A stretch of 52,793 nucleotides of DNA, taken from IMG/VR virus record IMGVR_UViG_3300032294_002470, positions 1-52,793 of that record, one strand, 5' to 3'. The DNA comes from a virus. Under the pieces are notes generated by a model. The model worked only from the letters and a program-made list of their open reading frames with translations. It made no database searches and had not been told where the DNA came from. Below are positions 1 to 52,793 of this stretch, piece after piece (within the stretch, counting starts at the first letter, position 1; every line of letters starts with the position of its first letter). Both the position numbers and the translations under genes were made by a program.

Positions 1-72
1 GAAAATTCCTTCGTCTGTGGTTATTTTTATAGTTCCACCATCAAGGAACATTTCAAATTTTTTAATTTCCAT
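1..72 (-). CDS. Partial cassette ORF, N-terminal 24 codons
   Basis: An ATG at position 72 opens a frame beginning MEIKKFEMFLDGG that runs off the left edge. It lies beyond the outermost attC-like site, so the cassette array probably continues outside the window. The leader is A/T-rich and has no Shine-Dalgarno sequence. The function cannot be told from this fragment. Confidence 0.55.
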   Translation of the reverse strand, partial: MEIKKFEMFLDGGTIKITTDEGIF

Positions 73-115
73 AATTTATATTTTTTTATAAGGTAAAACA
101 AAAATAATACATACT

Positions 116-168
116 TATAACAAAGTGTAAAAAACATTAAAACGATTTTTTACACTCAACCGTTAGCG
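116..168 (-). repeat. attC-like site 1
   Basis: TAAC (118-121) and GTTA (162-165) flank a perfect 11 bp inverted repeat, AGTGTAAAAAA at 124-134 and TTTTTTACACT at 146-156. The loop is CATTAAAACGA, identical to the loop of site 10 although the stems differ. It sits just after the stop of the ORF at 175-447. Outer AAC/GTT triplets around an imperfect palindrome are the integron attC signature. A terminator is unlikely because no U-run follows. Confidence 0.7.
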
Positions 169-174
169 GCAACC

Positions 175-447
175 CTACGACAGTTCTCCGTAAACATTTT
201 TGTAGTATTGAATTTCAGTTTCTCCATTTACTTCATCAGCAGAGTTTTGACCAGCCAAATGTGCATTTTGAATTTGCTCACGTTCTTCTTGAAGCATACC
301 TTTAAATGTAATTTTAGCCATTACTAAATTTGTGATTGCGGCATCAGCACCAAACTTGTATTTAGCATCTTTGCCTTTCTTTGAATTTTCGACAATACTC
401 ATTTGGCTGTCAAGTAATTCAATAACTTTTTGCAATGTTGTTTTCAT
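175..447 (-). CDS. Cassette-borne hypothetical protein, 90 aa
   Basis: The protein (MKTTLQKVIELLDSQ...) is soluble, mostly helical and charged, with no signal peptide or membrane segment. I recognise no family. It lies between attC-like sites 2 and 1. Its leader resembles that of the ORF at 2280-2510, and the boxes before both leaders (GGGCAGCCGATAAC and GGGCAACCGATAAC on the plus strand) also match. That suggests two cassettes with related ends. Confidence 0.7.
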   Translation of the reverse strand: MKTTLQKVIELLDSQMSIVENSKKGKDAKYKFGADAAITNLVMAKITFKGMLQEEREQIQNAHLAGQNSADEVNGETEIQYYKNVYGELS

Positions 448-490
448 TTTTTATTGTTTAAATTGTTAATCATTCCGAAAGAAGGGCAGC

Positions 491-564
491 CGATAACAGC
501 ACATACACGCTATTTCCCCTCCCTCAATCCAATGCTCACAGCGTGTATCTGCCATACGTTAGTT
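491..564 (-). repeat. attC-like site 2
   Basis: TAAC (494-497) and GTTA (558-561) flank a 9 bp perfect stem, ATACACGCT at 503-511 and AGCGTGTAT at 540-548, with bulged bases between box and stem. The stop codon of the ORF ending at 559 lies inside the outer box, as is common in integron cassettes. Confidence 0.7.
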
Positions 565-789
565 GTAATTTTCATCACACCATTCTAATATACTCAAAAT
601 TTCTTCTGCTCTATCAATATATTTTTCAGATTCAACTTCATTACACATTATTGAAATATTCATATAATAATCATAATCGTTTTTCAATTTAAGTTTAAGT
701 TTATCAAAAAAACTACAACTAACATCAGATATATGTAATTTTTCATTACTCTTATCTAAGTTTTGTTCTAAATTTTTACTTTCTTCCAT
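559..789 (-). CDS. Cassette-borne hypothetical protein, 76 aa
   Basis: I place the start at the Met of MEESKNLEQN (789). An upstream Met at 852 would overlap the neighbouring ORF. The protein is acidic and Asn/Lys-rich with no recognised motif. The TAA stop is part of the TAAC box of attC-like site 2. Its 5' end lies within the variable loop of attC-like site 3, so the start is uncertain. Confidence 0.55.
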   Translation of the reverse strand: MEESKNLEQNLDKSNEKLHISDVSCSFFDKLKLKLKNDYDYYMNISIMCNEVESEKYIDRAEEILSILEWCDENYN

Positions 790-836
790 TTTATTAAATT
801 TTGTGTTAAAAACTACATATATCTGAGTATCGTTAG
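720..836 (-). repeat. attC-like site 3 (long, overlaps an ORF start)
   Basis: TAACATCAGATATATGT at 720-736 is complementary to ACATATATCTGA at 815-826, followed by GTTA at 832-835. The whole is about 117 bp, within the size range known for attC sites. The loop contains the probable start of the ORF ending at 559. It is less certain than the other sites because the loop is coding. Confidence 0.5.
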
Positions 837-1210
837 CAGTCATTGCTACCATACGTTTCTAAATCGACAATTTCGCCAACTTCATTACGATATTGAAATT
901 TAAAATTGTCTGTAAAATTTCTATGCAAAGCCGAGCTTGAAAATACTTTTTTACGTTGAACACAACTTGCAATATCTTCAATCTTTGCCCTGCCAAAATC
1001 GTGACTATCACCGTGCAAAGTGAATATTGAATTATCTCTATCAAGTGTCCACCACCCACCGCCTTTAACCTTTGAAATATCGGTTGCAAGTTGCTTGTGG
1101 TAAGTGCATTTTGCCACTATTAAACAATCGCCTTCTTGGTCGTCTGTTTCTATTATAAATTTTGGGAATACATCCATTTTAAATTGAGTTTTATCGTTAA
1201 TAATCCGCAA
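833..1210 (-). CDS. Cassette-borne hypothetical protein, up to 125 aa
   Basis: The frame begins MRIINDKTQFKMDVF; the second Met (residue 12) is an alternative start. It is a soluble protein with a central GGGWWTLDRD segment and a C-terminal GEIVDLETYG segment. I assign no family. The stop TAA lies inside the CTAAC box of attC-like site 3. The cassette is bounded upstream by site 4. Confidence 0.65.
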   Translation of the reverse strand: MRIINDKTQFKMDVFPKFIIETDDQEGDCLIVAKCTYHKQLATDISKVKGGGWWTLDRDNSIFTLHGDSHDFGRAKIEDIASCVQRKKVFSSSALHRNFTDNFKFQYRNEVGEIVDLETYGSNDC

Positions 1211-1215
1211 CGAAC

Positions 1216-1347
1216 TGCTAACATAGTGTTGCCAAAATGGGGGCAGACGTGCATTTAATGAACATTTGTACTGTGTTCAGCAGTAGTGCTTTTAATGGGC
1301 TTTTGTGCTATAAATCACCCACTTCGGCAACACTCGACCGTTAGCCG
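1216..1347 (-). repeat. attC-like site 4
   Basis: TAAC (1219-1222) and GTTA (1340-1343) flank a perfect 9 bp stem, AGTGTTGCC at 1225-1233 and GGCAACACT at 1326-1334. A further TGGGG/CCCA pairing extends it inward. It is about 130 bp long, like large chromosomal attC sites. The stop of the ORF at 1341-1574 is within the outer box. Confidence 0.75.
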
Positions 1348-1574
1348 CAATTTACGACCTCACCCTCTTCATCGTGCAAATACCATTCGACACCTTTTGC
1401 ATTGCGACTAAGCCAAGCATCATCATAATCCGACTTACCAACTATGCAAACTACTTCACCTATTTCAAATTCGTGTCCGTGAAAGCAATGCAAAACTTTT
1501 ACACACTCACCGAAAGCAAAACTGCGGCTAACATCGGTTTTGTGCAAGTGGGGGTTTTCTACTTTATTCATCAT
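1341..1574 (-). CDS. Cassette-borne hypothetical protein, 77 aa
   Basis: The frame starts MMNKVENPHL; either Met is possible. The protein has HCFHGHEFEIGEVV and GVEWYLHDEEG segments that suggest a small beta-barrel (SH3-like) fold, which is inference from pattern only. The TAA stop is part of the GGCTAAC box of attC-like site 4. Confidence 0.65.
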   Translation of the reverse strand: MMNKVENPHLHKTDVSRSFAFGECVKVLHCFHGHEFEIGEVVCIVGKSDYDDAWLSRNAKGVEWYLHDEEGEVVNCG

Positions 1575-1602
1575 TTGTTCTTTTAATTAAGTTTAGTGGT
1601 GG

Positions 1603-1650
1603 GTTAAAACTTTCGTATTCCGCTACGATTTCATAGCCTCGACCGTTAGG
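1603..1650 (-). repeat. attC-like site 5 (weak)
   Basis: A TTAAAAC box (1604-1610) and a CGTTAGG box (1644-1650) enclose a short TCGTA/TACGA pairing. The right box fits GTTRRRY well, but the stem is only about 5 bp. It is placed here mainly by position between two cassette ORFs. Confidence 0.35.
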
Positions 1651-1655
1651 TTCAA

Positions 1656-1850
1656 TTAAATTATTGTTTTGATTTCTTTTAAATGTTTTTCATGAACCAA
1701 CCAAATGTTAGGTTCTACATTTTCATCAGTTTTAACAACTAAATAACCATTACCCTTATCTTCAATACATCTTACTACTTTTCCATTTGGTTGTAACTCT
1801 GGTCTATGACTTTCTGATAAACCTGTTTGATAATTCTTTCCTATTTTCAT
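1656..1850 (-). CDS. Cassette-borne hypothetical protein, 64 aa
   Basis: The small protein MKIGKNYQTG... has alternating hydrophobic residues (GKVVRCIEDK, GYLVVKTDEN) that suggest a compact beta domain. I recognise no family. The stop is 6 nt before a CCTAAC box. The ORF has its own A/T-rich leader. Confidence 0.6.
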   Translation of the reverse strand: MKIGKNYQTGLSESHRPELQPNGKVVRCIEDKGNGYLVVKTDENVEPNIWLVHEKHLKEIKTII

Positions 1851-1888
1851 ATTTCTTTTTTTAATTTGTAAAACAATAATTTAACTAA

Positions 1889-1981
1889 ATATAACAACAA
1901 ATATACCACATTTTTATCAAACAAAAAAATTAATTTGAAACTTTCTACCAAAAAAACGTTGTATATTTGCAACCGTTATAA
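1889..1981 (-). repeat. attC-like site 6
   Basis: TAAC (1892-1895) and GTTA (1975-1978) flank a 9 bp stem, CAAATATAC at 1898-1906 and GTATATTTG at 1961-1969. The stop codon of the ORF at 1976-2170 falls in the outer box. Confidence 0.65.
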
Positions 1982-2170
1982 AACATTTTTCAATACACCA
2001 AGTTCCTTTGATTTTACCAAAAATTCTGTTTCATCTTCCAAAGAAAGAGTTGAAAACAAATGATGTTCTACTACATAAGGTGCTGCGTTTGATGTAACTA
2101 AATCATTTAAATTAGCTTTATCCCAGAATTTTTCAACTCTTTCTTCTTGTTCTTTTGTTAATTTTTCCAT
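1976..2170 (-). CDS. Cassette-borne hypothetical protein, 64 aa
   Basis: An acidic, helical small protein beginning MEKLTKEQEERVEKFW. It has no recognised domain. Its TAA stop lies in the box of attC-like site 6, and attC-like site 7 lies directly upstream of its leader. Confidence 0.6.
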   Translation of the reverse strand: MEKLTKEQEERVEKFWDKANLNDLVTSNAAPYVVEHHLFSTLSLEDETEFLVKSKELGVLKNVL

Positions 2171-2183
2171 ATTAAAACGTTTT

Positions 2184-2272
2184 ATAACAAGGTATATGTG
2201 AAATACCTCATAAAGTTTCTACTAAATTTAAAGTTCTGCGGTTAGGTACTTCACATATACCCAACCGTTATC
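2184..2272 (-). repeat. attC-like site 7
   Basis: TAAC (2185-2188) and GTTA (2267-2270) flank a perfect 12 bp stem, GGTATATGTGAA at 2191-2202 and TTCACATATACC at 2250-2261. It is one of the strongest stems in the array. Confidence 0.75.
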
Positions 2273-2279
2273 GGCAACC

Positions 2280-2510
2280 CTAAAAGATTGGCGGTACATA
2301 AGACCAATAGACAACGTTTTCAATTTCGTAATCTGAAATCTCATCATAGAAGTTTCTAAAATGACCTCCATCCATACATCCTTCATACATTACACCTACG
2401 TGTATTTTTTCATCATCGGTTGCTAAAAGCAAAGTATCACTTTTCAAACCGTCCCAATTTCCAGACTTTACAGCTATTGGGGTTTCATCACTTAGTTTTT
2501 TCCAAACCAT
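2280..2510 (-). CDS. DUF551-like small protein, 76 aa (cassette)
   Basis: The protein starts MVWKKLSDETPI and ends VVYWSYVPPIF. A W-x-x-L-S-D-x-x-P start and a W-x-x-x-P-P ending are the pattern of DUF551-type proteins common in phages and mobile elements; this is pattern recognition, not a search result. The TAG stop is 9 nt before attC-like site 7. Confidence 0.6.
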   Translation of the reverse strand: MVWKKLSDETPIAVKSGNWDGLKSDTLLLATDDEKIHVGVMYEGCMDGGHFRNFYDEISDYEIENVVYWSYVPPIF

Positions 2511-2550
2511 TTTATTTTATGTTTTAAATTAATAATCATAGAAAGGGCAA

Positions 2551-2635
2551 CCGATAACAGGTGTTTGGCAAAATGGCTTCCCAACGCTCAATGCCAACAC
2601 ACAAAGCCACTTCGCCAAGCCGAGAACCGTTAGGC
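2551..2635 (-). repeat. attC-like site 8
   Basis: TAAC (2555-2558) and GTTAGGC (2629-2635) flank TTGGC (2565-2569) / GCCAA (2614-2618) and GGCTT/AAGCC pairings. Read on the minus strand the first box is GCCTAAC, a perfect match to the RYYYAAC consensus. Confidence 0.7.
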
Positions 2636-2642
2636 GAAAGTG

Positions 2643-2993
2643 CTACGTCCCTCGTTCTACCCATCGTTCCAATTCTTCGAGTGTTAAATTCCCAAATGAT
2701 TTAATTTGGCTTTCTGTATATGGTTCATCCCAATACTCAATCAACTTACCTTCTTTTGTTGTAAAAGATTGCCATATCTTAAATTCTCTTTGTGTCCAAT
2801 CTTTTACTTTATCTGCCGTTTCAGTTCTGATGCTTAATCCTATTCTGTGGTCAGAAAAGCCAAAATAATGATTTCCGTTTAACACTCTATGTAAGTGCCA
2901 ATAACCAAATAGCGATACTAAATTAACCGCACCTTCGCCTAACAACACATTGCCAAAAGTGGGGTTTTCGTTTTTCAAATCAACATTTTTCAT
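2643..2993 (-). CDS. Cassette-borne hypothetical protein, 116 aa
   Basis: A soluble protein (MKNVDLKNENPTF...) with aromatic-rich YWHLHRVLNGNHYFGF and a C-terminal LTLEELERWVERGT helix. It has no recognised family. The stop is 7 nt from attC-like site 8. Confidence 0.65.
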   Translation of the reverse strand: MKNVDLKNENPTFGNVLLGEGAVNLVSLFGYWHLHRVLNGNHYFGFSDHRIGLSIRTETADKVKDWTQREFKIWQSFTTKEGKLIEYWDEPYTESQIKSFGNLTLEELERWVERGT

Positions 2994-3020
2994 ATTATCA
3001 AGTTTTGTATTTCAATTAAA

Positions 3021-3068
3021 CATTAGTGGTATAATGCCCCACCTTCGGCAATCTGCAAACCGTTATAC
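3021..3068 (-). repeat. attC-like site 9 (right arm only)
   Basis: The right arm CCACCTTCGGCAATCTGCAA followed by CCGTTATAC closely resembles the right arms of sites 4 and 8. I could not find a complementary left arm with a TAAC box. It may be a deleted or hybrid site. Confidence 0.35.
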
Positions 3069-3120
3069 ACAATACTACATTAGTTTCAAATTAAGTTTAG
3101 TGATAAAAACTTTTTAAAAA

Positions 3121-3369
3121 TTATTTCTCAAACTTTGGTAAGAATCTAATCAAATTATTTTGAACAGGTGTTGGTAAAGAATTAAAATCATATTCTTGGT
3201 AATATTCTGCATCAGCAAAATCATCCAATGATAAAATTTTATATCTATCCTTTATGCTCAACATATTCCAATAATTTTCAATTTTTTCCCAGTCAATCAA
3301 ACCTTCATTTAATTTCTTATTATTGAAAGTTTTGAAATCATCTATTAATTTTCTCATATCTTTACTCAT
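3121..3369 (-). CDS. Hypothetical protein, 82 aa (first cassette)
   Basis: The protein MSKDMRKLIDDFKTF... is helical and charged. The second Met (MRKLIDD) could be the start. It lies between attC-like sites 10 and 9. No domain is recognised. Confidence 0.6.
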   Translation of the reverse strand: MSKDMRKLIDDFKTFNNKKLNEGLIDWEKIENYWNMLSIKDRYKILSLDDFADAEYYQEYDFNSLPTPVQNNLIRFLPKFEK

Positions 3370-3465
3370 ATTTTTTAGTTTATATATAAATATTCAGAAA
3401 TTGATTTTTTAAAAAGTTTTATTCATGATTCATATCAAACTTCTACTTAATTAATCCGCACTGTG

Positions 3466-3518
3466 TATAACAAATGATAAACAACATTAAAACGATTGTT
3501 TATCATCGGACGTTATCG
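3466..3518 (-). repeat. attC-like site 10 at the phage junction
   Basis: TAAC (3468-3471) and GTTA (3512-3515) flank a perfect 11 bp stem, ATGATAAACAA at 3474-3484 and TTGTTTATCAT at 3496-3506. The loop CATTAAAACGA equals that of site 1, while the stem differs by compensated changes. The 3' end of the truncated phage gene at 3503-3661 runs into this site. Confidence 0.75.
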
Positions 3519-3661
3519 GCTATTGTAAGGACGACAGTTTTGTAACCAACATTCAAACCAATATTCGGTAGTTTCTCAACAAACTCCTCGTAGCTTCTAA
3601 CTACGATCCAGCTCTTATCGATTGGGGTCCTAATGTCGTCTAAGTATATTTTATGCTTCAT
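3503..3661 (-). pseudogene. Truncated receiver-like (cREC_REC-type) protein
   Basis: The ATG at 3661 overlaps the end of the RNA ligase gene and starts MKHKIYLDDIRTPIDKSW, then IVVRSYEEFVEKLPN. This matches the start of the 'cyclic-phosphate processing receiver' family seen in phages (K-I-Y-L-D-D-x-R-T-P). The expected SFDHDLG-type motif and the rest of the fold are missing. After about 35 residues the frame drifts and ends in the stem of attC-like site 10. I infer that the cassette array replaced its 3' part. Confidence 0.55.
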
Positions 3662-4724
3662 TCAGTAAAAATTTATTTGAAATTACCTTGAACGAAATTT
3701 TTCGATCAAGACTTCTGATGACAACGCCCTCCCTATCAAAATTTGGATTAAGACTTGATTTTGAATCAGCGTACTCGAGTAATTGATCTATTGTATCAGG
3801 CAGAGCGAATTTGGTTTCAACTATTGGAACAATTGGTAAACCAAATCCCAAGACTAGTTTAGTAAACTCTTCAAATCCCAAGTATTCTTGAGTGTCGATA
3901 TTAAAAGCATTAAAGAACTTCACAGTCTGTCCTCTTAATTTATAAGGGTTCTTTTGAATTCCCTCGCCTACCAATTCTCCTTGAATGCAAATATTATAGC
4001 CAACTGACTCTAATTTAGGCTTAATCTCCATTTCTCTAGCGACTTTCCAAAACGTATTTTCATCAGTCTCCAGCAGTTCCAAATTACGTGAACACGCTCC
4101 AAACTCTCCGTCCTTTAAGTAGAAAGTTGCGGACGAACCGTCCAATTTCTCAGTTACGTAAAAAGCCTGATCTTTCCAACTTTCATAATGGTCGGTTAAG
4201 TTCTGTACGCGTTCCTCATCAGTCTTGTGAATGAATGACGGGAACATGCCTTTAACCTTACCTGATAACTCTGCTGGAATTGGTGGTTCATACTTAAGCA
4301 CGCACATGTACTCAGTAACGTCAGTGCCTTCTTCGATAACAAGCGCGTCATCATAGGGTCCAAGCTGAAGCTGATCTCCCCAAGGCTGTTTACTGATTCC
4401 AATCTTCATTTCATCTTCCTTTTCCAGAACACTTAATGGTAAACATAGCCCTTGCGAAACCTGCCCTCTAAGCTTAATTGTTTTTAATCTGAATCCCTCT
4501 AAGTCTCCCATCTTTTTGTATGAAGACTTTCTTAGGAATTCAAAGTCCTTCTCCATCGGTAGAAACGAATCTATTTCAAAATAGACGCAGAGGTCGCCCT
4601 CTGTGAATTCACCTTTTTTTGCAACTACGTTCCAGCTATTGATCTGAACTACTTCGATTGTATCAGCTCCATCAATCGGTTTGATTGCGCGGACTCTTTG
4701 AATGCTTGCTAATTTTCTTTCCAT
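3651..4724 (-). CDS. RNA ligase, DRB0094/Rnl5-type, 357 aa
   Basis: This is an ATP-dependent RNA ligase of the nucleotidyltransferase superfamily. Motif I is TEKLDGSS with the adenylated lysine at about residue 193, and REGVVIR near the C terminus is the motif IV-like segment. The first 140 residues form the extra N-terminal OB-like domain typical of the DRB0094 family. Such enzymes seal nicks in RNA, including broken tRNA. It is translationally coupled to the truncated receiver-like gene. A second, Rnl1-like ligase is at 12714-13790. Confidence 0.85.
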   Translation of the reverse strand: MERKLASIQRVRAIKPIDGADTIEVVQINSWNVVAKKGEFTEGDLCVYFEIDSFLPMEKDFEFLRKSSYKKMGDLEGFRLKTIKLRGQVSQGLCLPLSVLEKEDEMKIGISKQPWGDQLQLGPYDDALVIEEGTDVTEYMCVLKYEPPIPAELSGKVKGMFPSFIHKTDEERVQNLTDHYESWKDQAFYVTEKLDGSSATFYLKDGEFGACSRNLELLETDENTFWKVAREMEIKPKLESVGYNICIQGELVGEGIQKNPYKLRGQTVKFFNAFNIDTQEYLGFEEFTKLVLGFGLPIVPIVETKFALPDTIDQLLEYADSKSSLNPNFDREGVVIRSLDRKISFKVISNKFLLNEA

Positions 4725-4727
4725 TTT

Positions 4728-5030
4728 TTAATCTTTTATTTTTAAAATTAAGGTACCCCAACTAAGACTAATCCAAAATTTGAACCAAATGAAGTCAACT
4801 CCTATCATTAGGTTTGGTGAGTGTGTGTCTTTCCACAACCACTTAGGCAAACCTTTGGTTGAACCTACCGTTCTGTAAGTCTTCCACCAAATTCCCAAGC
4901 GTCTCTCAGTCTTCCACTTTCGTTTGTCCCACCAATTACTGTCATTGTCCTTTTCCCATTGGTGTCTGAGCACTAGGTCGATCTTAAGCTGACCAAGATT
5001 AGTGTGAAGTCCGTGATTACTCTTTCTCAT
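4728..5030 (-). CDS. Trp-rich hypothetical protein, 100 aa
   Basis: A basic protein with many tryptophans (WWDKRKWK, GIWWKTYR, WLWKD) and a hydrophobic C-terminal third that might touch the membrane. No family is recognised. It starts within the end of the lipoprotein gene upstream (14 nt overlap) and ends 4 nt before the RNA ligase gene, so it is part of the same operon. Confidence 0.65.
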   Translation of the reverse strand: MRKSNHGLHTNLGQLKIDLVLRHQWEKDNDSNWWDKRKWKTERRLGIWWKTYRTVGSTKGLPKWLWKDTHSPNLMIGVDFIWFKFWISLSWGTLILKIKD

Positions 5031-5250
5031 GGCCTGAGTTTTTGATTATTGTGTAGGTTCCGCATACTGTTACTGATTGAGGATCTCCACCGCAACCGCA
5101 TTCGTTCTTGAACACAATACAACCGTTCGCATCCTTTGTATAGGAATTTGTCCAGTACTTACCGCCTTCGCTGTTAATCGTGTATTTTGCTGGTTTTCCG
5201 CAGCTTGCAAAAATTAAAGCTACGAATAATAAAATTATTATCTTTTTCAT
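5017..5250 (-). CDS. Small lipoprotein, 77 aa
   Basis: MKKIIILLFVALIFASCGK is a type II signal peptide with lipobox FASC, so the mature protein should be anchored by Cys17. The mature part has a Cys cluster (CIVFKNECGCGG). It probably modifies the surface of the infected cell, for example by superinfection exclusion; that role is inference. Confidence 0.75.
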   Translation of the reverse strand: MKKIIILLFVALIFASCGKPAKYTINSEGGKYWTNSYTKDANGCIVFKNECGCGGDPQSVTVCGTYTIIKNSGHEKE

Positions 5251-5251
5251 A

Positions 5252-5989
5252 TTATTCCTCCATTGTTGGTTTCAACCAAATCTTTGTCATAAAAATGTAT
5301 TCAAATAGTGCAGGATACCTCATCAATACTCTGAGAGTTTCGGCAGTATCGTGTTTGAAACATTTAAGTAGCTCTTCCCTGATTCTCTCAGCGGATACGA
5401 CTGCCATGAAGACTTCATAATCGAAGTGCTTGATGTGCTGATGCATGTCGGCTGTGATTACAAAGCCCTTAGTGATCATGAACCTGATCGCTCTTAGGAT
5501 TCTCAAAGGATCGTCCTTGAAAGTAACCTCGCAAGGTAACGGTGTTCTAAGAACTCCATTTTGTAAATCCTCAATTCCGTTGAATGGATCAATCAGTGCT
5601 CCATCCTCGTCCTTTGCGATTGCATTGAGCGTGAAGTCACGTCTTTGTAAATCATCGAATAGAGTTCCAGGCTTCACGATCGGTGTTCTTGTAAAAGGCA
5701 AGTATCCAACCTCTTTTCTAGCCATCACGAAATCCGCAACTCCCTGGTATTTGTGACCATCTGGAAATTTAGCCCTGATCGTATAACAGTCAGCTGTCAC
5801 TAAAAAGATTTGAAACTTCTCACGAGTCAAGTAGTCAACTAGCACTTTGAAAAGGTCTTCTGCTTCCGGAAACTCTTCAATTAAAGACTCCTTGGGAACG
5901 GCAACGAAATCAACGTCCTTTGACTGCAGGCCCAAGATTTCGTCCCTGACCTTGCCTCCTACCTCGTAAAATTTAAAAAATGGTTTCAT
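5252..5989 (-). CDS. tRNA nucleotidyltransferase-like (CCA-adding head), 245 aa
   Basis: The start FYEVGGKVRDEILGLQSKDVDF holds the class II CCA-adding/poly(A) polymerase GG and DxD motifs. RRDFTLNAIAKD and DPLRILRAIRF follow in the usual order. At 245 aa it lacks the C-terminal body of cellular enzymes (about 400 aa). A CCA enzyme fits a phage with many tRNAs, most of which lack encoded CCA. A GTATATTAA promoter box is 7 nt upstream. Confidence 0.85.
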   Translation of the reverse strand: MKPFFKFYEVGGKVRDEILGLQSKDVDFVAVPKESLIEEFPEAEDLFKVLVDYLTREKFQIFLVTADCYTIRAKFPDGHKYQGVADFVMARKEVGYLPFTRTPIVKPGTLFDDLQRRDFTLNAIAKDEDGALIDPFNGIEDLQNGVLRTPLPCEVTFKDDPLRILRAIRFMITKGFVITADMHQHIKHFDYEVFMAVVSAERIREELLKCFKHDTAETLRVLMRYPALFEYIFMTKIWLKPTMEE

Positions 5990-5995
5990 ATTACT

Positions 5996-6005
5996 TTAAT
6001 ATACC
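5996..6005 (-). promoter_or_regulatory. Early-type promoter box
   Basis: GGTATATTAA on the minus strand, 7 nt before the start of the CCA-enzyme gene. It belongs to the (A/G)GTATA(A/T)TAA class seen about 15 times in this window. Confidence 0.5.
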
Positions 6006-6007
6006 AA

Positions 6008-6676
6008 CTATCTGCCTTCATTTGTTTCGTGATGATCGTTTGGCAAAACTAAACACCTAACCGGGCGGTCCATCATGATCTTTGCGATCTCCTGCAGAGA
6101 GTAAGGATTTAGATCGTTTCCGTCCATGCCGACATCCATTGCCTTGCCATCATGTAGTTTATTCTCCGGACCCAAGTGAACGTGACCATGTAGGTGAATG
6201 ACTTCACGGTTCATGTCGTGCCAACTTGCGATTGGGTAATGGCATAGGATCATGGTCTTTTTAATGACCTCGCCAGAGTTTATTGAATTAGGTTCGTTTG
6301 GAACAGTAAGCTCAAGTCTCAAGTAATCGTGTACCGAACTGAATAACTTTCGGATTCCTCCCTTGTCCCTCTCGATGTGATGGTCGTGATTTCCTAGCAA
6401 GAGATGAATATTCTTACACAGAATTCTGTCCCTAAACTCTGCTATATTCTCATATCCTCCGAATGACCAGTCTCCCAAATGGAATAGAATATCGTCTTCC
6501 CTAACTAGGTGATTGAGGTTATTGATTATGGTAGCATTCATCTGTTCCAAGGTATCAAAATCCCTAGTCTTGCTGGACTCAGGCCAATTTGAAGTTCCCC
6601 TACAGATATTTGAGTGTTTATAGTGAGTGTCTGATGTAAACCAGATACGTTGATGAGGATGTAATGTAATTTTCAT
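6008..6676 (-). CDS. Calcineurin-like metallophosphoesterase, 222 aa
   Basis: Metal-binding motifs appear in order: FTSDTHYKH, LGDWSFGG, LLGNHDHH, CHYP and HLHGHVH. These are the DxH, GD, GNHD, H and GHxH signatures of the superfamily. The substrate is unknown; phage members act on nucleic acid or nucleotide phosphates. It is the first of two such proteins here (see 25118-25801). Confidence 0.85.
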   Translation of the reverse strand: MKITLHPHQRIWFTSDTHYKHSNICRGTSNWPESSKTRDFDTLEQMNATIINNLNHLVREDDILFHLGDWSFGGYENIAEFRDRILCKNIHLLLGNHDHHIERDKGGIRKLFSSVHDYLRLELTVPNEPNSINSGEVIKKTMILCHYPIASWHDMNREVIHLHGHVHLGPENKLHDGKAMDVGMDGNDLNPYSLQEIAKIMMDRPVRCLVLPNDHHETNEGR

Positions 6677-6685
6677 GAAGTTAAT

Positions 6686-6889
6686 TTACTCTTCCTCTTG
6701 CCAAATTAGCCCGTCTCCTTCAATTAAAATGTCGTCAGCTATATCTGCTAACAGGTCAGGTGCCTCAATTAAAGCATCATCATTTTGACATATACATTCA
6801 CCTGGCCCATGACTTTCAAAGTACTCGGTGAGTTTGGCAATAGCAGCCTCCCTCTTTTCCGGCGTCCAAATTACTTTCCAATTTCTCAT
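6686..6889 (-). CDS. Acidic hypothetical protein, 67 aa
   Basis: A small acidic protein (MRNWKVIWTPEKRE..., ending LIWQEEE). It lies between the phosphoesterase and the next small ORF with short gaps, as in phage early operons. No function can be proposed. Confidence 0.6.
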   Translation of the reverse strand: MRNWKVIWTPEKREAAIAKLTEYFESHGPGECICQNDDALIEAPDLLADIADDILIEGDGLIWQEEE

Positions 6890-6898
6890 TGATAAATT

Positions 6899-7153
6899 TT
6901 AAATTCCGTTTTCAATGCAGTATCTTAAATACAGTGCCTGCTGCCTGATTCCAAACTCGCGAGTCAATAGGTTTGCAGGTGCTCCTTCATTCACGACGAA
7001 CGTTACGTAGCCTGCCATTCGTTGAGCATCAAATTCCTTTACTCGACCTTGCACTTTTCCAGTTGCCGGATCAGCAATCAGTCGAATTGCTTTCGTTAAG
7101 TCTTCAGCGGTTTCGCAAAGATTGACCGCTGTAAATTTTTCTAGTTCTGTCAT
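6899..7153 (-). CDS. Hypothetical protein, 84 aa
   Basis: A soluble protein (MTELEKFTAVNLCE...). The C-terminal half, with LLTREFGIRQQALYLRY, could be a helix-turn-helix-like segment, but this is weak. The stop overlaps the start region of the next upstream gene. Confidence 0.6.
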   Translation of the reverse strand: MTELEKFTAVNLCETAEDLTKAIRLIADPATGKVQGRVKEFDAQRMAGYVTFVVNEGAPANLLTREFGIRQQALYLRYCIENGI

Positions 7154-7359
7154 TTCATTTGAATTAAATAATTATTTCTAACTTCAAGAGCGAGCCGACG
7201 TTGAGTGAATGTCGAAGGAGTGTCCATTCCACCTAGTGCTGACACAAAGTGATCGATCTCCTCGTCGGTTATGTTGAATGCGGCCTTTATTGCATTATCG
7301 AATAGGTCTAGTATTCCGCCCTTTGCTGTAAAGTTTATTTCTTCTCTTATATTTTTCAT
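7150..7359 (-). CDS. Hypothetical protein, 69 aa
   Basis: A small helical protein starting MKNIREEINFTAKGG. Its start overlaps the TGA stop of the gene at 7356-7745 (ATGA arrangement). This shows that TGA acts as a stop codon in this phage. Confidence 0.6.
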   Translation of the reverse strand: MKNIREEINFTAKGGILDLFDNAIKAAFNITDEEIDHFVSALGGMDTPSTFTQRRLALEVRNNYLIQMK

Positions 7360-7745
7360 GATGTTGGTTCTTTCAATTTATTCAATTGAGATTCAAGTCT
7401 TTCAATCTCCTTTTGTTTTCTAGCCAGTTCTGCCTCAGCTAGCTTCAATTCATTAGCCTTAACTTCATCTTCAGTTGCCTTCCTAAATTCGTATCCATAC
7501 ATCTTAAGCTCTTGATGGTCACCGTGCCAATCGCAGCTGACATAATTTGCGCCAGCCTGCTTGAGATCGGTCAATTCTTTAATTAGCGCATCAATGTTTA
7601 CAGGCTCTGCCTCTGATTGTCGATAACCATCCTCAAGTACTGTGAAGTCTTCGTGATCATCATAACTGAAACCATTATCTTCCTCAGGCCTAGATTCTAA
7701 GAATTTTTGGTCAATTAATCGTTGTTTGAAATATAATATACTCAT
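7356..7745 (-). CDS. Hypothetical protein with C-terminal coiled coil, 129 aa
   Basis: The last 40 residues (ELKLAEAELARKQKEIERLE) form a clear heptad-repeat coiled coil. The N-terminal part is acidic. It ends in TGA. It is part of an early-type operon of small genes with overlapping ends. Confidence 0.65.
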   Translation of the reverse strand: MSILYFKQRLIDQKFLESRPEEDNGFSYDDHEDFTVLEDGYRQSEAEPVNIDALIKELTDLKQAGANYVSCDWHGDHQELKMYGYEFRKATEDEVKANELKLAEAELARKQKEIERLESQLNKLKEPTS

Positions 7746-7939
7746 TAATTATCTTGTTTCAATATTTTTAAAACTTCTTGATTTATTTTTTTCCAATCCT
7801 CAAGGGTCACGGGGAACTTTTCATTTTCGGTTCCGCCGATCGTTATGTCAACGTAATCAGTATGAGCGACAACGTCCATGTACTGACCTGCCGATTCAAA
7901 AGATATTTGCTCAACTCTAACCTTGATGCTCGATTCCAT
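7745..7939 (-). CDS. Hypothetical protein, 64 aa
   Basis: A small acidic protein starting MESSIKVRVEQISFES with a beta-rich pattern and a C-terminal helix. No family is recognised. It overlaps the next gene by one base. Confidence 0.6.
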   Translation of the reverse strand: MESSIKVRVEQISFESAGQYMDVVAHTDYVDITIGGTENEKFPVTLEDWKKINQEVLKILKQDN

Positions 7940-7940
7940 T

Positions 7941-8195
7941 CTATGCTGGATTTGTTATTTGTCGAGTTAGAATTTTGCTATCATCGTCTCCTCGAGATTT
8001 GATTCCCAATGAAATTGATTCACCGAAACATTTTGCTACGATAACATCATCGTCGAAGGAATCTTTAACCATCGCAAAGTAAACGAATCCGGCACCTTCG
8101 CATTTTTGACCGGTACCTACCATGTCTTTGTGTTGAATTGCAGCAGAGAAAACTATTGCACTGCCTTCCACTATTACGTATTTTGCATTATACAT
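7941..8195 (-). CDS. Hypothetical protein, 84 aa
   Basis: The sequence MYNAKYVIVEGSAIVFS... suggests a small beta domain. The start overlaps the stop of the gene at 8188-8553. It has no recognised motif. Confidence 0.6.
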   Translation of the reverse strand: MYNAKYVIVEGSAIVFSAAIQHKDMVGTGQKCEGAGFVYFAMVKDSFDDDVIVAKCFGESISLGIKSRGDDDSKILTRQITNPA

Positions 8196-8553
8196 TGTCA
8201 GTTAAATTTGATTGTCTTAAATGGCTTTCCATCATCCATTTGAATTCTTCAAGTGGACTAAGCCCAGCCGGCATTAATGTACCATTCTTCATGATGACCG
8301 GTAAAAAGCCTTTAGTATCTCCCTTTTCGATCTGCCACAGAAAATGACCGCCTTCCTTGGTTTTACCCATAATCAAATAGCCTGAATCATCAAAGGCTAC
8401 ATCCATTACCACAACCAGCTGACCGGCTAGGGCCTCCTTGTATTCCTTTTCAAGATCTTGAGTTTCTCCAGTTAAAAAATTGTACTGTGAACTTGGCCAG
8501 AGCTTCGTGTGAACGAACTCTCGATTGATCCATACGTGTTCTTTTGGGTCCAT
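8188..8553 (-). CDS. Hypothetical protein, 121 aa
   Basis: A soluble protein (MDPKEHVWINREFVH...) with a beta-rich middle (GQLVVVMDVAFDDSGYLIMG) and a helical tail. No family is recognised. It is 10 nt downstream of the membrane protein gene in the same operon. Confidence 0.6.
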   Translation of the reverse strand: MDPKEHVWINREFVHTKLWPSSQYNFLTGETQDLEKEYKEALAGQLVVVMDVAFDDSGYLIMGKTKEGGHFLWQIEKGDTKGFLPVIMKNGTLMPAGLSPLEEFKWMMESHLRQSNLTDNV

Positions 8554-8563
8554 GATTATCTTA

Positions 8564-8983
8564 TTAATTAATGTACTGGATTTTGGTTTTCATGATTGTG
8601 TAGAGACGATTTAGTTCCGGAATCTGCGGACCACCCTGACGCTTCTTTCTTAGCTCTTGGAATTCGGTGTTGAATATTGATGTCAATTCGTCCTTGGTCT
8701 TTGCGGCCTCAATTAGTTCTTCTACCACTTTTGCATAATCCCAAAAGATTTGAGATTTTCTCATCATAGATACCATTAACATAATCATTAATCCAAAGAG
8801 AATTCCGGTAAGTGCTCCCATTTTAATACAATTAATTCCCGTAATTAGCATTTTTGAATTCGGAGGAGCTATTAATTGAAGTCCATAAAAAAGCGCAGCA
8901 ACGAATGCTCCTGTAAAAAACCACCCGAAGATGTAGATTTGCCATAAAGGCGACTTATCGAAAAATTGATTTATCTTATTCAT
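8564..8983 (-). CDS. Two-TM membrane protein, 139 aa
   Basis: Two hydrophobic segments (about residues 13-38 and 45-72) are followed by a charged helical cytoplasmic tail. It might be an inner-membrane protein of phage takeover or superinfection control; the sequence does not decide. A GTATATTAA-type promoter lies just upstream at 8989. Confidence 0.65.
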   Translation of the reverse strand: MNKINQFFDKSPLWQIYIFGWFFTGAFVAALFYGLQLIAPPNSKMLITGINCIKMGALTGILFGLMIMLMVSMMRKSQIFWDYAKVVEELIEAAKTKDELTSIFNTEFQELRKKRQGGPQIPELNRLYTIMKTKIQYIN

Positions 8984-8988
8984 GATTA

Positions 8989-8998
8989 TTAATATACT
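8989..8998 (-). promoter_or_regulatory. Early-type promoter box
   Basis: AGTATATTAA on the minus strand, 5 nt upstream of the membrane protein gene and directly after the terminator of the transglycosylase gene. Confidence 0.55.
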
Positions 8999-9007
8999 AT
9001 AAAAACA

Positions 9008-9033
9008 AAAAACTGACTACTCAGTGTAGTCAG
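9008..9033 (-). terminator. Rho-independent terminator overlapping a stop codon
   Basis: On the minus strand ACTGACTAC, a 4-nt loop and GTAGTCAGT are followed by a T-run. The hairpin includes the last codons of the lytic transglycosylase gene. It would separate that gene from the operon at 8983. Confidence 0.7.
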
Positions 9034-9535
9034 TTTTCATGATCTCGATTGCATAAGAATTTACGATTGGTCTTCCTGTATTGTAACAACCAAGCGCAAC
9101 GTCCCAGCCACCGTACTTCTTTTTTAAGTGAGCCAGCAACTTCATTGAGGTCTCAACGTTAAGCTCTAGATCTGTCAGTAATTTCTTTGATGTAATCTTT
9201 TTCTTGCCTGCCCAAATGAAATTTGCAGTTGGCACCTGAATCTGCATGGCACCATAGGCGTTGGCTGATGAAGTCAATTGTGGATTGTACCTCCAATGAA
9301 ACGGTCCACCGTAACGAGTCTCCTTGTGAGCGACTCCCATTGCGATTCTAAACGGTACTCCATATTGGTCAGAGTACTTCTTTAAGTAATCGTACATTTG
9401 GATACACGGTGGAGCGTGTTGAATGTCCATCGCTCCGTCCGGTAGTCCATCTGATTCTTGACGCATTTCATAGGCCCACACTGCTCCAAATAGCATGACA
9501 CAGAAGAGGATTACTATGGTTCTTAATGAAAACAT
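9017..9535 (-). CDS. Lytic transglycosylase (SLT/goose-type), 172 aa
   Basis: A hydrophobic N terminus (residues 4-22) acts as signal peptide or anchor. The SLT fold follows, with catalytic Glu in VAHKETRYG, then AYGAMQIQ and ALGCYNTG. It cleaves peptidoglycan glycan strands. An exported version in a phage probably acts in lysis. It lies downstream of a small TM protein that may share the job. Confidence 0.85.
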   Translation of the reverse strand: MFSLRTIVILFCVMLFGAVWAYEMRQESDGLPDGAMDIQHAPPCIQMYDYLKKYSDQYGVPFRIAMGVAHKETRYGGPFHWRYNPQLTSSANAYGAMQIQVPTANFIWAGKKKITSKKLLTDLELNVETSMKLLAHLKKKYGGWDVALGCYNTGRPIVNSYAIEIMKTDYTE

Positions 9536-9541
9536 CTGAAA

Positions 9542-9874
9542 TTACTTTTGTGCAGGAACTGCTTGTTTGTAAATACGATTCGCGTATAGATTGAAGATGA
9601 CCATACCAACTGAATCTTGATAGATTGAGTAGATGCCAGTCTTACGATCAATCACCAGTAACTCATTACGTTCGTTGATCGCAACTGATGTTGTCGTTAA
9701 CGGCTTAATATTATCCCATTGGGACTTATCAACCTTGTTGGTCATGACCCAGTAATAATAGCCAATGAAGAAGCCTGCAACGAGTGCAATCACCAACATT
9801 AATAAGTTACCGAGTTTTTTTGCAAATGCGCTTAACTTGTCAAGCGCTGCAGTTAAAATTTGTTTTTTATCCAT
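9542..9874 (-). CDS. Single-TM membrane protein, 110 aa
   Basis: A short cytoplasmic N terminus, one TM segment (about residues 22-44, LLMLVIALVAGFFIGYYYW) and an external beta-rich domain. It could be spanin- or holin-associated given the adjacent transglycosylase, but no family match is seen. Confidence 0.65.
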   Translation of the reverse strand: MDKKQILTAALDKLSAFAKKLGNLLMLVIALVAGFFIGYYYWVMTNKVDKSQWDNIKPLTTTSVAINERNELLVIDRKTGIYSIYQDSVGMVIFNLYANRIYKQAVPAQK

Positions 9875-9897
9875 AACGTAAGTTTTTGGGTTCTAGA

Positions 9898-9907
9898 TTA
9901 ATATACC
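9898..9907 (-). promoter_or_regulatory. Early-type promoter box
   Basis: GGTATATTAA on the minus strand, 23 nt upstream of the single-TM protein gene. Confidence 0.5.
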
Positions 9908-9921
9908 CAAAACATACTGGA

Positions 9922-10758
9922 TTAGTGGCCGTTCGTTGTGGTGTTGTAGAATACTAGGCCTGTGACCGTGGTTGTCTTGGCAATGGTGGGAGTAGAATAA
10001 TTAAAGGTCATGATGTCTCCTCCACCGGCTTCTCCAAATTGAATTCTTATAGGATAATAAACTCCTGCAGTTAGAGCTATAGATCCTGAAGCTTCTTGAG
10101 GTGAGTGAGCTCCTCCATTATTCACTACTGCATTTGTTGTTGTAAATCCAGATACAGCAGTTGATCCAACCCAAACATAAGAAGCATCATCAGAGTTAGT
10201 AAAGAATGTATAAGTTTCGGTAGTCGTCGGTTTGAAATAACCTAACCATTGACAGCTAAAGTTAGATCCGTCGTCTGATCCTGGCTCCGTGATTGATGTC
10301 GTTTGTACTGAAGTTGCCGGATTTGTGCCGAATGCTTGTGGAGTCGCGGTCGCAAAGAAACTAACCACATCTGCAAAGTATCCAGAGTAAGTGGTCTTAT
10401 ATAGTCCAGCCGCATAGGGTAGAAATGTTGTGTAATAGCCATTCGCGGTTAACCAAGTATAGGCAGCTGAGGCTGAGGCAAATGTGTTTGTGCCGAATCT
10501 CCTAGCTAGATTATTAGCTAGGCTTAGAAAAGCTAGATCAGTCTTAGCTGTTGATCTCCAGAAAGAAGGATTTGTGCCATCTTGCTTCACGATTAAGTAA
10601 CCAACATCCTCATCCGGACCCATCCACCAAGTAACTGAGCCTGGTCGATTTGACCAGATTGTGGTTGGTGTCCCAGTCCCAACCGCAAAGTTACCAGTTT
10701 GAGTAGTACCTGTGATTGCTGAACCTAGGTTAATTGCATACGGTTTATGAGTTGGCAT
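9922..10758 (-). CDS. Fibre/adhesin-like virion protein with PA14-like domain, 278 aa
   Basis: A Thr/Ser/Gly-rich protein. Residues about 165-265 (GYFKPTTTETYTFFTNSDD, AYVWVG-type strand, YYPIRIQFGE) fit a PA14 carbohydrate-binding beta barrel. The N-terminal part is beta-rich with GTxTPTTIW repeats. A late-type promoter (AATAAATAA) lies about 18 nt upstream, which fits a structural protein that binds a host glycan. Confidence 0.7.
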   Translation of the reverse strand: MPTHKPYAINLGSAITGTTQTGNFAVGTGTPTTIWSNRPGSVTWWMGPDEDVGYLIVKQDGTNPSFWRSTAKTDLAFLSLANNLARRFGTNTFASASAAYTWLTANGYYTTFLPYAAGLYKTTYSGYFADVVSFFATATPQAFGTNPATSVQTTSITEPGSDDGSNFSCQWLGYFKPTTTETYTFFTNSDDASYVWVGSTAVSGFTTTNAVVNNGGAHSPQEASGSIALTAGVYYPIRIQFGEAGGGDIMTFNYSTPTIAKTTTVTGLVFYNTTTNGH

Positions 10759-10776
10759 GTGTCTGGGTGCTTTCGA

Positions 10777-10785
10777 TTATTTATT
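10777..10785 (-). promoter_or_regulatory. Late-type promoter box
   Basis: AATAAATAA on the minus strand, 18 nt upstream of the PA14-like fibre gene. It closely resembles the T4 late consensus TATAAATA. Confidence 0.6.
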
Positions 10786-10803
10786 AGAAGAGCACCGGAC
10801 CTG

Positions 10804-11793
10804 CTAGCACGAGTATACGTCTAACCAGTGCTGAATCATTTCATCTAACATCGTTTCAAACGTGTAATCATGAGACCAACTGGTTGCTCTAACTAATTTA
10901 CTAGGATCTCCCTTCAGATCATGTAGCTCTTCAGGTCTAAGAAACTTCTCATCAGTTTTAACCCAGTCTTTCCAATTCAAGGCTAGTTTAGAAAAGACGT
11001 ATTCACATAGATCCCTAACTGAATGAGATACACCGGTTGCACAAACGTAATCACCGGGTTCTTTTAACTGTAGGATTTCCCACATCGCTCTAACGTAATC
11101 CTTGGCATGGCCCCAATCTCGTGTTGCGGATAAATTGCCAAGCCTAAGTTCGGTCGAGAGCCCCAATTTAATCTTAACTGCCTCCTTACATACTTTATTA
11201 GTAACGAAGTTCGTACCGCGTCTTGGAGACTCGTGATTGAATAGGATTCCGTTTGACACGTACATTCCATAAGAGTTTCGGTAATTTCTTGCAATGTTAT
11301 ACGAGAAAACTTTTGCACAACCATACGGAGAGACAGGAGTCATTTGAGTAGTTTCCCTCTGGTACCCGTCCCGGTCAATCGAGTTTCCGAACATCTCAGA
11401 CGAAGAGGCTTGATAGACTCTAGCCTCAGGCTTAATTAGTCTTACGACCTCCAATAGATTTAATGTGCTTAAGCCTGTTGCATGCGCAGTATAGACGGGT
11501 TGATCAAACGAAATTCGAACATGCGACTGTGCAGCTAAGTTATAGATCTCGTCTGGCATGATTTCTTGAACAACTCTGATTAACGAAGATAAGTCAGTAA
11601 CGTCAGCATAGTGTAGCTTGACCTTTGCGTAAACATCATCTGTCAATCGAGCGGTTTGATTCTCAGAGATTGAATTTCTTTTTAGGGTGCCGTGTACTTC
11701 GTAACCCTTGTCTAATAAAAACTCGGCTAAGTACGAGCCATCCTGCCCGTTTATTCCGGTGATTAGTGCTTTTTTATTTTCGTGCTGTTTCAT
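10804..11793 (-). CDS. gmd: GDP-mannose 4,6-dehydratase, 329 aa
   Basis: This enzyme makes GDP-4-keto-6-deoxymannose, the first step to GDP-L-fucose. The NAD(P) motif is ITGINGQDGSYLAEFLL. The S-E-M-F segment (YQASSSEMFG) and the YGCAK catalytic Tyr/Lys pair (SPYGCAKVFS) are present. It overlaps the upstream fcl gene by 20 nt, so the two are co-translated. Confidence 0.92.
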   Translation of the reverse strand: MKQHENKKALITGINGQDGSYLAEFLLDKGYEVHGTLKRNSISENQTARLTDDVYAKVKLHYADVTDLSSLIRVVQEIMPDEIYNLAAQSHVRISFDQPVYTAHATGLSTLNLLEVVRLIKPEARVYQASSSEMFGNSIDRDGYQRETTQMTPVSPYGCAKVFSYNIARNYRNSYGMYVSNGILFNHESPRRGTNFVTNKVCKEAVKIKLGLSTELRLGNLSATRDWGHAKDYVRAMWEILQLKEPGDYVCATGVSHSVRDLCEYVFSKLALNWKDWVKTDEKFLRPEELHDLKGDPSKLVRATSWSHDYTFETMLDEMIQHWLDVYSC

Positions 11794-12676
11794 AATTGTC
11801 TATAAACCATTTTACTGTCTCCTTGAGGCCTTCCTCAATCGGTGTGAATTTAAAATCAGGTAGGTAACTCTTCAACTTTGAATTGTCTGAAGGTTTTCGG
11901 TGTTGGCCGTTTGGTTTTGACTTATCAAATCTAACTGCGCCCTTAAAATTAAATGCCTCAACTAGTAGTTCAACTACTTCAGCAATTGAAATTTCTTCTG
12001 ATGTGCTAAATATTATTGGCTCAGCCTCATCGTAGTTATCTACTGCCCATTCAGCAAGTCGAGCAACGTCCTTTGAGTATATGAATTCCCTAAGCGGCGA
12101 TCCATCTCCCCAAATGACGAGCTCGCTCTTGTTTTGTTGAGCTTTGTGTATCTTATGCATCAACATCGGAATGACATGCCCATGGTCCAGCGAAAAATTA
12201 TCGTTTGGCCCGTAGATGTTACACGGAATTACTGATGTGTACTTCACGCCATACTGTTCGCGATAGGCTCTGATTTGAATGTCCGACATCCGCTTTGCAT
12301 AGGCATAAGGATAGTTCGATGAGTGAGGTTCACCTAAGTGAATCTTCTTTTCAGTTAACGGATATTCGATTGCGTCCGGAAAAACGCAAGTTGAGAGAAA
12401 TGCTACTAGATTAGTAACTCCGGCTTTACGTGCCTCCTCAATGACGTTTGTGTTAATCATCAAGTTATCGTAAAAGTATTCTCCCTTATAATTCATGTTG
12501 CCGCCTAGTCCTCCGACTTTGCCAGCGCAGTGAATGACATGAGTAGGTTTATGGAGCTCGAATGCATTTTGAGTTTGAGCAGTATTAGTCAAGTCGAATT
12601 CTCTACCGATCTTAACGTCAGCCTCTATTGCTGATCCGACTAGCCCATTGCCACCGGTCACAAGTAATTTACGCAT
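11774..12676 (-). CDS. fcl: GDP-L-fucose synthase, 300 aa
   Basis: An epimerase/reductase that turns the Gmd product into GDP-L-fucose. The nucleotide motif is VTGGNGLVGSAI, with the S-T-C-V-F-P segment and the YPYAYAKRM catalytic Tyr-Lys. Length is normal for the family. A phage copy implies fucose-type decoration of virion or host surface. Glycosyltransferases at 39430-41695 are candidate users. Confidence 0.92.
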   Translation of the reverse strand: MRKLLVTGGNGLVGSAIEADVKIGREFDLTNTAQTQNAFELHKPTHVIHCAGKVGGLGGNMNYKGEYFYDNLMINTNVIEEARKAGVTNLVAFLSTCVFPDAIEYPLTEKKIHLGEPHSSNYPYAYAKRMSDIQIRAYREQYGVKYTSVIPCNIYGPNDNFSLDHGHVIPMLMHKIHKAQQNKSELVIWGDGSPLREFIYSKDVARLAEWAVDNYDEAEPIIFSTSEEISIAEVVELLVEAFNFKGAVRFDKSKPNGQHRKPSDNSKLKSYLPDFKFTPIEEGLKETVKWFIDNYETARK

Positions 12677-12695
12677 GTTAGATTGAGTCTTTTTA

Positions 12696-12704
12696 TATTA
12701 TACT
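12696..12704 (-). promoter_or_regulatory. Early-type promoter box
   Basis: AGTATAATA on the minus strand, 19 nt upstream of fcl and between fcl and the Rnl1-like ligase gene. Confidence 0.5.
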
Positions 12705-12713
12705 CTCAATCAG

Positions 12714-13790
12714 TTAACGGTTCCAGAAAGGTTTTTGATAGTCAGGTCGAATCATTCGCCAAATGGTTTGACTGTAGTCTCTGTCATGTAACATTGAGAA
12801 TACTAGACCTTGGTATTCCTTTGGGCAATTTGCTTGAATCCACAGTGCGTCATCCTTCTTGGTATCGAGAGGTTGGCTCAACAATTCAGCAAAGATCTTT
12901 TTTGCATCAATTTCCTTCATGACGAATGCAAATTTAAGAGCCCTGATCCAGTCTCTAACCCATGCATCAAATTCATCGGGCACGCTTTCAAGATACTCGC
13001 CTAGATCATCACCGTTTCGCAAGCACTCCCAAATATCAATGTTTGAAAAATTGGTCAACAGTCGGTGTAGTCTAACGTACTCGTCGAACTTGATCTTAAC
13101 TCGGTAATTTGATGGATGGAATCGTAGGACGAAACCTTCCTTATCAGATTCATTAAGGTTCTTATATCGTTTAAAAATATTCTCAGTAATGGTATCCATC
13201 GCCGTCCAAACAATATCCTCTTCAAGGATCCCAGATGAGTGAAATAGCGCTTTAGCCGTTCCCCAATTTACTTCACGCCCTTCCATGACGGCTGACAGAA
13301 ACATAAGCTTTTCTTCCGCATAGTCAACGACTATTCTATTTTCAGGATAGATGATCTCACAAATGTAACAAACAGTTGAATGAAACTTTCCAAGATCGTA
13401 CTTCTTTTTTAGAATCGCTAGACCTGCTTTGGCTTGATCGGATTCAAAGGACCCTCTTGTGGCCATGTGCCAATCGTTATCGTAATGAAATAGGATTCCC
13501 AACGAGCCGTCCATTTTTTCTTGCACATAAACGTACTCATCATTGACCGGAATCTCTCCCTTATTCTCGACCTCCTCGTAGTTAAAGAACTTATTGAAGC
13601 CTCTAGCGACTATTCGGTTCTCATGATCAAGAATCAAACCTCGACACTGTAAGGTCACTTGATCCCAACGTTGTTCGAACTGGCACTCTCTTGAGTAATT
13701 ATAAATGGTGAGTGGAAGCTTAGGATGGTCCTTTGCTTCCACTAATCCGTTATCAACGTAAGGCTGTATGATTTCTCTAGATAAGATCAT
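12714..13790 (-). CDS. T4 Rnl1-like RNA ligase, 358 aa
   Basis: The adenylation motif QEKMDGSLG places the catalytic lysine at about residue 92. RGLILD, EGFVLRFHPSN and VKIKFDEYVRL are the later ligase motifs. Rnl1 of T4 repairs tRNA cut by the PrrC anticodon nuclease. I chose Met at 13790 (MILSREIIQPYVD) because the frame upstream overlaps the neighbouring gene. With the kinase at 14285 it could form a repair pathway. Confidence 0.85.
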   Translation of the reverse strand: MILSREIIQPYVDNGLVEAKDHPKLPLTIYNYSRECQFEQRWDQVTLQCRGLILDHENRIVARGFNKFFNYEEVENKGEIPVNDEYVYVQEKMDGSLGILFHYDNDWHMATRGSFESDQAKAGLAILKKKYDLGKFHSTVCYICEIIYPENRIVVDYAEEKLMFLSAVMEGREVNWGTAKALFHSSGILEEDIVWTAMDTITENIFKRYKNLNESDKEGFVLRFHPSNYRVKIKFDEYVRLHRLLTNFSNIDIWECLRNGDDLGEYLESVPDEFDAWVRDWIRALKFAFVMKEIDAKKIFAELLSQPLDTKKDDALWIQANCPKEYQGLVFSMLHDRDYSQTIWRMIRPDYQKPFWNR

Positions 13791-13971
13791 AGTCTTTAGT
13801 TTTTTCAATTTGATGCCACATGATTCCGTCGAAACCTTCAATCACGTAACGATTTACGATTTTATAAATGGTCATGATACCTTTAAGACTATCAAGACTT
13901 GGTGAGAACGTTATTCCATGGGAAAATCCCTTAACTTCTCGATATTGTGCCCGGTATTCTATAAAGATCAT
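13777..13971 (-). CDS. Hypothetical protein, 64 aa
   Basis: A small soluble protein (MIFIEYRAQYREVKG...) ending KTKDYDLI. Its TAG stop overlaps the start of the RNA ligase by 14 nt. No family is recognised. Confidence 0.6.
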   Translation of the reverse strand: MIFIEYRAQYREVKGFSHGITFSPSLDSLKGIMTIYKIVNRYVIEGFDGIMWHQIEKTKDYDLI

Positions 13972-14288
13972 GAGGTTAGTAATTGAATAAGTAGATAAGA
14001 CAATTTGTAACCGGTGAATGCTCCGAGAGCCGACGGAATTGGAAACACTATTAGTTTTCCTAATTGGGTTACGTATTTCGGCCTATTCACGATTGTGCCC
14101 ATGTAAAAGTAGTAGGCAATGTATCCGAATAAAACAGCAACATCAGTTCTTGTTGCAATGAATACTACAAGAGTTGCGCCAATAAAACCGAATGTGAAGT
14201 TATCTCTGATACCTTCCCAGACTTCAGCAGCGGTTGCCTCGTTCCAATCCTTTACTATTTTTTTGAATGTTGCTTTTTGTCTTCTCAT
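13968..14288 (-). CDS. Membrane protein, 106 aa
   Basis: Hydrophobic segments at about residues 32-62 and 80-103 suggest two to three TM helices. The N terminus is basic. It overlaps the kinase gene start by 4 nt. The role is unknown. Confidence 0.6.
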   Translation of the reverse strand: MRRQKATFKKIVKDWNEATAAEVWEGIRDNFTFGFIGATLVVFIATRTDVAVLFGYIAYYFYMGTIVNRPKYVTQLGKLIVFPIPSALGAFTGYKLSYLLIQLLTS

Positions 14289-14701
14289 AATTTAACTTCA
14301 AAACGATCTCTCATCTCCTGTACCTTCTCATCGGGTACTTCGTGGACGTTCTTGCCACCGTGGCGATTCTCAACGATTAAGGAAACGACATGATACTCGA
14401 ATTGCTTTGCTAAATCTAAGTATGCCTGCATCTCCCATTCTCTGGTGAATGTGTTTGACACTACTATTTCCGGATAGTGTTGACCTGCGCTTAGATGGTT
14501 CTGTTCCATTGCCTCCTGTACGGATCGACGACACCATTCATGGGCATCTTTTAATCTAGAACCGTCGAATTGGTATTTACCTTCCTCATCATAGAAGAAT
14601 TTGTCGGCTTCAAACACGACTCCGCTTGACCACATGTGATTAGCAAATGTGCTCTTACCTGAACCGGGAACTCCACGTAGGAGAATTAATACTCTACTCA
14701 T
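14285..14701 (-). CDS. P-loop kinase (polynucleotide kinase-like), 138 aa
   Basis: The Walker A motif LLRGVPGSGKSTFA is at the N terminus, with EADKFF and VVSNTFTREWEM at the positions expected in the AAA/zeta-toxin/PNK-kinase group. It lacks the phosphatase domain of T4 Pnk. Its place two genes upstream of the Rnl1-like ligase suggests RNA 5'-end phosphorylation; other small-molecule kinases are possible. It ends in TGA overlapping the next ATG. Confidence 0.7.
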   Translation of the reverse strand: MSRVLILLRGVPGSGKSTFANHMWSSGVVFEADKFFYDEEGKYQFDGSRLKDAHEWCRRSVQEAMEQNHLSAGQHYPEIVVSNTFTREWEMQAYLDLAKQFEYHVVSLIVENRHGGKNVHEVPDEKVQEMRDRFEVKL

Positions 14702-15369
14702 TACTTAGTCTTCTTTAATATTACTTGATCAATTATGCCATACTTAACTGCTTCGTCTGCTGTCAACCAGAAATCTCTAGTTGCGTCTTTCTTAACTTGG
14801 TCAGGTTTTTTACCGCAGTACTTGCCTAAGAGAATGAAGAGTTCATCATTGATTTTCTTCCACTCTTCCATGTCAACTTCAGCATCCTGGATGTTTCCGC
14901 TAAAACCTCCGCTTGATTGATGTAACATCGTACGTGAGTGCTTTAGTGAGAATCGCTTGCCTTTAGTTCCAGCGCCAAGAAGAACTGATCCCATTGATGC
15001 GGCCATTCCGGTATTAACTGTGATTATATCGGCATTGATGTAGTCCATCACATCGACCATTGAGAGGCCTGACTTGACTGATCCGCCTGGAGAGTCAATG
15101 TGCATTGTGATATCTGCTCCACCGACCGAGTCAAGAAACATTAGCTGAGCCTGAACGATTGTTGACATGTAATCATTCACCGGTCCAGCAACCCATAAGA
15201 TACGATCACGCATTAATCTGGAGAAAATGTCCATTTGAGTAACACGTAGCTCGCGTTCCTCTAGGATATACGGCGTCATTGACGCTTCAACTTGTTTTTG
15301 ATAATTATGCAAATTCAGCGATGACACACCGTGCTCGCTCATTGCGTACTTTTGAAATTCGCTCTTCAT
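14701..15369 (-). CDS. clpP: ClpP-type serine protease, 222 aa
   Basis: The Ser-His-Asp triad is visible: GMAASMGS (Ser about 125), MLHQSSGG (His about 150) and DATRDFWLTADEAVKYGIID (Asp). IDSPGG is the oxyanion segment. Length fits bacterial ClpP with an N-terminal extension of about 30 residues. It is not in a head-gene cluster, so a role in host proteolysis control seems likelier than prohead processing; this is inference. Confidence 0.88.
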   Translation of the reverse strand: MKSEFQKYAMSEHGVSSLNLHNYQKQVEASMTPYILEERELRVTQMDIFSRLMRDRILWVAGPVNDYMSTIVQAQLMFLDSVGGADITMHIDSPGGSVKSGLSMVDVMDYINADIITVNTGMAASMGSVLLGAGTKGKRFSLKHSRTMLHQSSGGFSGNIQDAEVDMEEWKKINDELFILLGKYCGKKPDQVKKDATRDFWLTADEAVKYGIIDQVILKKTK

Positions 15370-15373
15370 ACTA

Positions 15374-15757
15374 TTAATTTTCAGAATTATTTGCGAAAAA
15401 ATTTAACAAACTTCTAATGTTACGTTGATCATTGCTCAACTTTTCAATCTCAATACGTTTTTCTGAGATTTCACGTTGCATGTAATCATAGTCTGTTTTT
15501 AGGTCCATCAACTCTTGAGTCTCATTGGCATCCTCAATGAAGGCTGCTTCACGAGCTTCAGCATTCGAATAGACTTTCTTTCCGTTGCCATCGATCGCAT
15601 TGTTAATATCAGCTTTAATTTTTGACTCAATCGTGGTAATTTTGTCCTGTACCTGTTTAGAGGCTTCGGTTCTTTCCAAGATTTCCAATTGGATCTCGCT
15701 GATTGCTTGAGGCAGTTCCATTAAACGGTCCGCCATTTCTGAGAATTTTTGATTCAT
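15374..15757 (-). CDS. Coiled-coil protein, 127 aa
   Basis: Almost the whole length is heptad-like helix (EIQLEILERTEASKQVQDKI, YMQREISEKRIEIEKL). It lies between the tRNA cluster and clpP and is probably co-transcribed with clpP from the promoter box at 15774. Confidence 0.65.
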   Translation of the reverse strand: MNQKFSEMADRLMELPQAISEIQLEILERTEASKQVQDKITTIESKIKADINNAIDGNGKKVYSNAEAREAAFIEDANETQELMDLKTDYDYMQREISEKRIEIEKLSNDQRNIRSLLNFFANNSEN

Positions 15758-15773
15758 GATTTCTATTTTTAGG

Positions 15774-15783
15774 TTAATATACC
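15774..15783 (-). promoter_or_regulatory. Early-type promoter box
   Basis: GGTATATTAA on the minus strand, 17 nt upstream of the coiled-coil gene and just past the last tRNA. Confidence 0.5.
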
Positions 15784-15789
15784 AAACGG

Positions 15790-15863
15790 TGGACCTTTCA
15801 GGATTTGAACCTGAGACCTTCGCATTATGAGTGCGCTGCTCTAACCAGCTGAGCTAAAAGTCC
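15790..15863 (-). tRNA. tRNA-Met(CAT) or Ile2
   Basis: Acceptor GGACTTT pairs with AAGGTCC, the D arm is GCTC/GAGC, and the anticodon loop is CTCATAA. It lacks the GGG/CCC anticodon stem of initiators. Lysidine-modified Ile2 cannot be excluded. No CCA is encoded. Confidence 0.9.
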
Positions 15864-15865
15864 AA

Positions 15866-15950
15866 TGGTGCCGCCGGCAGGACTCGAACCTGCGAAGCCC
15901 GAAGGCAAGGGATTTACAGTCCCTCGTAATTGCCACTATACGACGTCGGC
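15866..15950 (-). tRNA. tRNA-Tyr(GTA)
   Basis: Class II tRNA with acceptor GCCGACG/CGGCGGC, anticodon loop CTGTAAA and a long variable arm. CCA is encoded. Confidence 0.92.
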
Positions 15951-15959
15951 ATGATTTTG

Positions 15960-16031
15960 CTGGGATAGGAGGGATCGAACCTCCGACCTTAGAGTTAACA
16001 GCTCTCTGCTCTACCGCTGAGCTATATCCCA
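15960..16031 (-). tRNA. tRNA-Asn(GTT)
   Basis: Acceptor TGGGATA/TATCCCA and anticodon loop CTGTTAA. CCA is not encoded. Confidence 0.9.
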
Positions 16032-16036
16032 ATTTG

Positions 16037-16113
16037 TGGTTGGCAATGCAGGACTCGAACCTGCGGCCTCCTCCGTATCAGAGAGGTGCTCTAACCAACT
16101 GAGCTAATTGCCA
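16037..16113 (-). tRNA. tRNA-Ile(GAT)
   Basis: Acceptor TGGCAAT/ATTGCCA and anticodon loop CTGATAC. CCA is encoded. Confidence 0.92.
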
Positions 16114-16121
16114 ATTTATTG

Positions 16122-16196
16122 TCGGGATAGGAGGATTCGAACCTCCAGCCTCCTGCTCCCAAAGCAGGCGCGATAACCTGGTTACGCTATATCCCG
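16122..16196 (-). tRNA. tRNA-Pro(TGG)
   Basis: Acceptor CGGGATA/TATCCCG and anticodon stem CCTGC/GCAGG around TTTGGGA. Confidence 0.9.
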
Positions 16197-16463
16197 AAAT
16201 TTGCTCCATGCTGAGACGTGTACGAAGGCTAGATTTTAACGGGTTACTCTGACTGTTTCGAGAACCATCACCGTGCAGCTTTTGCCGCTTCAGCTTTTTC
16301 ATTAGTGTCTTACCACATAAAAACCTGTCAATCCTTACGTCGGCGATGCAGGATCTTGCTATCGTTAGTCCGAATCGATACCTCATTAGGTCGAGGATTT
16401 TTTTACCACCATCGCTTTATTTAAAGAATGCGACCAATCTTACTGAGCATCTCTTACTCATTG
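16197..16463. other. tRNA-cluster spacer, no gene recognised
   Basis: There is no credible ORF or cloverleaf here. A hairpin CGAT-GCA ... TGC-(T)ATCG lies near 16350. It may be processed leader or trailer RNA. Confidence 0.4.
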
Positions 16464-16536
16464 TACAACCTGCAAGATTCGAACTTGCGACCTTTTCCAT
16501 GTCAAGGAAACGCTCTTCCAGCTGAGCTAAGGCTGC
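16464..16536 (-). tRNA. tRNA-Val(GAC)
   Basis: Acceptor GCAGCCT/AGGTTGT (two G-U pairs), anticodon stem TTTCC/GGAAA, loop TTGACAT. Confidence 0.85.
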
Positions 16537-16541
16537 ATGGA

Positions 16542-16592
16542 GTCGGAAAGACATGCTGGCTCATATTGAGTTTGGACGCAAGCCCTTCCGAC
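16542..16592. repeat. Inverted repeat in tRNA spacer
   Basis: GTCGGAA (16542-16548) pairs with TTCCGAC (16586-16592) around a 37-nt loop with inner GGCT/AGCC pairing. It fills the gap between two tRNA-Val genes. Confidence 0.5.
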
Positions 16593-16598
16593 ATTTAG

Positions 16599-16670
16599 TA
16601 GTCCCTGAGAATTTCGAAATCCCGACCCTCGCCATGTAAAGACGATGCTCTGCCTCTGAGCTAAAGGACT
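16599..16670 (-). tRNA. tRNA-Val(TAC)
   Basis: Acceptor AGTCCTT/AGGGACT, anticodon stem TCGTC/GGCGA, loop TTTACAT. The T stem has a weak pair next to the loop. Confidence 0.82.
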
Positions 16671-16752
16671 AGTTGACACGCTTTCGCCCCCTGTATGACG
16701 TGTCTTAGATGCCCGTGGTCCGCCACAGCGAATAAGGGAGCCACCCACATTC

Positions 16753-17211
16753 TTATTTGCAAATCTTGTCCGCGATGTATGTTGCTGAGATTGCATACGG
16801 TTTGCAGCGTGGAGTGTAACCTGAACCTTCAACGTAACCTAATGCTGCTCTTAGTAAAGAGTTAGAGCCGTATCGAGGATCAGGGTTTAGGTCAACATCA
16901 ATGAAGGTTGGTTTACAGACGCCATTCGCTTCCAAGTACTGAGCGAGCTCAACAGAGTCCTCAACCTCTTGCCATAGTCTCGTGAATCGGTTAACGACCT
17001 TTGGAAGGGTCTTTTTTGAATAGATCACGTGCCCACCGCTATTTCCGTAATGTAGAACAATGACTAACGCGTAAACTGTTTTCTCACCAATCGTTTGACT
17101 ATCCGATCCGATATACATTCTGATATTATCAGCTTCCGCTAGTTTTGTTTCCAAATAGGGAATGAGATCGATGTAGGCTCCGTTTGTTAGTGATTGAAAT
17201 TTACGGTCCAT
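16753..17211 (-). CDS. RNase H-like protein (DUF458/YkuK type), 152 aa
   Basis: YIGSDSQTIGEKTVYALVIV resembles the first acidic strand of an RNase H-like fold, followed by FIDVDLNPD and a C-terminal helix. This matches DUF458-type proteins common in Bacteroidota and phages. I place the start at 17211 (MDRKFQSLTNG); the longer frame reads through tRNA sequence. It sits inside the tRNA cluster. Confidence 0.75.
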   Translation of the reverse strand: MDRKFQSLTNGAYIDLIPYLETKLAEADNIRMYIGSDSQTIGEKTVYALVIVLHYGNSGGHVIYSKKTLPKVVNRFTRLWQEVEDSVELAQYLEANGVCKPTFIDVDLNPDPRYGSNSLLRAALGYVEGSGYTPRCKPYAISATYIADKICK

Positions 17212-17229
17212 TGTTTTAGGTGTTATTTT

Positions 17230-17304
17230 TGGAGCAGGTGGGGAGAATCGAACTCCCATCTCCAGATTGGAAGTCTGGAGTAATAGCCGTTATACGACAC
17301 CTGC
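17230..17304 (-). tRNA. tRNA-Gly(TCC)
   Basis: Acceptor GCAGGTG/CACCTGC, anticodon stem CCAGA/TCTGG, loop CTTCCAA. CCA is encoded. Confidence 0.92.
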
Positions 17305-17440
17305 ATTACAACTTTTGTATTATCCTAAGAGTTGCCAACTTCGCCGACATACGATTCGGGGGACGTCCACGCCAACACACGTTAAGTGTCTGTAATTCCC
17401 ATCTTCGATCCTTAATTGTGCACCACCAGAGGGCTGTTTG
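17305..17440. other. tRNA-cluster spacer
   Basis: No gene is recognised. It holds a short ACAC...GTGT hairpin near 17375. Confidence 0.35.
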
Positions 17441-17513
<73 letters not shown>

Positions 17514-17523
17514 AATTTGGGTT

Positions 17524-17631
17524 GGATCAGAGGCCTTCTGCCAACCGAGACCTTGTCGTTAACTTTCGTCAGAGCGTACCAAGACACCATTTAATTTTTC
17601 GACTTGAGGTAGTCACGGCCGCCTCTGATCC
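17524..17631. repeat. Long-range 11 bp inverted repeat in tRNA spacer
   Basis: GGATCAGAGGC (17524-17534) is perfectly complementary to GCCTCTGATCC (17621-17631). The 86-nt loop contains no ORF. It could be a structured RNA co-transcribed with the tRNAs. Confidence 0.6.
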
Positions 17632-17685
17632 TCTCAAGTCTATTTCGTATCTTGGCAAAATGCGGCTCGACCCTGATACGCTGTG

Positions 17686-17758
17686 AGCCTCCTGCCGGGA
17701 TCGAACCAGCGACCTACTGATTACAAATCAGTTGCTCTACCAGCTGAGCTAAGGAGGC
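17686..17758 (-). tRNA. tRNA-Thr(TGT)
   Basis: Acceptor GCCTCCT/AGGAGGC, anticodon stem ACTGA/TCAGT, loop TTTGTAA. Confidence 0.92.
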
Positions 17759-17811
17759 AGTTTAGCGATTATGTTGCAACCAACGTTTTCTTGGTGAAGA
17801 ACGACCTGGTG

Positions 17812-17885
17812 TGGACCGTGAGAGACTCGAACTCTCGACCCCCTGCGTGCAAGGCAGGTGCTCTAGCCATCTGAGCTAACAGCCC
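17812..17885 (-). tRNA. tRNA-Ala(TGC)
   Basis: Acceptor GGGCTGT/ACGGTCC, anticodon stem CCTGC/GCAGG, loop CTTGCAC. Confidence 0.9.
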
Positions 17886-18032
17886 TTAAAAGAACAACGT
17901 TGGAGTACCCGTCTCGCTCCAATCTTAACAGCTTCATCAGAGTTTTCTCTGGGCCCAGGCTGAGGGTGATGACCTCTTTGGTCCGGCCGTGATTGTCGAC
18001 ATCACATTGGCCGGAGAGACCGTCATTCTTAG
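17886..18032. other. Structured tRNA spacer
   Basis: It contains GTTGGAG...CTCCAAT and TCCGGCC (17982-17988)/GGCCGGA (18009-18015), the latter around a GTCGAC palindrome. No gene is recognised. Confidence 0.45.
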
Positions 18033-18128
18033 TAGCGATAGAGGGATTCGAACCGGTGAAAGATCTTCATGAAACTCTTTCCTCTGCATCGGTGCTCATG
18101 ACTGCGACCGACTCTCCAAGGTATCGCC
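18033..18128 (-). ncRNA. tRNA-like element, non-canonical (96 nt)
   Basis: Acceptor arms GGCGATA and TATCGCT pair over 7 bp and a GGTTCGAATCC T-loop is present. The T stem is broken (ACCGG against CCCTC). No normal D arm is seen. A TCGGT/ACCGA stem carries a 13-nt loop. I cannot assign an anticodon. It may be a decayed class II tRNA or a tRNA mimic. Confidence 0.5.
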
Positions 18129-18231
18129 ATTTGGATATTTCAGAAGAGGTTACTAAACTTCAGCTCTTCAAAGCTTCTCAGCTTACAACGTTCCGTCAAT
18201 TGTTTACGCTGCTAACTTATTCGATAAAGCG

Positions 18232-18303
18232 TAGTCCGTACGGGAATCGAACCCGTATTTCACCCGTGAAAGGGGCGTGTCCTAACCGTTAGACGAACGG
18301 ACC
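18232..18303 (-). tRNA. tRNA-Glu(TTC)
   Basis: Acceptor GGTCCGT/ACGGACT, anticodon stem CGCCC/GGGTG, loop CTTTCAC. Confidence 0.92.
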
Positions 18304-18336
18304 ATTATCTAAGACTAGGTATAGAAATACCTGGAG

Positions 18337-18410
18337 CGGACTGGACGGGACTCGAACCCGCGACCTCCGCCGTGACAGGGCGGCATTCTAACCAGCTGAA
18401 CTACCAGTCC
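18337..18410 (-). tRNA. tRNA-Asp(GTC)
   Basis: Acceptor GGACTGG/CCAGTCC, discriminator G, anticodon stem CCGCC/GGCGG, loop CTGTCAC. Confidence 0.92.
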
Positions 18411-18462
18411 GTTTCTCTTTAGTTCACTCCTGCCCCGTAGAGCATACCTTGAAGGGCTGTTT

Positions 18463-18515
18463 ATCCATGCAAATCTACCTGAAGAGCAATTGGTTTGTGC
18501 TCGACGTACATGGAT
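18463..18515. repeat. Inverted repeat in tRNA spacer
   Basis: ATCCATG (18463-18469)/CATGGAT (18509-18515) with inner GAGCA/TGCTC. It forms a two-step hairpin between tRNA-Asp and the next tRNA. Confidence 0.5.
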
Positions 18516-18519
18516 CCGG

Positions 18520-18597
18520 TGGTAGGTGCACCAGGATTTGAACCTGGATCTTTTTTACTTAACGTAAAATTGCTCTAACCGCTTGAGCTATACACCT
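18520..18597 (-). tRNA. tRNA with ambiguous anticodon
   Basis: Acceptor AGGTGTA/TGCACCT, a canonical D arm, T arm CCAGG/CCTGG and encoded CCA are all present. The anticodon hairpin is TTTTAC-GTTAA-GTAAAA. With a 5 bp stem and 7-nt loop (CGTTAAG) the anticodon is TTA, which would read UAA. Shifting by one base gives GTT (Asn). Neither register has U at position 33. An Asn tRNA with a lost base is the simplest explanation. Confidence 0.7.
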
Positions 18598-18598
18598 A

Positions 18599-18707
18599 TG
18601 GTGATTAGAGCCGGACTCGAACCGGATACCGTGCAGGACGGAATAGACAACCTTACCTCTTTCGAGTTGGGGACTTGGAAACCATCCCGCATTACGTCCA
18701 TCTAATC
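18599..18707 (-). ncRNA. Oversized class II tRNA-like element (109 nt)
   Basis: Acceptor GATTAGA/TCTAATC, T arm CCGG-TTCGAGT-CCGG and encoded CCA are canonical. CCGT/ACGG could be a variable arm. CAAC/GTTG would be an anticodon stem with a 14-nt loop starting TCGAAAG (CGA would be Ser). The D loop is about 21 nt. It is far longer than a normal tRNA. Confidence 0.55.
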
Positions 18708-18741
18708 AATGATCTAAGACTAGTTACAAAAATGGTCACGG

Positions 18742-18813
18742 TTGCGAGGGATGGATTCGAACCACCGACCCTTGGGTTATGAGCCCAATGAGATACCACT
18801 TCTCCACCTCACA
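18742..18813 (-). tRNA. Initiator tRNA-fMet(CAT)
   Basis: Anticodon stem TTGGG/CCCAA gives the three G-C pairs next to loop CTCATAA that mark initiators. The D arm GGAGAAGTGGTATCTC resembles bacterial fMet. The acceptor TGTGAGG/CCTCGCA has T1-A72, a weak first pair. Confidence 0.85.
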
Positions 18814-18822
18814 ATATATTTG

Positions 18823-18924
18823 CTGACTAAAAAGGATTTGAACCTTAATCCTGAGCTCCAGTTAACCGTTTGCTAAAGCAACTGCCATTACTCCGTTCCT
18901 CTGTGCACCATTACACCATAATCA
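18823..18924 (-). ncRNA. Oversized tRNA-like element (102 nt)
   Basis: Acceptor TGATTAT/TTAGTCA (last pair weak), a GTGTAATGGTGCAC D arm and T arm AAGG-TTCAAAT-CCTT are present. The anticodon region is enlarged: CAGTT/AACTG encloses a 16-nt loop containing TTTAGCAAA. No anticodon can be assigned. Confidence 0.5.
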
Positions 18925-18974
18925 ATCGGATGCTTCGAATCATCCAGTCTTAGGGTAATTAATCCCAAGATTTG

Positions 18975-19045
18975 TTGTCCCGCAAGGATTCGAACCTCAA
19001 TTCTCTGGACCAAAACCAGATGTGCTGCCGTTACACCACAGGACA
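18975..19045 (-). tRNA. tRNA-Gln(TTG)
   Basis: Acceptor TGTCCTG/CGGGACA, anticodon stem TCTGG/CCAGA, loop TTTTGGT. Confidence 0.92.
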
Positions 19046-19092
19046 ATTTGCGATCTTCAATATGTCAAAGAACTCTCTTTGTTTGTTATTAA

Positions 19093-19101
19093 TAATATAC
19101 C
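19093..19101 (-). promoter_or_regulatory. Early-type promoter box for the tRNA operon
   Basis: GGTATATTA on the minus strand, about 48 nt upstream of tRNA-Gln. It could drive the tRNA block running to 15.8 kb. Confidence 0.55.
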
Positions 19102-19145
19102 ATAATTTGTATTAACTTAATTACTTTCTTTCGAAAGATTTTTAA

Positions 19146-19829
19146 TTATTTAGTAGACTCAATCCGTTTCCTAAGATTGTCAATTGAAATTCCATCATTT
19201 TTGAATCTAGAGTCTGACCCTACTACTATTATTAATGATAAATCATTTTCAGCTACTGCTGACTTCATTTTTTTTCTCATTTGGTTAGTTACCCAACCTT
19301 TATATTCAACGTATGCATTTAATTCCTTCACGTAAAAATCAGGATAAAACGTTCGTATTCTCCCTTCATCTTTATATTTGAAGCCTCTATTATTTCTATT
19401 CCACGTAACATTTAACTCATCAAATAGATTCGCAATTAATATTTCTTCAGAGTTTAAAAACATTTTTTCATTACTTGATGAAATATATTCATAAACTTTA
19501 CTTTTACCGCCTCCTTCTCTTAATCCGCCTGATCCCTTTTTTCTAAGTTCTCCACTTTTTGGCTTAATTCCAGTTAAACACTTTGATCTATATAATTTTC
19601 GGCAATCAATTGATTCACATACTTTCGTTCTAGTGATTCTACTAGTAAATTCGATACCGCAAATTACACAATCTTTAGTTTTCGAATGCTTAGTTAACGA
19701 TTTCGAAACTTTTTCAGATATTTCAGATCGTTTAGCTTTAGTACTAAACGATCTGCTACATTTCACAGAACAAAATCTACTGCTACCATATTCTCCAGTA
19801 TGCGAATTTTGGCAAGTTTCACAAATCAT
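19146..19829 (-). CDS. Putative PD-(D/E)XK homing endonuclease with zinc ribbons, 227 aa
   Basis: The N terminus has Cys pairs (CETC, FCSVKC) and a second set (CVICG, KVCESIDC), which are small zinc fingers used for DNA binding. The C-terminal half has TFYPDFYVKELNAYVEYKG, a PD...ExK nuclease core. It is more A/T-rich than neighbours and sits inside the tRNA cluster, both typical of free-standing homing endonucleases. The frame and length look intact. Confidence 0.75.
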   Translation of the reverse strand: MICETCQNSHTGEYGSSRFCSVKCSRSFSTKAKRSEISEKVSKSLTKHSKTKDCVICGIEFTSRITRTKVCESIDCRKLYRSKCLTGIKPKSGELRKKGSGGLREGGGKSKVYEYISSSNEKMFLNSEEILIANLFDELNVTWNRNNRGFKYKDEGRIRTFYPDFYVKELNAYVEYKGWVTNQMRKKMKSAVAENDLSLIIVVGSDSRFKNDGISIDNLRKRIESTK

Positions 19830-19886
19830 AACATCAAAGTTTAATATTATTTATACTCGAACTAATGATTTTAGTTTTGATAGTTT

Positions 19887-19959
19887 GCACGAGTACCAGG
19901 ACTCGAACCTGGAACAACGATTTTGGAGATCGGCATGATACCATTTCACCATACTCGTG
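19887..19959 (-). tRNA. tRNA-Trp(CCA)
   Basis: Acceptor CACGAGT/ACTCGTG, anticodon loop CTCCAAA between CGAT/ATCG. Confidence 0.9.
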
Positions 19960-19976
19960 TATTTCAAAGAACTAGT

Positions 19977-20049
19977 TGCGGGACCCGGACTTGAACCGGG
20001 AACTTCAGCTTATGAGACTGACGAGATAGCCGTTTCTACGCATCCCGCA
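19977..20049 (-). tRNA. tRNA-Met(CAT) or Ile2
   Basis: Acceptor TGCGGGA/TCCCGCA, anticodon stem TCAGT/GCTGA, loop CTCATAA. Third CAT tRNA in the window. No initiator-type stem. Confidence 0.87.
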
Positions 20050-20067
20050 ATTTTATATTTTTGTTAG

Positions 20068-20142
20068 TGATCCCGACAGGATTCGAACCTGTGACTCCCA
20101 TATTAAAAGTATGGTACTCTAAACCTGCTGAGTTACGAGATC
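20068..20142 (-). tRNA. tRNA-Lys(TTT)
   Basis: Acceptor GATCTCG/CGGGATC, anticodon stem CCATA/TATGG, loop CTTTTAA. Confidence 0.92.
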
Positions 20143-20203
20143 ATAGTGAGGCCCGTAACTCCATGAGAGTCATTAGGCCTTTATCGTTTTCGTTTCATAT
20201 TTT

Positions 20204-20398
20204 TCATTTTCTATATTTTGTTTTTCTGTTGTGTTTCCAAGTTTTGAACTCTCTCCATTTATGATTGGGCAGATCGCCATGATGCCATGACCAGCCTTCT
20301 TCGTAATACGGAGGATACAACCATTTTAATAGAGTTCGATTGTACGCTTTACTATTTTCTGCTTTGTTCAGTTTTGCTCTGTTTCGATTTTTTGACAT
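20204..20398 (-). CDS. Small basic protein, 64 aa
   Basis: The frame MSKNRNRAKLNKAE... is rich in Lys, Arg and Trp (WLYPPYYEEGWSWHH). It lies between tRNA-Phe and tRNA-Lys, with no overlap. No family is recognised; RNA or DNA binding is possible from composition only. Confidence 0.5.
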   Translation of the reverse strand: MSKNRNRAKLNKAENSKAYNRTLLKWLYPPYYEEGWSWHHGDLPNHKWREFKTWKHNRKTKYRK

Positions 20399-20457
20399 TT
20401 CGCCTTAGGTTTTTTTACCTAATGCATTGTGTACTTCTTCATCTTATTTTATTTTTT

Positions 20458-20533
20458 TGGCGGTGCGGGGCAGGATCGAACTGCCGACACCAGGATTTTC
20501 AGTCCTGTGCTCTACCGTCTGAGCTACCGCACC
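20458..20533 (-). tRNA. tRNA-Phe(GAA)
   Basis: Acceptor GGTGCGG/CCGCACC, anticodon stem CAGGA/TCCTG, loop CTGAAAA. CCA is encoded. Confidence 0.93.
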
Positions 20534-20541
20534 ATATAAAA

Positions 20542-20573
20542 CAAAAAACCTCGAATTTTTTAGGTTCGAGGTT
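20542..20573 (-). terminator. Rho-independent terminator
   Basis: On the minus strand CCTCGAA, an A-rich loop, TTCGAGG and TTTTTT. It ends the short transcript starting near 20750 and lies just before tRNA-Phe. Confidence 0.75.
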
Positions 20574-20600
20574 CGTTGTTTTCATAGTTAATATTTTTAT

Positions 20601-20729
20601 TTAACTTCGTCCACTTGAACCTCGCATAACCCCAAAATCTTTAATCTCAGCTGTCATCACAATCGATGTGCCTGCCGGATACTGATTCCAGTTTTGAGTA
20701 TTTTTTGATATGTTCGTTGTTGTTTGCAC
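20601..20729 (-). CDS. Small ORF, 42 aa, GTG start
   Basis: The frame VQTTTNISKNTQNWNQYPAG... ends DFGVMRGSSGRS. It has its own promoters (20752-20773) and terminator (20542-20573), so it forms a complete small unit. The start codon is uncertain (GTG at 20729). It may be a real small protein or the remaining tail of a larger gene. Confidence 0.45.
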   Translation of the reverse strand: MQTTTNISKNTQNWNQYPAGTSIVMTAEIKDFGVMRGSSGRS

Positions 20730-20751
20730 GAGTATTTGAATTTTTGTTTAG

Positions 20752-20760
20752 TTATTTATA
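20752..20760 (-). promoter_or_regulatory. Late-type promoter box
   Basis: TATAAATAA on the minus strand, an exact T4 late consensus TATAAATA plus A. It lies 22 nt upstream of the 42-aa ORF. Confidence 0.6.
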
Positions 20761-20764
20761 AAGC

Positions 20765-20773
20765 TATTATACC
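20765..20773 (-). promoter_or_regulatory. Early-type promoter box, tandem with a late box
   Basis: GGTATAATA on the minus strand directly upstream of the late box. The two would allow expression throughout infection. Confidence 0.5.
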
Positions 20774-20792
20774 TACTTTTTGAAAAAAGGTT

Positions 20793-21272
20793 TTATTCTT
20801 TTCCAACCTTTTTTACGTTTGCCCAAGATTTACTAGGAGACGCTGAATTTACTCTTGCCATTGCCCATTGATGTGCTGTCATTCCAGGTCTTGAACCTGA
20901 AGAGTAAAAAGCACCTAGTCCCTTAACGTATTCTCTTTTAAGATCAGCGAATGAATAACCTTTTTTGGTCGCAACCGCTCTAATCTTTGCAAGAGTTTCC
21001 TTGCTTAAGTTCTTACCTGACTTTTTAGCTTCATCAACTTGTGAATCCTTGCGAGGAGTGTTCTTCCAATCCGGTTTAGATCGTTCCTTTTTTTCCATCT
21101 CGTCACGCAACTTGTAAGCTTGATCCTTTTTGTCAGCTTTCAATAGGGCCTGGGCCTTATCTAGCTTGGCATCTCGGGAACTTCCCTCAGGAGCTTTGTA
21201 TTTAGCTGGGTGACTTGATTTGGCCTCGTTGATTAAGTATTCATTGAAGCTTTGAACTAGTGGCTTAATCAT
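20793..21272 (-). CDS. Capsid-targeted protein with DUF5824-like C terminus, 159 aa
   Basis: The N terminus MIKPLVQSFNEYLINEA is a capsid-targeting-like leader ending in an L-I-N-E processing motif. The middle is Lys-rich and disordered. The C-terminal 60 residues (KGLGAFYSSGSRPGMTAHQW) match a small domain common in large phages that I recall as DUF5824. It probably enters the head and is delivered with DNA. It is 10 nt downstream of another tagged gene. Confidence 0.7.
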   Translation of the reverse strand: MIKPLVQSFNEYLINEAKSSHPAKYKAPEGSSRDAKLDKAQALLKADKKDQAYKLRDEMEKKERSKPDWKNTPRKDSQVDEAKKSGKNLSKETLAKIRAVATKKGYSFADLKREYVKGLGAFYSSGSRPGMTAHQWAMARVNSASPSKSWANVKKVGKE

Positions 21273-21282
21273 TGGGGTTTAA

Positions 21283-21846
21283 TTATTTTTTGATAGCTGC
21301 AAGCTTTTCGTTAGCTGCATCAATCTTAGAGATCTTAGAATCAAAGAAGCTCTTGAATTTAGTAACGATTGATTTAATCTTGTCAGAAATCTTAGAGATT
21401 ACAGCCTTAGCCTTATCGGTTAACTTACCTTCGTCTAATTTATTGATTTCAAAAGAGTGCTTAACTGATGTGATTGCAGTATTCTGTCTAACGCATTCGT
21501 TAATGATTGCTTGAGCAGCTTCATCAACCATTGTTAGAGCCTGTTCTACAGCTTTTCCGTAAGCGACTGAAGTTCCTTCTCCACCGTATCTTGTTATTTT
21601 CATTACGTACTTCTCAGTAGTTGCCAATTTATCGTTAAGAACTTTCATTGCATCAAAGATTGGTTTAACTGATGCGTCGAACTCCTTTAGCTCTCCTTCG
21701 ATAGCTTTAGTTTCAGTAGTTAACACTTTCAATCTTTCTTTGATTTCGTGAATTCTTTCTAACTTAGCAATGATTGCCTTGTCTTTTAGTTGTGCTTCAT
21801 TAACTTTTGATTCGTTAACAAATTCTGTGAACTTTAACAGTTTCAT
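21283..21846 (-). CDS. Capsid-targeted helical protein, 187 aa
   Basis: Leader MKLLKFTEFVNES fits the tag consensus. The rest is helical and Lys/Ala-rich with coiled-coil stretches, like T4 internal proteins. Two late-type promoter boxes lie upstream. The enzyme content, if any, is not visible. Confidence 0.7.
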   Translation of the reverse strand: MKLLKFTEFVNESKVNEAQLKDKAIIAKLERIHEIKERLKVLTTETKAIEGELKEFDASVKPIFDAMKVLNDKLATTEKYVMKITRYGGEGTSVAYGKAVEQALTMVDEAAQAIINECVRQNTAITSVKHSFEINKLDEGKLTDKAKAVISKISDKIKSIVTKFKSFFDSKISKIDAANEKLAAIKK

Positions 21847-21867
21847 GTAGATTCGTGTAATTTTAGG

Positions 21868-21876
21868 TTATTTATT
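21868..21876 (-). promoter_or_regulatory. Late-type promoter box
   Basis: AATAAATAA on the minus strand, 21 nt upstream of the capsid-targeted gene at 21846. Confidence 0.6.
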
Positions 21877-21888
21877 CGGTGAAGATTA

Positions 21889-21897
21889 TTATTTATC
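21889..21897 (-). promoter_or_regulatory. Second late-type promoter box
   Basis: GATAAATAA on the minus strand, 12 nt further upstream than the previous box. Confidence 0.5.
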
Positions 21898-21906
21898 ATC
21901 GTAATC

Positions 21907-22434
21907 CTAATAATCATCAGGCTTATCAATTTTATCAACTGCCGCCTGTAATTCGGTCGAAAAGTCACCGACTATCTGTTTAAGCTGATTCGTATTATAT
22001 AGACTTATGAATCTATCGGAGAATGCCTTTAGCTCTTCGCCTTTCAAGTCTTTCCAGTTTTGTTGCCAATTTCCTGAGTACGCAATATCCGCGATAAGAT
22101 CTTCACTTGCTTCTTCTTTGAATCCGAAATCTGCAAGCTCAGCTGAAATATCATCACTAGGCGGATTCACTAGATCAATGATTTCGTCTCTGATCTCAAG
22201 ATTAGTTAATTGTATAACCTCATTTACTCCATATAACTGGTAATCCTCAACGAAATCAAATGAGACCGGTATTCCAACCTCTGGATCAGCCGATTCATGG
22301 TCCCATGTTAAGTCTACATCAAAGTAGTGAACATCGTAAATTTCACCGTCGATTATGAAAAGTTGCTCTTCTATCTCAACTCCATGAAGAGATTCATTTA
22401 TTGCTATGAATTCATTAAATTTCTTTAGTTTCAT
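21907..22434 (-). CDS. Capsid-targeted acidic protein, 175 aa
   Basis: Leader MKLKKFNEFIAINES. The body is strongly acidic with GEIYDVHYFDVDLTWDHES and a helical C terminus. Acidic internal proteins can act as DNA mimics, but no such motif is proved here. A late-type box lies 20 nt upstream. Confidence 0.7.
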   Translation of the reverse strand: MKLKKFNEFIAINESLHGVEIEEQLFIIDGEIYDVHYFDVDLTWDHESADPEVGIPVSFDFVEDYQLYGVNEVIQLTNLEIRDEIIDLVNPPSDDISAELADFGFKEEASEDLIADIAYSGNWQQNWKDLKGEELKAFSDRFISLYNTNQLKQIVGDFSTELQAAVDKIDKPDDY

Positions 22435-22454
22435 CCGATATTGCGGAATTTTTA

Positions 22455-22463
22455 TTATTTATT
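22455..22463 (-). promoter_or_regulatory. Late-type promoter box
   Basis: AATAAATAA on the minus strand, overlapping the stop of the upstream gene. Confidence 0.6.
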
Positions 22464-22722
22464 CCACCCGGTTTAAAACTTGAACCTGAATTGACATTCC
22501 ATCAGGATTCTTACTGACCTTGATGGTTGCCTCGGAGAATCCTCTAACAAAGAAAAGATCTTCAATTACCTCCTGTAAATCGTCAGGATAAACTTCCGGG
22601 TGTACCATACCCGGCTGGTAGGGATCATGTTCTAGCTTTTCTGTGAACTCTTCAACAAGCCGTGCAAGTTCAATGTCCCTTTGTTTTCGATTTTGTTCTG
22701 AACCTCTGATCATTTCCAACAT
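22459..22722 (-). CDS. Hypothetical protein, 87 aa
   Basis: An acidic soluble protein (MLEMIRGSEQNRKQ...) with a C-terminal beta strand (GMSIQVQVLNRVE). The start overlaps the end of the membrane protein gene upstream. Unknown family. Confidence 0.6.
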   Translation of the reverse strand: MLEMIRGSEQNRKQRDIELARLVEEFTEKLEHDPYQPGMVHPEVYPDDLQEVIEDLFFVRGFSEATIKVSKNPDGMSIQVQVLNRVE

Positions 22723-23048
22723 AATTGTATTGCGAGTATTGTGAGACCTAGCATAAGACAGATCACGGTTTTTAGACTAAGGCCTTCAGAGAACAGCCAT
22801 TGGGACATTATCGTGAATACTGTGATCCCAATTGAGAATCCTATTAATCTACTCGGCCAAATAAGACCGTCGAATGCCAACACGAAATTTTTTACTGAAT
22901 TCATAAAAAGCCAAGAAACTGGCAGTCCAAGTAGGATCAGCCAGTTTCTATGATTTTTTAACAGGTCCCATCTCATTGGCCCCTGTAGTTGAATGAATGT
23001 TAATACTTGAGCAATGAAGCCGTAAAGAAAACCTAGAAACAACTTCAT
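22710..23048 (-). CDS. Small membrane protein, 112 aa
   Basis: Four hydrophobic segments (about residues 3-20, 33-52, 66-84 and 92-110) with few charged residues. The topology resembles small four-TM transporters but no signature is present. It is coupled to the genes on both sides. Confidence 0.65.
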   Translation of the reverse strand: MKLFLGFLYGFIAQVLTFIQLQGPMRWDLLKNHRNWLILLGLPVSWLFMNSVKNFVLAFDGLIWPSRLIGFSIGITVFTIMSQWLFSEGLSLKTVICLMLGLTILAIQLCWK

Positions 23049-23737
23049 TAACCTATGTATTTAGCAAAATTAACGGCAGCTTTATAGGCATCTTCGTAAG
23101 AGTGAATTGTTTTACTTCCGCGTAATTTGAAAGGAATGTGGCCTACTGCCCATGTATTCAAAGTGAATTCTTCGTCCTTATGGTCAGAGCCGCTCTGTAA
23201 CCATTCGGTGTATTCGATTTGAAATTCTCCCAAGTGTTTCACGTAGTGTTTTTCAAGAGCAAACAGCTCATCATCATTTGGAACCCAACTTGCATCGAAT
23301 AACTTATCGCCCTTACCGAATGCACAAGCTCCACGATGAGAGTAACCTATCCACTGCTTTGCCTCCTTGCTCCATGCAGTATGAGGATGAGAACCTTTAG
23401 TTGATCGGAGTCCGTTATTGTAATACCACCAACCTTCTTCAATAGAGCCAACGTAGTGGCCGTCAGCGTTCATGCATGAATTGGTTAATGTGTACTCATT
23501 ATTTGGGCCAAACGTGTGAGTTTGGACCTTAAGGCCGGTGTTCTTTCTGATCAGGTCAATGCAATCGGGGTTTACTACTAAACCGTTCTCATCTCTGAAC
23601 GGTGTTATGCGGCTGACCAACTTGGTGAATCCAAGGTTTAGGTGAATTTTATTCAGCTTATCTTTTCCTGAATAGTGAGGAAACTTTTCAAACTTAAGTC
23701 TGATCTTTCCTAAATATGGTGTTGTGTTTTTAATCAT
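23048..23737 (-). CDS. Hypothetical phage protein, 229 aa
   Basis: A soluble basic protein with aromatic-rich segments (EEGWWYYNNGLRS, IGYSHRGACAFGKGD, LFDASWVPND). The IGYSHRGA...GKGD pattern recurs in uncharacterised proteins of large phages as I remember them. No enzyme motif is evident. Confidence 0.65.
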   Translation of the reverse strand: MIKNTTPYLGKIRLKFEKFPHYSGKDKLNKIHLNLGFTKLVSRITPFRDENGLVVNPDCIDLIRKNTGLKVQTHTFGPNNEYTLTNSCMNADGHYVGSIEEGWWYYNNGLRSTKGSHPHTAWSKEAKQWIGYSHRGACAFGKGDKLFDASWVPNDDELFALEKHYVKHLGEFQIEYTEWLQSGSDHKDEEFTLNTWAVGHIPFKLRGSKTIHSYEDAYKAAVNFAKYIG

Positions 23738-23760
23738 CGTTATTATTTAGTTTTATGTAG

Positions 23761-23845
23761 CGGAGAGGGAGGGATTCGAACCCCCGTTAGAGTTACCTAA
23801 AACGGTTTTCAAGACCGCCGCGTTCAACCGCTCTGCCACCTCTCC
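23761..23845 (-). tRNA. tRNA-Ser(TGA)
   Basis: Class II tRNA with acceptor GGAGAGG/CCTCTCC, anticodon loop CTTGAAA and a long variable arm. It stands alone, 3.2 kb from the main cluster, and is fully canonical. Confidence 0.93.
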
Positions 23846-23850
23846 GTTGA

Positions 23851-24030
23851 TTAAATTCCTCTTTCGATTTCTTGTTGAAGAATGTTAATCGTTGTTTCAA
23901 TGAGATCTTGATTATGGAACTCCTTGACTTCTTTAATTTGATCGTAACCAAGGACAGCCTTTACGGTTTGACCGTCCTTAGTTAATGATACAATTATTTC
24001 AATTTTTTCTGCTGAATTACTACTTGACAT
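23851..24030 (-). CDS. Small hypothetical protein, 59 aa
   Basis: The frame [20 protein letters not shown]... is acidic and helical. Its ATG overlaps the last codons of the SPFH gene (11 nt), which indicates coupling. Confidence 0.6.
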
Positions 24031-24856
24031 TGTACATCATGTTTGTACCAGCTCCCAATTGGGTGGTCGGTAATGTACCGTTCCATTTCTCAATCCACAT
24101 TTGCTGTAAGAGCATTGGAGTGATTGCGGATTGCTTAAGTCTATAAGATTCTGCCTCAGCCTTTGAAGTTGCTAGCATGGCTTGAGCATTACCTTCGGCT
24201 GTCGCTACTTTGATCTTGGCTTGAGCCTCAGCTGTTTTTACCTGATTCTCTGCAGTTAGCGCAGCTTGAACCGCATTGTTCTTTGCCTCAATAGCTTTCT
24301 TAAATGTTTCAGGATAGCCTAAGTTCGAGGTCAATTGACTTATTGTGAAACCCTCGTTAAGAAGATCTGTGTCTAATTTAGATCTCACCTTAGTCTCAAA
24401 GGTTTGACGATTAGAGATAAGCTCCTCAGCTGTGTAGGCATTAGCCGTCATACGGAAAGCATCGTATATTGTAGTCTTTAAGAAACCTTCTTCAATGGAT
24501 TCTAGGGTTCTACGATACTTGCTAAAGATTGCTGGCACCTTGTCTCGTTGAACCGAGTAGTTTATGATTGGGCTCACGTGAAATTCGCTACCGTCTTTGG
24601 AATTAACCACGAAAGAATTATCTTCTGTGTATTCCTTGTGTTGAATGTAGGTTGGGAACTCGTAAATTTTGGTTGAGATCGGGTTATAGAATACCCAGCC
24701 TGTGCACTCGGTGATGTCTCCAACGCCCTTACCGGTTCCATACAGGTTTACTCTGACTCCGACGTGTCCAGCGTCGATACGTTCGCATGAGTTCATCAAT
24801 AGAGTCAATGCGGTAAAAAAGCCGATTGCGGCTAAGATTAATTTTCCTTTGTTCAT
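24020..24856 (-). CDS. SPFH/band-7 (prohibitin-like) membrane protein, 278 aa
   Basis: An N-terminal hydrophobic segment (residues 5-22) ends in NSCERI, possibly a lipobox. The SPFH domain follows (AGHVGVRVNLYG, GWVFYNP, FPTYIQ). A long Ala/Glu-rich helix (residues 185-240, KTAEAQAKIKVATAEGNAQA) is typical of HflK/C-like proteins. Cellular relatives hold FtsH protease in membrane rings. A phage copy may regulate host membrane proteolysis; this is inference. Confidence 0.85.
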   Translation of the reverse strand: MNKGKLILAAIGFFTALTLLMNSCERIDAGHVGVRVNLYGTGKGVGDITECTGWVFYNPISTKIYEFPTYIQHKEYTEDNSFVVNSKDGSEFHVSPIINYSVQRDKVPAIFSKYRRTLESIEEGFLKTTIYDAFRMTANAYTAEELISNRQTFETKVRSKLDTDLLNEGFTISQLTSNLGYPETFKKAIEAKNNAVQAALTAENQVKTAEAQAKIKVATAEGNAQAMLATSKAEAESYRLKQSAITPMLLQQMWIEKWNGTLPTTQLGAGTNMMYNVK

Positions 24857-24885
24857 GTATATTTGTTTTTAAAATGTTGACTAAA

Positions 24886-25110
24886 TTATTCTGGATCCTC
24901 CGTTTGATTAAACTTCTTTTCGATCCATTCTCCCACCTTTTTCCAAATGTAAGTTCCTGATAGAAAAGCAATTCCAGTAAAGGCTAGAATTCCAAGCCAA
25001 AATAGCGGAGTGCTAGGTTGATTCATTAGCCAAAAGGCCAAGTGAATTGATTCGAAACCTATAGCTAAGCATAGGACGAATATTGCGATTTGTTTGATTT
25101 TATTCTTCAT
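24886..25110 (-). CDS. Two-TM membrane protein, 74 aa
   Basis: Hydrophobic segments at about residues 7-29 and 36-56 and an acidic C terminus. It is upstream of the SPFH gene, with a promoter box directly before it. Confidence 0.65.
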   Translation of the reverse strand: MKNKIKQIAIFVLCLAIGFESIHLAFWLMNQPSTPLFWLGILAFTGIAFLSGTYIWKKVGEWIEKKFNQTEDPE

Positions 25111-25114
25111 ACGG

Positions 25115-25124
25115 TTATTATACT
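25115..25124 (-). promoter_or_regulatory. Early-type promoter box
   Basis: AGTATAATAA on the minus strand, 4 nt upstream of the two-TM gene. It could also serve the SPFH gene. Confidence 0.55.
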
Positions 25125-25801
25125 AAATCTTGAGAATTTGGTTCAACGTCTATCGTGTATGGAGTTTCGTATCGAAGTTCGTACTTTAACGTAACCATTG
25201 ATGCATTTATGAAAACTGTTCCATCGATCTCTTCCTTGCCTCTAGCCTCATGAATGTGGCCAAAGACATGAACTTTAGGTTTTACTTGCTTGACCTTATT
25301 CAATAGAGTCGGACAGCCGACATGGTCACGATCGTATTCGGTGAAATCTAATATTCCATTTGGCGGGCCGTGAGTTATCAAGACATCGATGCCTTCTGGA
25401 ATCAAGTCCCAATGCGGTTTAATTTCATGTGGATATCGATTGAATGCCCAGTTATGAAAGTACGGCGTGATTGGACTACCCCAAAACTTTATGCCCTCAA
25501 TTGTTACTCCGCTATCGTTTAGATAAGTAATTCCCGGATACTCAGCAATCAAGGCCGCAACCTCCTCAGGTTTGGCCACTTCAAAAAAGAAGTCATGATT
25601 GCCTGAGATTAGAATCTTATGAGCGTACGGTAATTTACTAAACCAGTCAAGAAACTGTCGAATCTCAGATTCGGTGCCTCGACCGCTAACGTTGCCTGCG
25701 TGCACCAAAATCGGGCCTCCTGGTAGAAGATCATTCATGTCTCTGCGGTCCTGAGCATCTCTCACCAGCCAGTGAGTGTCAGATATGAAAGTTATTTGCA
25801 T
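25118..25801 (-). CDS. Calcineurin-like metallophosphoesterase, 227 aa
   Basis: Motifs FISDTHW, HAGNVSG (GN instead of the usual GD), LISGNHDFFF, LITHGPPNG and HVFGHIHEA resemble MPPED-type phosphoesterases. The Asp-to-Asn change in the second motif may alter metal binding, as noted for some MPPED proteins. The substrate is unknown. It overlaps the thioredoxin gene by one base. Confidence 0.85.
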   Translation of the reverse strand: MQITFISDTHWLVRDAQDRRDMNDLLPGGPILVHAGNVSGRGTESEIRQFLDWFSKLPYAHKILISGNHDFFFEVAKPEEVAALIAEYPGITYLNDSGVTIEGIKFWGSPITPYFHNWAFNRYPHEIKPHWDLIPEGIDVLITHGPPNGILDFTEYDRDHVGCPTLLNKVKQVKPKVHVFGHIHEARGKEEIDGTVFINASMVTLKYELRYETPYTIDVEPNSQDLV

Positions 25802-26076
25802 TAGTCTTTCAGATTTTCGATTATTTCTTTAATTTTAGCATGAGGTAGAATTCCGGTTCTACGATCAACCTCATCCCCGTTCTTTTCAAATACTAGCGTA
25901 GGAATCGAACGAATTCCAAACTTGGCTGCAATTTCCGAGTCTTCATCGACGTTCACCTTTTTGATTTGAACTTCGCTATCCGGAACATTATATTCCTCTG
26001 CTAGTTTTTCAATTGTTGGCATTAGCATTGTGCAAGGGCCACACCATGGAGCCCAGTAGTCAGTTACGGTTATCAT
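25801..26076 (-). CDS. Thioredoxin, 91 aa
   Basis: The active site WAPWCGPC is at residues 8-15, with the cis-Pro in IRSIPTLVFEKNG. Phage thioredoxins reduce ribonucleotide reductase or serve as protein partners. It overlaps the upstream zinc-ribbon gene by 4 nt. Confidence 0.92.
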   Translation of the reverse strand: MITVTDYWAPWCGPCTMLMPTIEKLAEEYNVPDSEVQIKKVNVDEDSEIAAKFGIRSIPTLVFEKNGDEVDRRTGILPHAKIKEIIENLKD

Positions 26077-26300
26077 TTAATTTGATTTTTTTGATCCTTT
26101 AATTGGAATTGTTCGTTTACGTGATTGCAGTTCGAGCATGCAAACGCAGGAATTGGCACGATCATGTCTTCCGGAGCACCGGTCAATAATCGAGAAATAC
26201 GTCTAAGGTAAGTAACCTCCTTGAATGTTTGGCTTCCGCACTCGTCACAGACAATTGCTGTTGAGTTTTCCAAGCCAACCTTAATGTTAGATTGATCCAT
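26073..26300 (-). CDS. Zinc-ribbon protein, 75 aa
   Basis: CDECGSQTF and FACSNCNHV give two CxxC knuckles spaced about 35 residues. The middle, RISRLLTGAPEDMIVPIP, is typical of small phage zinc-ribbon proteins next to thioredoxin. The role is unknown. Confidence 0.75.
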   Translation of the reverse strand: MDQSNIKVGLENSTAIVCDECGSQTFKEVTYLRRISRLLTGAPEDMIVPIPAFACSNCNHVNEQFQLKDQKNQIK

Positions 26301-26395
26301 GAATAGAATTTTAGACTATTCTACTCAATTTCCCTCAATTGGTTTAGTTGTGGGCATCTTTTTTACGACTTTTTTGTCATTTATATAAAACAACT

Positions 26396-26419
26396 CTGCC
26401 CGAACCTAGGTTCGGGCAG
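26396..26419 (-). terminator. Strong 24-bp palindrome, terminator-like
   Basis: CTGCCCGAACCT/AGGTTCGGGCAG is a perfect palindrome about 26 nt after the small lipoprotein gene. A T-rich tract follows on the minus strand after about 10 nt. It is a probable terminator. Confidence 0.6.
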
Positions 26420-26444
26420 AAATAGTCGTAAAAAGTTTAACTGA

Positions 26445-26618
26445 TTACTCTGAGCAACAAGCAGTATCGGCCTTGATACTAGTAGTATCAACTGCAGTTG
26501 CAGTCGTGTCAACCTGTGTAGTGTCTTGGCTAGTTGAAGTTGCCTCAGTCGTAGTATTTTGACAGCTTGTCAAAGCTACAGCGAAGATCATTGCGATCGC
26601 GAAAAATAGATTTTTCAT
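26445..26618 (-). CDS. Small Thr-rich lipoprotein, 57 aa
   Basis: The signal MKNLFFAIAMIFAVALTSCQ has a clear lipobox LTSC. The mature chain is almost only Thr, Ser, Asp and Ala and ends DTACCSE. A short surface lipoprotein of this type may act in superinfection exclusion (inference). Confidence 0.7.
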   Translation of the reverse strand: MKNLFFAIAMIFAVALTSCQNTTTEATSTSQDTTQVDTTATAVDTTSIKADTACCSE

Positions 26619-26649
26619 GTCTGTGTGTATTTTTTTATTTTAAAGATAT

Positions 26650-26659
26650 TTATTATACT
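26650..26659 (-). promoter_or_regulatory. Early-type promoter box
   Basis: AGTATAATAA on the minus strand, 31 nt upstream of the Thr-rich lipoprotein gene. Confidence 0.55.
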
Positions 26660-27029
26660 ACTTTTTAGGTCGAAGTTTCCCTAGAACGAATCTACGAGCC
26701 TCAAGTTTATCTCTTTTAGCTCGATTATTGCATGTTATCTCATAGGGATGATTCTCGTAACTGTTTCGATATTCTAGGTATTTGCACATGTCCTGAGTAA
26801 AATGAGTGTATTCATGAATCACAGTCCCACACCATTCTAATAGAGAGCGATGGTTCTTTGGATTAATCACAATCTCGTTAGGATAAGGAAAATATTGACC
26901 TAGACTATCAAGCGTTAAATCTAATCTAATTTTTAGAGTCTTAATGTTTTGATAATGACTTGGTCCGTATTTTTCTTTACACCAATTGAGAAGAAGACTT
27001 GCGCTTCGCTTATTAATGTAGGGGCTCAT
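26658..27029 (-). CDS. HExxH metallopeptidase-like protein, 123 aa
   Basis: VIHEYTHFTQD carries the HExxH zinc motif, and YENHPYEITCNNRAKR could give the third ligand, as in SprT-like proteins. An upstream Met at 27062 is in frame, but a late-type promoter (27037-27045) lies between the two. I therefore prefer the start at 27029 (MSPYINKRS), making the message nearly leaderless. The target is unknown. Confidence 0.75.
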   Translation of the reverse strand: MSPYINKRSASLLLNWCKEKYGPSHYQNIKTLKIRLDLTLDSLGQYFPYPNEIVINPKNHRSLLEWCGTVIHEYTHFTQDMCKYLEYRNSYENHPYEITCNNRAKRDKLEARRFVLGKLRPKK

Positions 27030-27036
27030 ACCGGGT

Positions 27037-27045
27037 TTATTTATT
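27037..27045 (-). promoter_or_regulatory. Late-type promoter box
   Basis: AATAAATAA on the minus strand, 7 nt before Met 27029 of the metallopeptidase gene. It is one half of a divergent pair with the box at 27071-27079. Confidence 0.55.
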
Positions 27046-27070
27046 AGACCGTTTAGGTCCATGCAGTTCT

Positions 27071-27079
27071 AATAAATAA
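27071..27079 (+). promoter_or_regulatory. Late-type promoter box for endolysin
   Basis: AATAAATAA on the plus strand, 17 nt upstream of the endolysin ATG. It is the only plus-strand late box found. Confidence 0.6.
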
Positions 27080-27096
27080 CAAAAAAAATCATACTT

Positions 27097-27921
27097 ATGT
27101 TACTAAAAAATGGATCTTCAGGAGCTGAAGTTAAACAGCTTCAGGAAAAACTTGGTCTTACAGCAGACGGTCAATTTGGACCAGGCACTGAGGCTAAGGT
27201 AAAAGAATGGCAAGCTGCTAACGGCCTATCTGCTGATGGTATTGTCGGCCCAGCCTCTTGGTCAAAATTAATGGGAGCAGCCCCAGCTCAAGCAGCAGCC
27301 CCAGTTGCAATCCCAGCTAGTAATTTTAAACTAGCTAATCTAAAAGGTCATATCCCTGAGGCAGTTATTGCTCAAATCCCGGACACAGCCGCTAAATTCA
27401 ATATTACAACCCCATTGCGTTTAGCTCATTTCTTGGCACAATGTGGTCATGAATCAGCTGGATTTAAAGCTGTATCTGAAAATTTAAACTATTCTGCAGA
27501 TGGATTAGTTAAAATATTTGGAAAGTATTTCAACGCATCAACAGCAGCAGGTTATGCTCGTAACCCTGAAAAGATTGCAAACAAAGTATACTCATCAAGA
27601 ATGGGTAATGGAAATGAAGCATCTGGTGAGGGTTGGAAACATAGAGGTCGTGGATACATCCAATTAACTGGTAAAGACAACTACAAAGCATTTGATGCAA
27701 CGGTAGAAGACGATATCTTAGCAAACCCAGATCTAGTAGCTACTAAATATCCTTTAGCATCAGCTGCATTCTTCTTTAACAAAAACGGATTGTGGGCTAT
27801 TTGTGATAAAGGAGCCGACGATGCTACCGTGACGGCTGTTACTAAACGAGTTAACGGCGGAACTATCGGATTGGCTGATCGCTTAAAACACTTTAAAGAG
27901 TATTACGCGCTATTAAAATAA
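27097..27921 (+). CDS. Endolysin: PG-binding domain plus GH19 hydrolase, 274 aa
   Basis: Residues 1-60 are a peptidoglycan-binding_1 domain (GSSGAEVKQLQEKLGL, DGQFGPGTE, DGIVGPASW). A Pro/Ala linker follows. Residues about 85-270 are a GH19 chitinase-like lysozyme with catalytic Glu at about 119 (AQCGHESAGF) and GRGYIQLTG. It cleaves glycan strands at lysis. It is one of very few plus-strand genes, with its own late promoter and terminator. Confidence 0.92.
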   Translation: MLLKNGSSGAEVKQLQEKLGLTADGQFGPGTEAKVKEWQAANGLSADGIVGPASWSKLMGAAPAQAAAPVAIPASNFKLANLKGHIPEAVIAQIPDTAAKFNITTPLRLAHFLAQCGHESAGFKAVSENLNYSADGLVKIFGKYFNASTAAGYARNPEKIANKVYSSRMGNGNEASGEGWKHRGRGYIQLTGKDNYKAFDATVEDDILANPDLVATKYPLASAAFFFNKNGLWAICDKGADDATVTAVTKRVNGGTIGLADRLKHFKEYYALLK

Positions 27922-27931
27922 CGATTAGGCA

Positions 27932-28096
27932 ATGCCAGCACAACCACAACCGAGGAGAATAATACCAGCGAAAGCAGTTGGAGAAATATTTACAGCGTTA
28001 AGCAAAAGACAATCTAATTGGCTACTTTGCAACGGTTCGACTTACGATGTTGCGACCTACATAGTCGTTGCTTCAGTTGGAAATTACATTGTCTAA
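27932..28096 (+). CDS. Mini-ORF with tail-collar-like motif, 54 aa
   Basis: The basic N terminus (MPAQPQPRRIIPAKA) is followed by SNWLLCNGSTYDVATYIVVA, the start of a phage tail-collar domain (W-L-L-C-D/N-G-S). Only about 25 residues of the collar are present. It may be a small tail-tip protein or a remnant of a fibre gene. It lies 10 nt after the endolysin stop. Confidence 0.55.
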   Translation: MPAQPQPRRIIPAKAVGEIFTALSKRQSNWLLCNGSTYDVATYIVVASVGNYIV

Positions 28097-28119
28097 TTTG
28101 CTCAAAAATGTCGCTTTGA

Positions 28120-28296
28120 CTATTTAAACTCAATGGAGTTTTTCTCAATGAATTCAATGAAAGCAGCTTCGGCTGCTTTTTTTGTCGTAAAAGGACCATC
28201 AACCAGGATTTGGTCAAATGCAGTTGGATCAGTTACTTCAAATTCTCCGTTAAGTGTTTCATAAATGAAAGAGTCTAGGATTTCTTGGGTTATCAT
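28120..28296 (-). CDS. Small acidic protein, 58 aa
   Basis: The frame MITQEILDSFIYETL... is acidic and helical. It is 5 nt downstream of the PRPP synthetase gene. The endolysin terminator hairpin lies inside it on the other strand. No family is recognised. Confidence 0.55.
   Translation of the reverse strand: MITQEILDSFIYETLNGEFEVTDPTAFDQILVDGPFTTKKAAEAAFIEFIEKNSIEFK
28160..28183 (+). terminator. Rho-independent terminator of the endolysin unit
   Basis: AAGCAGC-TTCG-GCTGCTT followed by TTTTT: a perfect stem with a stable TTCG tetraloop and U-run on the plus strand, 64 nt after the mini-ORF. Confidence 0.8.
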
Positions 28297-28300
28297 GTGA

Positions 28301-29254
28301 CTATATTTTTGCTAAGTGATTGTCCATTGAGATTGAATTAACTATTGCTTCGATTGCAGCTGCAATTGCTGGAGCACAGCTTACGACCTGGATCTTGGGA
28401 TTCGAGATTTGCTCAATGGTGTCAGTAATGATTAGCTTGTCAAGATCAGTTGAACCTGCAATTCTTTCGTGACCGACTCCTGAGAGTACTCCATGCGAGA
28501 TTACGGCAGTTACCTTTTTTGCACCGCCTTCTTTTAAGAGTCGAGCTGCATTAACTAAGGTTCCACCGGTGTCTATCATATCATCAACTAAGATCACGTG
28601 GCGATCCTTAACGTCTCCAATTAGGTCCATTCTCTCAATTGAGTTGGGTTTATCTCTTAATTTTGATAGCATTGCAAAATGAGTGTCCGCGAACTTATGT
28701 AGAAACTTCTGATAAAAACGGCTTGCTCTTTTTACTCCACCTGCATCTGGTGAACAGATACAATAATCATCAGTGGCGATTGTCCTAATGAATGGAGCGA
28801 ATGCTACATGGCCAGGAATCATGTTTACTGGAATGTCAAAGAAACCTTGAATCTGTTCTGCATGAAGATCAATTGAAATGATTCGGCTTGCTCCAGCCGT
28901 TTGTAAAAGATCGGCCATTAATTTTGCACCGATTGCTCCGCGCATGCCTTCCTTACGGTCCTGTCTTGAGTAGCCGAAGTATGGCAATACTACTATTACT
29001 TCAGAAACGGATGCACGTTTTGCCGCATCAATTGAGAGTAATAGGGTCAGCATTTTTTCAGAAGAGGTTGTGCTTGAGACCAGGAAAACCTTCTTGTCCC
29101 TAACCGACTCCATGAATTGTGGGCTAATCTCGCCATCAGAAAAGGTGTCCACCTTAAATTTGCCTAGGATTTGATCGTAGTTGTCAGCGTCCAATTGGAT
29201 TGCGATGTTTGTGGCCAGATTAGAGCCATCGATTGAGAAAATTTTATAATTCAT
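28301..29254 (-). CDS. prs: Ribose-phosphate pyrophosphokinase, 317 aa
   Basis: This makes PRPP from ribose 5-phosphate and ATP. LPYFGYSRQDRK, IDLHAEQIQGFF and the PRPP loop VILVDDMIDTGGTL are all present, and length matches cellular enzymes. Phage copies feed nucleotide or NAD synthesis. It overlaps the thioesterase gene start by one base. Confidence 0.93.
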   Translation of the reverse strand: MNYKIFSIDGSNLATNIAIQLDADNYDQILGKFKVDTFSDGEISPQFMESVRDKKVFLVSSTTSSEKMLTLLLSIDAAKRASVSEVIVVLPYFGYSRQDRKEGMRGAIGAKLMADLLQTAGASRIISIDLHAEQIQGFFDIPVNMIPGHVAFAPFIRTIATDDYCICSPDAGGVKRASRFYQKFLHKFADTHFAMLSKLRDKPNSIERMDLIGDVKDRHVILVDDMIDTGGTLVNAARLLKEGGAKKVTAVISHGVLSGVGHERIAGSTDLDKLIITDTIEQISNPKIQVVSCAPAIAAAIEAIVNSISMDNHLAKI

Positions 29255-29715
29255 TATTGCTTTTTAGAATGAGTTTTCTTTGTAATCATTTCTTCTGGCG
29301 TGAGCAGTGCTCTGCCGTATTCTTTCATGCGCTCAATGTATCTCTCCTTGACTCTTTCACTAATCGCAAGCGGTGTACCTTCATCGTCAATTCTTACGAA
29401 CTTGATATTGGTATGAGTGACCACTGTCTGAAGTCCAGTGTAAACGTTGTGCTTACGAACCTCAATGTAGAGAGTAACTGAGGTTTTTCCGAAATCCTTG
29501 ACCTCACCGTAAACTTTTAGGATATTACCGACCTTTACTGGTTTTGCAAAGATGAGCTCATCTATTTTTAGGGTAACGACTCTCTGAGTATCGCAGATTT
29601 GAGATGCGTAGCTAGCAGAGGCATCGTCTATTACTGAAAGGATTAGTCCGCCGAACATGGTATCATGAACTCCGATCTCGCTCTGTTTACAAATATGAGT
29701 TGTAATAAGTTCCAT
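29254..29715 (-). CDS. Hotdog-fold acyl-CoA thioesterase (YciA-like), 153 aa
   Basis: MFGGLILSVIDDASASYA holds the catalytic Asp helix of YciA/BACH-type thioesterases, and RVVTLKIDELIFAKPVKVGN follows in the usual order. It should cleave acyl-CoA. It is rare in phages; one may think of lipid remodelling or CoA recycling (inference). Confidence 0.82.
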   Translation of the reverse strand: MELITTHICKQSEIGVHDTMFGGLILSVIDDASASYASQICDTQRVVTLKIDELIFAKPVKVGNILKVYGEVKDFGKTSVTLYIEVRKHNVYTGLQTVVTHTNIKFVRIDDEGTPLAISERVKERYIERMKEYGRALLTPEEMITKKTHSKKQ

Positions 29716-30419
29716 TATTTGTTCTTTCTTTTTTTAGCAGTCATTTCTTCCTTTTTCATATCGGCTATTTTAACTCCATATTTTTCAACCCATATATTGT
29801 AAACGGATTTTCCATACATTGGATTTTTATTACCTGAGAAATCAATTTTACTCATTGGATTATTTTTACCTCTAATATCTCTAGTCTCAGCTGCTTCTTT
29901 TAATTTGATCTTATGCTCTTCTGTAAATATTTTACCCTTATTTGATTCGCTTATTTTCTTTTTGGTTTCGTCTGAATGAGTTTTTCCTTGAAGTGGAGCA
30001 ATTCCTCCATTTTCATAATACTTATTTAAACCTTTACTAATTCCAACTTTATTTTTTTCAGATAATGGAAGACCTTTAGTTTTTCCAGTTCTATTATCTG
30101 AGATATTTTTTTTCCACTGATTAATTTCTTCAATTGTTAAGTATTCTCTAATATCTCCGCCTTGACCGCCTTCATGTACATTGTAAAAGTCTCGTCTATT
30201 TACTGCATCCATTTTTTCAATCCAATATTTTTCTCGACTTAATAAAATTTCACGAGTTTTGCAAGTTTCAAGAATTTCCTTTTTAAAATTAGTCCTTCCG
30301 TATTTTTTAATAGCGATCTTTATATACTTCCCTGATCCAAAATAATTAGGATTATCAATTGAGTCTATTCCAATGTATTTTTTTCCGTTAATTAAATTAG
30401 TTACTAAATATACTAGCAT
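29715..30419 (-). CDS. GIY-YIG homing endonuclease (Seg-like), 234 aa
   Basis: MLVYLVTNLINGKKYIG is the GIY-YIG core (Y-L-V ... Y-I-G), with the catalytic Glu in EKYWIEKMDA. The C-terminal part has NUMOD3-like repeats (GKTHSDETKKKISES, GKIFTEEHKIKLKEA). It is A/T-rich compared with neighbours and free-standing, inserted between prs/thioesterase and the 2H gene. A late-type promoter is upstream. Confidence 0.88.
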   Translation of the reverse strand: MLVYLVTNLINGKKYIGIDSIDNPNYFGSGKYIKIAIKKYGRTNFKKEILETCKTREILLSREKYWIEKMDAVNRRDFYNVHEGGQGGDIREYLTIEEINQWKKNISDNRTGKTKGLPLSEKNKVGISKGLNKYYENGGIAPLQGKTHSDETKKKISESNKGKIFTEEHKIKLKEAAETRDIRGKNNPMSKIDFSGNKNPMYGKSVYNIWVEKYGVKIADMKKEEMTAKKRKNK

Positions 30420-30438
30420 ACGATGAATTATTTTTAAT

Positions 30439-30447
30439 TTATTTATC
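30439..30447 (-). promoter_or_regulatory. Late-type promoter box
   Basis: GATAAATAA on the minus strand, 19 nt upstream of the GIY-YIG endonuclease gene. Confidence 0.55.
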
Positions 30448-30469
30448 CACCATACAAGTTAAGGTTAAA

Positions 30470-31021
30470 TTAGTTCCATGCTTCTTCTATGCGGTCGCCG
30501 CCTGGTTTTGAGTAAACGATTTTGTTTGGATTTACTTCATACGTTTTATTATTGAATTTCTCAACGTATTTCTTGCCCATTCCAGATTTCAAGTAACCTA
30601 TCGTCGCGTGAGGATGATAGTCTGGAAAATTGGTGGTGTGAGGTAGTTCACAAAGCTTGGCATTAATTTCATATAGTGCCGAGTTCTGCACATCGAACTT
30701 AAGTACATCATAGTTCTCATTTTCAAATAGGGAAGCATTGACTAACATTAGCGGGCCTATTGGTTGAGACCTGCAAATGTCCATTACAGTATCATCATCA
30801 ATTTCGTTTGAGTGTAGTCCGTAAAGTAGAGTGGTATGAGGTTCGTCCTCTAATCCAAAAGATCGATCGCCCTCTTCGGTATAAACGTCGTCTAAATCTA
30901 TTTCAGAATGAAATTCCTGCATTTGTGGAAAATCGAAATACACCATGGCACAGCCATAGGAATGAGAATCGCCCTTCTTTTCAAAAAGACCTGCGATGAA
31001 TTGTGTGAATGATTTTATCAT
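30470..31021 (-). CDS. Capsid-targeted 2H phosphoesterase (Acb1-like?), 183 aa
   Basis: The leader MIKSFTQFIAGLFEKK resembles the capsid-targeting tag. Two H-x-T motifs define the 2H fold: PHTTLLYG (His62, Thr64) and YHPHATIGY (His138, Thr140). The family includes RNA 2',3'-cyclic phosphodiesterases and T4 Acb1 (gp57B), which degrades CBASS cyclic nucleotides. Delivery with the DNA would suit an anti-signalling enzyme. RNA-end processing is the alternative. Confidence 0.78.
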   Translation of the reverse strand: MIKSFTQFIAGLFEKKGDSHSYGCAMVYFDFPQMQEFHSEIDLDDVYTEEGDRSFGLEDEPHTTLLYGLHSNEIDDDTVMDICRSQPIGPLMLVNASLFENENYDVLKFDVQNSALYEINAKLCELPHTTNFPDYHPHATIGYLKSGMGKKYVEKFNNKTYEVNPNKIVYSKPGGDRIEEAWN

Positions 31022-31024
31022 AGG

Positions 31025-31408
31025 TTAAGCGGTTTTACGGGTTAAACTTTCTGAATCTAGGTATTCTTCGTAGAGTTCGCCTATTTTACACGAGCCGTCC
31101 TGTCTGAATACGACTAATGCATTTTCCAATTTAGGAGATTCTTCATTCTCGAATCTAGCATCCATCTCATAAAGAACATAAACATCGGTCTCTAATAGTC
31201 TAGCTAGTTCAGATAGTTCTTCGCGACTTAGAGTTAAGTCAACATCGCCGTACCAGATCTTTCCTTCGTTCTTGGTGCAGACGTTTGCATTGAATACTGC
31301 AAGGTTTTTTGGATTGCGATTTCGATAGTTACTCTTTGAACCGGAAATCATTCGACCGTTCATGCCTAATATTTTACTGGCAGTTTCTTTAAATATTTTC
31401 ATTTTCAA
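31025..31408 (-). CDS. Hypothetical protein, 127 aa
   Basis: The protein (MKMKIFKETASKI...) contains DVDLTLSREELSELARLLET and VYVLYEMDARFE. The second Met is an alternative start. It is 3 nt upstream of the 2H gene. Its MKIFKETASKILG start is tag-like but lacks the F-x-E ending, so I do not count it as tagged. Confidence 0.6.
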   Translation of the reverse strand: MKMKIFKETASKILGMNGRMISGSKSNYRNRNPKNLAVFNANVCTKNEGKIWYGDVDLTLSREELSELARLLETDVYVLYEMDARFENEESPKLENALVVFRQDGSCKIGELYEEYLDSESLTRKTA

Positions 31409-31538
31409 TTATTTCCTTTAATCGTTTAATTTCTTCAATAACGTCATCTCCTAATTCAATCTTTGACATCATAGTCAAATCAACTATTTGAGATTCGTAC
31501 AATTCGATCAATTGATCCTTTGCTGTTTGTATATTCAT
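31389..31538 (-). CDS. Small hypothetical protein, 49 aa
   Basis: The frame MNIQTAKDQLIELYESQ... is helical and acidic. It overlaps the next gene start by 20 nt and sits 9 nt after the topoisomerase subunit gene. Confidence 0.55.
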   Translation of the reverse strand: MNIQTAKDQLIELYESQIVDLTMMSKIELGDDVIEEIKRLKEIIENENI

Positions 31539-31547
31539 AAGTTTATT

Positions 31548-32909
31548 TTACTTTAATGTGGTTTTAAGGTTTTTCTTTAGTTCAACTAAATCTTCTCTGT
31601 ACATATCAATCGGCTCCTTCTTTTTAATCTCAGCCAATTCAGCCTTCTTTTCAGCAACCTCTTTTAAGAGCTGCTCGTAAGTCTCTTTAGTTAATGAATG
31701 AATCGGCATGTTCAATAGGTAATTATACGATCCATTAACCTCATCAAAACCTGCGGTCTGTAAGTAACTAACGATTTCTTTACGAGGAACATTATTGATC
31801 TTTAGTTTACCATCAATGATTAACTTTACGAACTTCGCTCTGTTTGATAAGTAGACCAATTCTTCGCCGTATTTCTTTATTAGAAATGCCTTACGTTTTG
31901 AATAGAAACCTAATCTGAAATTAACGAAGTATTCCACCACCTGCGAAACATCTTCGAATATGATTAGCTTGCCCTTTTCGTTCAAGCACGTCAAGTTCTC
32001 AGTCTCAGTCTCAGTCATCTTTAGAGTCTGATCCAATTTACCCTTTGCGATTAAGTCGGCAAGAGTTGCTCTTGCGAATTTAATGGTGTAATTGATTCCA
32101 TCAGTTGAGTTATCTTCATAAGAGTAAATGATACCCCTGTCCTGTAAGGAATTAAGATGAGTCTCGTACTTCTGAAAGGTCATTGACGGCGGCAACTCTG
32201 TGATGTTGACAGTTGTCGTATTTTGAATCTCATAGACTCCACGCATTACGTACTGATTCGTTCCAGTAACGTTCTCAACTGGGCCAGAGTATTCCTTCCA
32301 CCAAGGCAGGAGCTTACCAATCTTTTTTCCATCAAGCACCTTTAGGCAAGAATCAACAAGATCAAGAGGATTTCTGTTTAGGATATTAGTAGCGAATCCT
32401 ACTGCAATTCCCGAACTACCGTTTAATAAAACGGTCGGAATGATTGGTAAAAAGAATTTGGGTTCAATCGTATTGCCCTCTTCTACCTGATTTTCCAATA
32501 GTTCAAAGTCTTTATACAAGAGTCTGAAATTACCGGTCAATTTAGTAGAGATGTAACGCGCAGCACCCGCTTCAGGCGATCTTAGGGAACCGAACTGGCC
32601 GATCTCTTCAAGTAAAGGTAGGGAATTCTTAAATGATTGTGCCATTCCAATGATTGCACCATTTAATGAGCCATCGCCATGATGATAATGAGCATCGGCT
32701 GCAATCTTTCCGCCTAACTGAAATATCTTTAGTGGCTTCTCATTGCCTGACCTCCAAACTTTATCAGCAATGTAAATGATCTTACGAGCCGTAGGTTTAA
32801 ATCCATCAATTACTGAGGGGATCGCTCGATTTTCTAACGTGTACATACCGTACATCGCGTAATCTTGATCGAGGTATTCAGTTACAGTTTTATTCTTTAA
32901 TTGAATCAT
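31548..32909 (-). CDS. Type II topoisomerase subunit A (T4 gp52-like), 453 aa
   Basis: The DNA-cleaving subunit. The catalytic Tyr is at about 119 in GAARYISTKL, after QFGSLRSPEAG. VIDGFKPTARKIIY and HYHHGDGSLNGAI are conserved. At 453 aa it lacks the C-terminal wrapping domain of GyrA, as T4 gp52 does. It pairs with the large subunit at 34706-36541. An early-type promoter lies directly upstream. Confidence 0.92.
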   Translation of the reverse strand: MIQLKNKTVTEYLDQDYAMYGMYTLENRAIPSVIDGFKPTARKIIYIADKVWRSGNEKPLKIFQLGGKIAADAHYHHGDGSLNGAIIGMAQSFKNSLPLLEEIGQFGSLRSPEAGAARYISTKLTGNFRLLYKDFELLENQVEEGNTIEPKFFLPIIPTVLLNGSSGIAVGFATNILNRNPLDLVDSCLKVLDGKKIGKLLPWWKEYSGPVENVTGTNQYVMRGVYEIQNTTTVNITELPPSMTFQKYETHLNSLQDRGIIYSYEDNSTDGINYTIKFARATLADLIAKGKLDQTLKMTETETENLTCLNEKGKLIIFEDVSQVVEYFVNFRLGFYSKRKAFLIKKYGEELVYLSNRAKFVKLIIDGKLKINNVPRKEIVSYLQTAGFDEVNGSYNYLLNMPIHSLTKETYEQLLKEVAEKKAELAEIKKKEPIDMYREDLVELKKNLKTTLK

Positions 32910-32915
32910 GTGTTA

Positions 32916-32925
32916 TTAATATACT
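32916..32925 (-). promoter_or_regulatory. Early-type promoter box
   Basis: AGTATATTAA on the minus strand, 6 nt upstream of the topoisomerase A gene. Confidence 0.55.
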
Positions 32926-33301
32926 AATTTAGGTCTAAACAGACCGTTGTTAAAAATCGATGGTCTTCAGGTAGAGTCAACAGATCTTTGATGTGATCGT
33001 CACAGGCCGCTTGGAATTTCTCAGGCTCACTATTACTCCAAAGAGTTACCTGATCGTAATGATTTAGCTTGGCCAGTCTAATCAGCTCAGCATAATCCTT
33101 ATCTCTTAAATGGCCCTTGAGCGGCATGAGTCCACCGACGCAAGTATTCCACTTGAGTTTGCGGCCGTTGTAGGTTATCCAATAGTAATCCATCTCATCT
33201 TCGCCGACCGCAACCAGTCTTTCGATTTCCCAGCAGGCATTGATTACGAACTGGCCTTTGAGCTTTTCAAACTCGGCAATAATTAGGGTTTTATTATCCA
33301 T
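32924..33301 (-). CDS. Hypothetical protein, 125 aa
   Basis: A soluble protein (MDNKTLIIAEFEKL...) with YYWITYNGRKLKWNTCVGG and a helical C terminus. It lies between the L,D-transpeptidase and topoisomerase genes. No family is recognised. Confidence 0.65.
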   Translation of the reverse strand: MDNKTLIIAEFEKLKGQFVINACWEIERLVAVGEDEMDYYWITYNGRKLKWNTCVGGLMPLKGHLRDKDYAELIRLAKLNHYDQVTLWSNSEPEKFQAACDDHIKDLLTLPEDHRFLTTVCLDLN

Positions 33302-33313
33302 CTATTTGAATTA

Positions 33314-33841
33314 TTATTTAAAAACGTAAACTAGAGTACCGCCCTTAACCAGGTCAATTATCTGCCGGTTAGTTTCATCAGGCGTTGCGAAACAGCCAGC
33401 AGACCAAGCAAATTCCATTTTCTTATTTGAATGGAAAATTATATTTCTGGAATAGGCATTTGAATTTTGAGATTCAAGTCCACGAACGTACATTGAATAA
33501 CCGAACTTTCCGTATTTCGTTCCGCCGGTAGTGTAAGCGCCTAGACTTGACTTTTCTGAACCTGGTACATTACTAAAATCGGTGGCATGAATTAATCCGC
33601 TATTATATGCATGACTTACTCTTGACGATATTACTATCCTTTTTTTGGCCATGTCAACAACGTAAAGTCGTTCGGATAAAATTGATTTAGAATAGTCAAT
33701 TATGACCACGTAATCTCGTTTTTTAACATCGTACTTTTTTGACATCTCGGTTGCTAAGTTAATGACTCTTGAGTCAGTATCACAAGAGAATCCCACGCAG
33801 GTCAATACGGCCAGCAAAAATACAATAGTAAATAATTTCAT
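33314..33841 (-). CDS. Exported murein L,D-transpeptidase (YkuD_2 type), 175 aa
   Basis: The N terminus MKLFTIVFLLAVLTCVGFSC is a signal peptide, probably lipoprotein-type. The catalytic segment is IIFHS ... WSAGCFATPDETNRQIID, with the Cys in SAGC. This fits the Bacteroidota murein L,D-transpeptidase catalytic family. It may cross-link or trim host peptidoglycan. A second, unrelated-looking transpeptidase lies immediately upstream. Confidence 0.82.
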   Translation of the reverse strand: MKLFTIVFLLAVLTCVGFSCDTDSRVINLATEMSKKYDVKKRDYVVIIDYSKSILSERLYVVDMAKKRIVISSRVSHAYNSGLIHATDFSNVPGSEKSSLGAYTTGGTKYGKFGYSMYVRGLESQNSNAYSRNIIFHSNKKMEFAWSAGCFATPDETNRQIIDLVKGGTLVYVFK

Positions 33842-33862
33842 ATAAAAAGTTTTTAATGGTGA

Positions 33863-34633
33863 TTAAATTTTACCAATGTCAAAAGTTATTGGAGTTTGGG
33901 CTGTTTTCCACAGCTGACTCACCAAGCTATTCTCGTTTGGTTTTTTATAATTTACCAATAATTCAATCGATTGTTTCTTATTGGCCGCCAACCAAGTACC
34001 GTAGAACTTTGCAAAATCTTCCATTTGATCGGTCAGGTCGATGCAGCCATGAGAACCGGCAAGGGATCCGCCGTGTACGTAAAAGCTTCCACGACCATAA
34101 GTCTCTGTTCCTGGCGCGATCTTGATTGGGGCCCTAAAGTTACCCCAACCTATTTTACTGTAAAGTGTGTCAGCCTGAAACGCTTTGCCAGCATCAGTCT
34201 TTGCGCTTGCAGTACCGGTAATTTGATTCCATAGAGCTTCAAGCGAACCAATTTCAGATTTATCACCCACTCGAGTTTCAATTCGACCGACCGTGTACTT
34301 TCCTGGTGGAATTGGACCGGCGTTTTTATCCTTGGACCATTCTTCTGGGCTCTTGACAAGACGGCTAATTAGTTTACCCCAATCTCCAGGAGGTGTGTTT
34401 CTCCAAGTCAAACCGCTAATTGCTTTCCATGCTTTAACGACAGCACCATTAACAATCCATTTTAATTGATCTCCATCAAATAGTAGTGAGGCGTTTGGTA
34501 TCAAGACCTGGTCCGTACCAACCTTCTTTTTAGCAACATCCTTGCCTGCTTGAGAGGTTGCCGCTAATGAGTCAGCTGCCTCAGCTATCAACTGCGAGGC
34601 TTTAAAATTGTTGAATGACATTATTTGATTCAT
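33863..34633 (-). CDS. Capsid-targeted L,D-transpeptidase-like protein, 256 aa
   Basis: The leader MSFNNFKASQLIAEA (from Met5) ends like T4 internal proteins (F-I-A-E-A). The C-terminal half has GRGSFYVHGG ... SHGCIDLTDQM, the H-x(n)-SHGC active site of YkuD/Tlde1-type enzymes. IPPGKYTVGRIETR is the usual preceding strand. It may reshape the cell wall on injection. A late-type promoter is 21 nt upstream. Confidence 0.78.
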   Translation of the reverse strand: MNQIMSFNNFKASQLIAEAADSLAATSQAGKDVAKKKVGTDQVLIPNASLLFDGDQLKWIVNGAVVKAWKAISGLTWRNTPPGDWGKLISRLVKSPEEWSKDKNAGPIPPGKYTVGRIETRVGDKSEIGSLEALWNQITGTASAKTDAGKAFQADTLYSKIGWGNFRAPIKIAPGTETYGRGSFYVHGGSLAGSHGCIDLTDQMEDFAKFYGTWLAANKKQSIELLVNYKKPNENSLVSQLWKTAQTPITFDIGKI

Positions 34634-34654
34634 GGAAATCTGTATTTTTCAGGG

Positions 34655-34663
34655 TTATTTATC
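34655..34663 (-). promoter_or_regulatory. Late-type promoter box
   Basis: GATAAATAA on the minus strand, upstream of the capsid-targeted transpeptidase gene. Confidence 0.6.
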
Positions 34664-34705
34664 CACAGGTTTTACTAAAATCGATCAATCTAGTAAGCCG
34701 GTTTA

Positions 34706-36541
34706 TTAAATTGAAAGCTTGAGCAGCTTTTCCTTACGCGGTTCAGAATCTGATCCGAACCAATCGCTTAGGCTATCTTTGTATTGCTTATCGTTCTGTA
34801 ATTTAACCAAGACTGGATTATGAATAATATCTCGATACTCAACGTCTTCCAAGGCAGCAAGACCTTTCTTGTATTCAACATCCCAGCCCTTTGCACCAGT
34901 TTTCTTTTCCCATTCTGAGTATTCTTCGTTTGAATAGAACGGCTTTACTTCCTTGCCCTTCTTTGCAACGACCAATGGGGTCATTACCTTAAAGACTCTG
35001 TTCTGTTCAAAGAGTTCTGGCCAATACTTATTAAAGAAATTAATTAGTAGACCGGCAATTGAGTCTCCGTCCGGATCAGCATCAGTGTATATGTACACTT
35101 TTCCATATCTCAGATCACCCGGTTCCTCTCCTAATTTGATTCCTAATGATGCCATAAGCTGGACGACCTCATCATTCTGGATGACCCCAGAGTTTGTCAT
35201 CTCGCTAACGTTTAAGAACTTACCCTTTAGCGGAAAGGCTCCGAACGTTTGCGGATCTCTGAACTTACGTACAGCCGAAAGCGCTGACATTCCTTCAAAT
35301 ATTCCAAGCACGCATTTATTACGGTCCTTGCCCTTTGCATCAATTAACTTGAGCACTTTAGTGCTAGCTAGAGATTTATTAAGCTTACGTAGTTCAGCAC
35401 GCTCTTCGGCATTCTTTTTCTGTTCAATCCAATCAAGTAACGATTGGATTACCTCTGACCCAAATACAGCCTTTGCGAATTTCTCAGTCACATCATGCTT
35501 TGTACCAAAATCTTTAGGTTCAGTGATTAACTTCTCCTTTGTTTGAGATGAGAACGCTGGATTAATTACTGTACAGTTTATGAAAAGAAATACATGATTC
35601 TTTATTTCAGAAGGTTTAACATCAACCTTGTGTTTTTTCTTGATCATGGCTCTAAGATACTCGATTACCTGATTCAAGACGTAGTTCTCATGAGTTCCTC
35701 CATCCTTTGTATGGATTGAATTAACAAATGACACTGACTGGAAACCATCCTTTGAAACTCCAAAAGAAATTTCCCAGTCCTTTGATCTTTCCCAAATTGA
35801 ATCATTTACGTAGAGATCAACATATTCCTTGAATGTTTTAAACTTATATTTCTCACCGTTGAATTCAAGCTTAAGACCTGGATTAGCGGCAGCAATATCG
35901 ATTACTCGTTTGCGCATCATCTTACAATGAGCATCATCTATTTTCTTCATTTCAAATCTTGAAAGATCTGGAACGTAGGTTATTTCAGTAAAGCCTTGAG
36001 AAGTTCTGCTTGTCTTTGGAGTGGTTCTCTTTGACATGTTATCTGTGAATGTCTGTAAGAAACGATTCTTTCCGTCAGCCGTATCAATCACGAATCTCTT
36101 TGAGAAAATATTAACTAATGAAGCTCCCACTCCATTCGTTCCAGCAACGGTTCTGCCCTCATCATCATTGAAATTTGATCCAGCTCTTAAGTTAGAGAAG
36201 ATTAATTCAGGAATCCAAACTTTATGTTGTGGGTGTTGAACTACTGGAATTCCACCATTGTCCCATACGGTGATGGTGTCTGAACTCACAGATACTTTTA
36301 TTGTATTAATTTTACCAGATCTTTTGTGCTCGTCAACTGAATTCGAAATGATTTCGTCAAACAGCTTTAGAAACCCAGGATTGTAGGTCAACTCCTCTTT
36401 TGAATAGAGGCCGTCTCCGAGAATCCATTCATTTGCGGTGTGTGGCTTTGTGGAGCCAATGTACATTCCAGGTCTTTTGAGAACGTGTTCAATCTCATCG
36501 AGTAACTGGTATTTCTTTCCTATTTCTTTAGTAGATGCCAT
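34706..36541 (-). CDS. Type II topoisomerase subunit B (T4 gp39/60-like), 611 aa
   Basis: The ATPase subunit. LKRPGMYIGST, the Bergerat motifs (EIISNSVDEH, WDNGGIPV, GTNGVGASLVN) and the TOPRIM segment (LGIFEGMSAL ... YTDADPDGDSI) appear in order. In T4 the equivalent is split into genes 39 and 60; here it is a single frame. It works with the subunit at 31548-32909 in DNA replication. Confidence 0.93.
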   Translation of the reverse strand: MASTKEIGKKYQLLDEIEHVLKRPGMYIGSTKPHTANEWILGDGLYSKEELTYNPGFLKLFDEIISNSVDEHKRSGKINTIKVSVSSDTITVWDNGGIPVVQHPQHKVWIPELIFSNLRAGSNFNDDEGRTVAGTNGVGASLVNIFSKRFVIDTADGKNRFLQTFTDNMSKRTTPKTSRTSQGFTEITYVPDLSRFEMKKIDDAHCKMMRKRVIDIAAANPGLKLEFNGEKYKFKTFKEYVDLYVNDSIWERSKDWEISFGVSKDGFQSVSFVNSIHTKDGGTHENYVLNQVIEYLRAMIKKKHKVDVKPSEIKNHVFLFINCTVINPAFSSQTKEKLITEPKDFGTKHDVTEKFAKAVFGSEVIQSLLDWIEQKKNAEERAELRKLNKSLASTKVLKLIDAKGKDRNKCVLGIFEGMSALSAVRKFRDPQTFGAFPLKGKFLNVSEMTNSGVIQNDEVVQLMASLGIKLGEEPGDLRYGKVYIYTDADPDGDSIAGLLINFFNKYWPELFEQNRVFKVMTPLVVAKKGKEVKPFYSNEEYSEWEKKTGAKGWDVEYKKGLAALEDVEYRDIIHNPVLVKLQNDKQYKDSLSDWFGSDSEPRKEKLLKLSI

Positions 36542-36577
36542 ATAGTTTCTATTGTATCTGATTTTTTATAAAAAGTT

Positions 36578-37036
36578 TTATCTAAATTGTTGCATGCGAT
36601 TCTTGGAATATTCAATTAATGCGGGGTCTGCTCCAGGCAAATTCTTTAGGAACTGCCATTCGTACATGTAGGCCAAGTGCTCTTCCTTTCTCGGCGGAAT
36701 AGAATATCCTTGCATTAACATGCTTAGGTGTAGACTCTCATGAACCAAGACCGCTGCAATATTCTGAACCCCCAGCCTAACATCGTTTGCTGAAACAAAA
36801 ATGGTTCCTTTTTTGTTTAAGGAACCTTCACAGCTTGAAAAACTTGCATTGAAAAATGATATTGAATCACAAACTTCGAGTAACCCTTTGTAATAAAAAG
36901 CCGGAGCGGTCTTAATTAACGAAATTGCTGAATCTGCTTTGGCTCTCCAATCATCGCCGGCCTGATCAATATGGATTTGAGCATGTGATACACTGGTTGC
37001 TGCCAATAAAATTAGCGTTAAAAATAGTTTTCGCAT
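36578..37036 (-). CDS. Exported HExxH metalloprotease-like protein, 152 aa
   Basis: A signal peptide (residues 1-19, ending SVSHAQ) is followed by VLVHESLHLSM with the HExxH motif. EEHLAYMYEWQFLKNL may give the third ligand. It acts in the periplasm if the motif is functional. An early-type promoter lies just upstream. Confidence 0.72.
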   Translation of the reverse strand: MRKLFLTLILLAATSVSHAQIHIDQAGDDWRAKADSAISLIKTAPAFYYKGLLEVCDSISFFNASFSSCEGSLNKKGTIFVSANDVRLGVQNIAAVLVHESLHLSMLMQGYSIPPRKEEHLAYMYEWQFLKNLPGADPALIEYSKNRMQQFR

Positions 37037-37041
37037 AATGC

Positions 37042-37050
37042 TATTATACC
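37042..37050 (-). promoter_or_regulatory. Early-type promoter box
   Basis: GGTATAATA on the minus strand, 5 nt upstream of the metalloprotease-like gene. Confidence 0.5.
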
Positions 37051-37102
37051 AAAATAACTTTTAACAATTGTTAAACTGATATTTGGCACTTAAAATTTAT
37101 CG

Positions 37103-38257
37103 TCAAATGGGGTTGACTAGGGAAATTTGTTCTACACTATGTAGTGCTCCGTCGACCCAACCTTGCTTCTGAGCTACCATTTCACCGATAACCCAAACAA
37201 GGCTATTTGGATTCTGGGCCCGTCTGATAAATTCCTCTCTCGATTTATATTTACTGGATAGAGGTTTGTAATAGTGGGTGCCTTCTTTCCAATAAAACTT
37301 CTTCATTCCGGAAAGCGTTGCTCCCGTAAAGTCATCGTTAAGAAGATTTTGAAAATAGGATTCTGGTTTAGACTTAAGGGCTTCTGCATCTGCATTATCG
37401 GAGTATGCAACATTAAAAACGTTTCCTTTTATTGGAATTATTTTTCTTAAATTAGAATTAACTATCGTATACGTATTGACTTCTAAATTTTCAACATTAG
37501 CAAAAGCTTTTATAAAACTCTGAGATTCTATATCGTCGTATATTGAGTCCTTTAAAAATTTTCTTAAAACATTCACAGTAACTGCAAAGACTATTCCGTC
37601 TGCTGCATACTTTCCGTTAACTAAAAACTTATCTTCGTTTTTCGTAATTTTGTTTACTTCAACATTAAGCTCAATATTCTTTTCTCCAATTTCTTGGATA
37701 AGTTTTTCGACTACAACAGACCAGTCTACATTTTCAGCTTCATAGCCGGAAACATTATCGTCTAGCCCGTAGTTGTTAATGGTGTCCATAAACCCAGCAT
37801 TCTCGAAATCTGTGTAACCCATTCCTTTAACAAAGCTCTCATATCTCTCGCCTAAAGCTTTTTGACCAAACTCTTTAAAGGTCATTTTCTCCCCTTGATA
37901 ATCTTTAGACTTTTTCTTGAGTTCTTTAATCATCTCTTTCAAGGGCGGCTCGGGAAATGAGTAGTTCATTTCTATCTCGTAAGTCTTTCTCTTTATTCCT
38001 AAATCCTTAAGAAGTTTCTGAAGAGTTTTATCTTTGTCTACTCTAGAAAATTGAGCACCAGTTGGAACTTTAACTCCATCTACTTCTTCCATAGATACTC
38101 GTCCGCCACATTTACTTTCTTTTTCAAGAATAGTCACTTTAACTTCAGGCCTTCTTTTCTTTAAAAGATAAGCACAATAAAGGCCGGCAATCCCTCCTCC
38201 AATAATAACGATAGACTGGGGATTTTTAAAATCTTCGAATAGTTTTATCAATTTCAT
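37103..38257 (-). CDS. Capsid-targeted FAD-dependent amine oxidase-like protein, 384 aa
   Basis: The leader MKLIKLFEDF fits the tag. Directly after it SIVIIGGGIAGLYCAYLL is the FAD-binding Rossmann motif, with KESKCGGRVSME the second dinucleotide-binding segment. The C-terminal LVWVIGEMVAQKQGWVDGAL is the third flavin contact. It resembles amine oxidases and protoporphyrinogen oxidases. The substrate is unknown. Its ATG overlaps the stop of the nucleotidyltransferase gene (TAATG). Confidence 0.8.
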   Translation of the reverse strand: MKLIKLFEDFKNPQSIVIIGGGIAGLYCAYLLKKRRPEVKVTILEKESKCGGRVSMEEVDGVKVPTGAQFSRVDKDKTLQKLLKDLGIKRKTYEIEMNYSFPEPPLKEMIKELKKKSKDYQGEKMTFKEFGQKALGERYESFVKGMGYTDFENAGFMDTINNYGLDDNVSGYEAENVDWSVVVEKLIQEIGEKNIELNVEVNKITKNEDKFLVNGKYAADGIVFAVTVNVLRKFLKDSIYDDIESQSFIKAFANVENLEVNTYTIVNSNLRKIIPIKGNVFNVAYSDNADAEALKSKPESYFQNLLNDDFTGATLSGMKKFYWKEGTHYYKPLSSKYKSREEFIRRAQNPNSLVWVIGEMVAQKQGWVDGALHSVEQISLVNPI

Positions 38258-39420
38258 TAGGATTTAGGTAGCTTGACTCCTGGAATTCCCATCAACTGAT
38301 TGCTTAATGCCCTAATCATTTGAACATGATTTGAAAATTTAACGGTTTCAAACCAGAAAGGAGTTTTAGTCTTTGAATTTAGAACAATTTGATAATCGCT
38401 TAGTCCTGCATATTTCTGTAGAGTCTGAGGATTGAACGCAACTGGCTTTGCAACCAAGTTTCCGCCTTCCTGACGAATCATCATTGGCGAAGTAAGCCCT
38501 ACCATGTTTACCCAACGACCCGCTCTTTCAACTTCTCTGGCCCAATCAATATAGAACACAAAAAGACGACGACCTCCCTCAACATCAGGGCCCATCACAA
38601 CGACGGTGTTACCCTTACCGAATGAAACGGACTCGTCTACTACATCAGCTTCAGTTGAGAATTTAGAATCAAGCGCGCCGGCTGGTTCTGAATAAATGTG
38701 AGAGTAAGCTTGCGATTTTAGATCAATTAATTTTCCGATCCAACCTTCATTACGTAATCTCTTAAAAACTAGATTTTCAACAGAGAACTCTCCGCCCTTG
38801 TGTGCAAGCTGTTCGTCTCTTGATCTTGAGATCTTCTTTTTTAGAACAGATGCTCGTTCCATAATATCTTTAGCTTCTTCAGGCCCAGCTCCTTGAATCT
38901 CTTCCATCATTTGCTTGATTGCATAAATGTAGTGGTCTGATTTTACCTGAACGTCTTTTGGATCGACAGTTGGTTGACTGTATTCCGGTTTTCTAAGCCA
39001 TTCACCTTTTAATAGAGAATAAAGGCCAGACGCCAAGTGTAACTGATTTATGTCTTGTGCATAGAGTTCAACATCATATCCTCCAATATTTACTGGATGT
39101 CTTTGATTCCAAACTGTCTTTAAACCTTCCATTGCAATCTTTACTAGTTCGACGTCCGGGTTTATCTTGGAAAGATCCATGATGACATGTACGTCAAAAT
39201 CAGAGTACTTGGTCCAGTTATAGTTGGCTAGGGATCCAGTAAGTTGAATGTCCTCAATTGGAGAACTAACTTTTAGGTCCTCGTAGAAATCATGAGCGAT
39301 CTGCAGAAGCTTGGTTCTGAGCTCAGGGTTAATTTCTTCTCCATCCCAGACCATTGGATTCAATTGATCTTGATAGAATTGACCCTCATTTATGAATTCG
39401 GTAAATTTAAAAAGTTTCAT
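38257..39420 (-). CDS. Capsid-targeted nucleotidyltransferase-domain protein, 387 aa
   Basis: The leader MKLFKFTEFINEG is a clear tag. Residues 59-82 (LTGSLANYNWTKYSDFDVHV) carry the G-S-x(n)-D-x-D signature of the Pol-beta nucleotidyltransferase fold. The C-terminal 200 residues are not recognised. It could nucleotidylate a host protein or RNA early in infection, by analogy to the T4 head-borne Alt enzyme; the target is unknown. A late-type promoter is 5 nt upstream. Confidence 0.78.
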   Translation of the reverse strand: MKLFKFTEFINEGQFYQDQLNPMVWDGEEINPELRTKLLQIAHDFYEDLKVSSPIEDIQLTGSLANYNWTKYSDFDVHVIMDLSKINPDVELVKIAMEGLKTVWNQRHPVNIGGYDVELYAQDINQLHLASGLYSLLKGEWLRKPEYSQPTVDPKDVQVKSDHYIYAIKQMMEEIQGAGPEEAKDIMERASVLKKKISRSRDEQLAHKGGEFSVENLVFKRLRNEGWIGKLIDLKSQAYSHIYSEPAGALDSKFSTEADVVDESVSFGKGNTVVVMGPDVEGGRRLFVFYIDWAREVERAGRWVNMVGLTSPMMIRQEGGNLVAKPVAFNPQTLQKYAGLSDYQIVLNSKTKTPFWFETVKFSNHVQMIRALSNQLMGIPGVKLPKS

Positions 39421-39425
39421 CAGGA

Positions 39426-39434
39426 TTATTTATC
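39426..39434 (-). promoter_or_regulatory. Late-type promoter box
   Basis: GATAAATAA on the minus strand, 5 nt before the ATG of the nucleotidyltransferase-domain gene, so the message would be almost leaderless. Confidence 0.6.
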
Positions 39435-40320
39435 TAACGTCACTAAGCTTCAAATATTCCTTGATTAGGTACTCGGTTGAGAAGTAAGGTTTATTTTCAG
39501 AATCCAACCTCTCCAGGACGTAGGGGCTTACGTATTTTGCCCATAGTTCCGGATCGTAATTGTTTTTAGTGTTAGATAAAAATTCGTAGAACCTGTTATA
39601 GAACGGATCAATTACTGACTGGCCGCAGCGATTCAAGGGTTTTGCTGAAACATCAGTAGATGCGATCTTGTGATTGTCAAAATTAGACGGATTATTAATA
39701 TCACCTGACTGCTTGTGACCTGCCATGTCTGAAGGATCTGACCAGTTAAAACAGTAAGACGGAACGTAATGGGTAAAATGTTCGTCCAAGTGTTTCTCAT
39801 CCCTAAGCTTGGTGTACCAGCTTAAACCTTCATAACCTGTCATATCATCTCTAAAACCGATTTCTCTAATACGATTCATCTTTACGATTACTGATGCTTC
39901 TAGAGTATTTCGAGTAAGTTCAATCTTGTGAGGAGTCGCAAAGATACTTCTTTCAGGCTTCCATGCATCCTTGCCGTTTGCAGAGATTCCATCAACCGCT
40001 TGGCGAATATGCCAAGGCAAGTAAGCGTCATCGTCATCCGCTAACATGAAGTACTCTCCAGTTGCATGAGTTACTGCATCTCTACAAATGGCTCCACGAT
40101 TAGTGTAAGATTTGCCAGTTACATAATCTGTATCATTATTGAAAAGCTTTATGTTTAAATTAACTAGATCAGGATCAAGGCTCAACGGATTCTCAACATC
40201 AGTGTTGAAGATAATTAATTCTTTATGTGGGTAATCTTGTTGAATGAATTGTTCTATAATTCGCTCAACGCATCTGTATCTGCGATATGTGGTGCAAATG
40301 AAACTTACTTTGTTAGTCAT
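39430..40320 (-). CDS. Family 2 glycosyltransferase, 296 aa
   Basis: VSFICTTYRRYRCVERIIEQ is the GT-A start and YFMLADDDDAYLPW the D-x-D metal site. The acceptor and sugar are unknown. It is coupled to the upstream glycosyltransferase/methyltransferase gene (8 nt overlap). Together with gmd and fcl it suggests phage-made glycans. Confidence 0.85.
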   Translation of the reverse strand: MTNKVSFICTTYRRYRCVERIIEQFIQQDYPHKELIIFNTDVENPLSLDPDLVNLNIKLFNNDTDYVTGKSYTNRGAICRDAVTHATGEYFMLADDDDAYLPWHIRQAVDGISANGKDAWKPERSIFATPHKIELTRNTLEASVIVKMNRIREIGFRDDMTGYEGLSWYTKLRDEKHLDEHFTHYVPSYCFNWSDPSDMAGHKQSGDINNPSNFDNHKIASTDVSAKPLNRCGQSVIDPFYNRFYEFLSNTKNNYDPELWAKYVSPYVLERLDSENKPYFSTEYLIKEYLKLSDVR

Positions 40321-41695
40321 GGAGTTTTCTTTTTAAAGTGAAGGTTAAAATATTTTTATCGCTATCGACTGGAACACGTATTGAATCTTCGAGATTACAA
40401 AAGTTAATCACTTCATAACCAATTGTTTTCGCGAAGTTAAAAATGCTAGATTCATCAAAAAACCAAAGATGTTCATTAGGTCGACGGTGTTTCCATTTAT
40501 TGAACCATTCACTCGAATGATAATGACACCAAGGTAGAGAGACTACAATGTATTCGGCTTGACAATTCTTCAGAATGTACGGATCTTCCATGTGTTCAAG
40601 GACGTCAAATAGGGTTAAGACTTCAACCTTATTAGAAACCCAATCTTCAACAAATGTTGCACTTTTTGGAATAGGATATCCGGTTACGTCATACCCATAA
40701 CATGAGTTAATGGCATTTGAGCAAGTAGATAAGAAGGATCCGTTTCCATAACCGACGTCCATTATAGAGTCAGGAATCTTTCCTATTGAACCGATCACAT
40801 AACCTAATCTTAAGTTACTCATTAAATCATTTAGAATGCCGTACGTATTGTATCGGGCATTCACGTACTCAGTATCGTAAGTAATCAAATTTCTTTCAAT
40901 TTGATAGATTAGTCCATCTGAATTTTTATTGTAATTAGGAAGCATGCGTTCTTTTTCAAAATTATAGAATCTCATCTCACTATTATCTGAGTTAATGTAA
41001 AATGGCGCTGTGAATAAACTCGGCCATGAACCGTGCATTCCGTCATTGTAGTAATATGCAAGCTTTCGATTTGGATTATCAAGTACGCTTGCGAGTAGAG
41101 ATAAGCCGGTTGCACCACCAATGAAGTATTCGCAAGTTAAAATGTGTTCCAAGTTCTCAGAAAAATCAGTGCTTACTGTGAAAGCTTTCAGGTCTATGTT
41201 AGCAGGCAGTTTTTTAATGCATAGTATTCTAGAGTAGTCAGAGTATTCAGCCTTAGAGTATTCATCAATTATTCCTTGAAGAACCGACTGTGGCCAATTT
41301 CGCTGAGGATCGTATTCTGCATCAACTAATGGGAATAGACATAACTTTCTTTCAGTATTTTCTGGATTTGAAATCCTTATCCATTCTCCTTCTCTTTTTC
41401 GATAGTCCCATAAATTTCCGTAAGGCACAAGACTTATCTCACCTGGAGATTCATCAAAATAATCAGTTCTAGACATTACGAACTCTAAAAAAAGTCTAAC
41501 GTAATCTCTCTTTTGGATTGAAGATTCAGCTAAATGAAATTTGATTACGCAATTCAGATTCTTTCTTCTAATATCACAAACTACATTCAAAACGGAAATT
41601 AAGTCTCCCATTTTAAATCCTCCTTGAAAGGTAGTCTCGTCAATATTTACAGTCAAATCAGGTCCAGAATAGGACCATAGGTCGAATACGTGCAT
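40313..41695 (-). CDS. Glycosyltransferase-like plus SAM methyltransferase fusion, 460 aa
   Basis: Residues 1-275 resemble a GT-B/ADP-heptose-type domain (YFIGGATGLSLLASVLDNP). Residues about 300-450 are a class I methyltransferase: SIMDVGYGNGSFLS is motif I, LTLFDVLEHMEDP motif III, and RRPNEHLWFFDESS is typical of sugar methyltransferases. It may add and then O-methylate a sugar. A late-type box is 5 nt before the ATG. Confidence 0.75.
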   Translation of the reverse strand: MHVFDLWSYSGPDLTVNIDETTFQGGFKMGDLISVLNVVCDIRRKNLNCVIKFHLAESSIQKRDYVRLFLEFVMSRTDYFDESPGEISLVPYGNLWDYRKREGEWIRISNPENTERKLCLFPLVDAEYDPQRNWPQSVLQGIIDEYSKAEYSDYSRILCIKKLPANIDLKAFTVSTDFSENLEHILTCEYFIGGATGLSLLASVLDNPNRKLAYYYNDGMHGSWPSLFTAPFYINSDNSEMRFYNFEKERMLPNYNKNSDGLIYQIERNLITYDTEYVNARYNTYGILNDLMSNLRLGYVIGSIGKIPDSIMDVGYGNGSFLSTCSNAINSCYGYDVTGYPIPKSATFVEDWVSNKVEVLTLFDVLEHMEDPYILKNCQAEYIVVSLPWCHYHSSEWFNKWKHRRPNEHLWFFDESSIFNFAKTIGYEVINFCNLEDSIRVPVDSDKNILTFTLKRKLHD

Positions 41696-41700
41696 TTGAA

Positions 41701-41709
41701 TTATTTATC
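41701..41709 (-). promoter_or_regulatory. Late-type promoter box
   Basis: GATAAATAA on the minus strand, exactly 5 nt upstream of the fusion gene start, the same spacing as at 39426 and 51217. Confidence 0.6.
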
Positions 41710-41914
41710 TTGTCCAGTAAACTTCACCGTCCACTAGGGTCTTAACGATGGTCTCATCCTTCATAATAGAATTGATGTAGGCCTTTGGATTCTTTACGTT
41801 GTTGTAAACTCTTTGAGTTCCATTTGAATAAACGACGGTCACTGAGTATCCGCCGGGTCTAAGACTTAGTTCATTGGTTCTAAATCTTTCGTGTACGATT
41901 ATTGTTTTTGACAT
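41705..41914 (-). CDS. Hypothetical protein, 69 aa
   Basis: A small beta-rich protein (MSKTIIVHERFRTNE...) with YSVTVVYSNGTQRVY. No family is assigned. It lies 5 nt after the membrane protein gene. Confidence 0.6.
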   Translation of the reverse strand: MSKTIIVHERFRTNELSLRPGGYSVTVVYSNGTQRVYNNVKNPKAYINSIMKDETIVKTLVDGEVYWTR

Positions 41915-41919
41915 ATTTC

Positions 41920-42126
41920 TTATTTTCCAGTTAATAAATTTCGAATCATTCCCAATATCATTATGAAAACGGTTATCGGCCAGGTTAGGACGACAACTAC
42001 TCTAGCGATTAGAGTTTTAGGGATCTGACGATTTGCTTGTTTAGATTCAGTGTACTCAATGAATGCTCCCCAAATGAGGCCAAGTATTAAGTATGTTGCT
42101 AGATCGTGTAATAACTTAGTTTGCAT
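41920..42126 (-). CDS. Two-TM membrane protein, 68 aa
   Basis: Hydrophobic segments at about residues 9-24 and 41-62 with a basic region between them. It overlaps the gene upstream by 11 nt. The role is unknown. Confidence 0.6.
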   Translation of the reverse strand: MQTKLLHDLATYLILGLIWGAFIEYTESKQANRQIPKTLIARVVVVLTWPITVFIMILGMIRNLLTGK

Positions 42127-42718
42127 ATAAAATTGTTGGATTATCTTTGTGAACGTCTATTTTTGGATATAGGTTTTTAAATTTCTTAAGATTAAAGGGT
42201 CGGCAGATCAAGTGAATTCCATTCTTGCTATTGACGGTCCACACAGTATCGTCTCTATCGGTTTCAGCGATTAGAGTTTGCACTGAGTGGATTACTTCAT
42301 TGATTGCCTGATCGAGATCTCCTTCAAGATCCTTGTAGTCAATATCAATTATCCAGGTCTTATCGGGATCGGAATGATGGGTGTCAGCGGCTGAGTCAAA
42401 TGCTTTTCGTACCGCTCGGTAATTACCGTCCTCTATGTAACCTGCGATCATCTTCAAGGCTTTAAGTGAGGTCTTACGATAGCTTCGACGATTGAGTCTG
42501 AAATAGGCTCTAGCATTATTATCTTGACACTGTTTGATTATATCAGGTAAAAGCGTATCAAAATGATCTAATGACTTGACACAGTAATTCGCAAGAACAA
42601 TCATGTCCTTGGCCATGTCAGGATTATCCTTACGTCTCTTAAAGATCTGTAAAAAGTAAAAAGTATCTTCAGAATCAAATTGTAGCATTGATCTGATCTG
42701 CTCAGTATTATTGACCAT
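42116..42718 (-). CDS. Hypothetical protein, possible primase-like fold, 200 aa
   Basis: TWIIDIDYKDLEGD and VWTVNSKNGIHLICRPFN resemble the acidic strand and G-x-H-x-I strand of archaeo-eukaryotic primase-like proteins in phages. The catalytic set is incomplete, so this may be an inactive relative. An early-type promoter lies just upstream. Confidence 0.6.
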   Translation of the reverse strand: MVNNTEQIRSMLQFDSEDTFYFLQIFKRRKDNPDMAKDMIVLANYCVKSLDHFDTLLPDIIKQCQDNNARAYFRLNRRSYRKTSLKALKMIAGYIEDGNYRAVRKAFDSAADTHHSDPDKTWIIDIDYKDLEGDLDQAINEVIHSVQTLIAETDRDDTVWTVNSKNGIHLICRPFNLKKFKNLYPKIDVHKDNPTILYAN

Positions 42719-42724
42719 ACTGGC

Positions 42725-42734
42725 TTATTATACT
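42725..42734 (-). promoter_or_regulatory. Early-type promoter box
   Basis: AGTATAATAA on the minus strand, 6 nt upstream of the primase-like gene. Confidence 0.55.
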
Positions 42735-42751
42735 AAATATTGGGCAAAAGG

Positions 42752-44224
42752 TTATTGCTTTGAAATCATGGTTAGGATCTGATCCTTAACTGCAAGGATT
42801 GCCTCAATCTTACGTTTAGTATTTGCCTGTCTTTCGAAAGTACCAGCAGCAATTGCAGTCTCCATCAACTTGAAACCTCTTGCTGTCTTGGCCAAGATTG
42901 CTTCATTATCCTCTTGGGAAATGGCTGAACCTGCGATTAATTTATTGTAGAGCTTAGCAGCAAATGTCGATACAACACCGTACTGTTTGAATGCATCAAT
43001 AACGTCCTGCATCTTGATTAGCTGACCCATTTCCTGATCAACCACATTAACGATTTCTTGTTCAGCATAGCTTGACATTGTTTGATCGACTATTTGTAAG
43101 CTATGACCGGCTGTCATGATCTTGTCTACAATAGCTTTACCAGTTTTAGCAGAGGCTCCTTCGTCTAATACCTGTTTAACTGCGCATTCAGCAGAAAGAG
43201 GTTTAACGATTGAATCTACGACATCTGTCGGATATCCCAATTTGGTGAAGTGTTCTGCTGGGTCTTCTGATTTCTTGATACTATAATCGTTAATGTCATG
43301 TGAGGTTCTAACCTTACCGTTGTAGTAAATTGTTGTACCAACAATGTGTAAAGGATCCGTACTAGGAACTCCGAAATCAAAGATGTTTATTTGTACTGCA
43401 CCGGTCGCGTACTGTTTCCATGCCCATGTGTTAATACACCAATTCGCAGCAGAACATAGAGCCTTTTGCGCAGCTTCGGTTCTGATTGACATTACTACGT
43501 AACGCTCATCATCGTATAATACATTAACAGCCGGTGCAAGATCTTCAGCCTGTGCAGCCAACTTCGGTGCACCTTCTGTGTTTTGAGCATCAGCGAAATT
43601 ACGAGCATAGGCAATGAAATCTGAGATTGGTTTGCCTAAAAAGCGATTGACCTTTTTCATTAATCGCTTTTGAATTTCCGGATCCTGATCCGCAAGAGTA
43701 GCTCCAATTCTTAATAGTTCCTGTTGCTCTTCAGGACTCGCCTCTCTAGCTTTAGTTCTTATAACTCCAGGCAATTTATCAATGATCCACTTGCCCTTTC
43801 TACGAAACTTGATTTGTGCGAATTGGTCCATTAGTGCCTCAAAACCTGAAATCCATGAAGCCTGATCGGGATTACCTTTCGAATATGCCTCAATCGTATG
43901 AGGTAATGAGCTGATGAATTCGCGATTCGATTCAATCTCAGTCAATAGGAGTTGTAATTGTTGAATTGATATTCTTTGGAGAAACACGAAATTAACGAAA
44001 GATCCAGCATATCCTCTGTACTTTTCACCAAGTAGAGCAAGAATCTCCTTGTACTTTGGATCACTTAGAGCCTGGGTCTGTTCTTCAGGAGAAAGCTCTT
44101 GAACTGGCTTACGTAAACGATCAGCAAGTCTTTTTAGCATGAATGACTTTGCAGCCTGCATGTTTTCATCGATCATCTGATCTTCGCCGGTCATCCAACT
44201 TTCAAATATCTTTAGGTACTTCAT
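42752..44224 (-). CDS. Capsid-targeted protein with CxxxxWC domain, 490 aa
   Basis: The leader MKYLKIFESWMTGED matches the tag. Residues about 255-310 hold ALCSAANWCINTWAWKQY ... INIFDFG. A C/S-x(n)-W-C-x(n)-Y-x(n)-G pattern recurs in head-associated proteins of T4-like phages as I recall it. Flanking regions are helical. A Cys-based enzyme is possible but not shown. Confidence 0.7.
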   Translation of the reverse strand: MKYLKIFESWMTGEDQMIDENMQAAKSFMLKRLADRLRKPVQELSPEEQTQALSDPKYKEILALLGEKYRGYAGSFVNFVFLQRISIQQLQLLLTEIESNREFISSLPHTIEAYSKGNPDQASWISGFEALMDQFAQIKFRRKGKWIIDKLPGVIRTKAREASPEEQQELLRIGATLADQDPEIQKRLMKKVNRFLGKPISDFIAYARNFADAQNTEGAPKLAAQAEDLAPAVNVLYDDERYVVMSIRTEAAQKALCSAANWCINTWAWKQYATGAVQINIFDFGVPSTDPLHIVGTTIYYNGKVRTSHDINDYSIKKSEDPAEHFTKLGYPTDVVDSIVKPLSAECAVKQVLDEGASAKTGKAIVDKIMTAGHSLQIVDQTMSSYAEQEIVNVVDQEMGQLIKMQDVIDAFKQYGVVSTFAAKLYNKLIAGSAISQEDNEAILAKTARGFKLMETAIAAGTFERQANTKRKIEAILAVKDQILTMISKQ

Positions 44225-44258
44225 TTTATTAAATTTTATATTTTATGTTAAGCTTCGG

Positions 44259-45134
44259 TTAGCTATATCCGCATCGATTGTGAATAATTAATCTTGGATC
44301 GTTTAATAAGATCGGTTGAAGTTCTCCATCAAGCGGACGATACGAGCATATGGTCAGATTTACCGCCTTATTGGTGGTTAACCATGTCTTTAGTGCTTTT
44401 GTTGCAGGTTTGATCTCTGCAAGGTTCCATCCAATCAAAGAGTGAATATCTTCTGTCCATTTTCGGATTTGCGAATCAGCTGTATTTGGCATTTTCGTCT
44501 TAATGAATTCTGCAATAACTCTTTCAAATTCAGCAATTGCCTCTTGTTTTGAAAGATTTGATTGCACTGTACGCTTTGTTGAAAAGTCAGCAGTCGTAAA
44601 ATCGACAGACTCAGCTGTCCATGCCATTGCCTGTTTAAAGAAATCTACCTCTGATAAATTTCCGTCAAATTTCTTGATTACCATGTCCATGTCTCTCATT
44701 CTAGTCTTAGGCACAAGTCTTCGTACTACATTCATACTGCCGAAGAAACCTATCGCAAAGTCGGCCTTGATATTTCTATCAACATCCCTTGAAAAGACTA
44801 GTGTGTGATTGAGTAGTTGAGTGAATGATGATGATAGAACAACACCATTCTCAATTAGAGCGGAGTATTCCGGAGAATCAATAACTTCAATTAGCCATCC
44901 GAATTCAGGTTTCTTTCTAAGATCTTCGAACCATTCGTCTGAATAAACTTGGTGTTGCGAGTTGGTCTTTAATATTCTTTTTGCCTGGATAGCAATCTGA
45001 CGTTTAATAAGAGATACGCGTTCGGCATACTCTGCCGGATCAATGATTCCCATTGACCTTAATTCCTCAAGGTCTTTTAATTCTTGAATACGTGGATCAA
45101 CTGAATGTTCTTCAAATAGTTTAATATATTTCAA
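44259..45134 (-). CDS. Capsid-targeted protein, TTG start, 291 aa
   Basis: The leader reads MKYIKLFEEHSVD if the TTG at 45134 is the start; no ATG is available in the tag. The tag itself supports this start. The body is helical with DFAIGFFGSMNVVRRL. No enzyme motif is recognised. It follows the 45144-46025 gene by 9 nt. Confidence 0.7.
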   Translation of the reverse strand: MKYIKLFEEHSVDPRIQELKDLEELRSMGIIDPAEYAERVSLIKRQIAIQAKRILKTNSQHQVYSDEWFEDLRKKPEFGWLIEVIDSPEYSALIENGVVLSSSFTQLLNHTLVFSRDVDRNIKADFAIGFFGSMNVVRRLVPKTRMRDMDMVIKKFDGNLSEVDFFKQAMAWTAESVDFTTADFSTKRTVQSNLSKQEAIAEFERVIAEFIKTKMPNTADSQIRKWTEDIHSLIGWNLAEIKPATKALKTWLTTNKAVNLTICSYRPLDGELQPILLNDPRLIIHNRCGYS

Positions 45135-45143
45135 AATTAATTA

Positions 45144-46025
45144 TTATTTTGTAGCAGCAGTGCCAGCCGAACCTGATGTTCCAGCAGAACCAACATTAAG
45201 GGCTGCACCGAACTGAGGTTTATAATTTTTTAGTAAAGAGTCTAATTGTAAAGCTTTGTCTTGGGCCTGCTTTTGTAAATTTGGATCTTGGGTTGCTCTA
45301 TATTCAGATTGAGCTTGGACTAATTTTGCAGTTAGAGCAGCTTTAACCTTAGGCTCTATTTCCTTTTCTTTAGCGTCCTTGTCGGCTGGAGTAGCAGCAG
45401 AGGCCTGAGCATCAAGTAGAGCCTTGATTGTAGCATCTTGGCCAGCAGCGGCTTGCAAGGCTGGATCGTTTATCATTCGTAAGTAAGCAGCGACCTGTTG
45501 TACACCAGCCGCTTGCATTGCTTTATCAAAACCAGCAGAAGCGGTTCCGAACATTTTATCAGCAGCATTGCTAGCTGAACCCGAAGTCCCAGCTTTCCCA
45601 GCTGAACCGGCTGAGCCAGTAGAATTGACTCCATCTAAAATATCAGAGATTGCATCGATCTTTGCAACCCCGTCCTGTTCGGTTACTTTGAATCCGTATC
45701 GAGCTGAAAACGCATAGTCTGGCTCTCCGTTAGGTAATGCAGGTAGTTTCCCAGACTGCTCAACTAATGCAATTCCGCCGATAGCTTTTAATTTAGAATT
45801 GACCGCATTATCCGAGATTGTTAACATTGCAACTATATTACTGCCTAAATCTTTAACTTTTGCAGCATCAGTTACTGCCATCATTTTGCCAAGTTTTTTA
45901 TTAGACAATTTGAAGATTTTTAAATAATCAGTCCATTTAACTTTGCCCGTATCTGCGAAAGTTGTCATTGGATCATTGGCTCCTTCTCTAATGAACGATT
46001 CAAATAATTTTATGTATTTTGGCAT
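45144..46025 (-). CDS. Capsid-targeted protein with Gly/Ser/Ala collagen-like linkers, 293 aa
   Basis: Leader MPKYIKLFESFIREG. The middle (GSAGSAGKAGTSGSASNA) and the C terminus (GSAGTSGSAGTAATK) are low-complexity Gly-Ser-Ala repeats around an Ala-rich helical domain. The N-terminal globular part (residues 20-130) is unrecognised. A late-type promoter is 23 nt upstream. Confidence 0.7.
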   Translation of the reverse strand: MPKYIKLFESFIREGANDPMTTFADTGKVKWTDYLKIFKLSNKKLGKMMAVTDAAKVKDLGSNIVAMLTISDNAVNSKLKAIGGIALVEQSGKLPALPNGEPDYAFSARYGFKVTEQDGVAKIDAISDILDGVNSTGSAGSAGKAGTSGSASNAADKMFGTASAGFDKAMQAAGVQQVAAYLRMINDPALQAAAGQDATIKALLDAQASAATPADKDAKEKEIEPKVKAALTAKLVQAQSEYRATQDPNLQKQAQDKALQLDSLLKNYKPQFGAALNVGSAGTSGSAGTAATK

Positions 46026-46048
46026 TTATTGAGTAATTTATTTCAGGT

Positions 46049-46057
46049 TTATTTATT
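46049..46057 (-). promoter_or_regulatory. Late-type promoter box
   Basis: AATAAATAA on the minus strand, upstream of the Gly/Ser/Ala-rich capsid-targeted gene. Confidence 0.6.
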
Positions 46058-46077
46058 TTAGCCGAACGCTCTAAGAA

Positions 46078-46623
46078 TTATCGAAGCTCAGTCCTAGATA
46101 ACTTTTTTCTTAATTTGACCTTGGCATCATGAACGTTTGACTTGACAGCACCGACTGTTGTACCCATGTGAACTGCTGCTTTATCGTAAGACAGTTCCTC
46201 GTACACAACCAATTTAAAAGCAAGTCTTTGACGAGCTGGTAACCTATCCACGAGATCTCCGATTAGGCTCAATGCTCTATGGTCCGAATAGTGATCCTTA
46301 GCTGCAGCCTCGTAATTTTCAATGTCTTGACAGTTTTTTACCTTGTCCTTAACTAATCTAATCCAGTCAATGGTTTCATTACGAACTACTTGTGCAAGCC
46401 ATGCAGCAAATGGGCCGGTGCCTTTCCACTTATCCAAGTTCATAATTACCTTTGACAGCCCCTGACCGACTGCTTGATCAAGATCATCTTTCTCAGTTAA
46501 GTATTTCCTAGCACTTTTATAGGCAAGAGGTTTCCAAGTATTCCATAATTCAGATAGCGCACGTTCATCACCGGCGCGAGCAGCATCGACCATGGGGTCC
46601 ATGTAGCGCGTATTTAGATCCAT
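46078..46623 (-). CDS. Sigma-70 family (ECF-like) sigma factor, 181 aa
   Basis: Region 2 is seen in YKSARKYLTEKDDLDQAVGQ and FAAWLAQVVRNETIDWIR. Region 4 is LPARQRLAFKLVVYEELSYDKAA with the helix-turn-helix MGTTVGAVKSNVHDAKVKL. Size and layout fit ECF-type factors and T4 gp55. It is the obvious candidate to read the AATAAATAA late boxes. An early-type promoter lies upstream, which suits a regulator made before late genes. Confidence 0.88.
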   Translation of the reverse strand: MDLNTRYMDPMVDAARAGDERALSELWNTWKPLAYKSARKYLTEKDDLDQAVGQGLSKVIMNLDKWKGTGPFAAWLAQVVRNETIDWIRLVKDKVKNCQDIENYEAAAKDHYSDHRALSLIGDLVDRLPARQRLAFKLVVYEELSYDKAAVHMGTTVGAVKSNVHDAKVKLRKKLSRTELR

Positions 46624-46631
46624 AAGTAGGA

Positions 46632-46641
46632 TTAATATACT
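46632..46641 (-). promoter_or_regulatory. Early-type promoter box
   Basis: AGTATATTAA on the minus strand, 8 nt upstream of the sigma factor gene. Confidence 0.55.
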
Positions 46642-46649
46642 AAAATAAG

Positions 46650-47474
46650 TTAAGCAGATTTAATGATGTCAGCTAGAGTTTGTGCTCTATTGCCTACTTG
46701 CTTTGCCCAAGCAGATCTTAGCATTTCTTCAGATGCTGCATCAAAGTTTTTTCGATTGATGTGAGTTAAAAAGTTCTTGAACTCCGAAAGTCCCTTTTTA
46801 CCTAGATTGAAAACCATTTCAGTTAGGACTCCCTGAACCTGAGAAGGCAGAGCTTGCATGTTCGGAACCAATTCCTGCGCATTGGCCTTGGCTTGAGTAA
46901 GATCAGTAAAGAGCAGAGCATTTATCTGATCTTGGGTTAATGCGGATATACCAGCCTTAACCTTTTCAGGATTAGCTCCTACCTTTTTTAATTGAGCAGT
47001 CGCATCTTCACGATTAAGATTAAAACCGACTCCGATGGTTGGGATCTTTCTTGAATCCAAGTACTTGAAAGGTTTTAATCCCTCATGTCTTATAACCCGG
47101 TCCTTGATTGAAGCAATAACTGGATCGGTTGGAGGCGGCGGTGCTTTGAATGAACTGATGTACTGTTCAGCCTTAATGTTCTTGATGTGGGTCATTATTT
47201 GGTTCTTATAGCTAGCATCTAGAATTCCAAGTTCTCCATTGATTGCATCTCCGACGCTTGGATACGCCCATGCTTTTTTAGGATCAGCATGACCGGCCTT
47301 TAAGGCTTGATTGATTTTAACTAATGAAGCTGCATCTGGAATTGATCGAATTGCGGAAGTCAGAGCCTCCTCGTCCGTACCCATACCAGCTGAAGCTGCC
47401 TGAATCTGTGCAGCGATTTGATCTGCAGTTAAGGCCTCATTTATTCAGCTTTCAAATAGTTTTAAGTGTTTCAT
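46650..47474 (-). pseudogene. T4-type GH24 lysozyme whose capsid tag is cut by TGA
   Basis: From 47474 the frame reads MKHLKLFES, then TGA (47445-47447), then INEALTADQI and on into the lysozyme. The stop falls where a relative has Trp (MKYLKIFESW at 44224). The enzyme is intact after the stop: RHEGLKPFKYLDSRKIPTIG gives the T4 lysozyme triad spacing (Glu, Asp+9, Thr+6). An internal ATG at 47384 would give a 244-aa untagged enzyme. TGA is a stop elsewhere here, so this is a nonsense change, or readthrough. Confidence 0.75.
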
Positions 47475-48905
47475 TTAATTAAATTGATTTGAATGCGAAA
47501 CCTGTGCAGATCTATTCTCCTTTAGTAGTTTAGAAAGTCTTTCGACTTCAGCAAAGTCTCGATTGTCTAGTGCTTGGTCAATTAGGTCTTGAATTTCAGA
47601 CTGACTTATTTCGCCGCTAGCTGCTCTTGGTTCAAAATTATTATCAAATGCAGTATCAAAGCTAGAGTCCCCGTACTCTTCATCGTCGTAGCCAGAACCT
47701 GAAACTGAGTCTTCCCATTCAGCGAGCTCGTCCTGTATTAACTGGATTAATTTTTGAACGATTGCTTGAGCCTTAGGCATTGCTTCACGAGCATCGGCTA
47801 CTTCAGATTCAGTGTAAGCGGGTTCGTTCCCAAGAACTTGTCTGTAAAGCGGAGCAGCTGTGAAGATTAATCGCATTAGTTCAAGGAACTTTGTATCGGG
47901 TAGAACGCTTGCATCAATCATCTTACCCCAAACGTATTCGCGACCGTTTTCGATATTCGCAACCTCTGGGAAACTATTAATAAAATCTCTAAGATCAGCA
48001 GCAGTTAGCTTGGCTCTCTTAAGATCCTGTACCTCGTCCTTAGCAGTATCGGCATTCATAAAGACCTTAGCGATCGTCTCATCATCTAGATGCGCAAGGC
48101 CACCCTGATTGATTAGTCCGTATATTGCTTTAATCGCTTCATGAAACAACATCGCCTGGTCCATACCAAGGATTATTAACTTAGCCGTATCTGATTCATG
48201 CTCTTCTTCCTGATTCATATCATCCTCTTTAGGAGTTTCATCAGCGTTCTTTTCTTCTTTGGGTTTCCATTCAATTTTAGAGATCCCGCTCAATCCGTTT
48301 CCGTTTTCGATCATTGCAGCACCAACCTCTTCTGGAATTCTCCAGTCTCGTGCATTACAAATATCAGTTATCTTTATTAAGAGATCAACCATACGATTGG
48401 CCTTTTCTTCTCCGAATAGTTCAGTTAAGCCTGCCATATTGGTATCGCCAATTAGCATCTTCTTTGAATTGATTGCCTCGCCTTGAGCGATCATGTTTAG
48501 GATCTTACGCTTGTGGATTGCAGTTTTAGTATCCTCGTCCTCGATCTCCTTAAAGCTTGGAGTTTCCGGGTCTTCAGGTTTTTCCTGGTCCATTTTCTGC
48601 TTCATTTCCCTAGGATTGGTTGGGATTCTAATATCAAGCTCGGTCTCTCCAAGAATGGAACCGTATTGCTCTTCAATTACTGAGCGAGTTAGGTCTTCAA
48701 GTTGTTTTTCCTTGCCTCTTTGCATTGACTGCACTTCCATTACGAAACGCATTAGGCTTCCCATTTCTCTACCGAAACGCTGTTCAATATCTCGAGCACT
48801 GCCCTCAGCTCTCTTGTTTAAGGAGGTTAAGTATTCAGGAGAAACCGCAGGATTTCCCTTGATGTCTGCCTCGTTCATGAATTGTTTAAACGATTTCATT
48901 ATCAT
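47475..48905 (-). CDS. Capsid-targeted protein, 476 aa
   Basis: The leader is MKSFKQFMNEADI from Met3. The body is helical and strongly charged, with acidic low-complexity stretches (EEKNADETPKEDDMNQEEE, YDDEEYGDSSFD). No catalytic motif is seen. It ends directly at the ATG of the lysozyme frame. Acidic scaffolding or internal protein is the best guess. Confidence 0.7.
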   Translation of the reverse strand: MIMKSFKQFMNEADIKGNPAVSPEYLTSLNKRAEGSARDIEQRFGREMGSLMRFVMEVQSMQRGKEKQLEDLTRSVIEEQYGSILGETELDIRIPTNPREMKQKMDQEKPEDPETPSFKEIEDEDTKTAIHKRKILNMIAQGEAINSKKMLIGDTNMAGLTELFGEEKANRMVDLLIKITDICNARDWRIPEEVGAAMIENGNGLSGISKIEWKPKEEKNADETPKEDDMNQEEEHESDTAKLIILGMDQAMLFHEAIKAIYGLINQGGLAHLDDETIAKVFMNADTAKDEVQDLKRAKLTAADLRDFINSFPEVANIENGREYVWGKMIDASVLPDTKFLELMRLIFTAAPLYRQVLGNEPAYTESEVADAREAMPKAQAIVQKLIQLIQDELAEWEDSVSGSGYDDEEYGDSSFDTAFDNNFEPRAASGEISQSEIQDLIDQALDNRDFAEVERLSKLLKENRSAQVSHSNQFN

Positions 48906-49110
48906 TCTCTAGTTCTTTTAGGCGATCCAACACGTCTTCAGCTTGAGCTTTTGCTGGCTCAGGTTGTTTGAACGGTTTCTTTGTAGGAATTGGGCCCGGT
49001 TTCGGTCTTGTAGCAGGCTTGGGTGGAGCAATGGTCGGTGCCGGTTTGGTAGCCGGTTCCGCTGCGTAGAATTCAGTTATGAATTGCTCAAATAGTTTGA
49101 TGTGCTTCAT
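48886..49110 (-). CDS. Capsid-targeted Pro/Lys-rich peptide, 74 aa
   Basis: Leader MKHIKLFEQFITEF, then a Pro/Ala/Lys-rich disordered stretch (PTIAPPKPATRPKPG) and an acidic helix. After cleavage of the tag the mature peptide would be under 60 residues. It overlaps the next gene by 20 nt. A late-type promoter is upstream. Confidence 0.68.
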   Translation of the reverse strand: MKHIKLFEQFITEFYAAEPATKPAPTIAPPKPATRPKPGPIPTKKPFKQPEPAKAQAEDVLDRLKELENDNEIV

Positions 49111-49135
49111 TTAGAGTTACTAATTATTTACCTAG

Positions 49136-49144
49136 TTATTTATT
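49136..49144 (-). promoter_or_regulatory. Late-type promoter box
   Basis: AATAAATAA on the minus strand, 25 nt upstream of the Pro-rich capsid-targeted gene. Confidence 0.6.
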
Positions 49145-49162
49145 TGCCGAACTCCGTAAAAT

Positions 49163-49192
49163 AAAAACGGGATCAAGAGGACCCCGTTTTTA
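49163..49192. terminator. Bidirectional terminator hairpin
   Basis: AAAAACGGG and CCCCGTTTTT form a stem with A/T tracts on both sides, downstream of the 34-aa ORF. Confidence 0.65.
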
Positions 49193-49219
49193 AAATAAGC
49201 ATGCCTAGATCAGAACTAC

Positions 49220-49324
49220 TTAATACGCGTGATAGTTACCACGGCGTATTTGATAATCTCTATTTGCAAAGTGCTTGAATCTCAAGCAAAGTAATCTCTT
49301 AATTGTTTCTAACAGAAAGTCCAT
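49220..49324 (-). CDS. Possible small basic protein, 34 aa
   Basis: The frame MDFLLETIKRLLCLRF... is basic and amphipathic. It lies in the 290-nt gap between two tagged genes and is followed by a terminator. Evidence is limited to the open frame and position. Confidence 0.4.
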   Translation of the reverse strand: MDFLLETIKRLLCLRFKHFANRDYQIRRGNYHAY

Positions 49325-49353
49325 TTATTAAGGTTCTTCATGAAGTTAATGTA

Positions 49354-49379
49354 CAAAAAACCGGCCGCATGGGCCGGTC
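49354..49379 (-). terminator. Rho-independent terminator
   Basis: On the minus strand ACCGGCC and GGCCGGT form a stem, followed by TTTTTT, 23 nt after the stop of the 49402-49734 gene. Confidence 0.78.
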
Positions 49380-49401
49380 AGTTATAAAGATCTATTGATT
49401 A

Positions 49402-49734
49402 TTAGTACAGGTCATTGAGTAAAATGTACTCGAACCAACCGATATCATCAATTCCACTGGAATCATACATCCAGGTTTTAACCTGTTCAAGTTCTTCCGC
49501 ATCTTCATCAGACTCAGAGTCTATGTGCTTTTCAAAAAGTTCTCGGAACTTATTCTTTAATGTATCAATTGCAGCATTTACTTCAGGATCAGAACTCCAT
49601 TCATCAACTAAAGTTTCGTAACGTTCTTTGAAAGGTGCAGAGTAGTCAGAGAAACCCATGTTCCTAAGCTCAGCCTGGTCTTCCCTATCGAGTTCTTCAT
49701 GTACGAATTGATTGAATGCTTTTAAATTTTTCAT
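49402..49734 (-). CDS. Capsid-targeted acidic protein, 110 aa
   Basis: Leader MKNLKAFNQFVHEEL. The rest is acidic and helical (DSESDEDAEELEQVKTW). It overlaps the upstream gene stop by 4 nt and is followed by a strong terminator. No motif is recognised. Confidence 0.68.
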   Translation of the reverse strand: MKNLKAFNQFVHEELDREDQAELRNMGFSDYSAPFKERYETLVDEWSSDPEVNAAIDTLKNKFRELFEKHIDSESDEDAEELEQVKTWMYDSSGIDDIGWFEYILLNDLY

Positions 49735-50360
49735 GAATGATTTATTATTTTGTTCCTGTTTTTTTGGGTGCCGAATTCGGCTGCAACTTGCTTTGAGAGT
49801 TCAATGTCTTGATCGGTCGCTCGATTGATTGCCTCCTTTTCCATTCTTCTCATGAAGTCCGGAAACTCGGCTCCAACCTTGAGCACGCATTCTGTCCAAG
49901 GTTTTGGATCGTATTCTCTCTTTTTGGTGTAGTACTCACGAGCAATCTCGCCAGCAGTATCATTGTCCAAATACACGGTATTCTCTCCGAGTTTAAAGCT
50001 TGCCTCAACTGTTGGATAATCCTCCATTGAGATTGACCATTGGCATGATGTTCCGTTCTCAAGTTCTGCCCAACACTTCACGCTCTGATCGGTCTCTTCG
50101 CACTCCACAAGCTTTTTTACTTTACCGGTAAGCCAGTCCTTGAATGTTTTGGGTTCCTCAGCAACCGGTGCTTCAGTCGTGTCCTCTTCTGGCCCGGTTT
50201 CAGCGGGTTCTTGAACCTCAATCGGCGCTTCTTTAGGCTCGGCTGCTGGTTCAGGCTTGGGCTTCTTCTCCGGCTTCTTGAAAGGCACGGGCTTGTGAGC
50301 TTGATCCGCTGCTCGTTCCATATCCTCAAAGAAGTTCTCGTATAGTTTAACGTATTTCAA
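49731..50360 (-). CDS. Capsid-targeted Pro/Glu-rich protein, TTG start, 209 aa
   Basis: The leader MKYVKLYENFFEDM requires a TTG start at 50360, like the gene at 45134. Residues 20-75 are a Pro/Glu/Lys-rich linker (KKPEKKPKPEPAAEPKEAP). A compact C-terminal domain includes CWAELENGTSCQWSISMEDY. No family is assigned. Confidence 0.68.
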   Translation of the reverse strand: MKYVKLYENFFEDMERAADQAHKPVPFKKPEKKPKPEPAAEPKEAPIEVQEPAETGPEEDTTEAPVAEEPKTFKDWLTGKVKKLVECEETDQSVKCWAELENGTSCQWSISMEDYPTVEASFKLGENTVYLDNDTAGEIAREYYTKKREYDPKPWTECVLKVGAEFPDFMRRMEKEAINRATDQDIELSKQVAAEFGTQKNRNKIINHS

Positions 50361-50447
50361 ATTATAGGTCTTGAATTTTTAGTAATGATAGCGGCCCAGA
50401 GTATAGCCTGACTATTTTATATTTATTTAGAGTCACTAAGTTTTTAT

Positions 50448-50657
50448 TTACGGAGTCAATGGATCTGGGCTTGTCCATTCAGGCGTTGATAAAATAGTTA
50501 ACATTTCACTATACGTATATGGTCCTTCTGCTGTAGTTAAAGTCTGAACGAACGTTGGAATTGTGCTTCCATCCCATTTAACTAGAGTTTTTTTGGTTAT
50601 TAATTGATTTCCTTAACCATTGTTCAGATGATTGTAGTACTTTATTACGTTTGGCAT
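50448..50657 (-). pseudogene. Frame-disrupted small gene
   Basis: From the ATG at 50657 the frame meets TAA after 14 codons, then stays open for 54 codons with protein-like sequence (TLVKWDGSTIPTFVQ, PYTYSEMLTIL). Another frame carries KVLQSSEQWLRKSINN across the stop. Two compensating frameshifts, one near the A7 run at about 50590, would rebuild a 70-residue protein. It may be a decayed gene, an assembly error or slippage. Confidence 0.5.
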
Positions 50658-50660
50658 TAT

Positions 50661-51212
50661 TTAGATTTCAGTGTTTTTTGGATTTGAGCCTTGAGCTGAC
50701 TCAAGGTCCTGTCTAAGCATGAAGTAGCCTAGATAGGCTTGGTCCTCCCATTCAACCGCTCTCAGCCCGTTCTTGTCCTCAAAGAGCACCACCCTAACCT
50801 CGTCCCCGTATTCTGGTGATTCAACAAAGATCTCTTCAAGCTGTCGTGAACTCTCAGGTCGACGATACTCGTCGGTGTCCGGATCGTATGCTAGTATACC
50901 AGGAAAGCGGCGGCAGAATTCACGAACTCTCGGCTCGTTCTGGTGGGTGAGAGCCAGTATGTTAAAGACCTCAACCACAGAGTCCAGCGGTAAGCTGTCC
51001 ATGAGGTCACGCTGGTCAATGAGACCAAGATCATTGATCTCTGCGACATCCGGAGGTAGTGAAACGTTAAGCATTTTACAGGTCTCAAGCGCGGCCTCTG
51101 AGTACATCTCAAGGCGGCCTTCCGCCTCGGCAAAATGGTCAGGATTGAGCAAGTCCCGTAGGGTTGCAAGTTCTGAATTATTGAATTCTTCGAATATCTT
51201 AAGGTATTTCAT
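50661..51212 (-). CDS. Capsid-targeted protein, 183 aa
   Basis: Leader MKYLKIFEEFNNSEL. The body is acidic and mostly helical, with a C-terminal EVRVVLFEDKNGLRAVEW strand pair. No enzyme motif is seen. A late-type box lies 4 nt before the ATG. Confidence 0.7.
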   Translation of the reverse strand: MKYLKIFEEFNNSELATLRDLLNPDHFAEAEGRLEMYSEAALETCKMLNVSLPPDVAEINDLGLIDQRDLMDSLPLDSVVEVFNILALTHQNEPRVREFCRRFPGILAYDPDTDEYRRPESSRQLEEIFVESPEYGDEVRVVLFEDKNGLRAVEWEDQAYLGYFMLRQDLESAQGSNPKNTEI

Positions 51213-51216
51213 AGAG

Positions 51217-51225
51217 TTATTTATT
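51217..51225 (-). promoter_or_regulatory. Late-type promoter box
   Basis: AATAAATAA on the minus strand, almost adjacent to the start codon at 51212. Confidence 0.6.
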
Positions 51226-51249
51226 CGGCTGCAGCCTGACCAGTTTATC

Positions 51250-51597
51250 TTAATTCTTTACCACCTTAAATAGGGCTTTCTCGATGGAGTAGCCGTTATT
51301 AATGAAGTATTTTAAACTATCCACATTACAGTGAGCATAGATCATTTTATCCGAGTCTTTTATTTTAGAGTCTCGATAGTTCCAGAGCAGTTTGTATATG
51401 CCCTTTTGTCGATGTTCTTCTTTAACATAGGCATGGCACAGATAGATTACGGCAGGATGTTCCAAGTATGACACAATACCTACCAGTTCGTCTTTAATAA
51501 AACAGCCATAGTAGGTCGCGTATTCATCCAACAGGTCGGGTTTAATCTCAGCTAATTCTTTGTGAACCTCTCCGTATGTTATTTTCTTTATTTCCAT
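51250..51597 (-). CDS. GNAT N-acetyltransferase, 115 aa
   Basis: VIYLCHAYVKEEHRQKGIYK contains the R-x-x-G/A acetyl-CoA loop and the preceding strand; VDSLKYFINNGYSIEKA is the usual C-terminal N-x-x-x-x-Y-x-x-x-G segment. The first motif is short. The substrate is unknown. It lies at the edge of the tRNA-Leu-like repeat region. Confidence 0.72.
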   Translation of the reverse strand: MEIKKITYGEVHKELAEIKPDLLDEYATYYGCFIKDELVGIVSYLEHPAVIYLCHAYVKEEHRQKGIYKLLWNYRDSKIKDSDKMIYAHCNVDSLKYFINNGYSIEKALFKVVKN

Positions 51598-51615
51598 GTT
51601 CTATTTTATTTTTAG

Positions 51616-51724
51616 GAGTCAGGACAGGATTCGAACCTATGCGTAGTTTTCAAATTAGGCGTTCATCTCTTTTACATCAAAGCTTGGAGACGGCTTACTT
51701 GGTAGTACCATTTACCACCTGACT
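51616..51724 (-). ncRNA. tRNA-Leu-like element D (109 nt)
   Basis: Acceptor AGTCAGG/CCTGACT and T-loop GGTTCGAATCC are present; the D arm and anticodon arm are not recognisable. The 3' end is shared with elements A-C. Confidence 0.5.
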
Positions 51725-51732
51725 ATTTTTTA

Positions 51733-51924
51733 TTACTCTTTTTTTATTCCACTCAAAGTTAGAAGTTCATCTTTATCCAAATGATTATAACATTCTACAA
51801 CATTTTCTAAAGTGTAGAGATGTTTACCCGTTTCTTTAAAGAACTTATCTTCTAATGTGTTTTGTTGATGCCATGTAAGATTATCCCACTAAGCCTCAAT
51901 TTTATTTTCTATTTCTGTAGCCAT
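51733..51924 (-). pseudogene. Small ORF with in-frame TAG, 63 codons
   Basis: The frame starts MATEIENKIEA, meets TAG at 51889-51891, then continues WDNLTWHQQNTLEDK... to a final TAA. Both halves look like one helical protein. The second half has no Met near its start. Either a nonsense mutation or stop-codon readthrough explains it. Confidence 0.5.
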
Positions 51925-51934
51925 ATTTATATTT

Positions 51935-52003
51935 TTAGTAGTCAGGACAGGAATCGAACCTGTAAATAGTTAGTAATTCTTGTGCTGTTGGTAATTTTTC
52001 CAT
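51935..52003 (-). pseudogene. Fusion of an ORF start to a tRNA 3' half
   Basis: MEKLPTAQELLTI is a plausible gene start, but the frame then runs through tRNA T-arm sequence and stops after 22 codons. It marks a deletion between this gene and a tRNA-like repeat. Confidence 0.5.
51939..51966 (-). repeat. tRNA-Leu-like 3' half (element C)
   Basis: Only the T arm (ACAGG-TTCGATT-CCTGT) and 3' acceptor strand CCTGACT remain. The matching sequence occurs in elements A and B and nearly in D. Confidence 0.6.
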
Positions 52004-52004
52004 C

Positions 52005-52187
52005 TTATTTCTTTTTACATTTACAATCTGGATTATGTATTCCCCACGTAGCTCTTTCTTTGTTAAACTCTATATACTGATGCCCTCTAAATTCAAATTC
52101 AATAAGCTCTGCACCGTTAACAACAACTGGTTCTTTAACTTCAGTACATGATGCAAGAACAAGTAAAATTACTATTAATTTTTTCAT
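52005..52187 (-). CDS. Small lipoprotein, 60 aa
   Basis: MKKLIVILLVLASCTE is a short signal with lipobox LASC (Cys14). The mature part ends NPDCKCKKK. It probably sits in a cell membrane; function unknown. Confidence 0.7.
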   Translation of the reverse strand: MKKLIVILLVLASCTEVKEPVVVNGAELIEFEFRGHQYIEFNKERATWGIHNPDCKCKKK

Positions 52188-52198
52188 CTTTATAGTTT

Positions 52199-52303
52199 TT
52201 ATTTCTTTTTACCAAGACGTTTATCAAGTTCTTCTATTTCTTCTTGAGGCATTGCCCAAGCAAATCCAATTGCAATTACACTAAACATAATCAATACTTC
52301 CAT
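52199..52303 (-). CDS. Possible single-TM small protein, 34 aa
   Basis: MEVLIMFSVIAIGFAWAMP is one TM segment, followed by a charged tail (QEEIEELDKRLGKKK). It is short but has membrane-protein character and lies in a gap otherwise empty. Confidence 0.45.
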   Translation of the reverse strand: MEVLIMFSVIAIGFAWAMPQEEIEELDKRLGKKK

Positions 52304-52320
52304 AATTTAATTTTAATTAG

Positions 52321-52447
52321 TAGTCAGGACAGGATTCGAACCTGTATTTAATCTGTTTCGTTAGTGCTTTTGCAGAATAACTATTCTGATTAATCCCCAC
52401 CTTTCGGCTGTTATTTGGGTAGCGTCTACCAATTCCGCCACCTGACT
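52321..52447 (-). ncRNA. tRNA-Leu-like element B (127 nt)
   Basis: Acceptor AGTCAGG/CCTGACT, D arm TGGCGGAATTGGTAGACGC and T arm ACAGG/CCTGT are canonical for Leu. The central 75 nt are enlarged: CTACC/GGTGG would have a 16-nt loop and a CAGAAT-AGTT-ATTCTG hairpin follows. No anticodon can be assigned. Confidence 0.55.
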
Positions 52448-52451
52448 ATAT

Positions 52452-52649
52452 TTAATAATCACCACTTTGTTTCAAAACAATAATACCGTTTGAAATTTCT
52501 TTTTCGGTAATTGAAAGTTCTTCGTCTGGTAAACCCATATCATATAAAGATTGTCCGATTATATCCTCAGCGTTTTCTAAATTATCAGAAACCACTATTA
52601 CACAACTACCTATGTAGTGTCCTTTACCTTCGTGAATGTAGATTTTCAT
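52452..52649 (-). CDS. Hypothetical protein, 65 aa
   Basis: A small acidic protein (MKIYIHEGKGHYIGSC...) with VVSDNLENAEDIIGQ. It resembles short uncharacterised phage proteins. It sits between tRNA-Leu-like elements A and B. Confidence 0.62.
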   Translation of the reverse strand: MKIYIHEGKGHYIGSCVIVVSDNLENAEDIIGQSLYDMGLPDEELSITEKEISNGIIVLKQSGDY

Positions 52650-52672
52650 AACTTTTAATTTTTAATTTTAAG

Positions 52673-52767
52673 TAGTCAGGACAGGAATCGAACCTGTAAT
52701 ACCAACCAGTAACTCCTTTGGTCATCGTTGGACTTACGTATAGCGTCTACCGTTTCGCCACCTGACT
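52673..52767 (-). ncRNA. tRNA-Leu-like element A (95 nt)
   Basis: Acceptor AGTCAGG/CCTGACT, D arm TGGCGAAACGGTAGACGC and T arm ACAGG-TTCGATT-CCTGT are canonical for Leu. The 45 nt in between show ATAC/GTAT and CCAAC/GTTGG pairing but no normal anticodon arm. Size is near that of a real tRNA-Leu. Confidence 0.55.
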
Positions 52768-52775
52768 ATAGAGGC

Positions 52776-52784
52776 TAATATACC
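52776..52784 (-). promoter_or_regulatory. Early-type promoter box
   Basis: GGTATATTA on the minus strand, 8 nt upstream of tRNA-Leu-like element A. Confidence 0.5.
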
Positions 52785-52793
52785 CAGACCCGC

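Follow-up and report, generated by a model that had tools for sequence, protein, structure and literature searches.

Acb1 of phage T4 (gp57B; PF23474; phrog_755), which degrades the cyclic nucleotides of CBASS immunity, has a catalytic HxT/HxT tetrad formed by H44, T46, H113 and T115, and base-stacking residues W74 and F107 (PMC9117128). Studies of it have so far dealt with protein synthesised in the infected cell, and the words virion and packaged are absent from the main text of Hobbs 2022. Delivery of proteins with phage DNA is known from the T4 internal proteins IP1-3, injected anti-restriction proteins with a capsid-targeting sequence (CTS) that act against GmrSD (PMC3012670, PMC12373910); the propeptides of T4 internal proteins comprise 10-20 residues and are cut after glutamate (PMC5694885). 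Moreover, papers of 2017 and 2022 predicted that 2H domains of polyvalent phage proteins, fused there to MuF or portal domains, are injected to counter nucleotide signalling (PMC5512222, PMC9503650). An earlier note on the DNA analysed here had proposed a head-packaged 2H phosphoesterase as an injected anti-CBASS candidate, its author not having seen such injection described. The injected T4 proteins and the predicted MuF/portal 2H domains narrow that claim, but no description was found of a T4-type CTS on Acb1 itself or on an Acb1-like enzyme that stands alone, and text searches covering few subscription journals retrieved no paper on a packaged or injected Acb1. A literature search for virion proteomes of relatives found none. 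A 'phage phosphoesterase' described in EMBO Rep in 2025 (PMC12287305) was considered as related and set aside, being an unrelated metallophosphoesterase.

The window, that is, the whole 52,793-nucleotide stretch of viral DNA analysed (IMG/VR record IMGVR_UViG_3300032294_002470), belongs to a large environmental phage of T4-like type and encodes a 2H protein with the following features.

30470-31021, minus strand: gene for a 2H phosphoesterase of 183 amino acids with predicted head targeting; ATG start, from the open reading frame list and relatives
30980-31021, minus strand: leader MIKSFTQFIAGLFE, a predicted capsid-targeting sequence with a predicted prohead-protease cut after E14 (LFE/KK; a slash marks the cut), from leader comparisons and disorder
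30473-30961, minus strand: 2H phosphoesterase core, residues 21-183, from Pfam, the AlphaFold2 model and Foldseek
30830-30838, minus strand: first catalytic motif, H62-T-T64 (HTT), from conservation; aligns with Acb1 H44/T46
30602-30610, minus strand: second catalytic motif, H138-A-T140 (HAT), inside FPDYHPHAT, from conservation and alignment to Acb1

The 2H core with HTT and HAT motifs that had been read from the sequence was borne out by invariant histidines and a confident 2H-phosphoesterase model. H62, H138 and T140 were identical in 34 aligned, diverse family members, and position 64 was T in 33 of them and S in one. Relatives numbered 58 in a single-sequence scan of IMG/VR, and a profile scan gave 533 candidates. 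Compared with one relative (L002), the core showed 34 synonymous and 12 non-synonymous codon changes; changes against five relatives were mostly synonymous, and synonymous ones were also present within the leader, consistent with its being translated. The AlphaFold2 model had a mean pLDDT of 86.6, with most core blocks above 90 and residues 1-18 below 50 (disordered), and its named best Foldseek matches were 2H phosphoesterases. All 34 family members matched PF13563 (2'-5' RNA ligase superfamily), the window protein with E 3.3e-5 and 24.4 bits, under the 27-bit cut-off. By its two HxT/S motifs and the internally duplicated fold of the model, the window protein is a member of the 2H superfamily. 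A Pfam scan of the 183 residues revealed no MuF or portal fusion, only the leader and one 2H domain, and a phmmer search of the PDB with the single protein gave no match.

Sequence profiles place the window enzyme nearer to Acb1 than to canonical LigT/ThpR. Of all solved chains, two Acb1 proteins matched the family profile best (E 0.0014 and 0.0017). In hhalign comparisons the family matched the Acb1 profile with E 1.2e-9 (P 96%) and an E. coli-type ThpR profile with E 2.6e-3 (P 11%), a comparison tilted somewhat toward Acb1 by the shallower ThpR profile (81% mean column identity); Acb1 against ThpR gave E 2.9e-3. With single sequences, the values were 7.4e-5 for T4 Acb1, 3.9e-6 for FBB1 Acb1 and 1.3e-3 for ThpR. 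The phrog of the T4, FBB1 and Aeh1 Acb1 proteins, phrog_755, was matched by 34/34 members (2e-8 for the window protein) and was not matched by ThpR. This phrog, T4 Acb1 included, carries the label 'RNA ligase', which has been copied into many phage records. With TIGR02258, the LigT/ThpR equivalog, the window protein scored 18.8 bits against a cut-off of 65.7, while ThpR itself scored 149.8. PF23474 (Acb1) matched the window protein with E 1.7e-4 and 21.8 bits, under its curated 27-bit cut-off; several relatives exceeded this threshold (e.g. 33.3, 31.6, 27.3, 29.8 and 29.2 bits), and with the E threshold relaxed to 10, PF23474 still did not match E. coli ThpR.

Profile comparison aligned the HxT/HxT motifs of the window protein with the Acb1 catalytic tetrad, F99 with Acb1 W74 and F132 with Acb1 F107. 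As ThpR also has an aromatic residue adjoining the W74 position, only F132 is telling. The remaining Acb1 contacts, namely the stacking residue Y12 and the lid residues W147 (stacking) and E141 (adenine contact), fall outside the region aligned with the window protein, and the family has no conserved lid tryptophan (W at position 182 in 6/34). Profile similarity supports the proposed link to Acb1; with these residues unplaced, we call the protein Acb1-like and not Acb1. Structural comparison, which had been suggested as a check against Acb1 and LigT, confirmed the 2H fold but did not separate substrates: a penguinpox cGAMP phosphodiesterase was the top Foldseek match (2.9e-5), Acb1s and rotavirus VP3 (2.5e-4) were also among the best, Usb1 (5.7e-5) and a plant Appr>p cyclic phosphodiesterase (4.2e-4) were matched as well, the E-values of Usb1, ASCC1 and LigT were in the same range as those of the Acb1s, and the matches to cGAMP phosphodiesterase, Usb1, Acb1, VP3 and LigT all lay between 3e-5 and 5e-4.

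The N-terminal leader is very probably a T4-type CTS, judging by its form, the conservation of its site and the enrichment of such patterns at N-termini, which upholds the capsid-targeting-like leader first proposed. MIKSFTQFIAGLFE/KK has the same form as the start of T4 IPII and IPIII (MKTYQEFIAE/A), and T4 IPI and gp24 start with MKTFKEFTSTTTPVSTITE/A and MAKINELLRE/S, respectively. The window leader agrees with an N-terminal propeptide of 10-20 residues ending in an xE prohead-protease site, the cut itself being predicted. A loose pattern for such leaders was dropped as too permissive (25/88 window N-termini against 22/193 internal methionines). A stricter one was found at 7/88 N-termini against 1/475 internal segments in the window (p 1.3e-5) and at 22/315 against 37/2978 in a 271-kb relative (p 6e-9), an enrichment which argues that the leader type is not due to chance; the 2H leader fits a looser form of this strict pattern, its cut site lying three residues further on. 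As a control, a search of this kind was applied to T4 and recovered its internal proteins IPII and IPIII.

Around 15 other open reading frames of the window start like the 2H gene, e.g. with MKLFKFTEFINE/G, MKHIKLFEQFITE/F or MIMKSFKQFMNE/A. Sibling leaders include the following, the last five being assigned by the CTS pattern.

34580-34633, minus strand: leader MNQIMSFNNFKASQLIAE on a Tlde1/YkuD-type protein, with the late-promoter-like motif GATAAATAA just upstream
39385-39420, minus strand: leader MKLFKFTEFINE on a nucleotidyltransferase-like protein
48870-48905, minus strand: leader MIMKSFKQFMNE on a 476-aa protein
49072-49110, minus strand: leader MKHIKLFEQFITE
21811-21846, minus strand: leader MKLLKFTEFVNE on a 187-aa protein
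45984-46025, minus strand: leader MPKYIKLFESFIRE on a 293-aa protein

Leaders very similar to MKHIKLFEQFITE are carried by the 2H enzyme itself in three relatives (L336, L348 and L358). The L,D-transpeptidase-like protein with leader MNQIMSFNNFKASQLIAE (33863-34633, minus strand), behind its late-promoter-like motif, is possibly a packaged peptidoglycan enzyme. The protein with leader MKLFKFTEFINE (38257-39420, minus strand) weakly resembles the nucleotidyltransferase family PF01909 (E 0.0016), with a GS...DFD motif, also matches phrog_36119 and is possibly another injected enzyme. A FAD/NAD-binding, amine-oxidase-like protein (37103-38257, minus strand) has the leader-like start MKLIKLFEDF and may be a redox enzyme carried in the head.

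T4-type head targeting involves an S77 prohead protease and a gp23-type capsid protein, and both were found in relatives. The S77 protease was absent from the window, which is a genome fragment, and was matched in 18/28 records (13 above the cut-off), the 271-kb relative among them; a gp23-type capsid protein was present in 5/5 tested relatives. The head cluster of the 271-kb relative runs S77 protease, gp23-type capsid gene and two small leader genes, whose products start with MSNTVLNYAQFLLE/KK and MSDKNKNRLTPFKQFVIQE/NS, so that neighbours of the capsid gene carry this type of leader. The capsid precursor has an INE/S site at residue 53. In T4, the core protein genes are in the same cluster as the capsid gene.

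Across the 2H family, a [LIVFMT]xE site was found in residues 7-20 of 29/30 leader-bearing members, against 156/467 (33%) of other open reading frames from the same loci, with a p value (1.6e-12) that is optimistic because the sequences are related; after clustering at 60% identity, the site was present in 21/21 clusters against 10.3 expected. In sequence, the leaders vary widely (MKHIKLFEEFIAE/KSGD, MKAVKLFEEFILE/KKGD, MSIIKTFSAWVKSLNE/SSK, MKLKKYKQFIKE/SING and MIKLKSLLKE/AKP). The first of these is a textbook CTS on the enzyme, and the last, MIKLKSLLKE/A, represents other clades whose leaders resemble that of T4 gp24. Four members (L021, L023, L062 and L065) are leaderless. From the divergent leaders, the retained xE site and the few leaderless members, we read the leader as an exchangeable tag by which a conserved enzyme is delivered. 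In the 634-kb genome LR745206 (L060:9995-11308), a single protein of 438 aa combines leader MKLKKYKQFIKE, a 2H domain and a fused DEDD (RNase_T) exonuclease.

CTS-type leaders also occur on genuine Acb1 orthologues from five phages and an environmental contig.

L123:265-756, L130:401-895, L131:401-895, L132:401-871, L134:407-910 and L284: Acb1 orthologues with CTS-type leaders

The Acb1 proteins of Aeromonas phages start with MLKSFSEFTE/A (Aeh1), MMLSFSEFTE/T (PX29), MIRSFSEFITE/A (phiAS5) and MKTFSQFCE/N (Ahp1_CNU), and that of Pseudomonas phage Astolliot with MNFKEMLPFLIE/G; in these five, the leader precedes the GxYxAV start of the Acb1 core. Starts in environmental and jumbo-phage contigs include MISFTQFLAE/S and MMGFKDYLQE/Q. 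The Acb1 domain of Aeh1 is unquestioned (PF23474, E 9.8e-36). Among Acb1 clusters at 60% identity with leaders of at least 12 residues, the site was found in 15/16 against 5.3 expected. The CTS pattern was not enriched across the Aeh1 genome (11/340, p 0.19), and the Aeh1 case therefore relies on the likeness of its leader to those of T4 internal proteins and on conservation in relatives. T4 Acb1 begins with MMEFKDFSTG, a short N-terminus with no cut site, and its gene adjoins ipI. The leaders on genuine Acb1 suggest that some cultured phages may package Acb1.

Upstream of the 2H gene, and separated from it by 31025-31408, is a gene for a type IIA topoisomerase subunit (31548-32909); a topoisomerase gene neighbours the 2H gene in the 271-kb relative too. 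A thioesterase gene is located downstream of the 2H gene in both the window and the 271-kb relative, where the two overlap; in the window, a GIY-YIG homing endonuclease gene with NUMOD3 motifs (29715-30419, minus strand) has apparently been inserted between them. A motif resembling the T4 late promoter, ATAAATAA, probably has that function in this phage group; it precedes 10/19 CTS genes against 47/296 others in the 271-kb relative (p 4e-4), and the corresponding counts for the window are 4/6 and 8/82. Its occurrences upstream of 9922-10758, 27097-27921, 33863-34633, 45144-46025 and others involve CTS genes and an endolysin-like gene. Neither the 2H gene of the window nor that of 22/23 relatives had this motif; on the same strand, a copy precedes 33863-34633, five genes upstream in a series with mostly short gaps.

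We propose that the leader MIKSFTQFIAGLFE would recruit the enzyme into the prohead core late in infection, where an S77 (gp21-type) prohead protease would cut it after E14. Enclosed in the head together with the DNA, the mature enzyme would be ejected into a new host, where its HxT/HxT tetrad would hydrolyse an immune second messenger (CBASS cyclic di- or trinucleotides or related cyclic oligonucleotides) before phage gene expression. Packaging and cutting are strongly inferred from the leader comparisons and appear likely; if the enzyme is packaged, its ejection into the cytoplasm is also probable, with somewhat less confidence, and an immune-nucleotide substrate is slightly favoured. Taken as a whole, a head-targeted Acb1-like enzyme combining packaging with such a substrate has a little under an even chance of being correct. 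That the leader is not a packaging signal, and that the protein is an ordinary cytoplasmic 2H enzyme made after infection and acting on immune nucleotides or RNA, would agree with the leaderless relatives, with the lack of a late-promoter motif adjoining the 2H gene and with the short N-terminus of T4 Acb1, which has no cut site. It is nevertheless improbable given that 29/30 leader-bearing members retain the site despite divergent leaders, and that the leader, disordered in the model, is of a type common to capsid-adjoining genes and T4 internal proteins.

If the enzyme is packaged, other substrates must be weighed. RNA cyclic-phosphate processing had been named as the alternative in the earlier note, and the RNA-repair genes of the window make it a serious rival, although the weak LigT/ThpR similarity counts against it. 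An injected enzyme of this kind would act on RNAs that defence ribonucleases, such as anticodon nucleases and toxins, have cut, opening their 2',3'-cyclic phosphates so that phage or host ligases could mend the tRNAs. The window encodes two RNA ligases (3651-4724 and 12714-13841), a kinase-like AAA_33 protein (14285-14701), a CCA-adding enzyme (5252-5989) and 22 predicted tRNA genes; 20 predicted tRNA genes form a cluster (15788-20533, minus strand), and one of these, with anticodon tta (18520-18597), is a possible suppressor or a false call. RNA end-processing is the role assigned to many jumbo-phage 2H domains (PMC7824862), and PF13563 scored slightly better than Acb1 (24.4 against 21.8 bits). 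In one relative (L057), a CCA-adding enzyme with the leader-like start MKSFLKTLIFE is encoded three genes upstream of the 2H gene; it and a GNAT protein (L057:1836-3272 and 4406-5956), both with leader-like N-termini, hint that RNA-repair enzymes may be packaged too. However, the 2H gene is about 17-27 kb from the ligase genes and adjoins topoisomerase and thioesterase genes, and the TIGR02258 match and the profile similarity to ThpR are poor. The role is less likely than the preferred reading but is its main rival. Less probable than any of the above is a packaged enzyme serving as a Usb1-like RNA exonuclease or RNase on host transcripts, or hydrolysing the ADP-ribose cyclic phosphates that NAD-based immunity produces. 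The Foldseek matches to Usb1 and the plant Appr>p phosphodiesterase, the exonuclease-fused homologue of megaphage LR745206 and the RNase and cADPr roles listed for phage 2H domains (PMC5512222, PMC9503650) agree with it, but among characterised proteins sequence profiles favour Acb1.

Extending the preferred reading, an immune-nucleotide enzyme delivered from the head, we tentatively propose that many large T4-like and huge phages may carry a cyclic-oligonucleotide nuclease, genuine Acb1 included, in the head by means of a CTS that is cut off, so that the incoming particle, and not protein synthesised afresh, would disarm CBASS-type signalling. If Acb1 and its relatives do travel in the head, the phage would meet CBASS with the enzyme already present; this would explain the removal of very early signals and extend the injected anti-restriction strategy of T4 to nucleotide signalling. 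Anti-CBASS injection becomes testable in cultured phages (Aeh1, PX29, phiAS5), and with the leader pattern as a simple rule, candidate injected proteins of large phages can be listed from sequence.

Compared with known systems, the window protein shares with Acb1 the 2H fold, the tetrad, an FxDYxPHxT second motif, the phrog and aromatics at the W74 and F107 positions, and some Acb1 orthologues also have capsid-type leaders; it differs in its sub-threshold Pfam score, in having Y12, E141 and W147 unmatched, and in its leader with a predicted cut, which T4 Acb1 lacks. With T4 IPI-IPIII it shares a short N-terminal leader (MKTYQEFIAE/A or MKTFKEF...) with a cut, here predicted, after xE and the proposed delivery with DNA, whereas those small proteins inhibit GmrSD type IV restriction enzymes and are not 2H enzymes. 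LigT/ThpR RNA 2',3'-cyclic phosphodiesterases have the same fold and HxT motifs but are distant (E 2.6e-3, with the window protein under the TIGR02258 cut-off) and lack both a leader and the aromatic residue six positions before the second histidine. The penguinpox cGAMP phosphodiesterase (13-14% identity) and the C-terminal 2H domain of rotavirus VP3 (10-11%), a protein carried in the virion, are fold neighbours and viral 2H enzymes directed against immune nucleotides, but belong to animal viruses with other means of delivery. MuF- and portal-fused 2H domains are likewise predicted to be head-packaged and injected and proposed to act on immune nucleotides, but are fused to a structural protein, whereas the window enzyme is a separate protein whose T4-type leader is predicted to be removable. 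The combination of such a leader, found on genuine Acb1 orthologues too, with an Acb1-like enzyme that stands alone appears to be new.

Follow-up and report, generated by a model that had tools for sequence, protein, structure and literature searches.

A proposed phage-borne family of noncoding RNAs with a tRNA-Leu-like shell and exchangeable cores

The window, which is the whole stretch of DNA analysed here, is a complete IMG/VR record of 52,793 bases and comes from a T4-like phage, as identified by its RNA ligase and topoisomerase II subunits. ARAGORN placed 20 tRNA genes at 15.8–20.5 kb, one at 23.8 kb, and made one spurious call at 52672. A 25-nt motif, ACAGGTTCGAWTCCTGTCCTGACTA, was found in four copies with 0–2 mismatches on the minus strand, at 51616, 51939, 52321 and 52673, and in no copy in 100 shuffles, which confirmed the claim of an earlier, sequence-only reading that these four places share a 3' acceptor and T arm. 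The features of the region are as follows.

52768–52783, minus strand: promoter-like GTATATTAGCCTCTAT, immediately ahead of element 1; putative promoter
52673–52767, minus strand: shell element 1, tRNA-Leu-like, 95 nt including A73, core GTAAGTCCAACGATGACC to GGAGTTACTGGTTGG
52452–52649, minus strand: small ORF of 65 aa, between elements 1 and 2
52321–52447, minus strand: shell element 2, tRNA-Leu-like, 127 nt including A73, core beginning ACCCAAATAACAGCCGAAAGGTGGGG
52199–52303, minus strand: small ORF of 34 aa, between element 2 and the 51939 3' half
52005–52187, minus strand: small ORF of 60 aa, between element 2 and the 51939 3' half; reads as lipoprotein-like from its N-terminus
51935–52003, minus strand: ORF of 22 aa (MEKLPTAQELLTIYRFDSCPDY), running into the 51939 3' half; the gene is probably truncated
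51939–51963, minus strand: lone 3' half with T arm, 3' acceptor strand and A73, with no 5' half; probably left over from an element that recombined
51616–51724, minus strand: shell element 3, 109 nt including the discriminator, which is C and not A; D arm diverged
51250–51597, minus strand: GNAT acetyltransferase gene of 115 aa (PF00583, 29 bits), adjoining element 3

The 5' half is present in three of the four repeats, with the AGTCAGG acceptor strand beginning at 52767, 52447 and 51724. The D arm is of the Leu type and good in the first two and weaker in the third; the earlier count of two is corrected to three copies with a 5' half. The fusion of an ORF directly to a tRNA 3' half, also claimed before, was found at 51939, where the half is joined to the 22-aa ORF. 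The constant shell consists of the acceptor AGTCAGG/CCTGACT, a Leu-type D arm, a T arm and A73-C74. The Rfam tRNA model (RF00005) scored 52321–52447 at 38.4 bits and 52673–52767 at 37.0 bits, with alignments that skip 71 and 40 nt, respectively, at the position of the anticodon arm. The acceptor stem, D arm, T arm and discriminator of a tRNA-Leu were all found in the shell elements, and the anticodon arm (5-bp stem, 7-nt loop) was absent, by the covariance model in the window and by regular expression in 302 elements. An ordinary tRNA-Leu fold had been named beforehand as an observation that would count against the idea of a cassette system or hot spot; the model recovered the shell of such a fold but not its anticodon arm. 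The ARAGORN call of a tRNA-Asp(gtc) at 52672–52767 was rejected as spurious, since its GTC sits inside a conserved core shared by six other viral contigs. The tmRNA model RF00023 had no match in the window.

Several other features of the window were observed. On the minus strand at 51733–51924 lies a 64-codon open frame with one internal TAG at codon 11, which may be either a pseudogene or a case of stop readthrough, and a lone acceptor-like fragment at 50404–50422 (minus strand, AAAATAGTCAGGCTA) is perhaps the 5' remnant of another element. The tRNA cluster contains, all on the minus strand, a tRNA with anticodon TTA at 18520–18597 (ochre-suppressor-like, with G replacing U at loop position 33), an uncalled tRNA-like stretch at 18831–18940 with the T arm TAAGGTTCAAATCCTTT, and an endonuclease-like gene at 19146–19829 with matches to HNH and Holliday-resolvase PHROGs, perhaps a homing endonuclease.

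The shell is widespread in viral contigs. Scans with the 22-nt 3' half and with the 5' half returned at least 120 and at least 119 stretches, respectively, and the matches listed in these scans, together with scans by both window cores, gave 253 loci. Among the matches listed, a 5' half was found for 174 of 182 relaxed 3'-half matches, and up to 7 copies of the 3' half occurred within 5 kb (L015). Base 74 was C in 171 and base 73 was A in 159 of these 174 elements; the 167 distinct elements from the same listed matches fell into 144 core clusters. A cloverleaf regular expression applied to the 253 loci yielded 570 distinct elements after merging of duplicates, of which 268 have a canonical anticodon arm and 302 lack one. 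The acceptor [AG]GT[CT]AGG was carried by 265 of the 302 non-canonical elements and by 14 of the 268 canonical ones, the remaining 37 of 302 also setting a bound on false calls by the expression. In place of the anticodon arm stands a core of roughly 20–130 nt, and the 302 elements, from loci drawn from the matches listed, formed 227 core clusters, of which 184 were singletons; each of the eight elements at locus L247 has a different core. Compared with the canonical tRNAs of the same loci, the shell elements were enriched in A15 (0.91 against 0.51), U48 (0.85 against 0.49), A73 (0.92 against 0.65) and the Leu-type D arm (0.83 against 0.09), and C74 was kept in 0.98 of them. The dominance of the shell is partly a matter of ascertainment, because the shell sequence itself retrieved most loci; the two window-core patterns and the samples of sites A and B described below were blind to it.

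Among the same 174 elements from the matches listed, 171 lay outside long ORFs. The nearest upstream ORF was on the same strand for 138 and on the opposite strand for 15, and the nearest downstream ORF for 104 and 38, respectively. Wherever a locus held at least two elements, all were on one strand (58 of 58 loci). The exact 3' half was present in 6 bacterial contigs of the genome collection (4 titled Bacteroidota MAGs, 1 Neisseriaceae and 1 Helicobacteraceae) and, when one mismatch was allowed, in a single genome among 299 from the family of G041, a rarity that ruled out copies of a host tRNA. Among INPHARED phages there was no match to the window stretch or to two single elements, and no full-length exact match to a 30-nt 3' half among the matches listed. 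The repeats are regarded as members of a large, virus-borne class of noncoding RNAs that is apparently undescribed: no account of it was found in the literature searched, which was mostly without subscription papers and bioRxiv, so that an earlier description is possible. What appears to be new is the modular, exchanged behaviour of an RNA cassette, tRNA mimicry as such being already known. As variants, L030, L076 and L115 carry extra sequence in the D loop, instead of or besides the anticodon position, and in L074, L138, L141 and L143 a recurring spacer hairpin of the type GACAGCTCGGAAAGACGAGCAACAT lies immediately ahead of some elements.

Six other viral contigs contain the core of element 1, and 13 contain a nearly identical copy of the element-2 core; both good window cores reappear in other viruses with unrelated flanks. 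In the element-2 family (8 members) 99.3% of cells pair, and two-sided changes were seen in 6 of 34 pairs, a figure equalled in 0 of 500 shuffles and with slid controls at 0. These changes include those of locus L141, which carries the element-2 core within an acceptor re-paired to ACCAAAG/CTTTGGT. Other families also have core helices with two-sided changes, for instance a helix of the L016/L050/L240 family in which 3 of 6 pairs are affected. Nested folding of the cores was barely better than that of the flanks (mean z of −0.63 against −0.35). An initial test for pseudoknots on 122 cores gave 22% at ≤0.05 for interleaved helices against 10% for nested ones, but in a stricter test on 126 cores, with the helix next to the T stem as anchor, crossing helices reached 4% and the end helix itself 15%, and a pseudoknot layout for all cores was dropped; in the L012/L066 family the interleaved helices stay fully paired. 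No core examined matched a known Rfam family. Several cores are conserved, structured RNAs. Near an element of the window-52321 family, a freshwater-1 RNA (RF02979) was noted at 2630–2691 of L148.

Cores and flanks vary independently. Among 124 same-core pairs with usable flanks, neither flank was in common in 109, one in 9 and both in 6; conversely, unrelated cores occur in loci whose flanks are about 90–96% identical. Two sites were sampled without reference to the element. Site A was fetched through its downstream protein (best 80 of 175): 50 of the 80 loci were empty with a continuous junction and 30 were occupied (23 single, 6 double and 1 triple), with 12 types of first core and a median flank identity of 0.92. 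On the flank tree, 11 changes between occupied and empty were inferred, against a mean of 24.4 and a minimum of 19 in 200 shuffles, and in the double arrays slot 2 was constant and slot 1 variable. The eight occupied junctions that were read have one common left junction, with the box TATATTTG 4 bases ahead of the element, which makes a single insertion followed by swapping the simplest reading. For 5 of the 19 distinct site-A element sequences the same core was found elsewhere; in one of these five, the partner L197 is the same contig as L273 and the other partner, L247, is separate.

Site B was fetched through its upstream protein (best 80 of 180, 76 usable). Shells with a canonical T arm were present in 9 of the 76 loci, with four cores, and one further locus, L388, has a diverged shell. 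Nine loci have the acceptor but no T arm, and the four of these that were read (L365, L366, L405 and L409) show AGTCAGG/CCTGACT at the same promoter position. The remaining loci mostly run straight into the next gene, and more distant ones carry other sequence there. A TAnnTTTG box, which we take to be the Bacteroidota −7 promoter element, lay within 25 nt of 20 of 173 elements, against about 2 expected from background; the exact four-base spacing was seen in 13 elements and counts as two events, because all 13 come from sites A and B.

At the window site, L132/L135, L133 and L134 are the nearest relatives as judged from the neighbouring 183-aa gene. The comparison of relatives for gain or loss of units, proposed with the original observation, bore it out: in L132, the nearest phage with the same gene order, there are two elements whose cores differ from those of the window, and different ORFs separate these elements from the common gene. 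The GTATATTAGCCTCTAT sequence before element 1 matches GTATAATAGACTCTAT before the first element of L132. L132 and L135 are probably one virus in two assemblies, distinguished by a 9-nt indel within the first element, and in L133 and L134 no element was seen, the contigs stopping close to this point. Gain and loss of units thus hold at the window site too, in a small sample. Both the structure and the mobility of the elements are well supported: they are RNA cassettes subject to gain and swapping. The suggestion of a cassette system or recombination hot spot was upheld insofar as an orthologous site can be empty or hold one, two or three elements, with different cores, but the unit exchanged at sites A and B is the RNA and not the ORF.

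Among the alternatives, the shell could be a palindromic substrate for a recombinase, in the manner of attC or a tRNA-type attachment site, with the RNA fold incidental. Integron attC cassettes do resemble the elements in their conserved, imperfectly palindromic (inverted-repeat) ends around a variable middle, their one-orientation arrays and their gain and loss, and empty sites and swapping would also fit. This reading is nevertheless unlikely. The search for a linked tyrosine recombinase, suggested along with the idea of classical integration at a tRNA 3' end, found none linked to the elements: the window record lacks Phage_integrase (PF00589), which occurs in 2 of the 23 records searched, in one of them as a broken frame, and rve (PF00665) was found in 0 of 21. 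Moreover, unlike integron cassettes, the elements exchange an RNA core at sites A and B, not an ORF, and show selection on RNA structure; conserved cores, A15, U48, A73 and C74 would be unnecessary for a DNA site. Classical integration was accordingly not borne out. A second alternative is decay, with the elements as functionless leftovers of tRNA-Leu genes in which the anticodon arm has disappeared or been overwritten. It would suit the degenerate look of the 51939 half and of the weak 51616 element, and phage tRNA arrays easily shed genes. Pseudo-tRNAs are very improbable, though, given conserved cores across viruses with unrelated flanks, helices that change with compensation, the retention of A73 (0.92) and C74 (0.98) and the fact that sites A and B hold elements although they are not in tRNA arrays. 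Least probable of all is that the elements are tRNA-Leu genes split by a small intron or insert, whose removal would leave an ordinary decoding tRNA. tRNA-Leu is a classical site of group I introns, and the tmRNA of L014 has a group I intron adjacent to it; against this, no anticodon stem halves were seen beside the cores, no intron family (RF00028 included) matched the window or any element in the scanned loci, and L015 and L053 also hold ordinary tRNA-Leu genes. The phage-encoded tmRNA genes (L084, 5724–6218; L014, 7609–8193, with the adjoining intron) are separate from the elements.

Y RNAs of the YrlA type, tRNA-mimicking partners of the Ro60/TROVE protein, form a further, improbable alternative. 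Y RNAs and YrlA are tied to the Ro60 operon, and a TROVE protein is encoded in 5 of 40 element-carrying virus records, the contig of L132 among them (genes in L258, L259, L260, L261 and record G037). The window record and 35 of the 40 records lack TROVE, and of the four TROVE loci read only L261 has shell elements nearby, on the opposite strand; the 227 unrelated core clusters are also unlike the binding stem of one protein. A better candidate is another tRNA-like RNA, beside TROVE in L258. Its homologue in the window, uncalled at 18600–18710 on the minus strand, has the acceptor GATTAGA..TCTAATC, a T arm and an unusual D arm, and the L258 copy, right behind the Ro60/TROVE gene, reads GATTAGG..CCTAATC with a compensated pair; given this position, the window RNA may be the phage's Y RNA. 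The L258 TROVE protein is matched in 86 of 50,697 INPHARED records, by a method other than that behind 5 of 40, so that the rates are not directly comparable.

The closest known relatives are YrlA Y RNAs and T4 species 1 RNA. YrlA is likewise a noncoding RNA whose tRNA-like domain has no decoding anticodon (PMC7790460), and differs in that the elements show no systematic link to Ro60. Species 1 RNA (rnaC) is a stable phage RNA beside tRNA genes, with a 3' T-arm-like hairpin and no evident anticodon arm; unlike the elements it is single-copy, and no clear 7-bp acceptor was found in it. A BLAST comparison of the T4 stretch with the window matched only tRNA genes, not the elements. To our knowledge, neither an interchangeable core set nor site swapping is known for Y RNAs, and we know of no interchangeable cores in species 1 RNA. 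Class II tRNA-Leu shares the Leu-type D arm, A15-U48, A73, acceptor and T arm with the elements, whose middle is filled by unrelated cores and not by an anticodon arm. Theta ribozymes of gut phage tRNAs (PMC10879173) are also small phage RNAs associated with tRNA genes, but they self-cleave beside normal tRNAs, whereas the elements are a tRNA shell around a core; the elements were not taken to be theta ribozymes because of this different arrangement.

The best explanation, to which a probability of roughly 0.6 is assigned, is that of a phage-borne RNA family with a tRNA-Leu-like shell and swappable cores, with a putative role as a tRNA-mimic decoy or adaptor. Exchange would likely use the constant shell halves, either for ordinary homologous recombination or for annealing, and this would also keep the shell sequence uniform. 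The RNA would be transcribed with neighbouring genes or from a promoter directly ahead, and would be matured like a tRNA, presumably with CCA addition and EF-Tu binding. It could be leucylated by bacterial LeuRS, because this enzyme reads A73, A15-U48, G18G19 and A20a and not the anticodon, and these features are present by sequence in most shell elements (A20a from the consensus only). The A1-U72 pair of the shell is unlike E. coli tRNA-Leu. At odds with leucylation are the site B variant without a T arm and some elements with non-Leu D arms; leucylation is therefore not general. E. coli tRNA-Leu variants without the anticodon arm and the long variable arm are still chargeable (PMC9976931).

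The core would be the working part, which is the least secure step of the proposal. The presence and absence of elements and the swapping of cores would suit an accessory factor under changing selection, and our best guess for the role is that of a decoy or adaptor mimicking tRNA, directed at RNA-targeting defences of the host or at control of the host translation machinery. For the tRNA-like domain of one Y RNA, competitive inhibition of a tRNA nuclease has been suggested (PMC7790460), and nucleases that cut tRNA tails exist (PMC12851939); tail cleavage by Cas12a3 as the target is only an idea.

It is possible, and suggested here only tentatively, that the elements form a transferable RNA-cassette system in which a leucylatable shell delivers interchangeable RNA effector cores, swapped like anti-defence genes and serving as RNA-only factors of counter-defence or host takeover. 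If so, phages would hold a common pool of hundreds of small RNAs on one tRNA-like carrier, exchanged without proteins, as an RNA counterpart of swappable accessory-gene loci. This would add many new RNA structures, probably with targets in the host, and would account for the odd 'pseudo-tRNA' and undetermined-anticodon calls in viral contigs.
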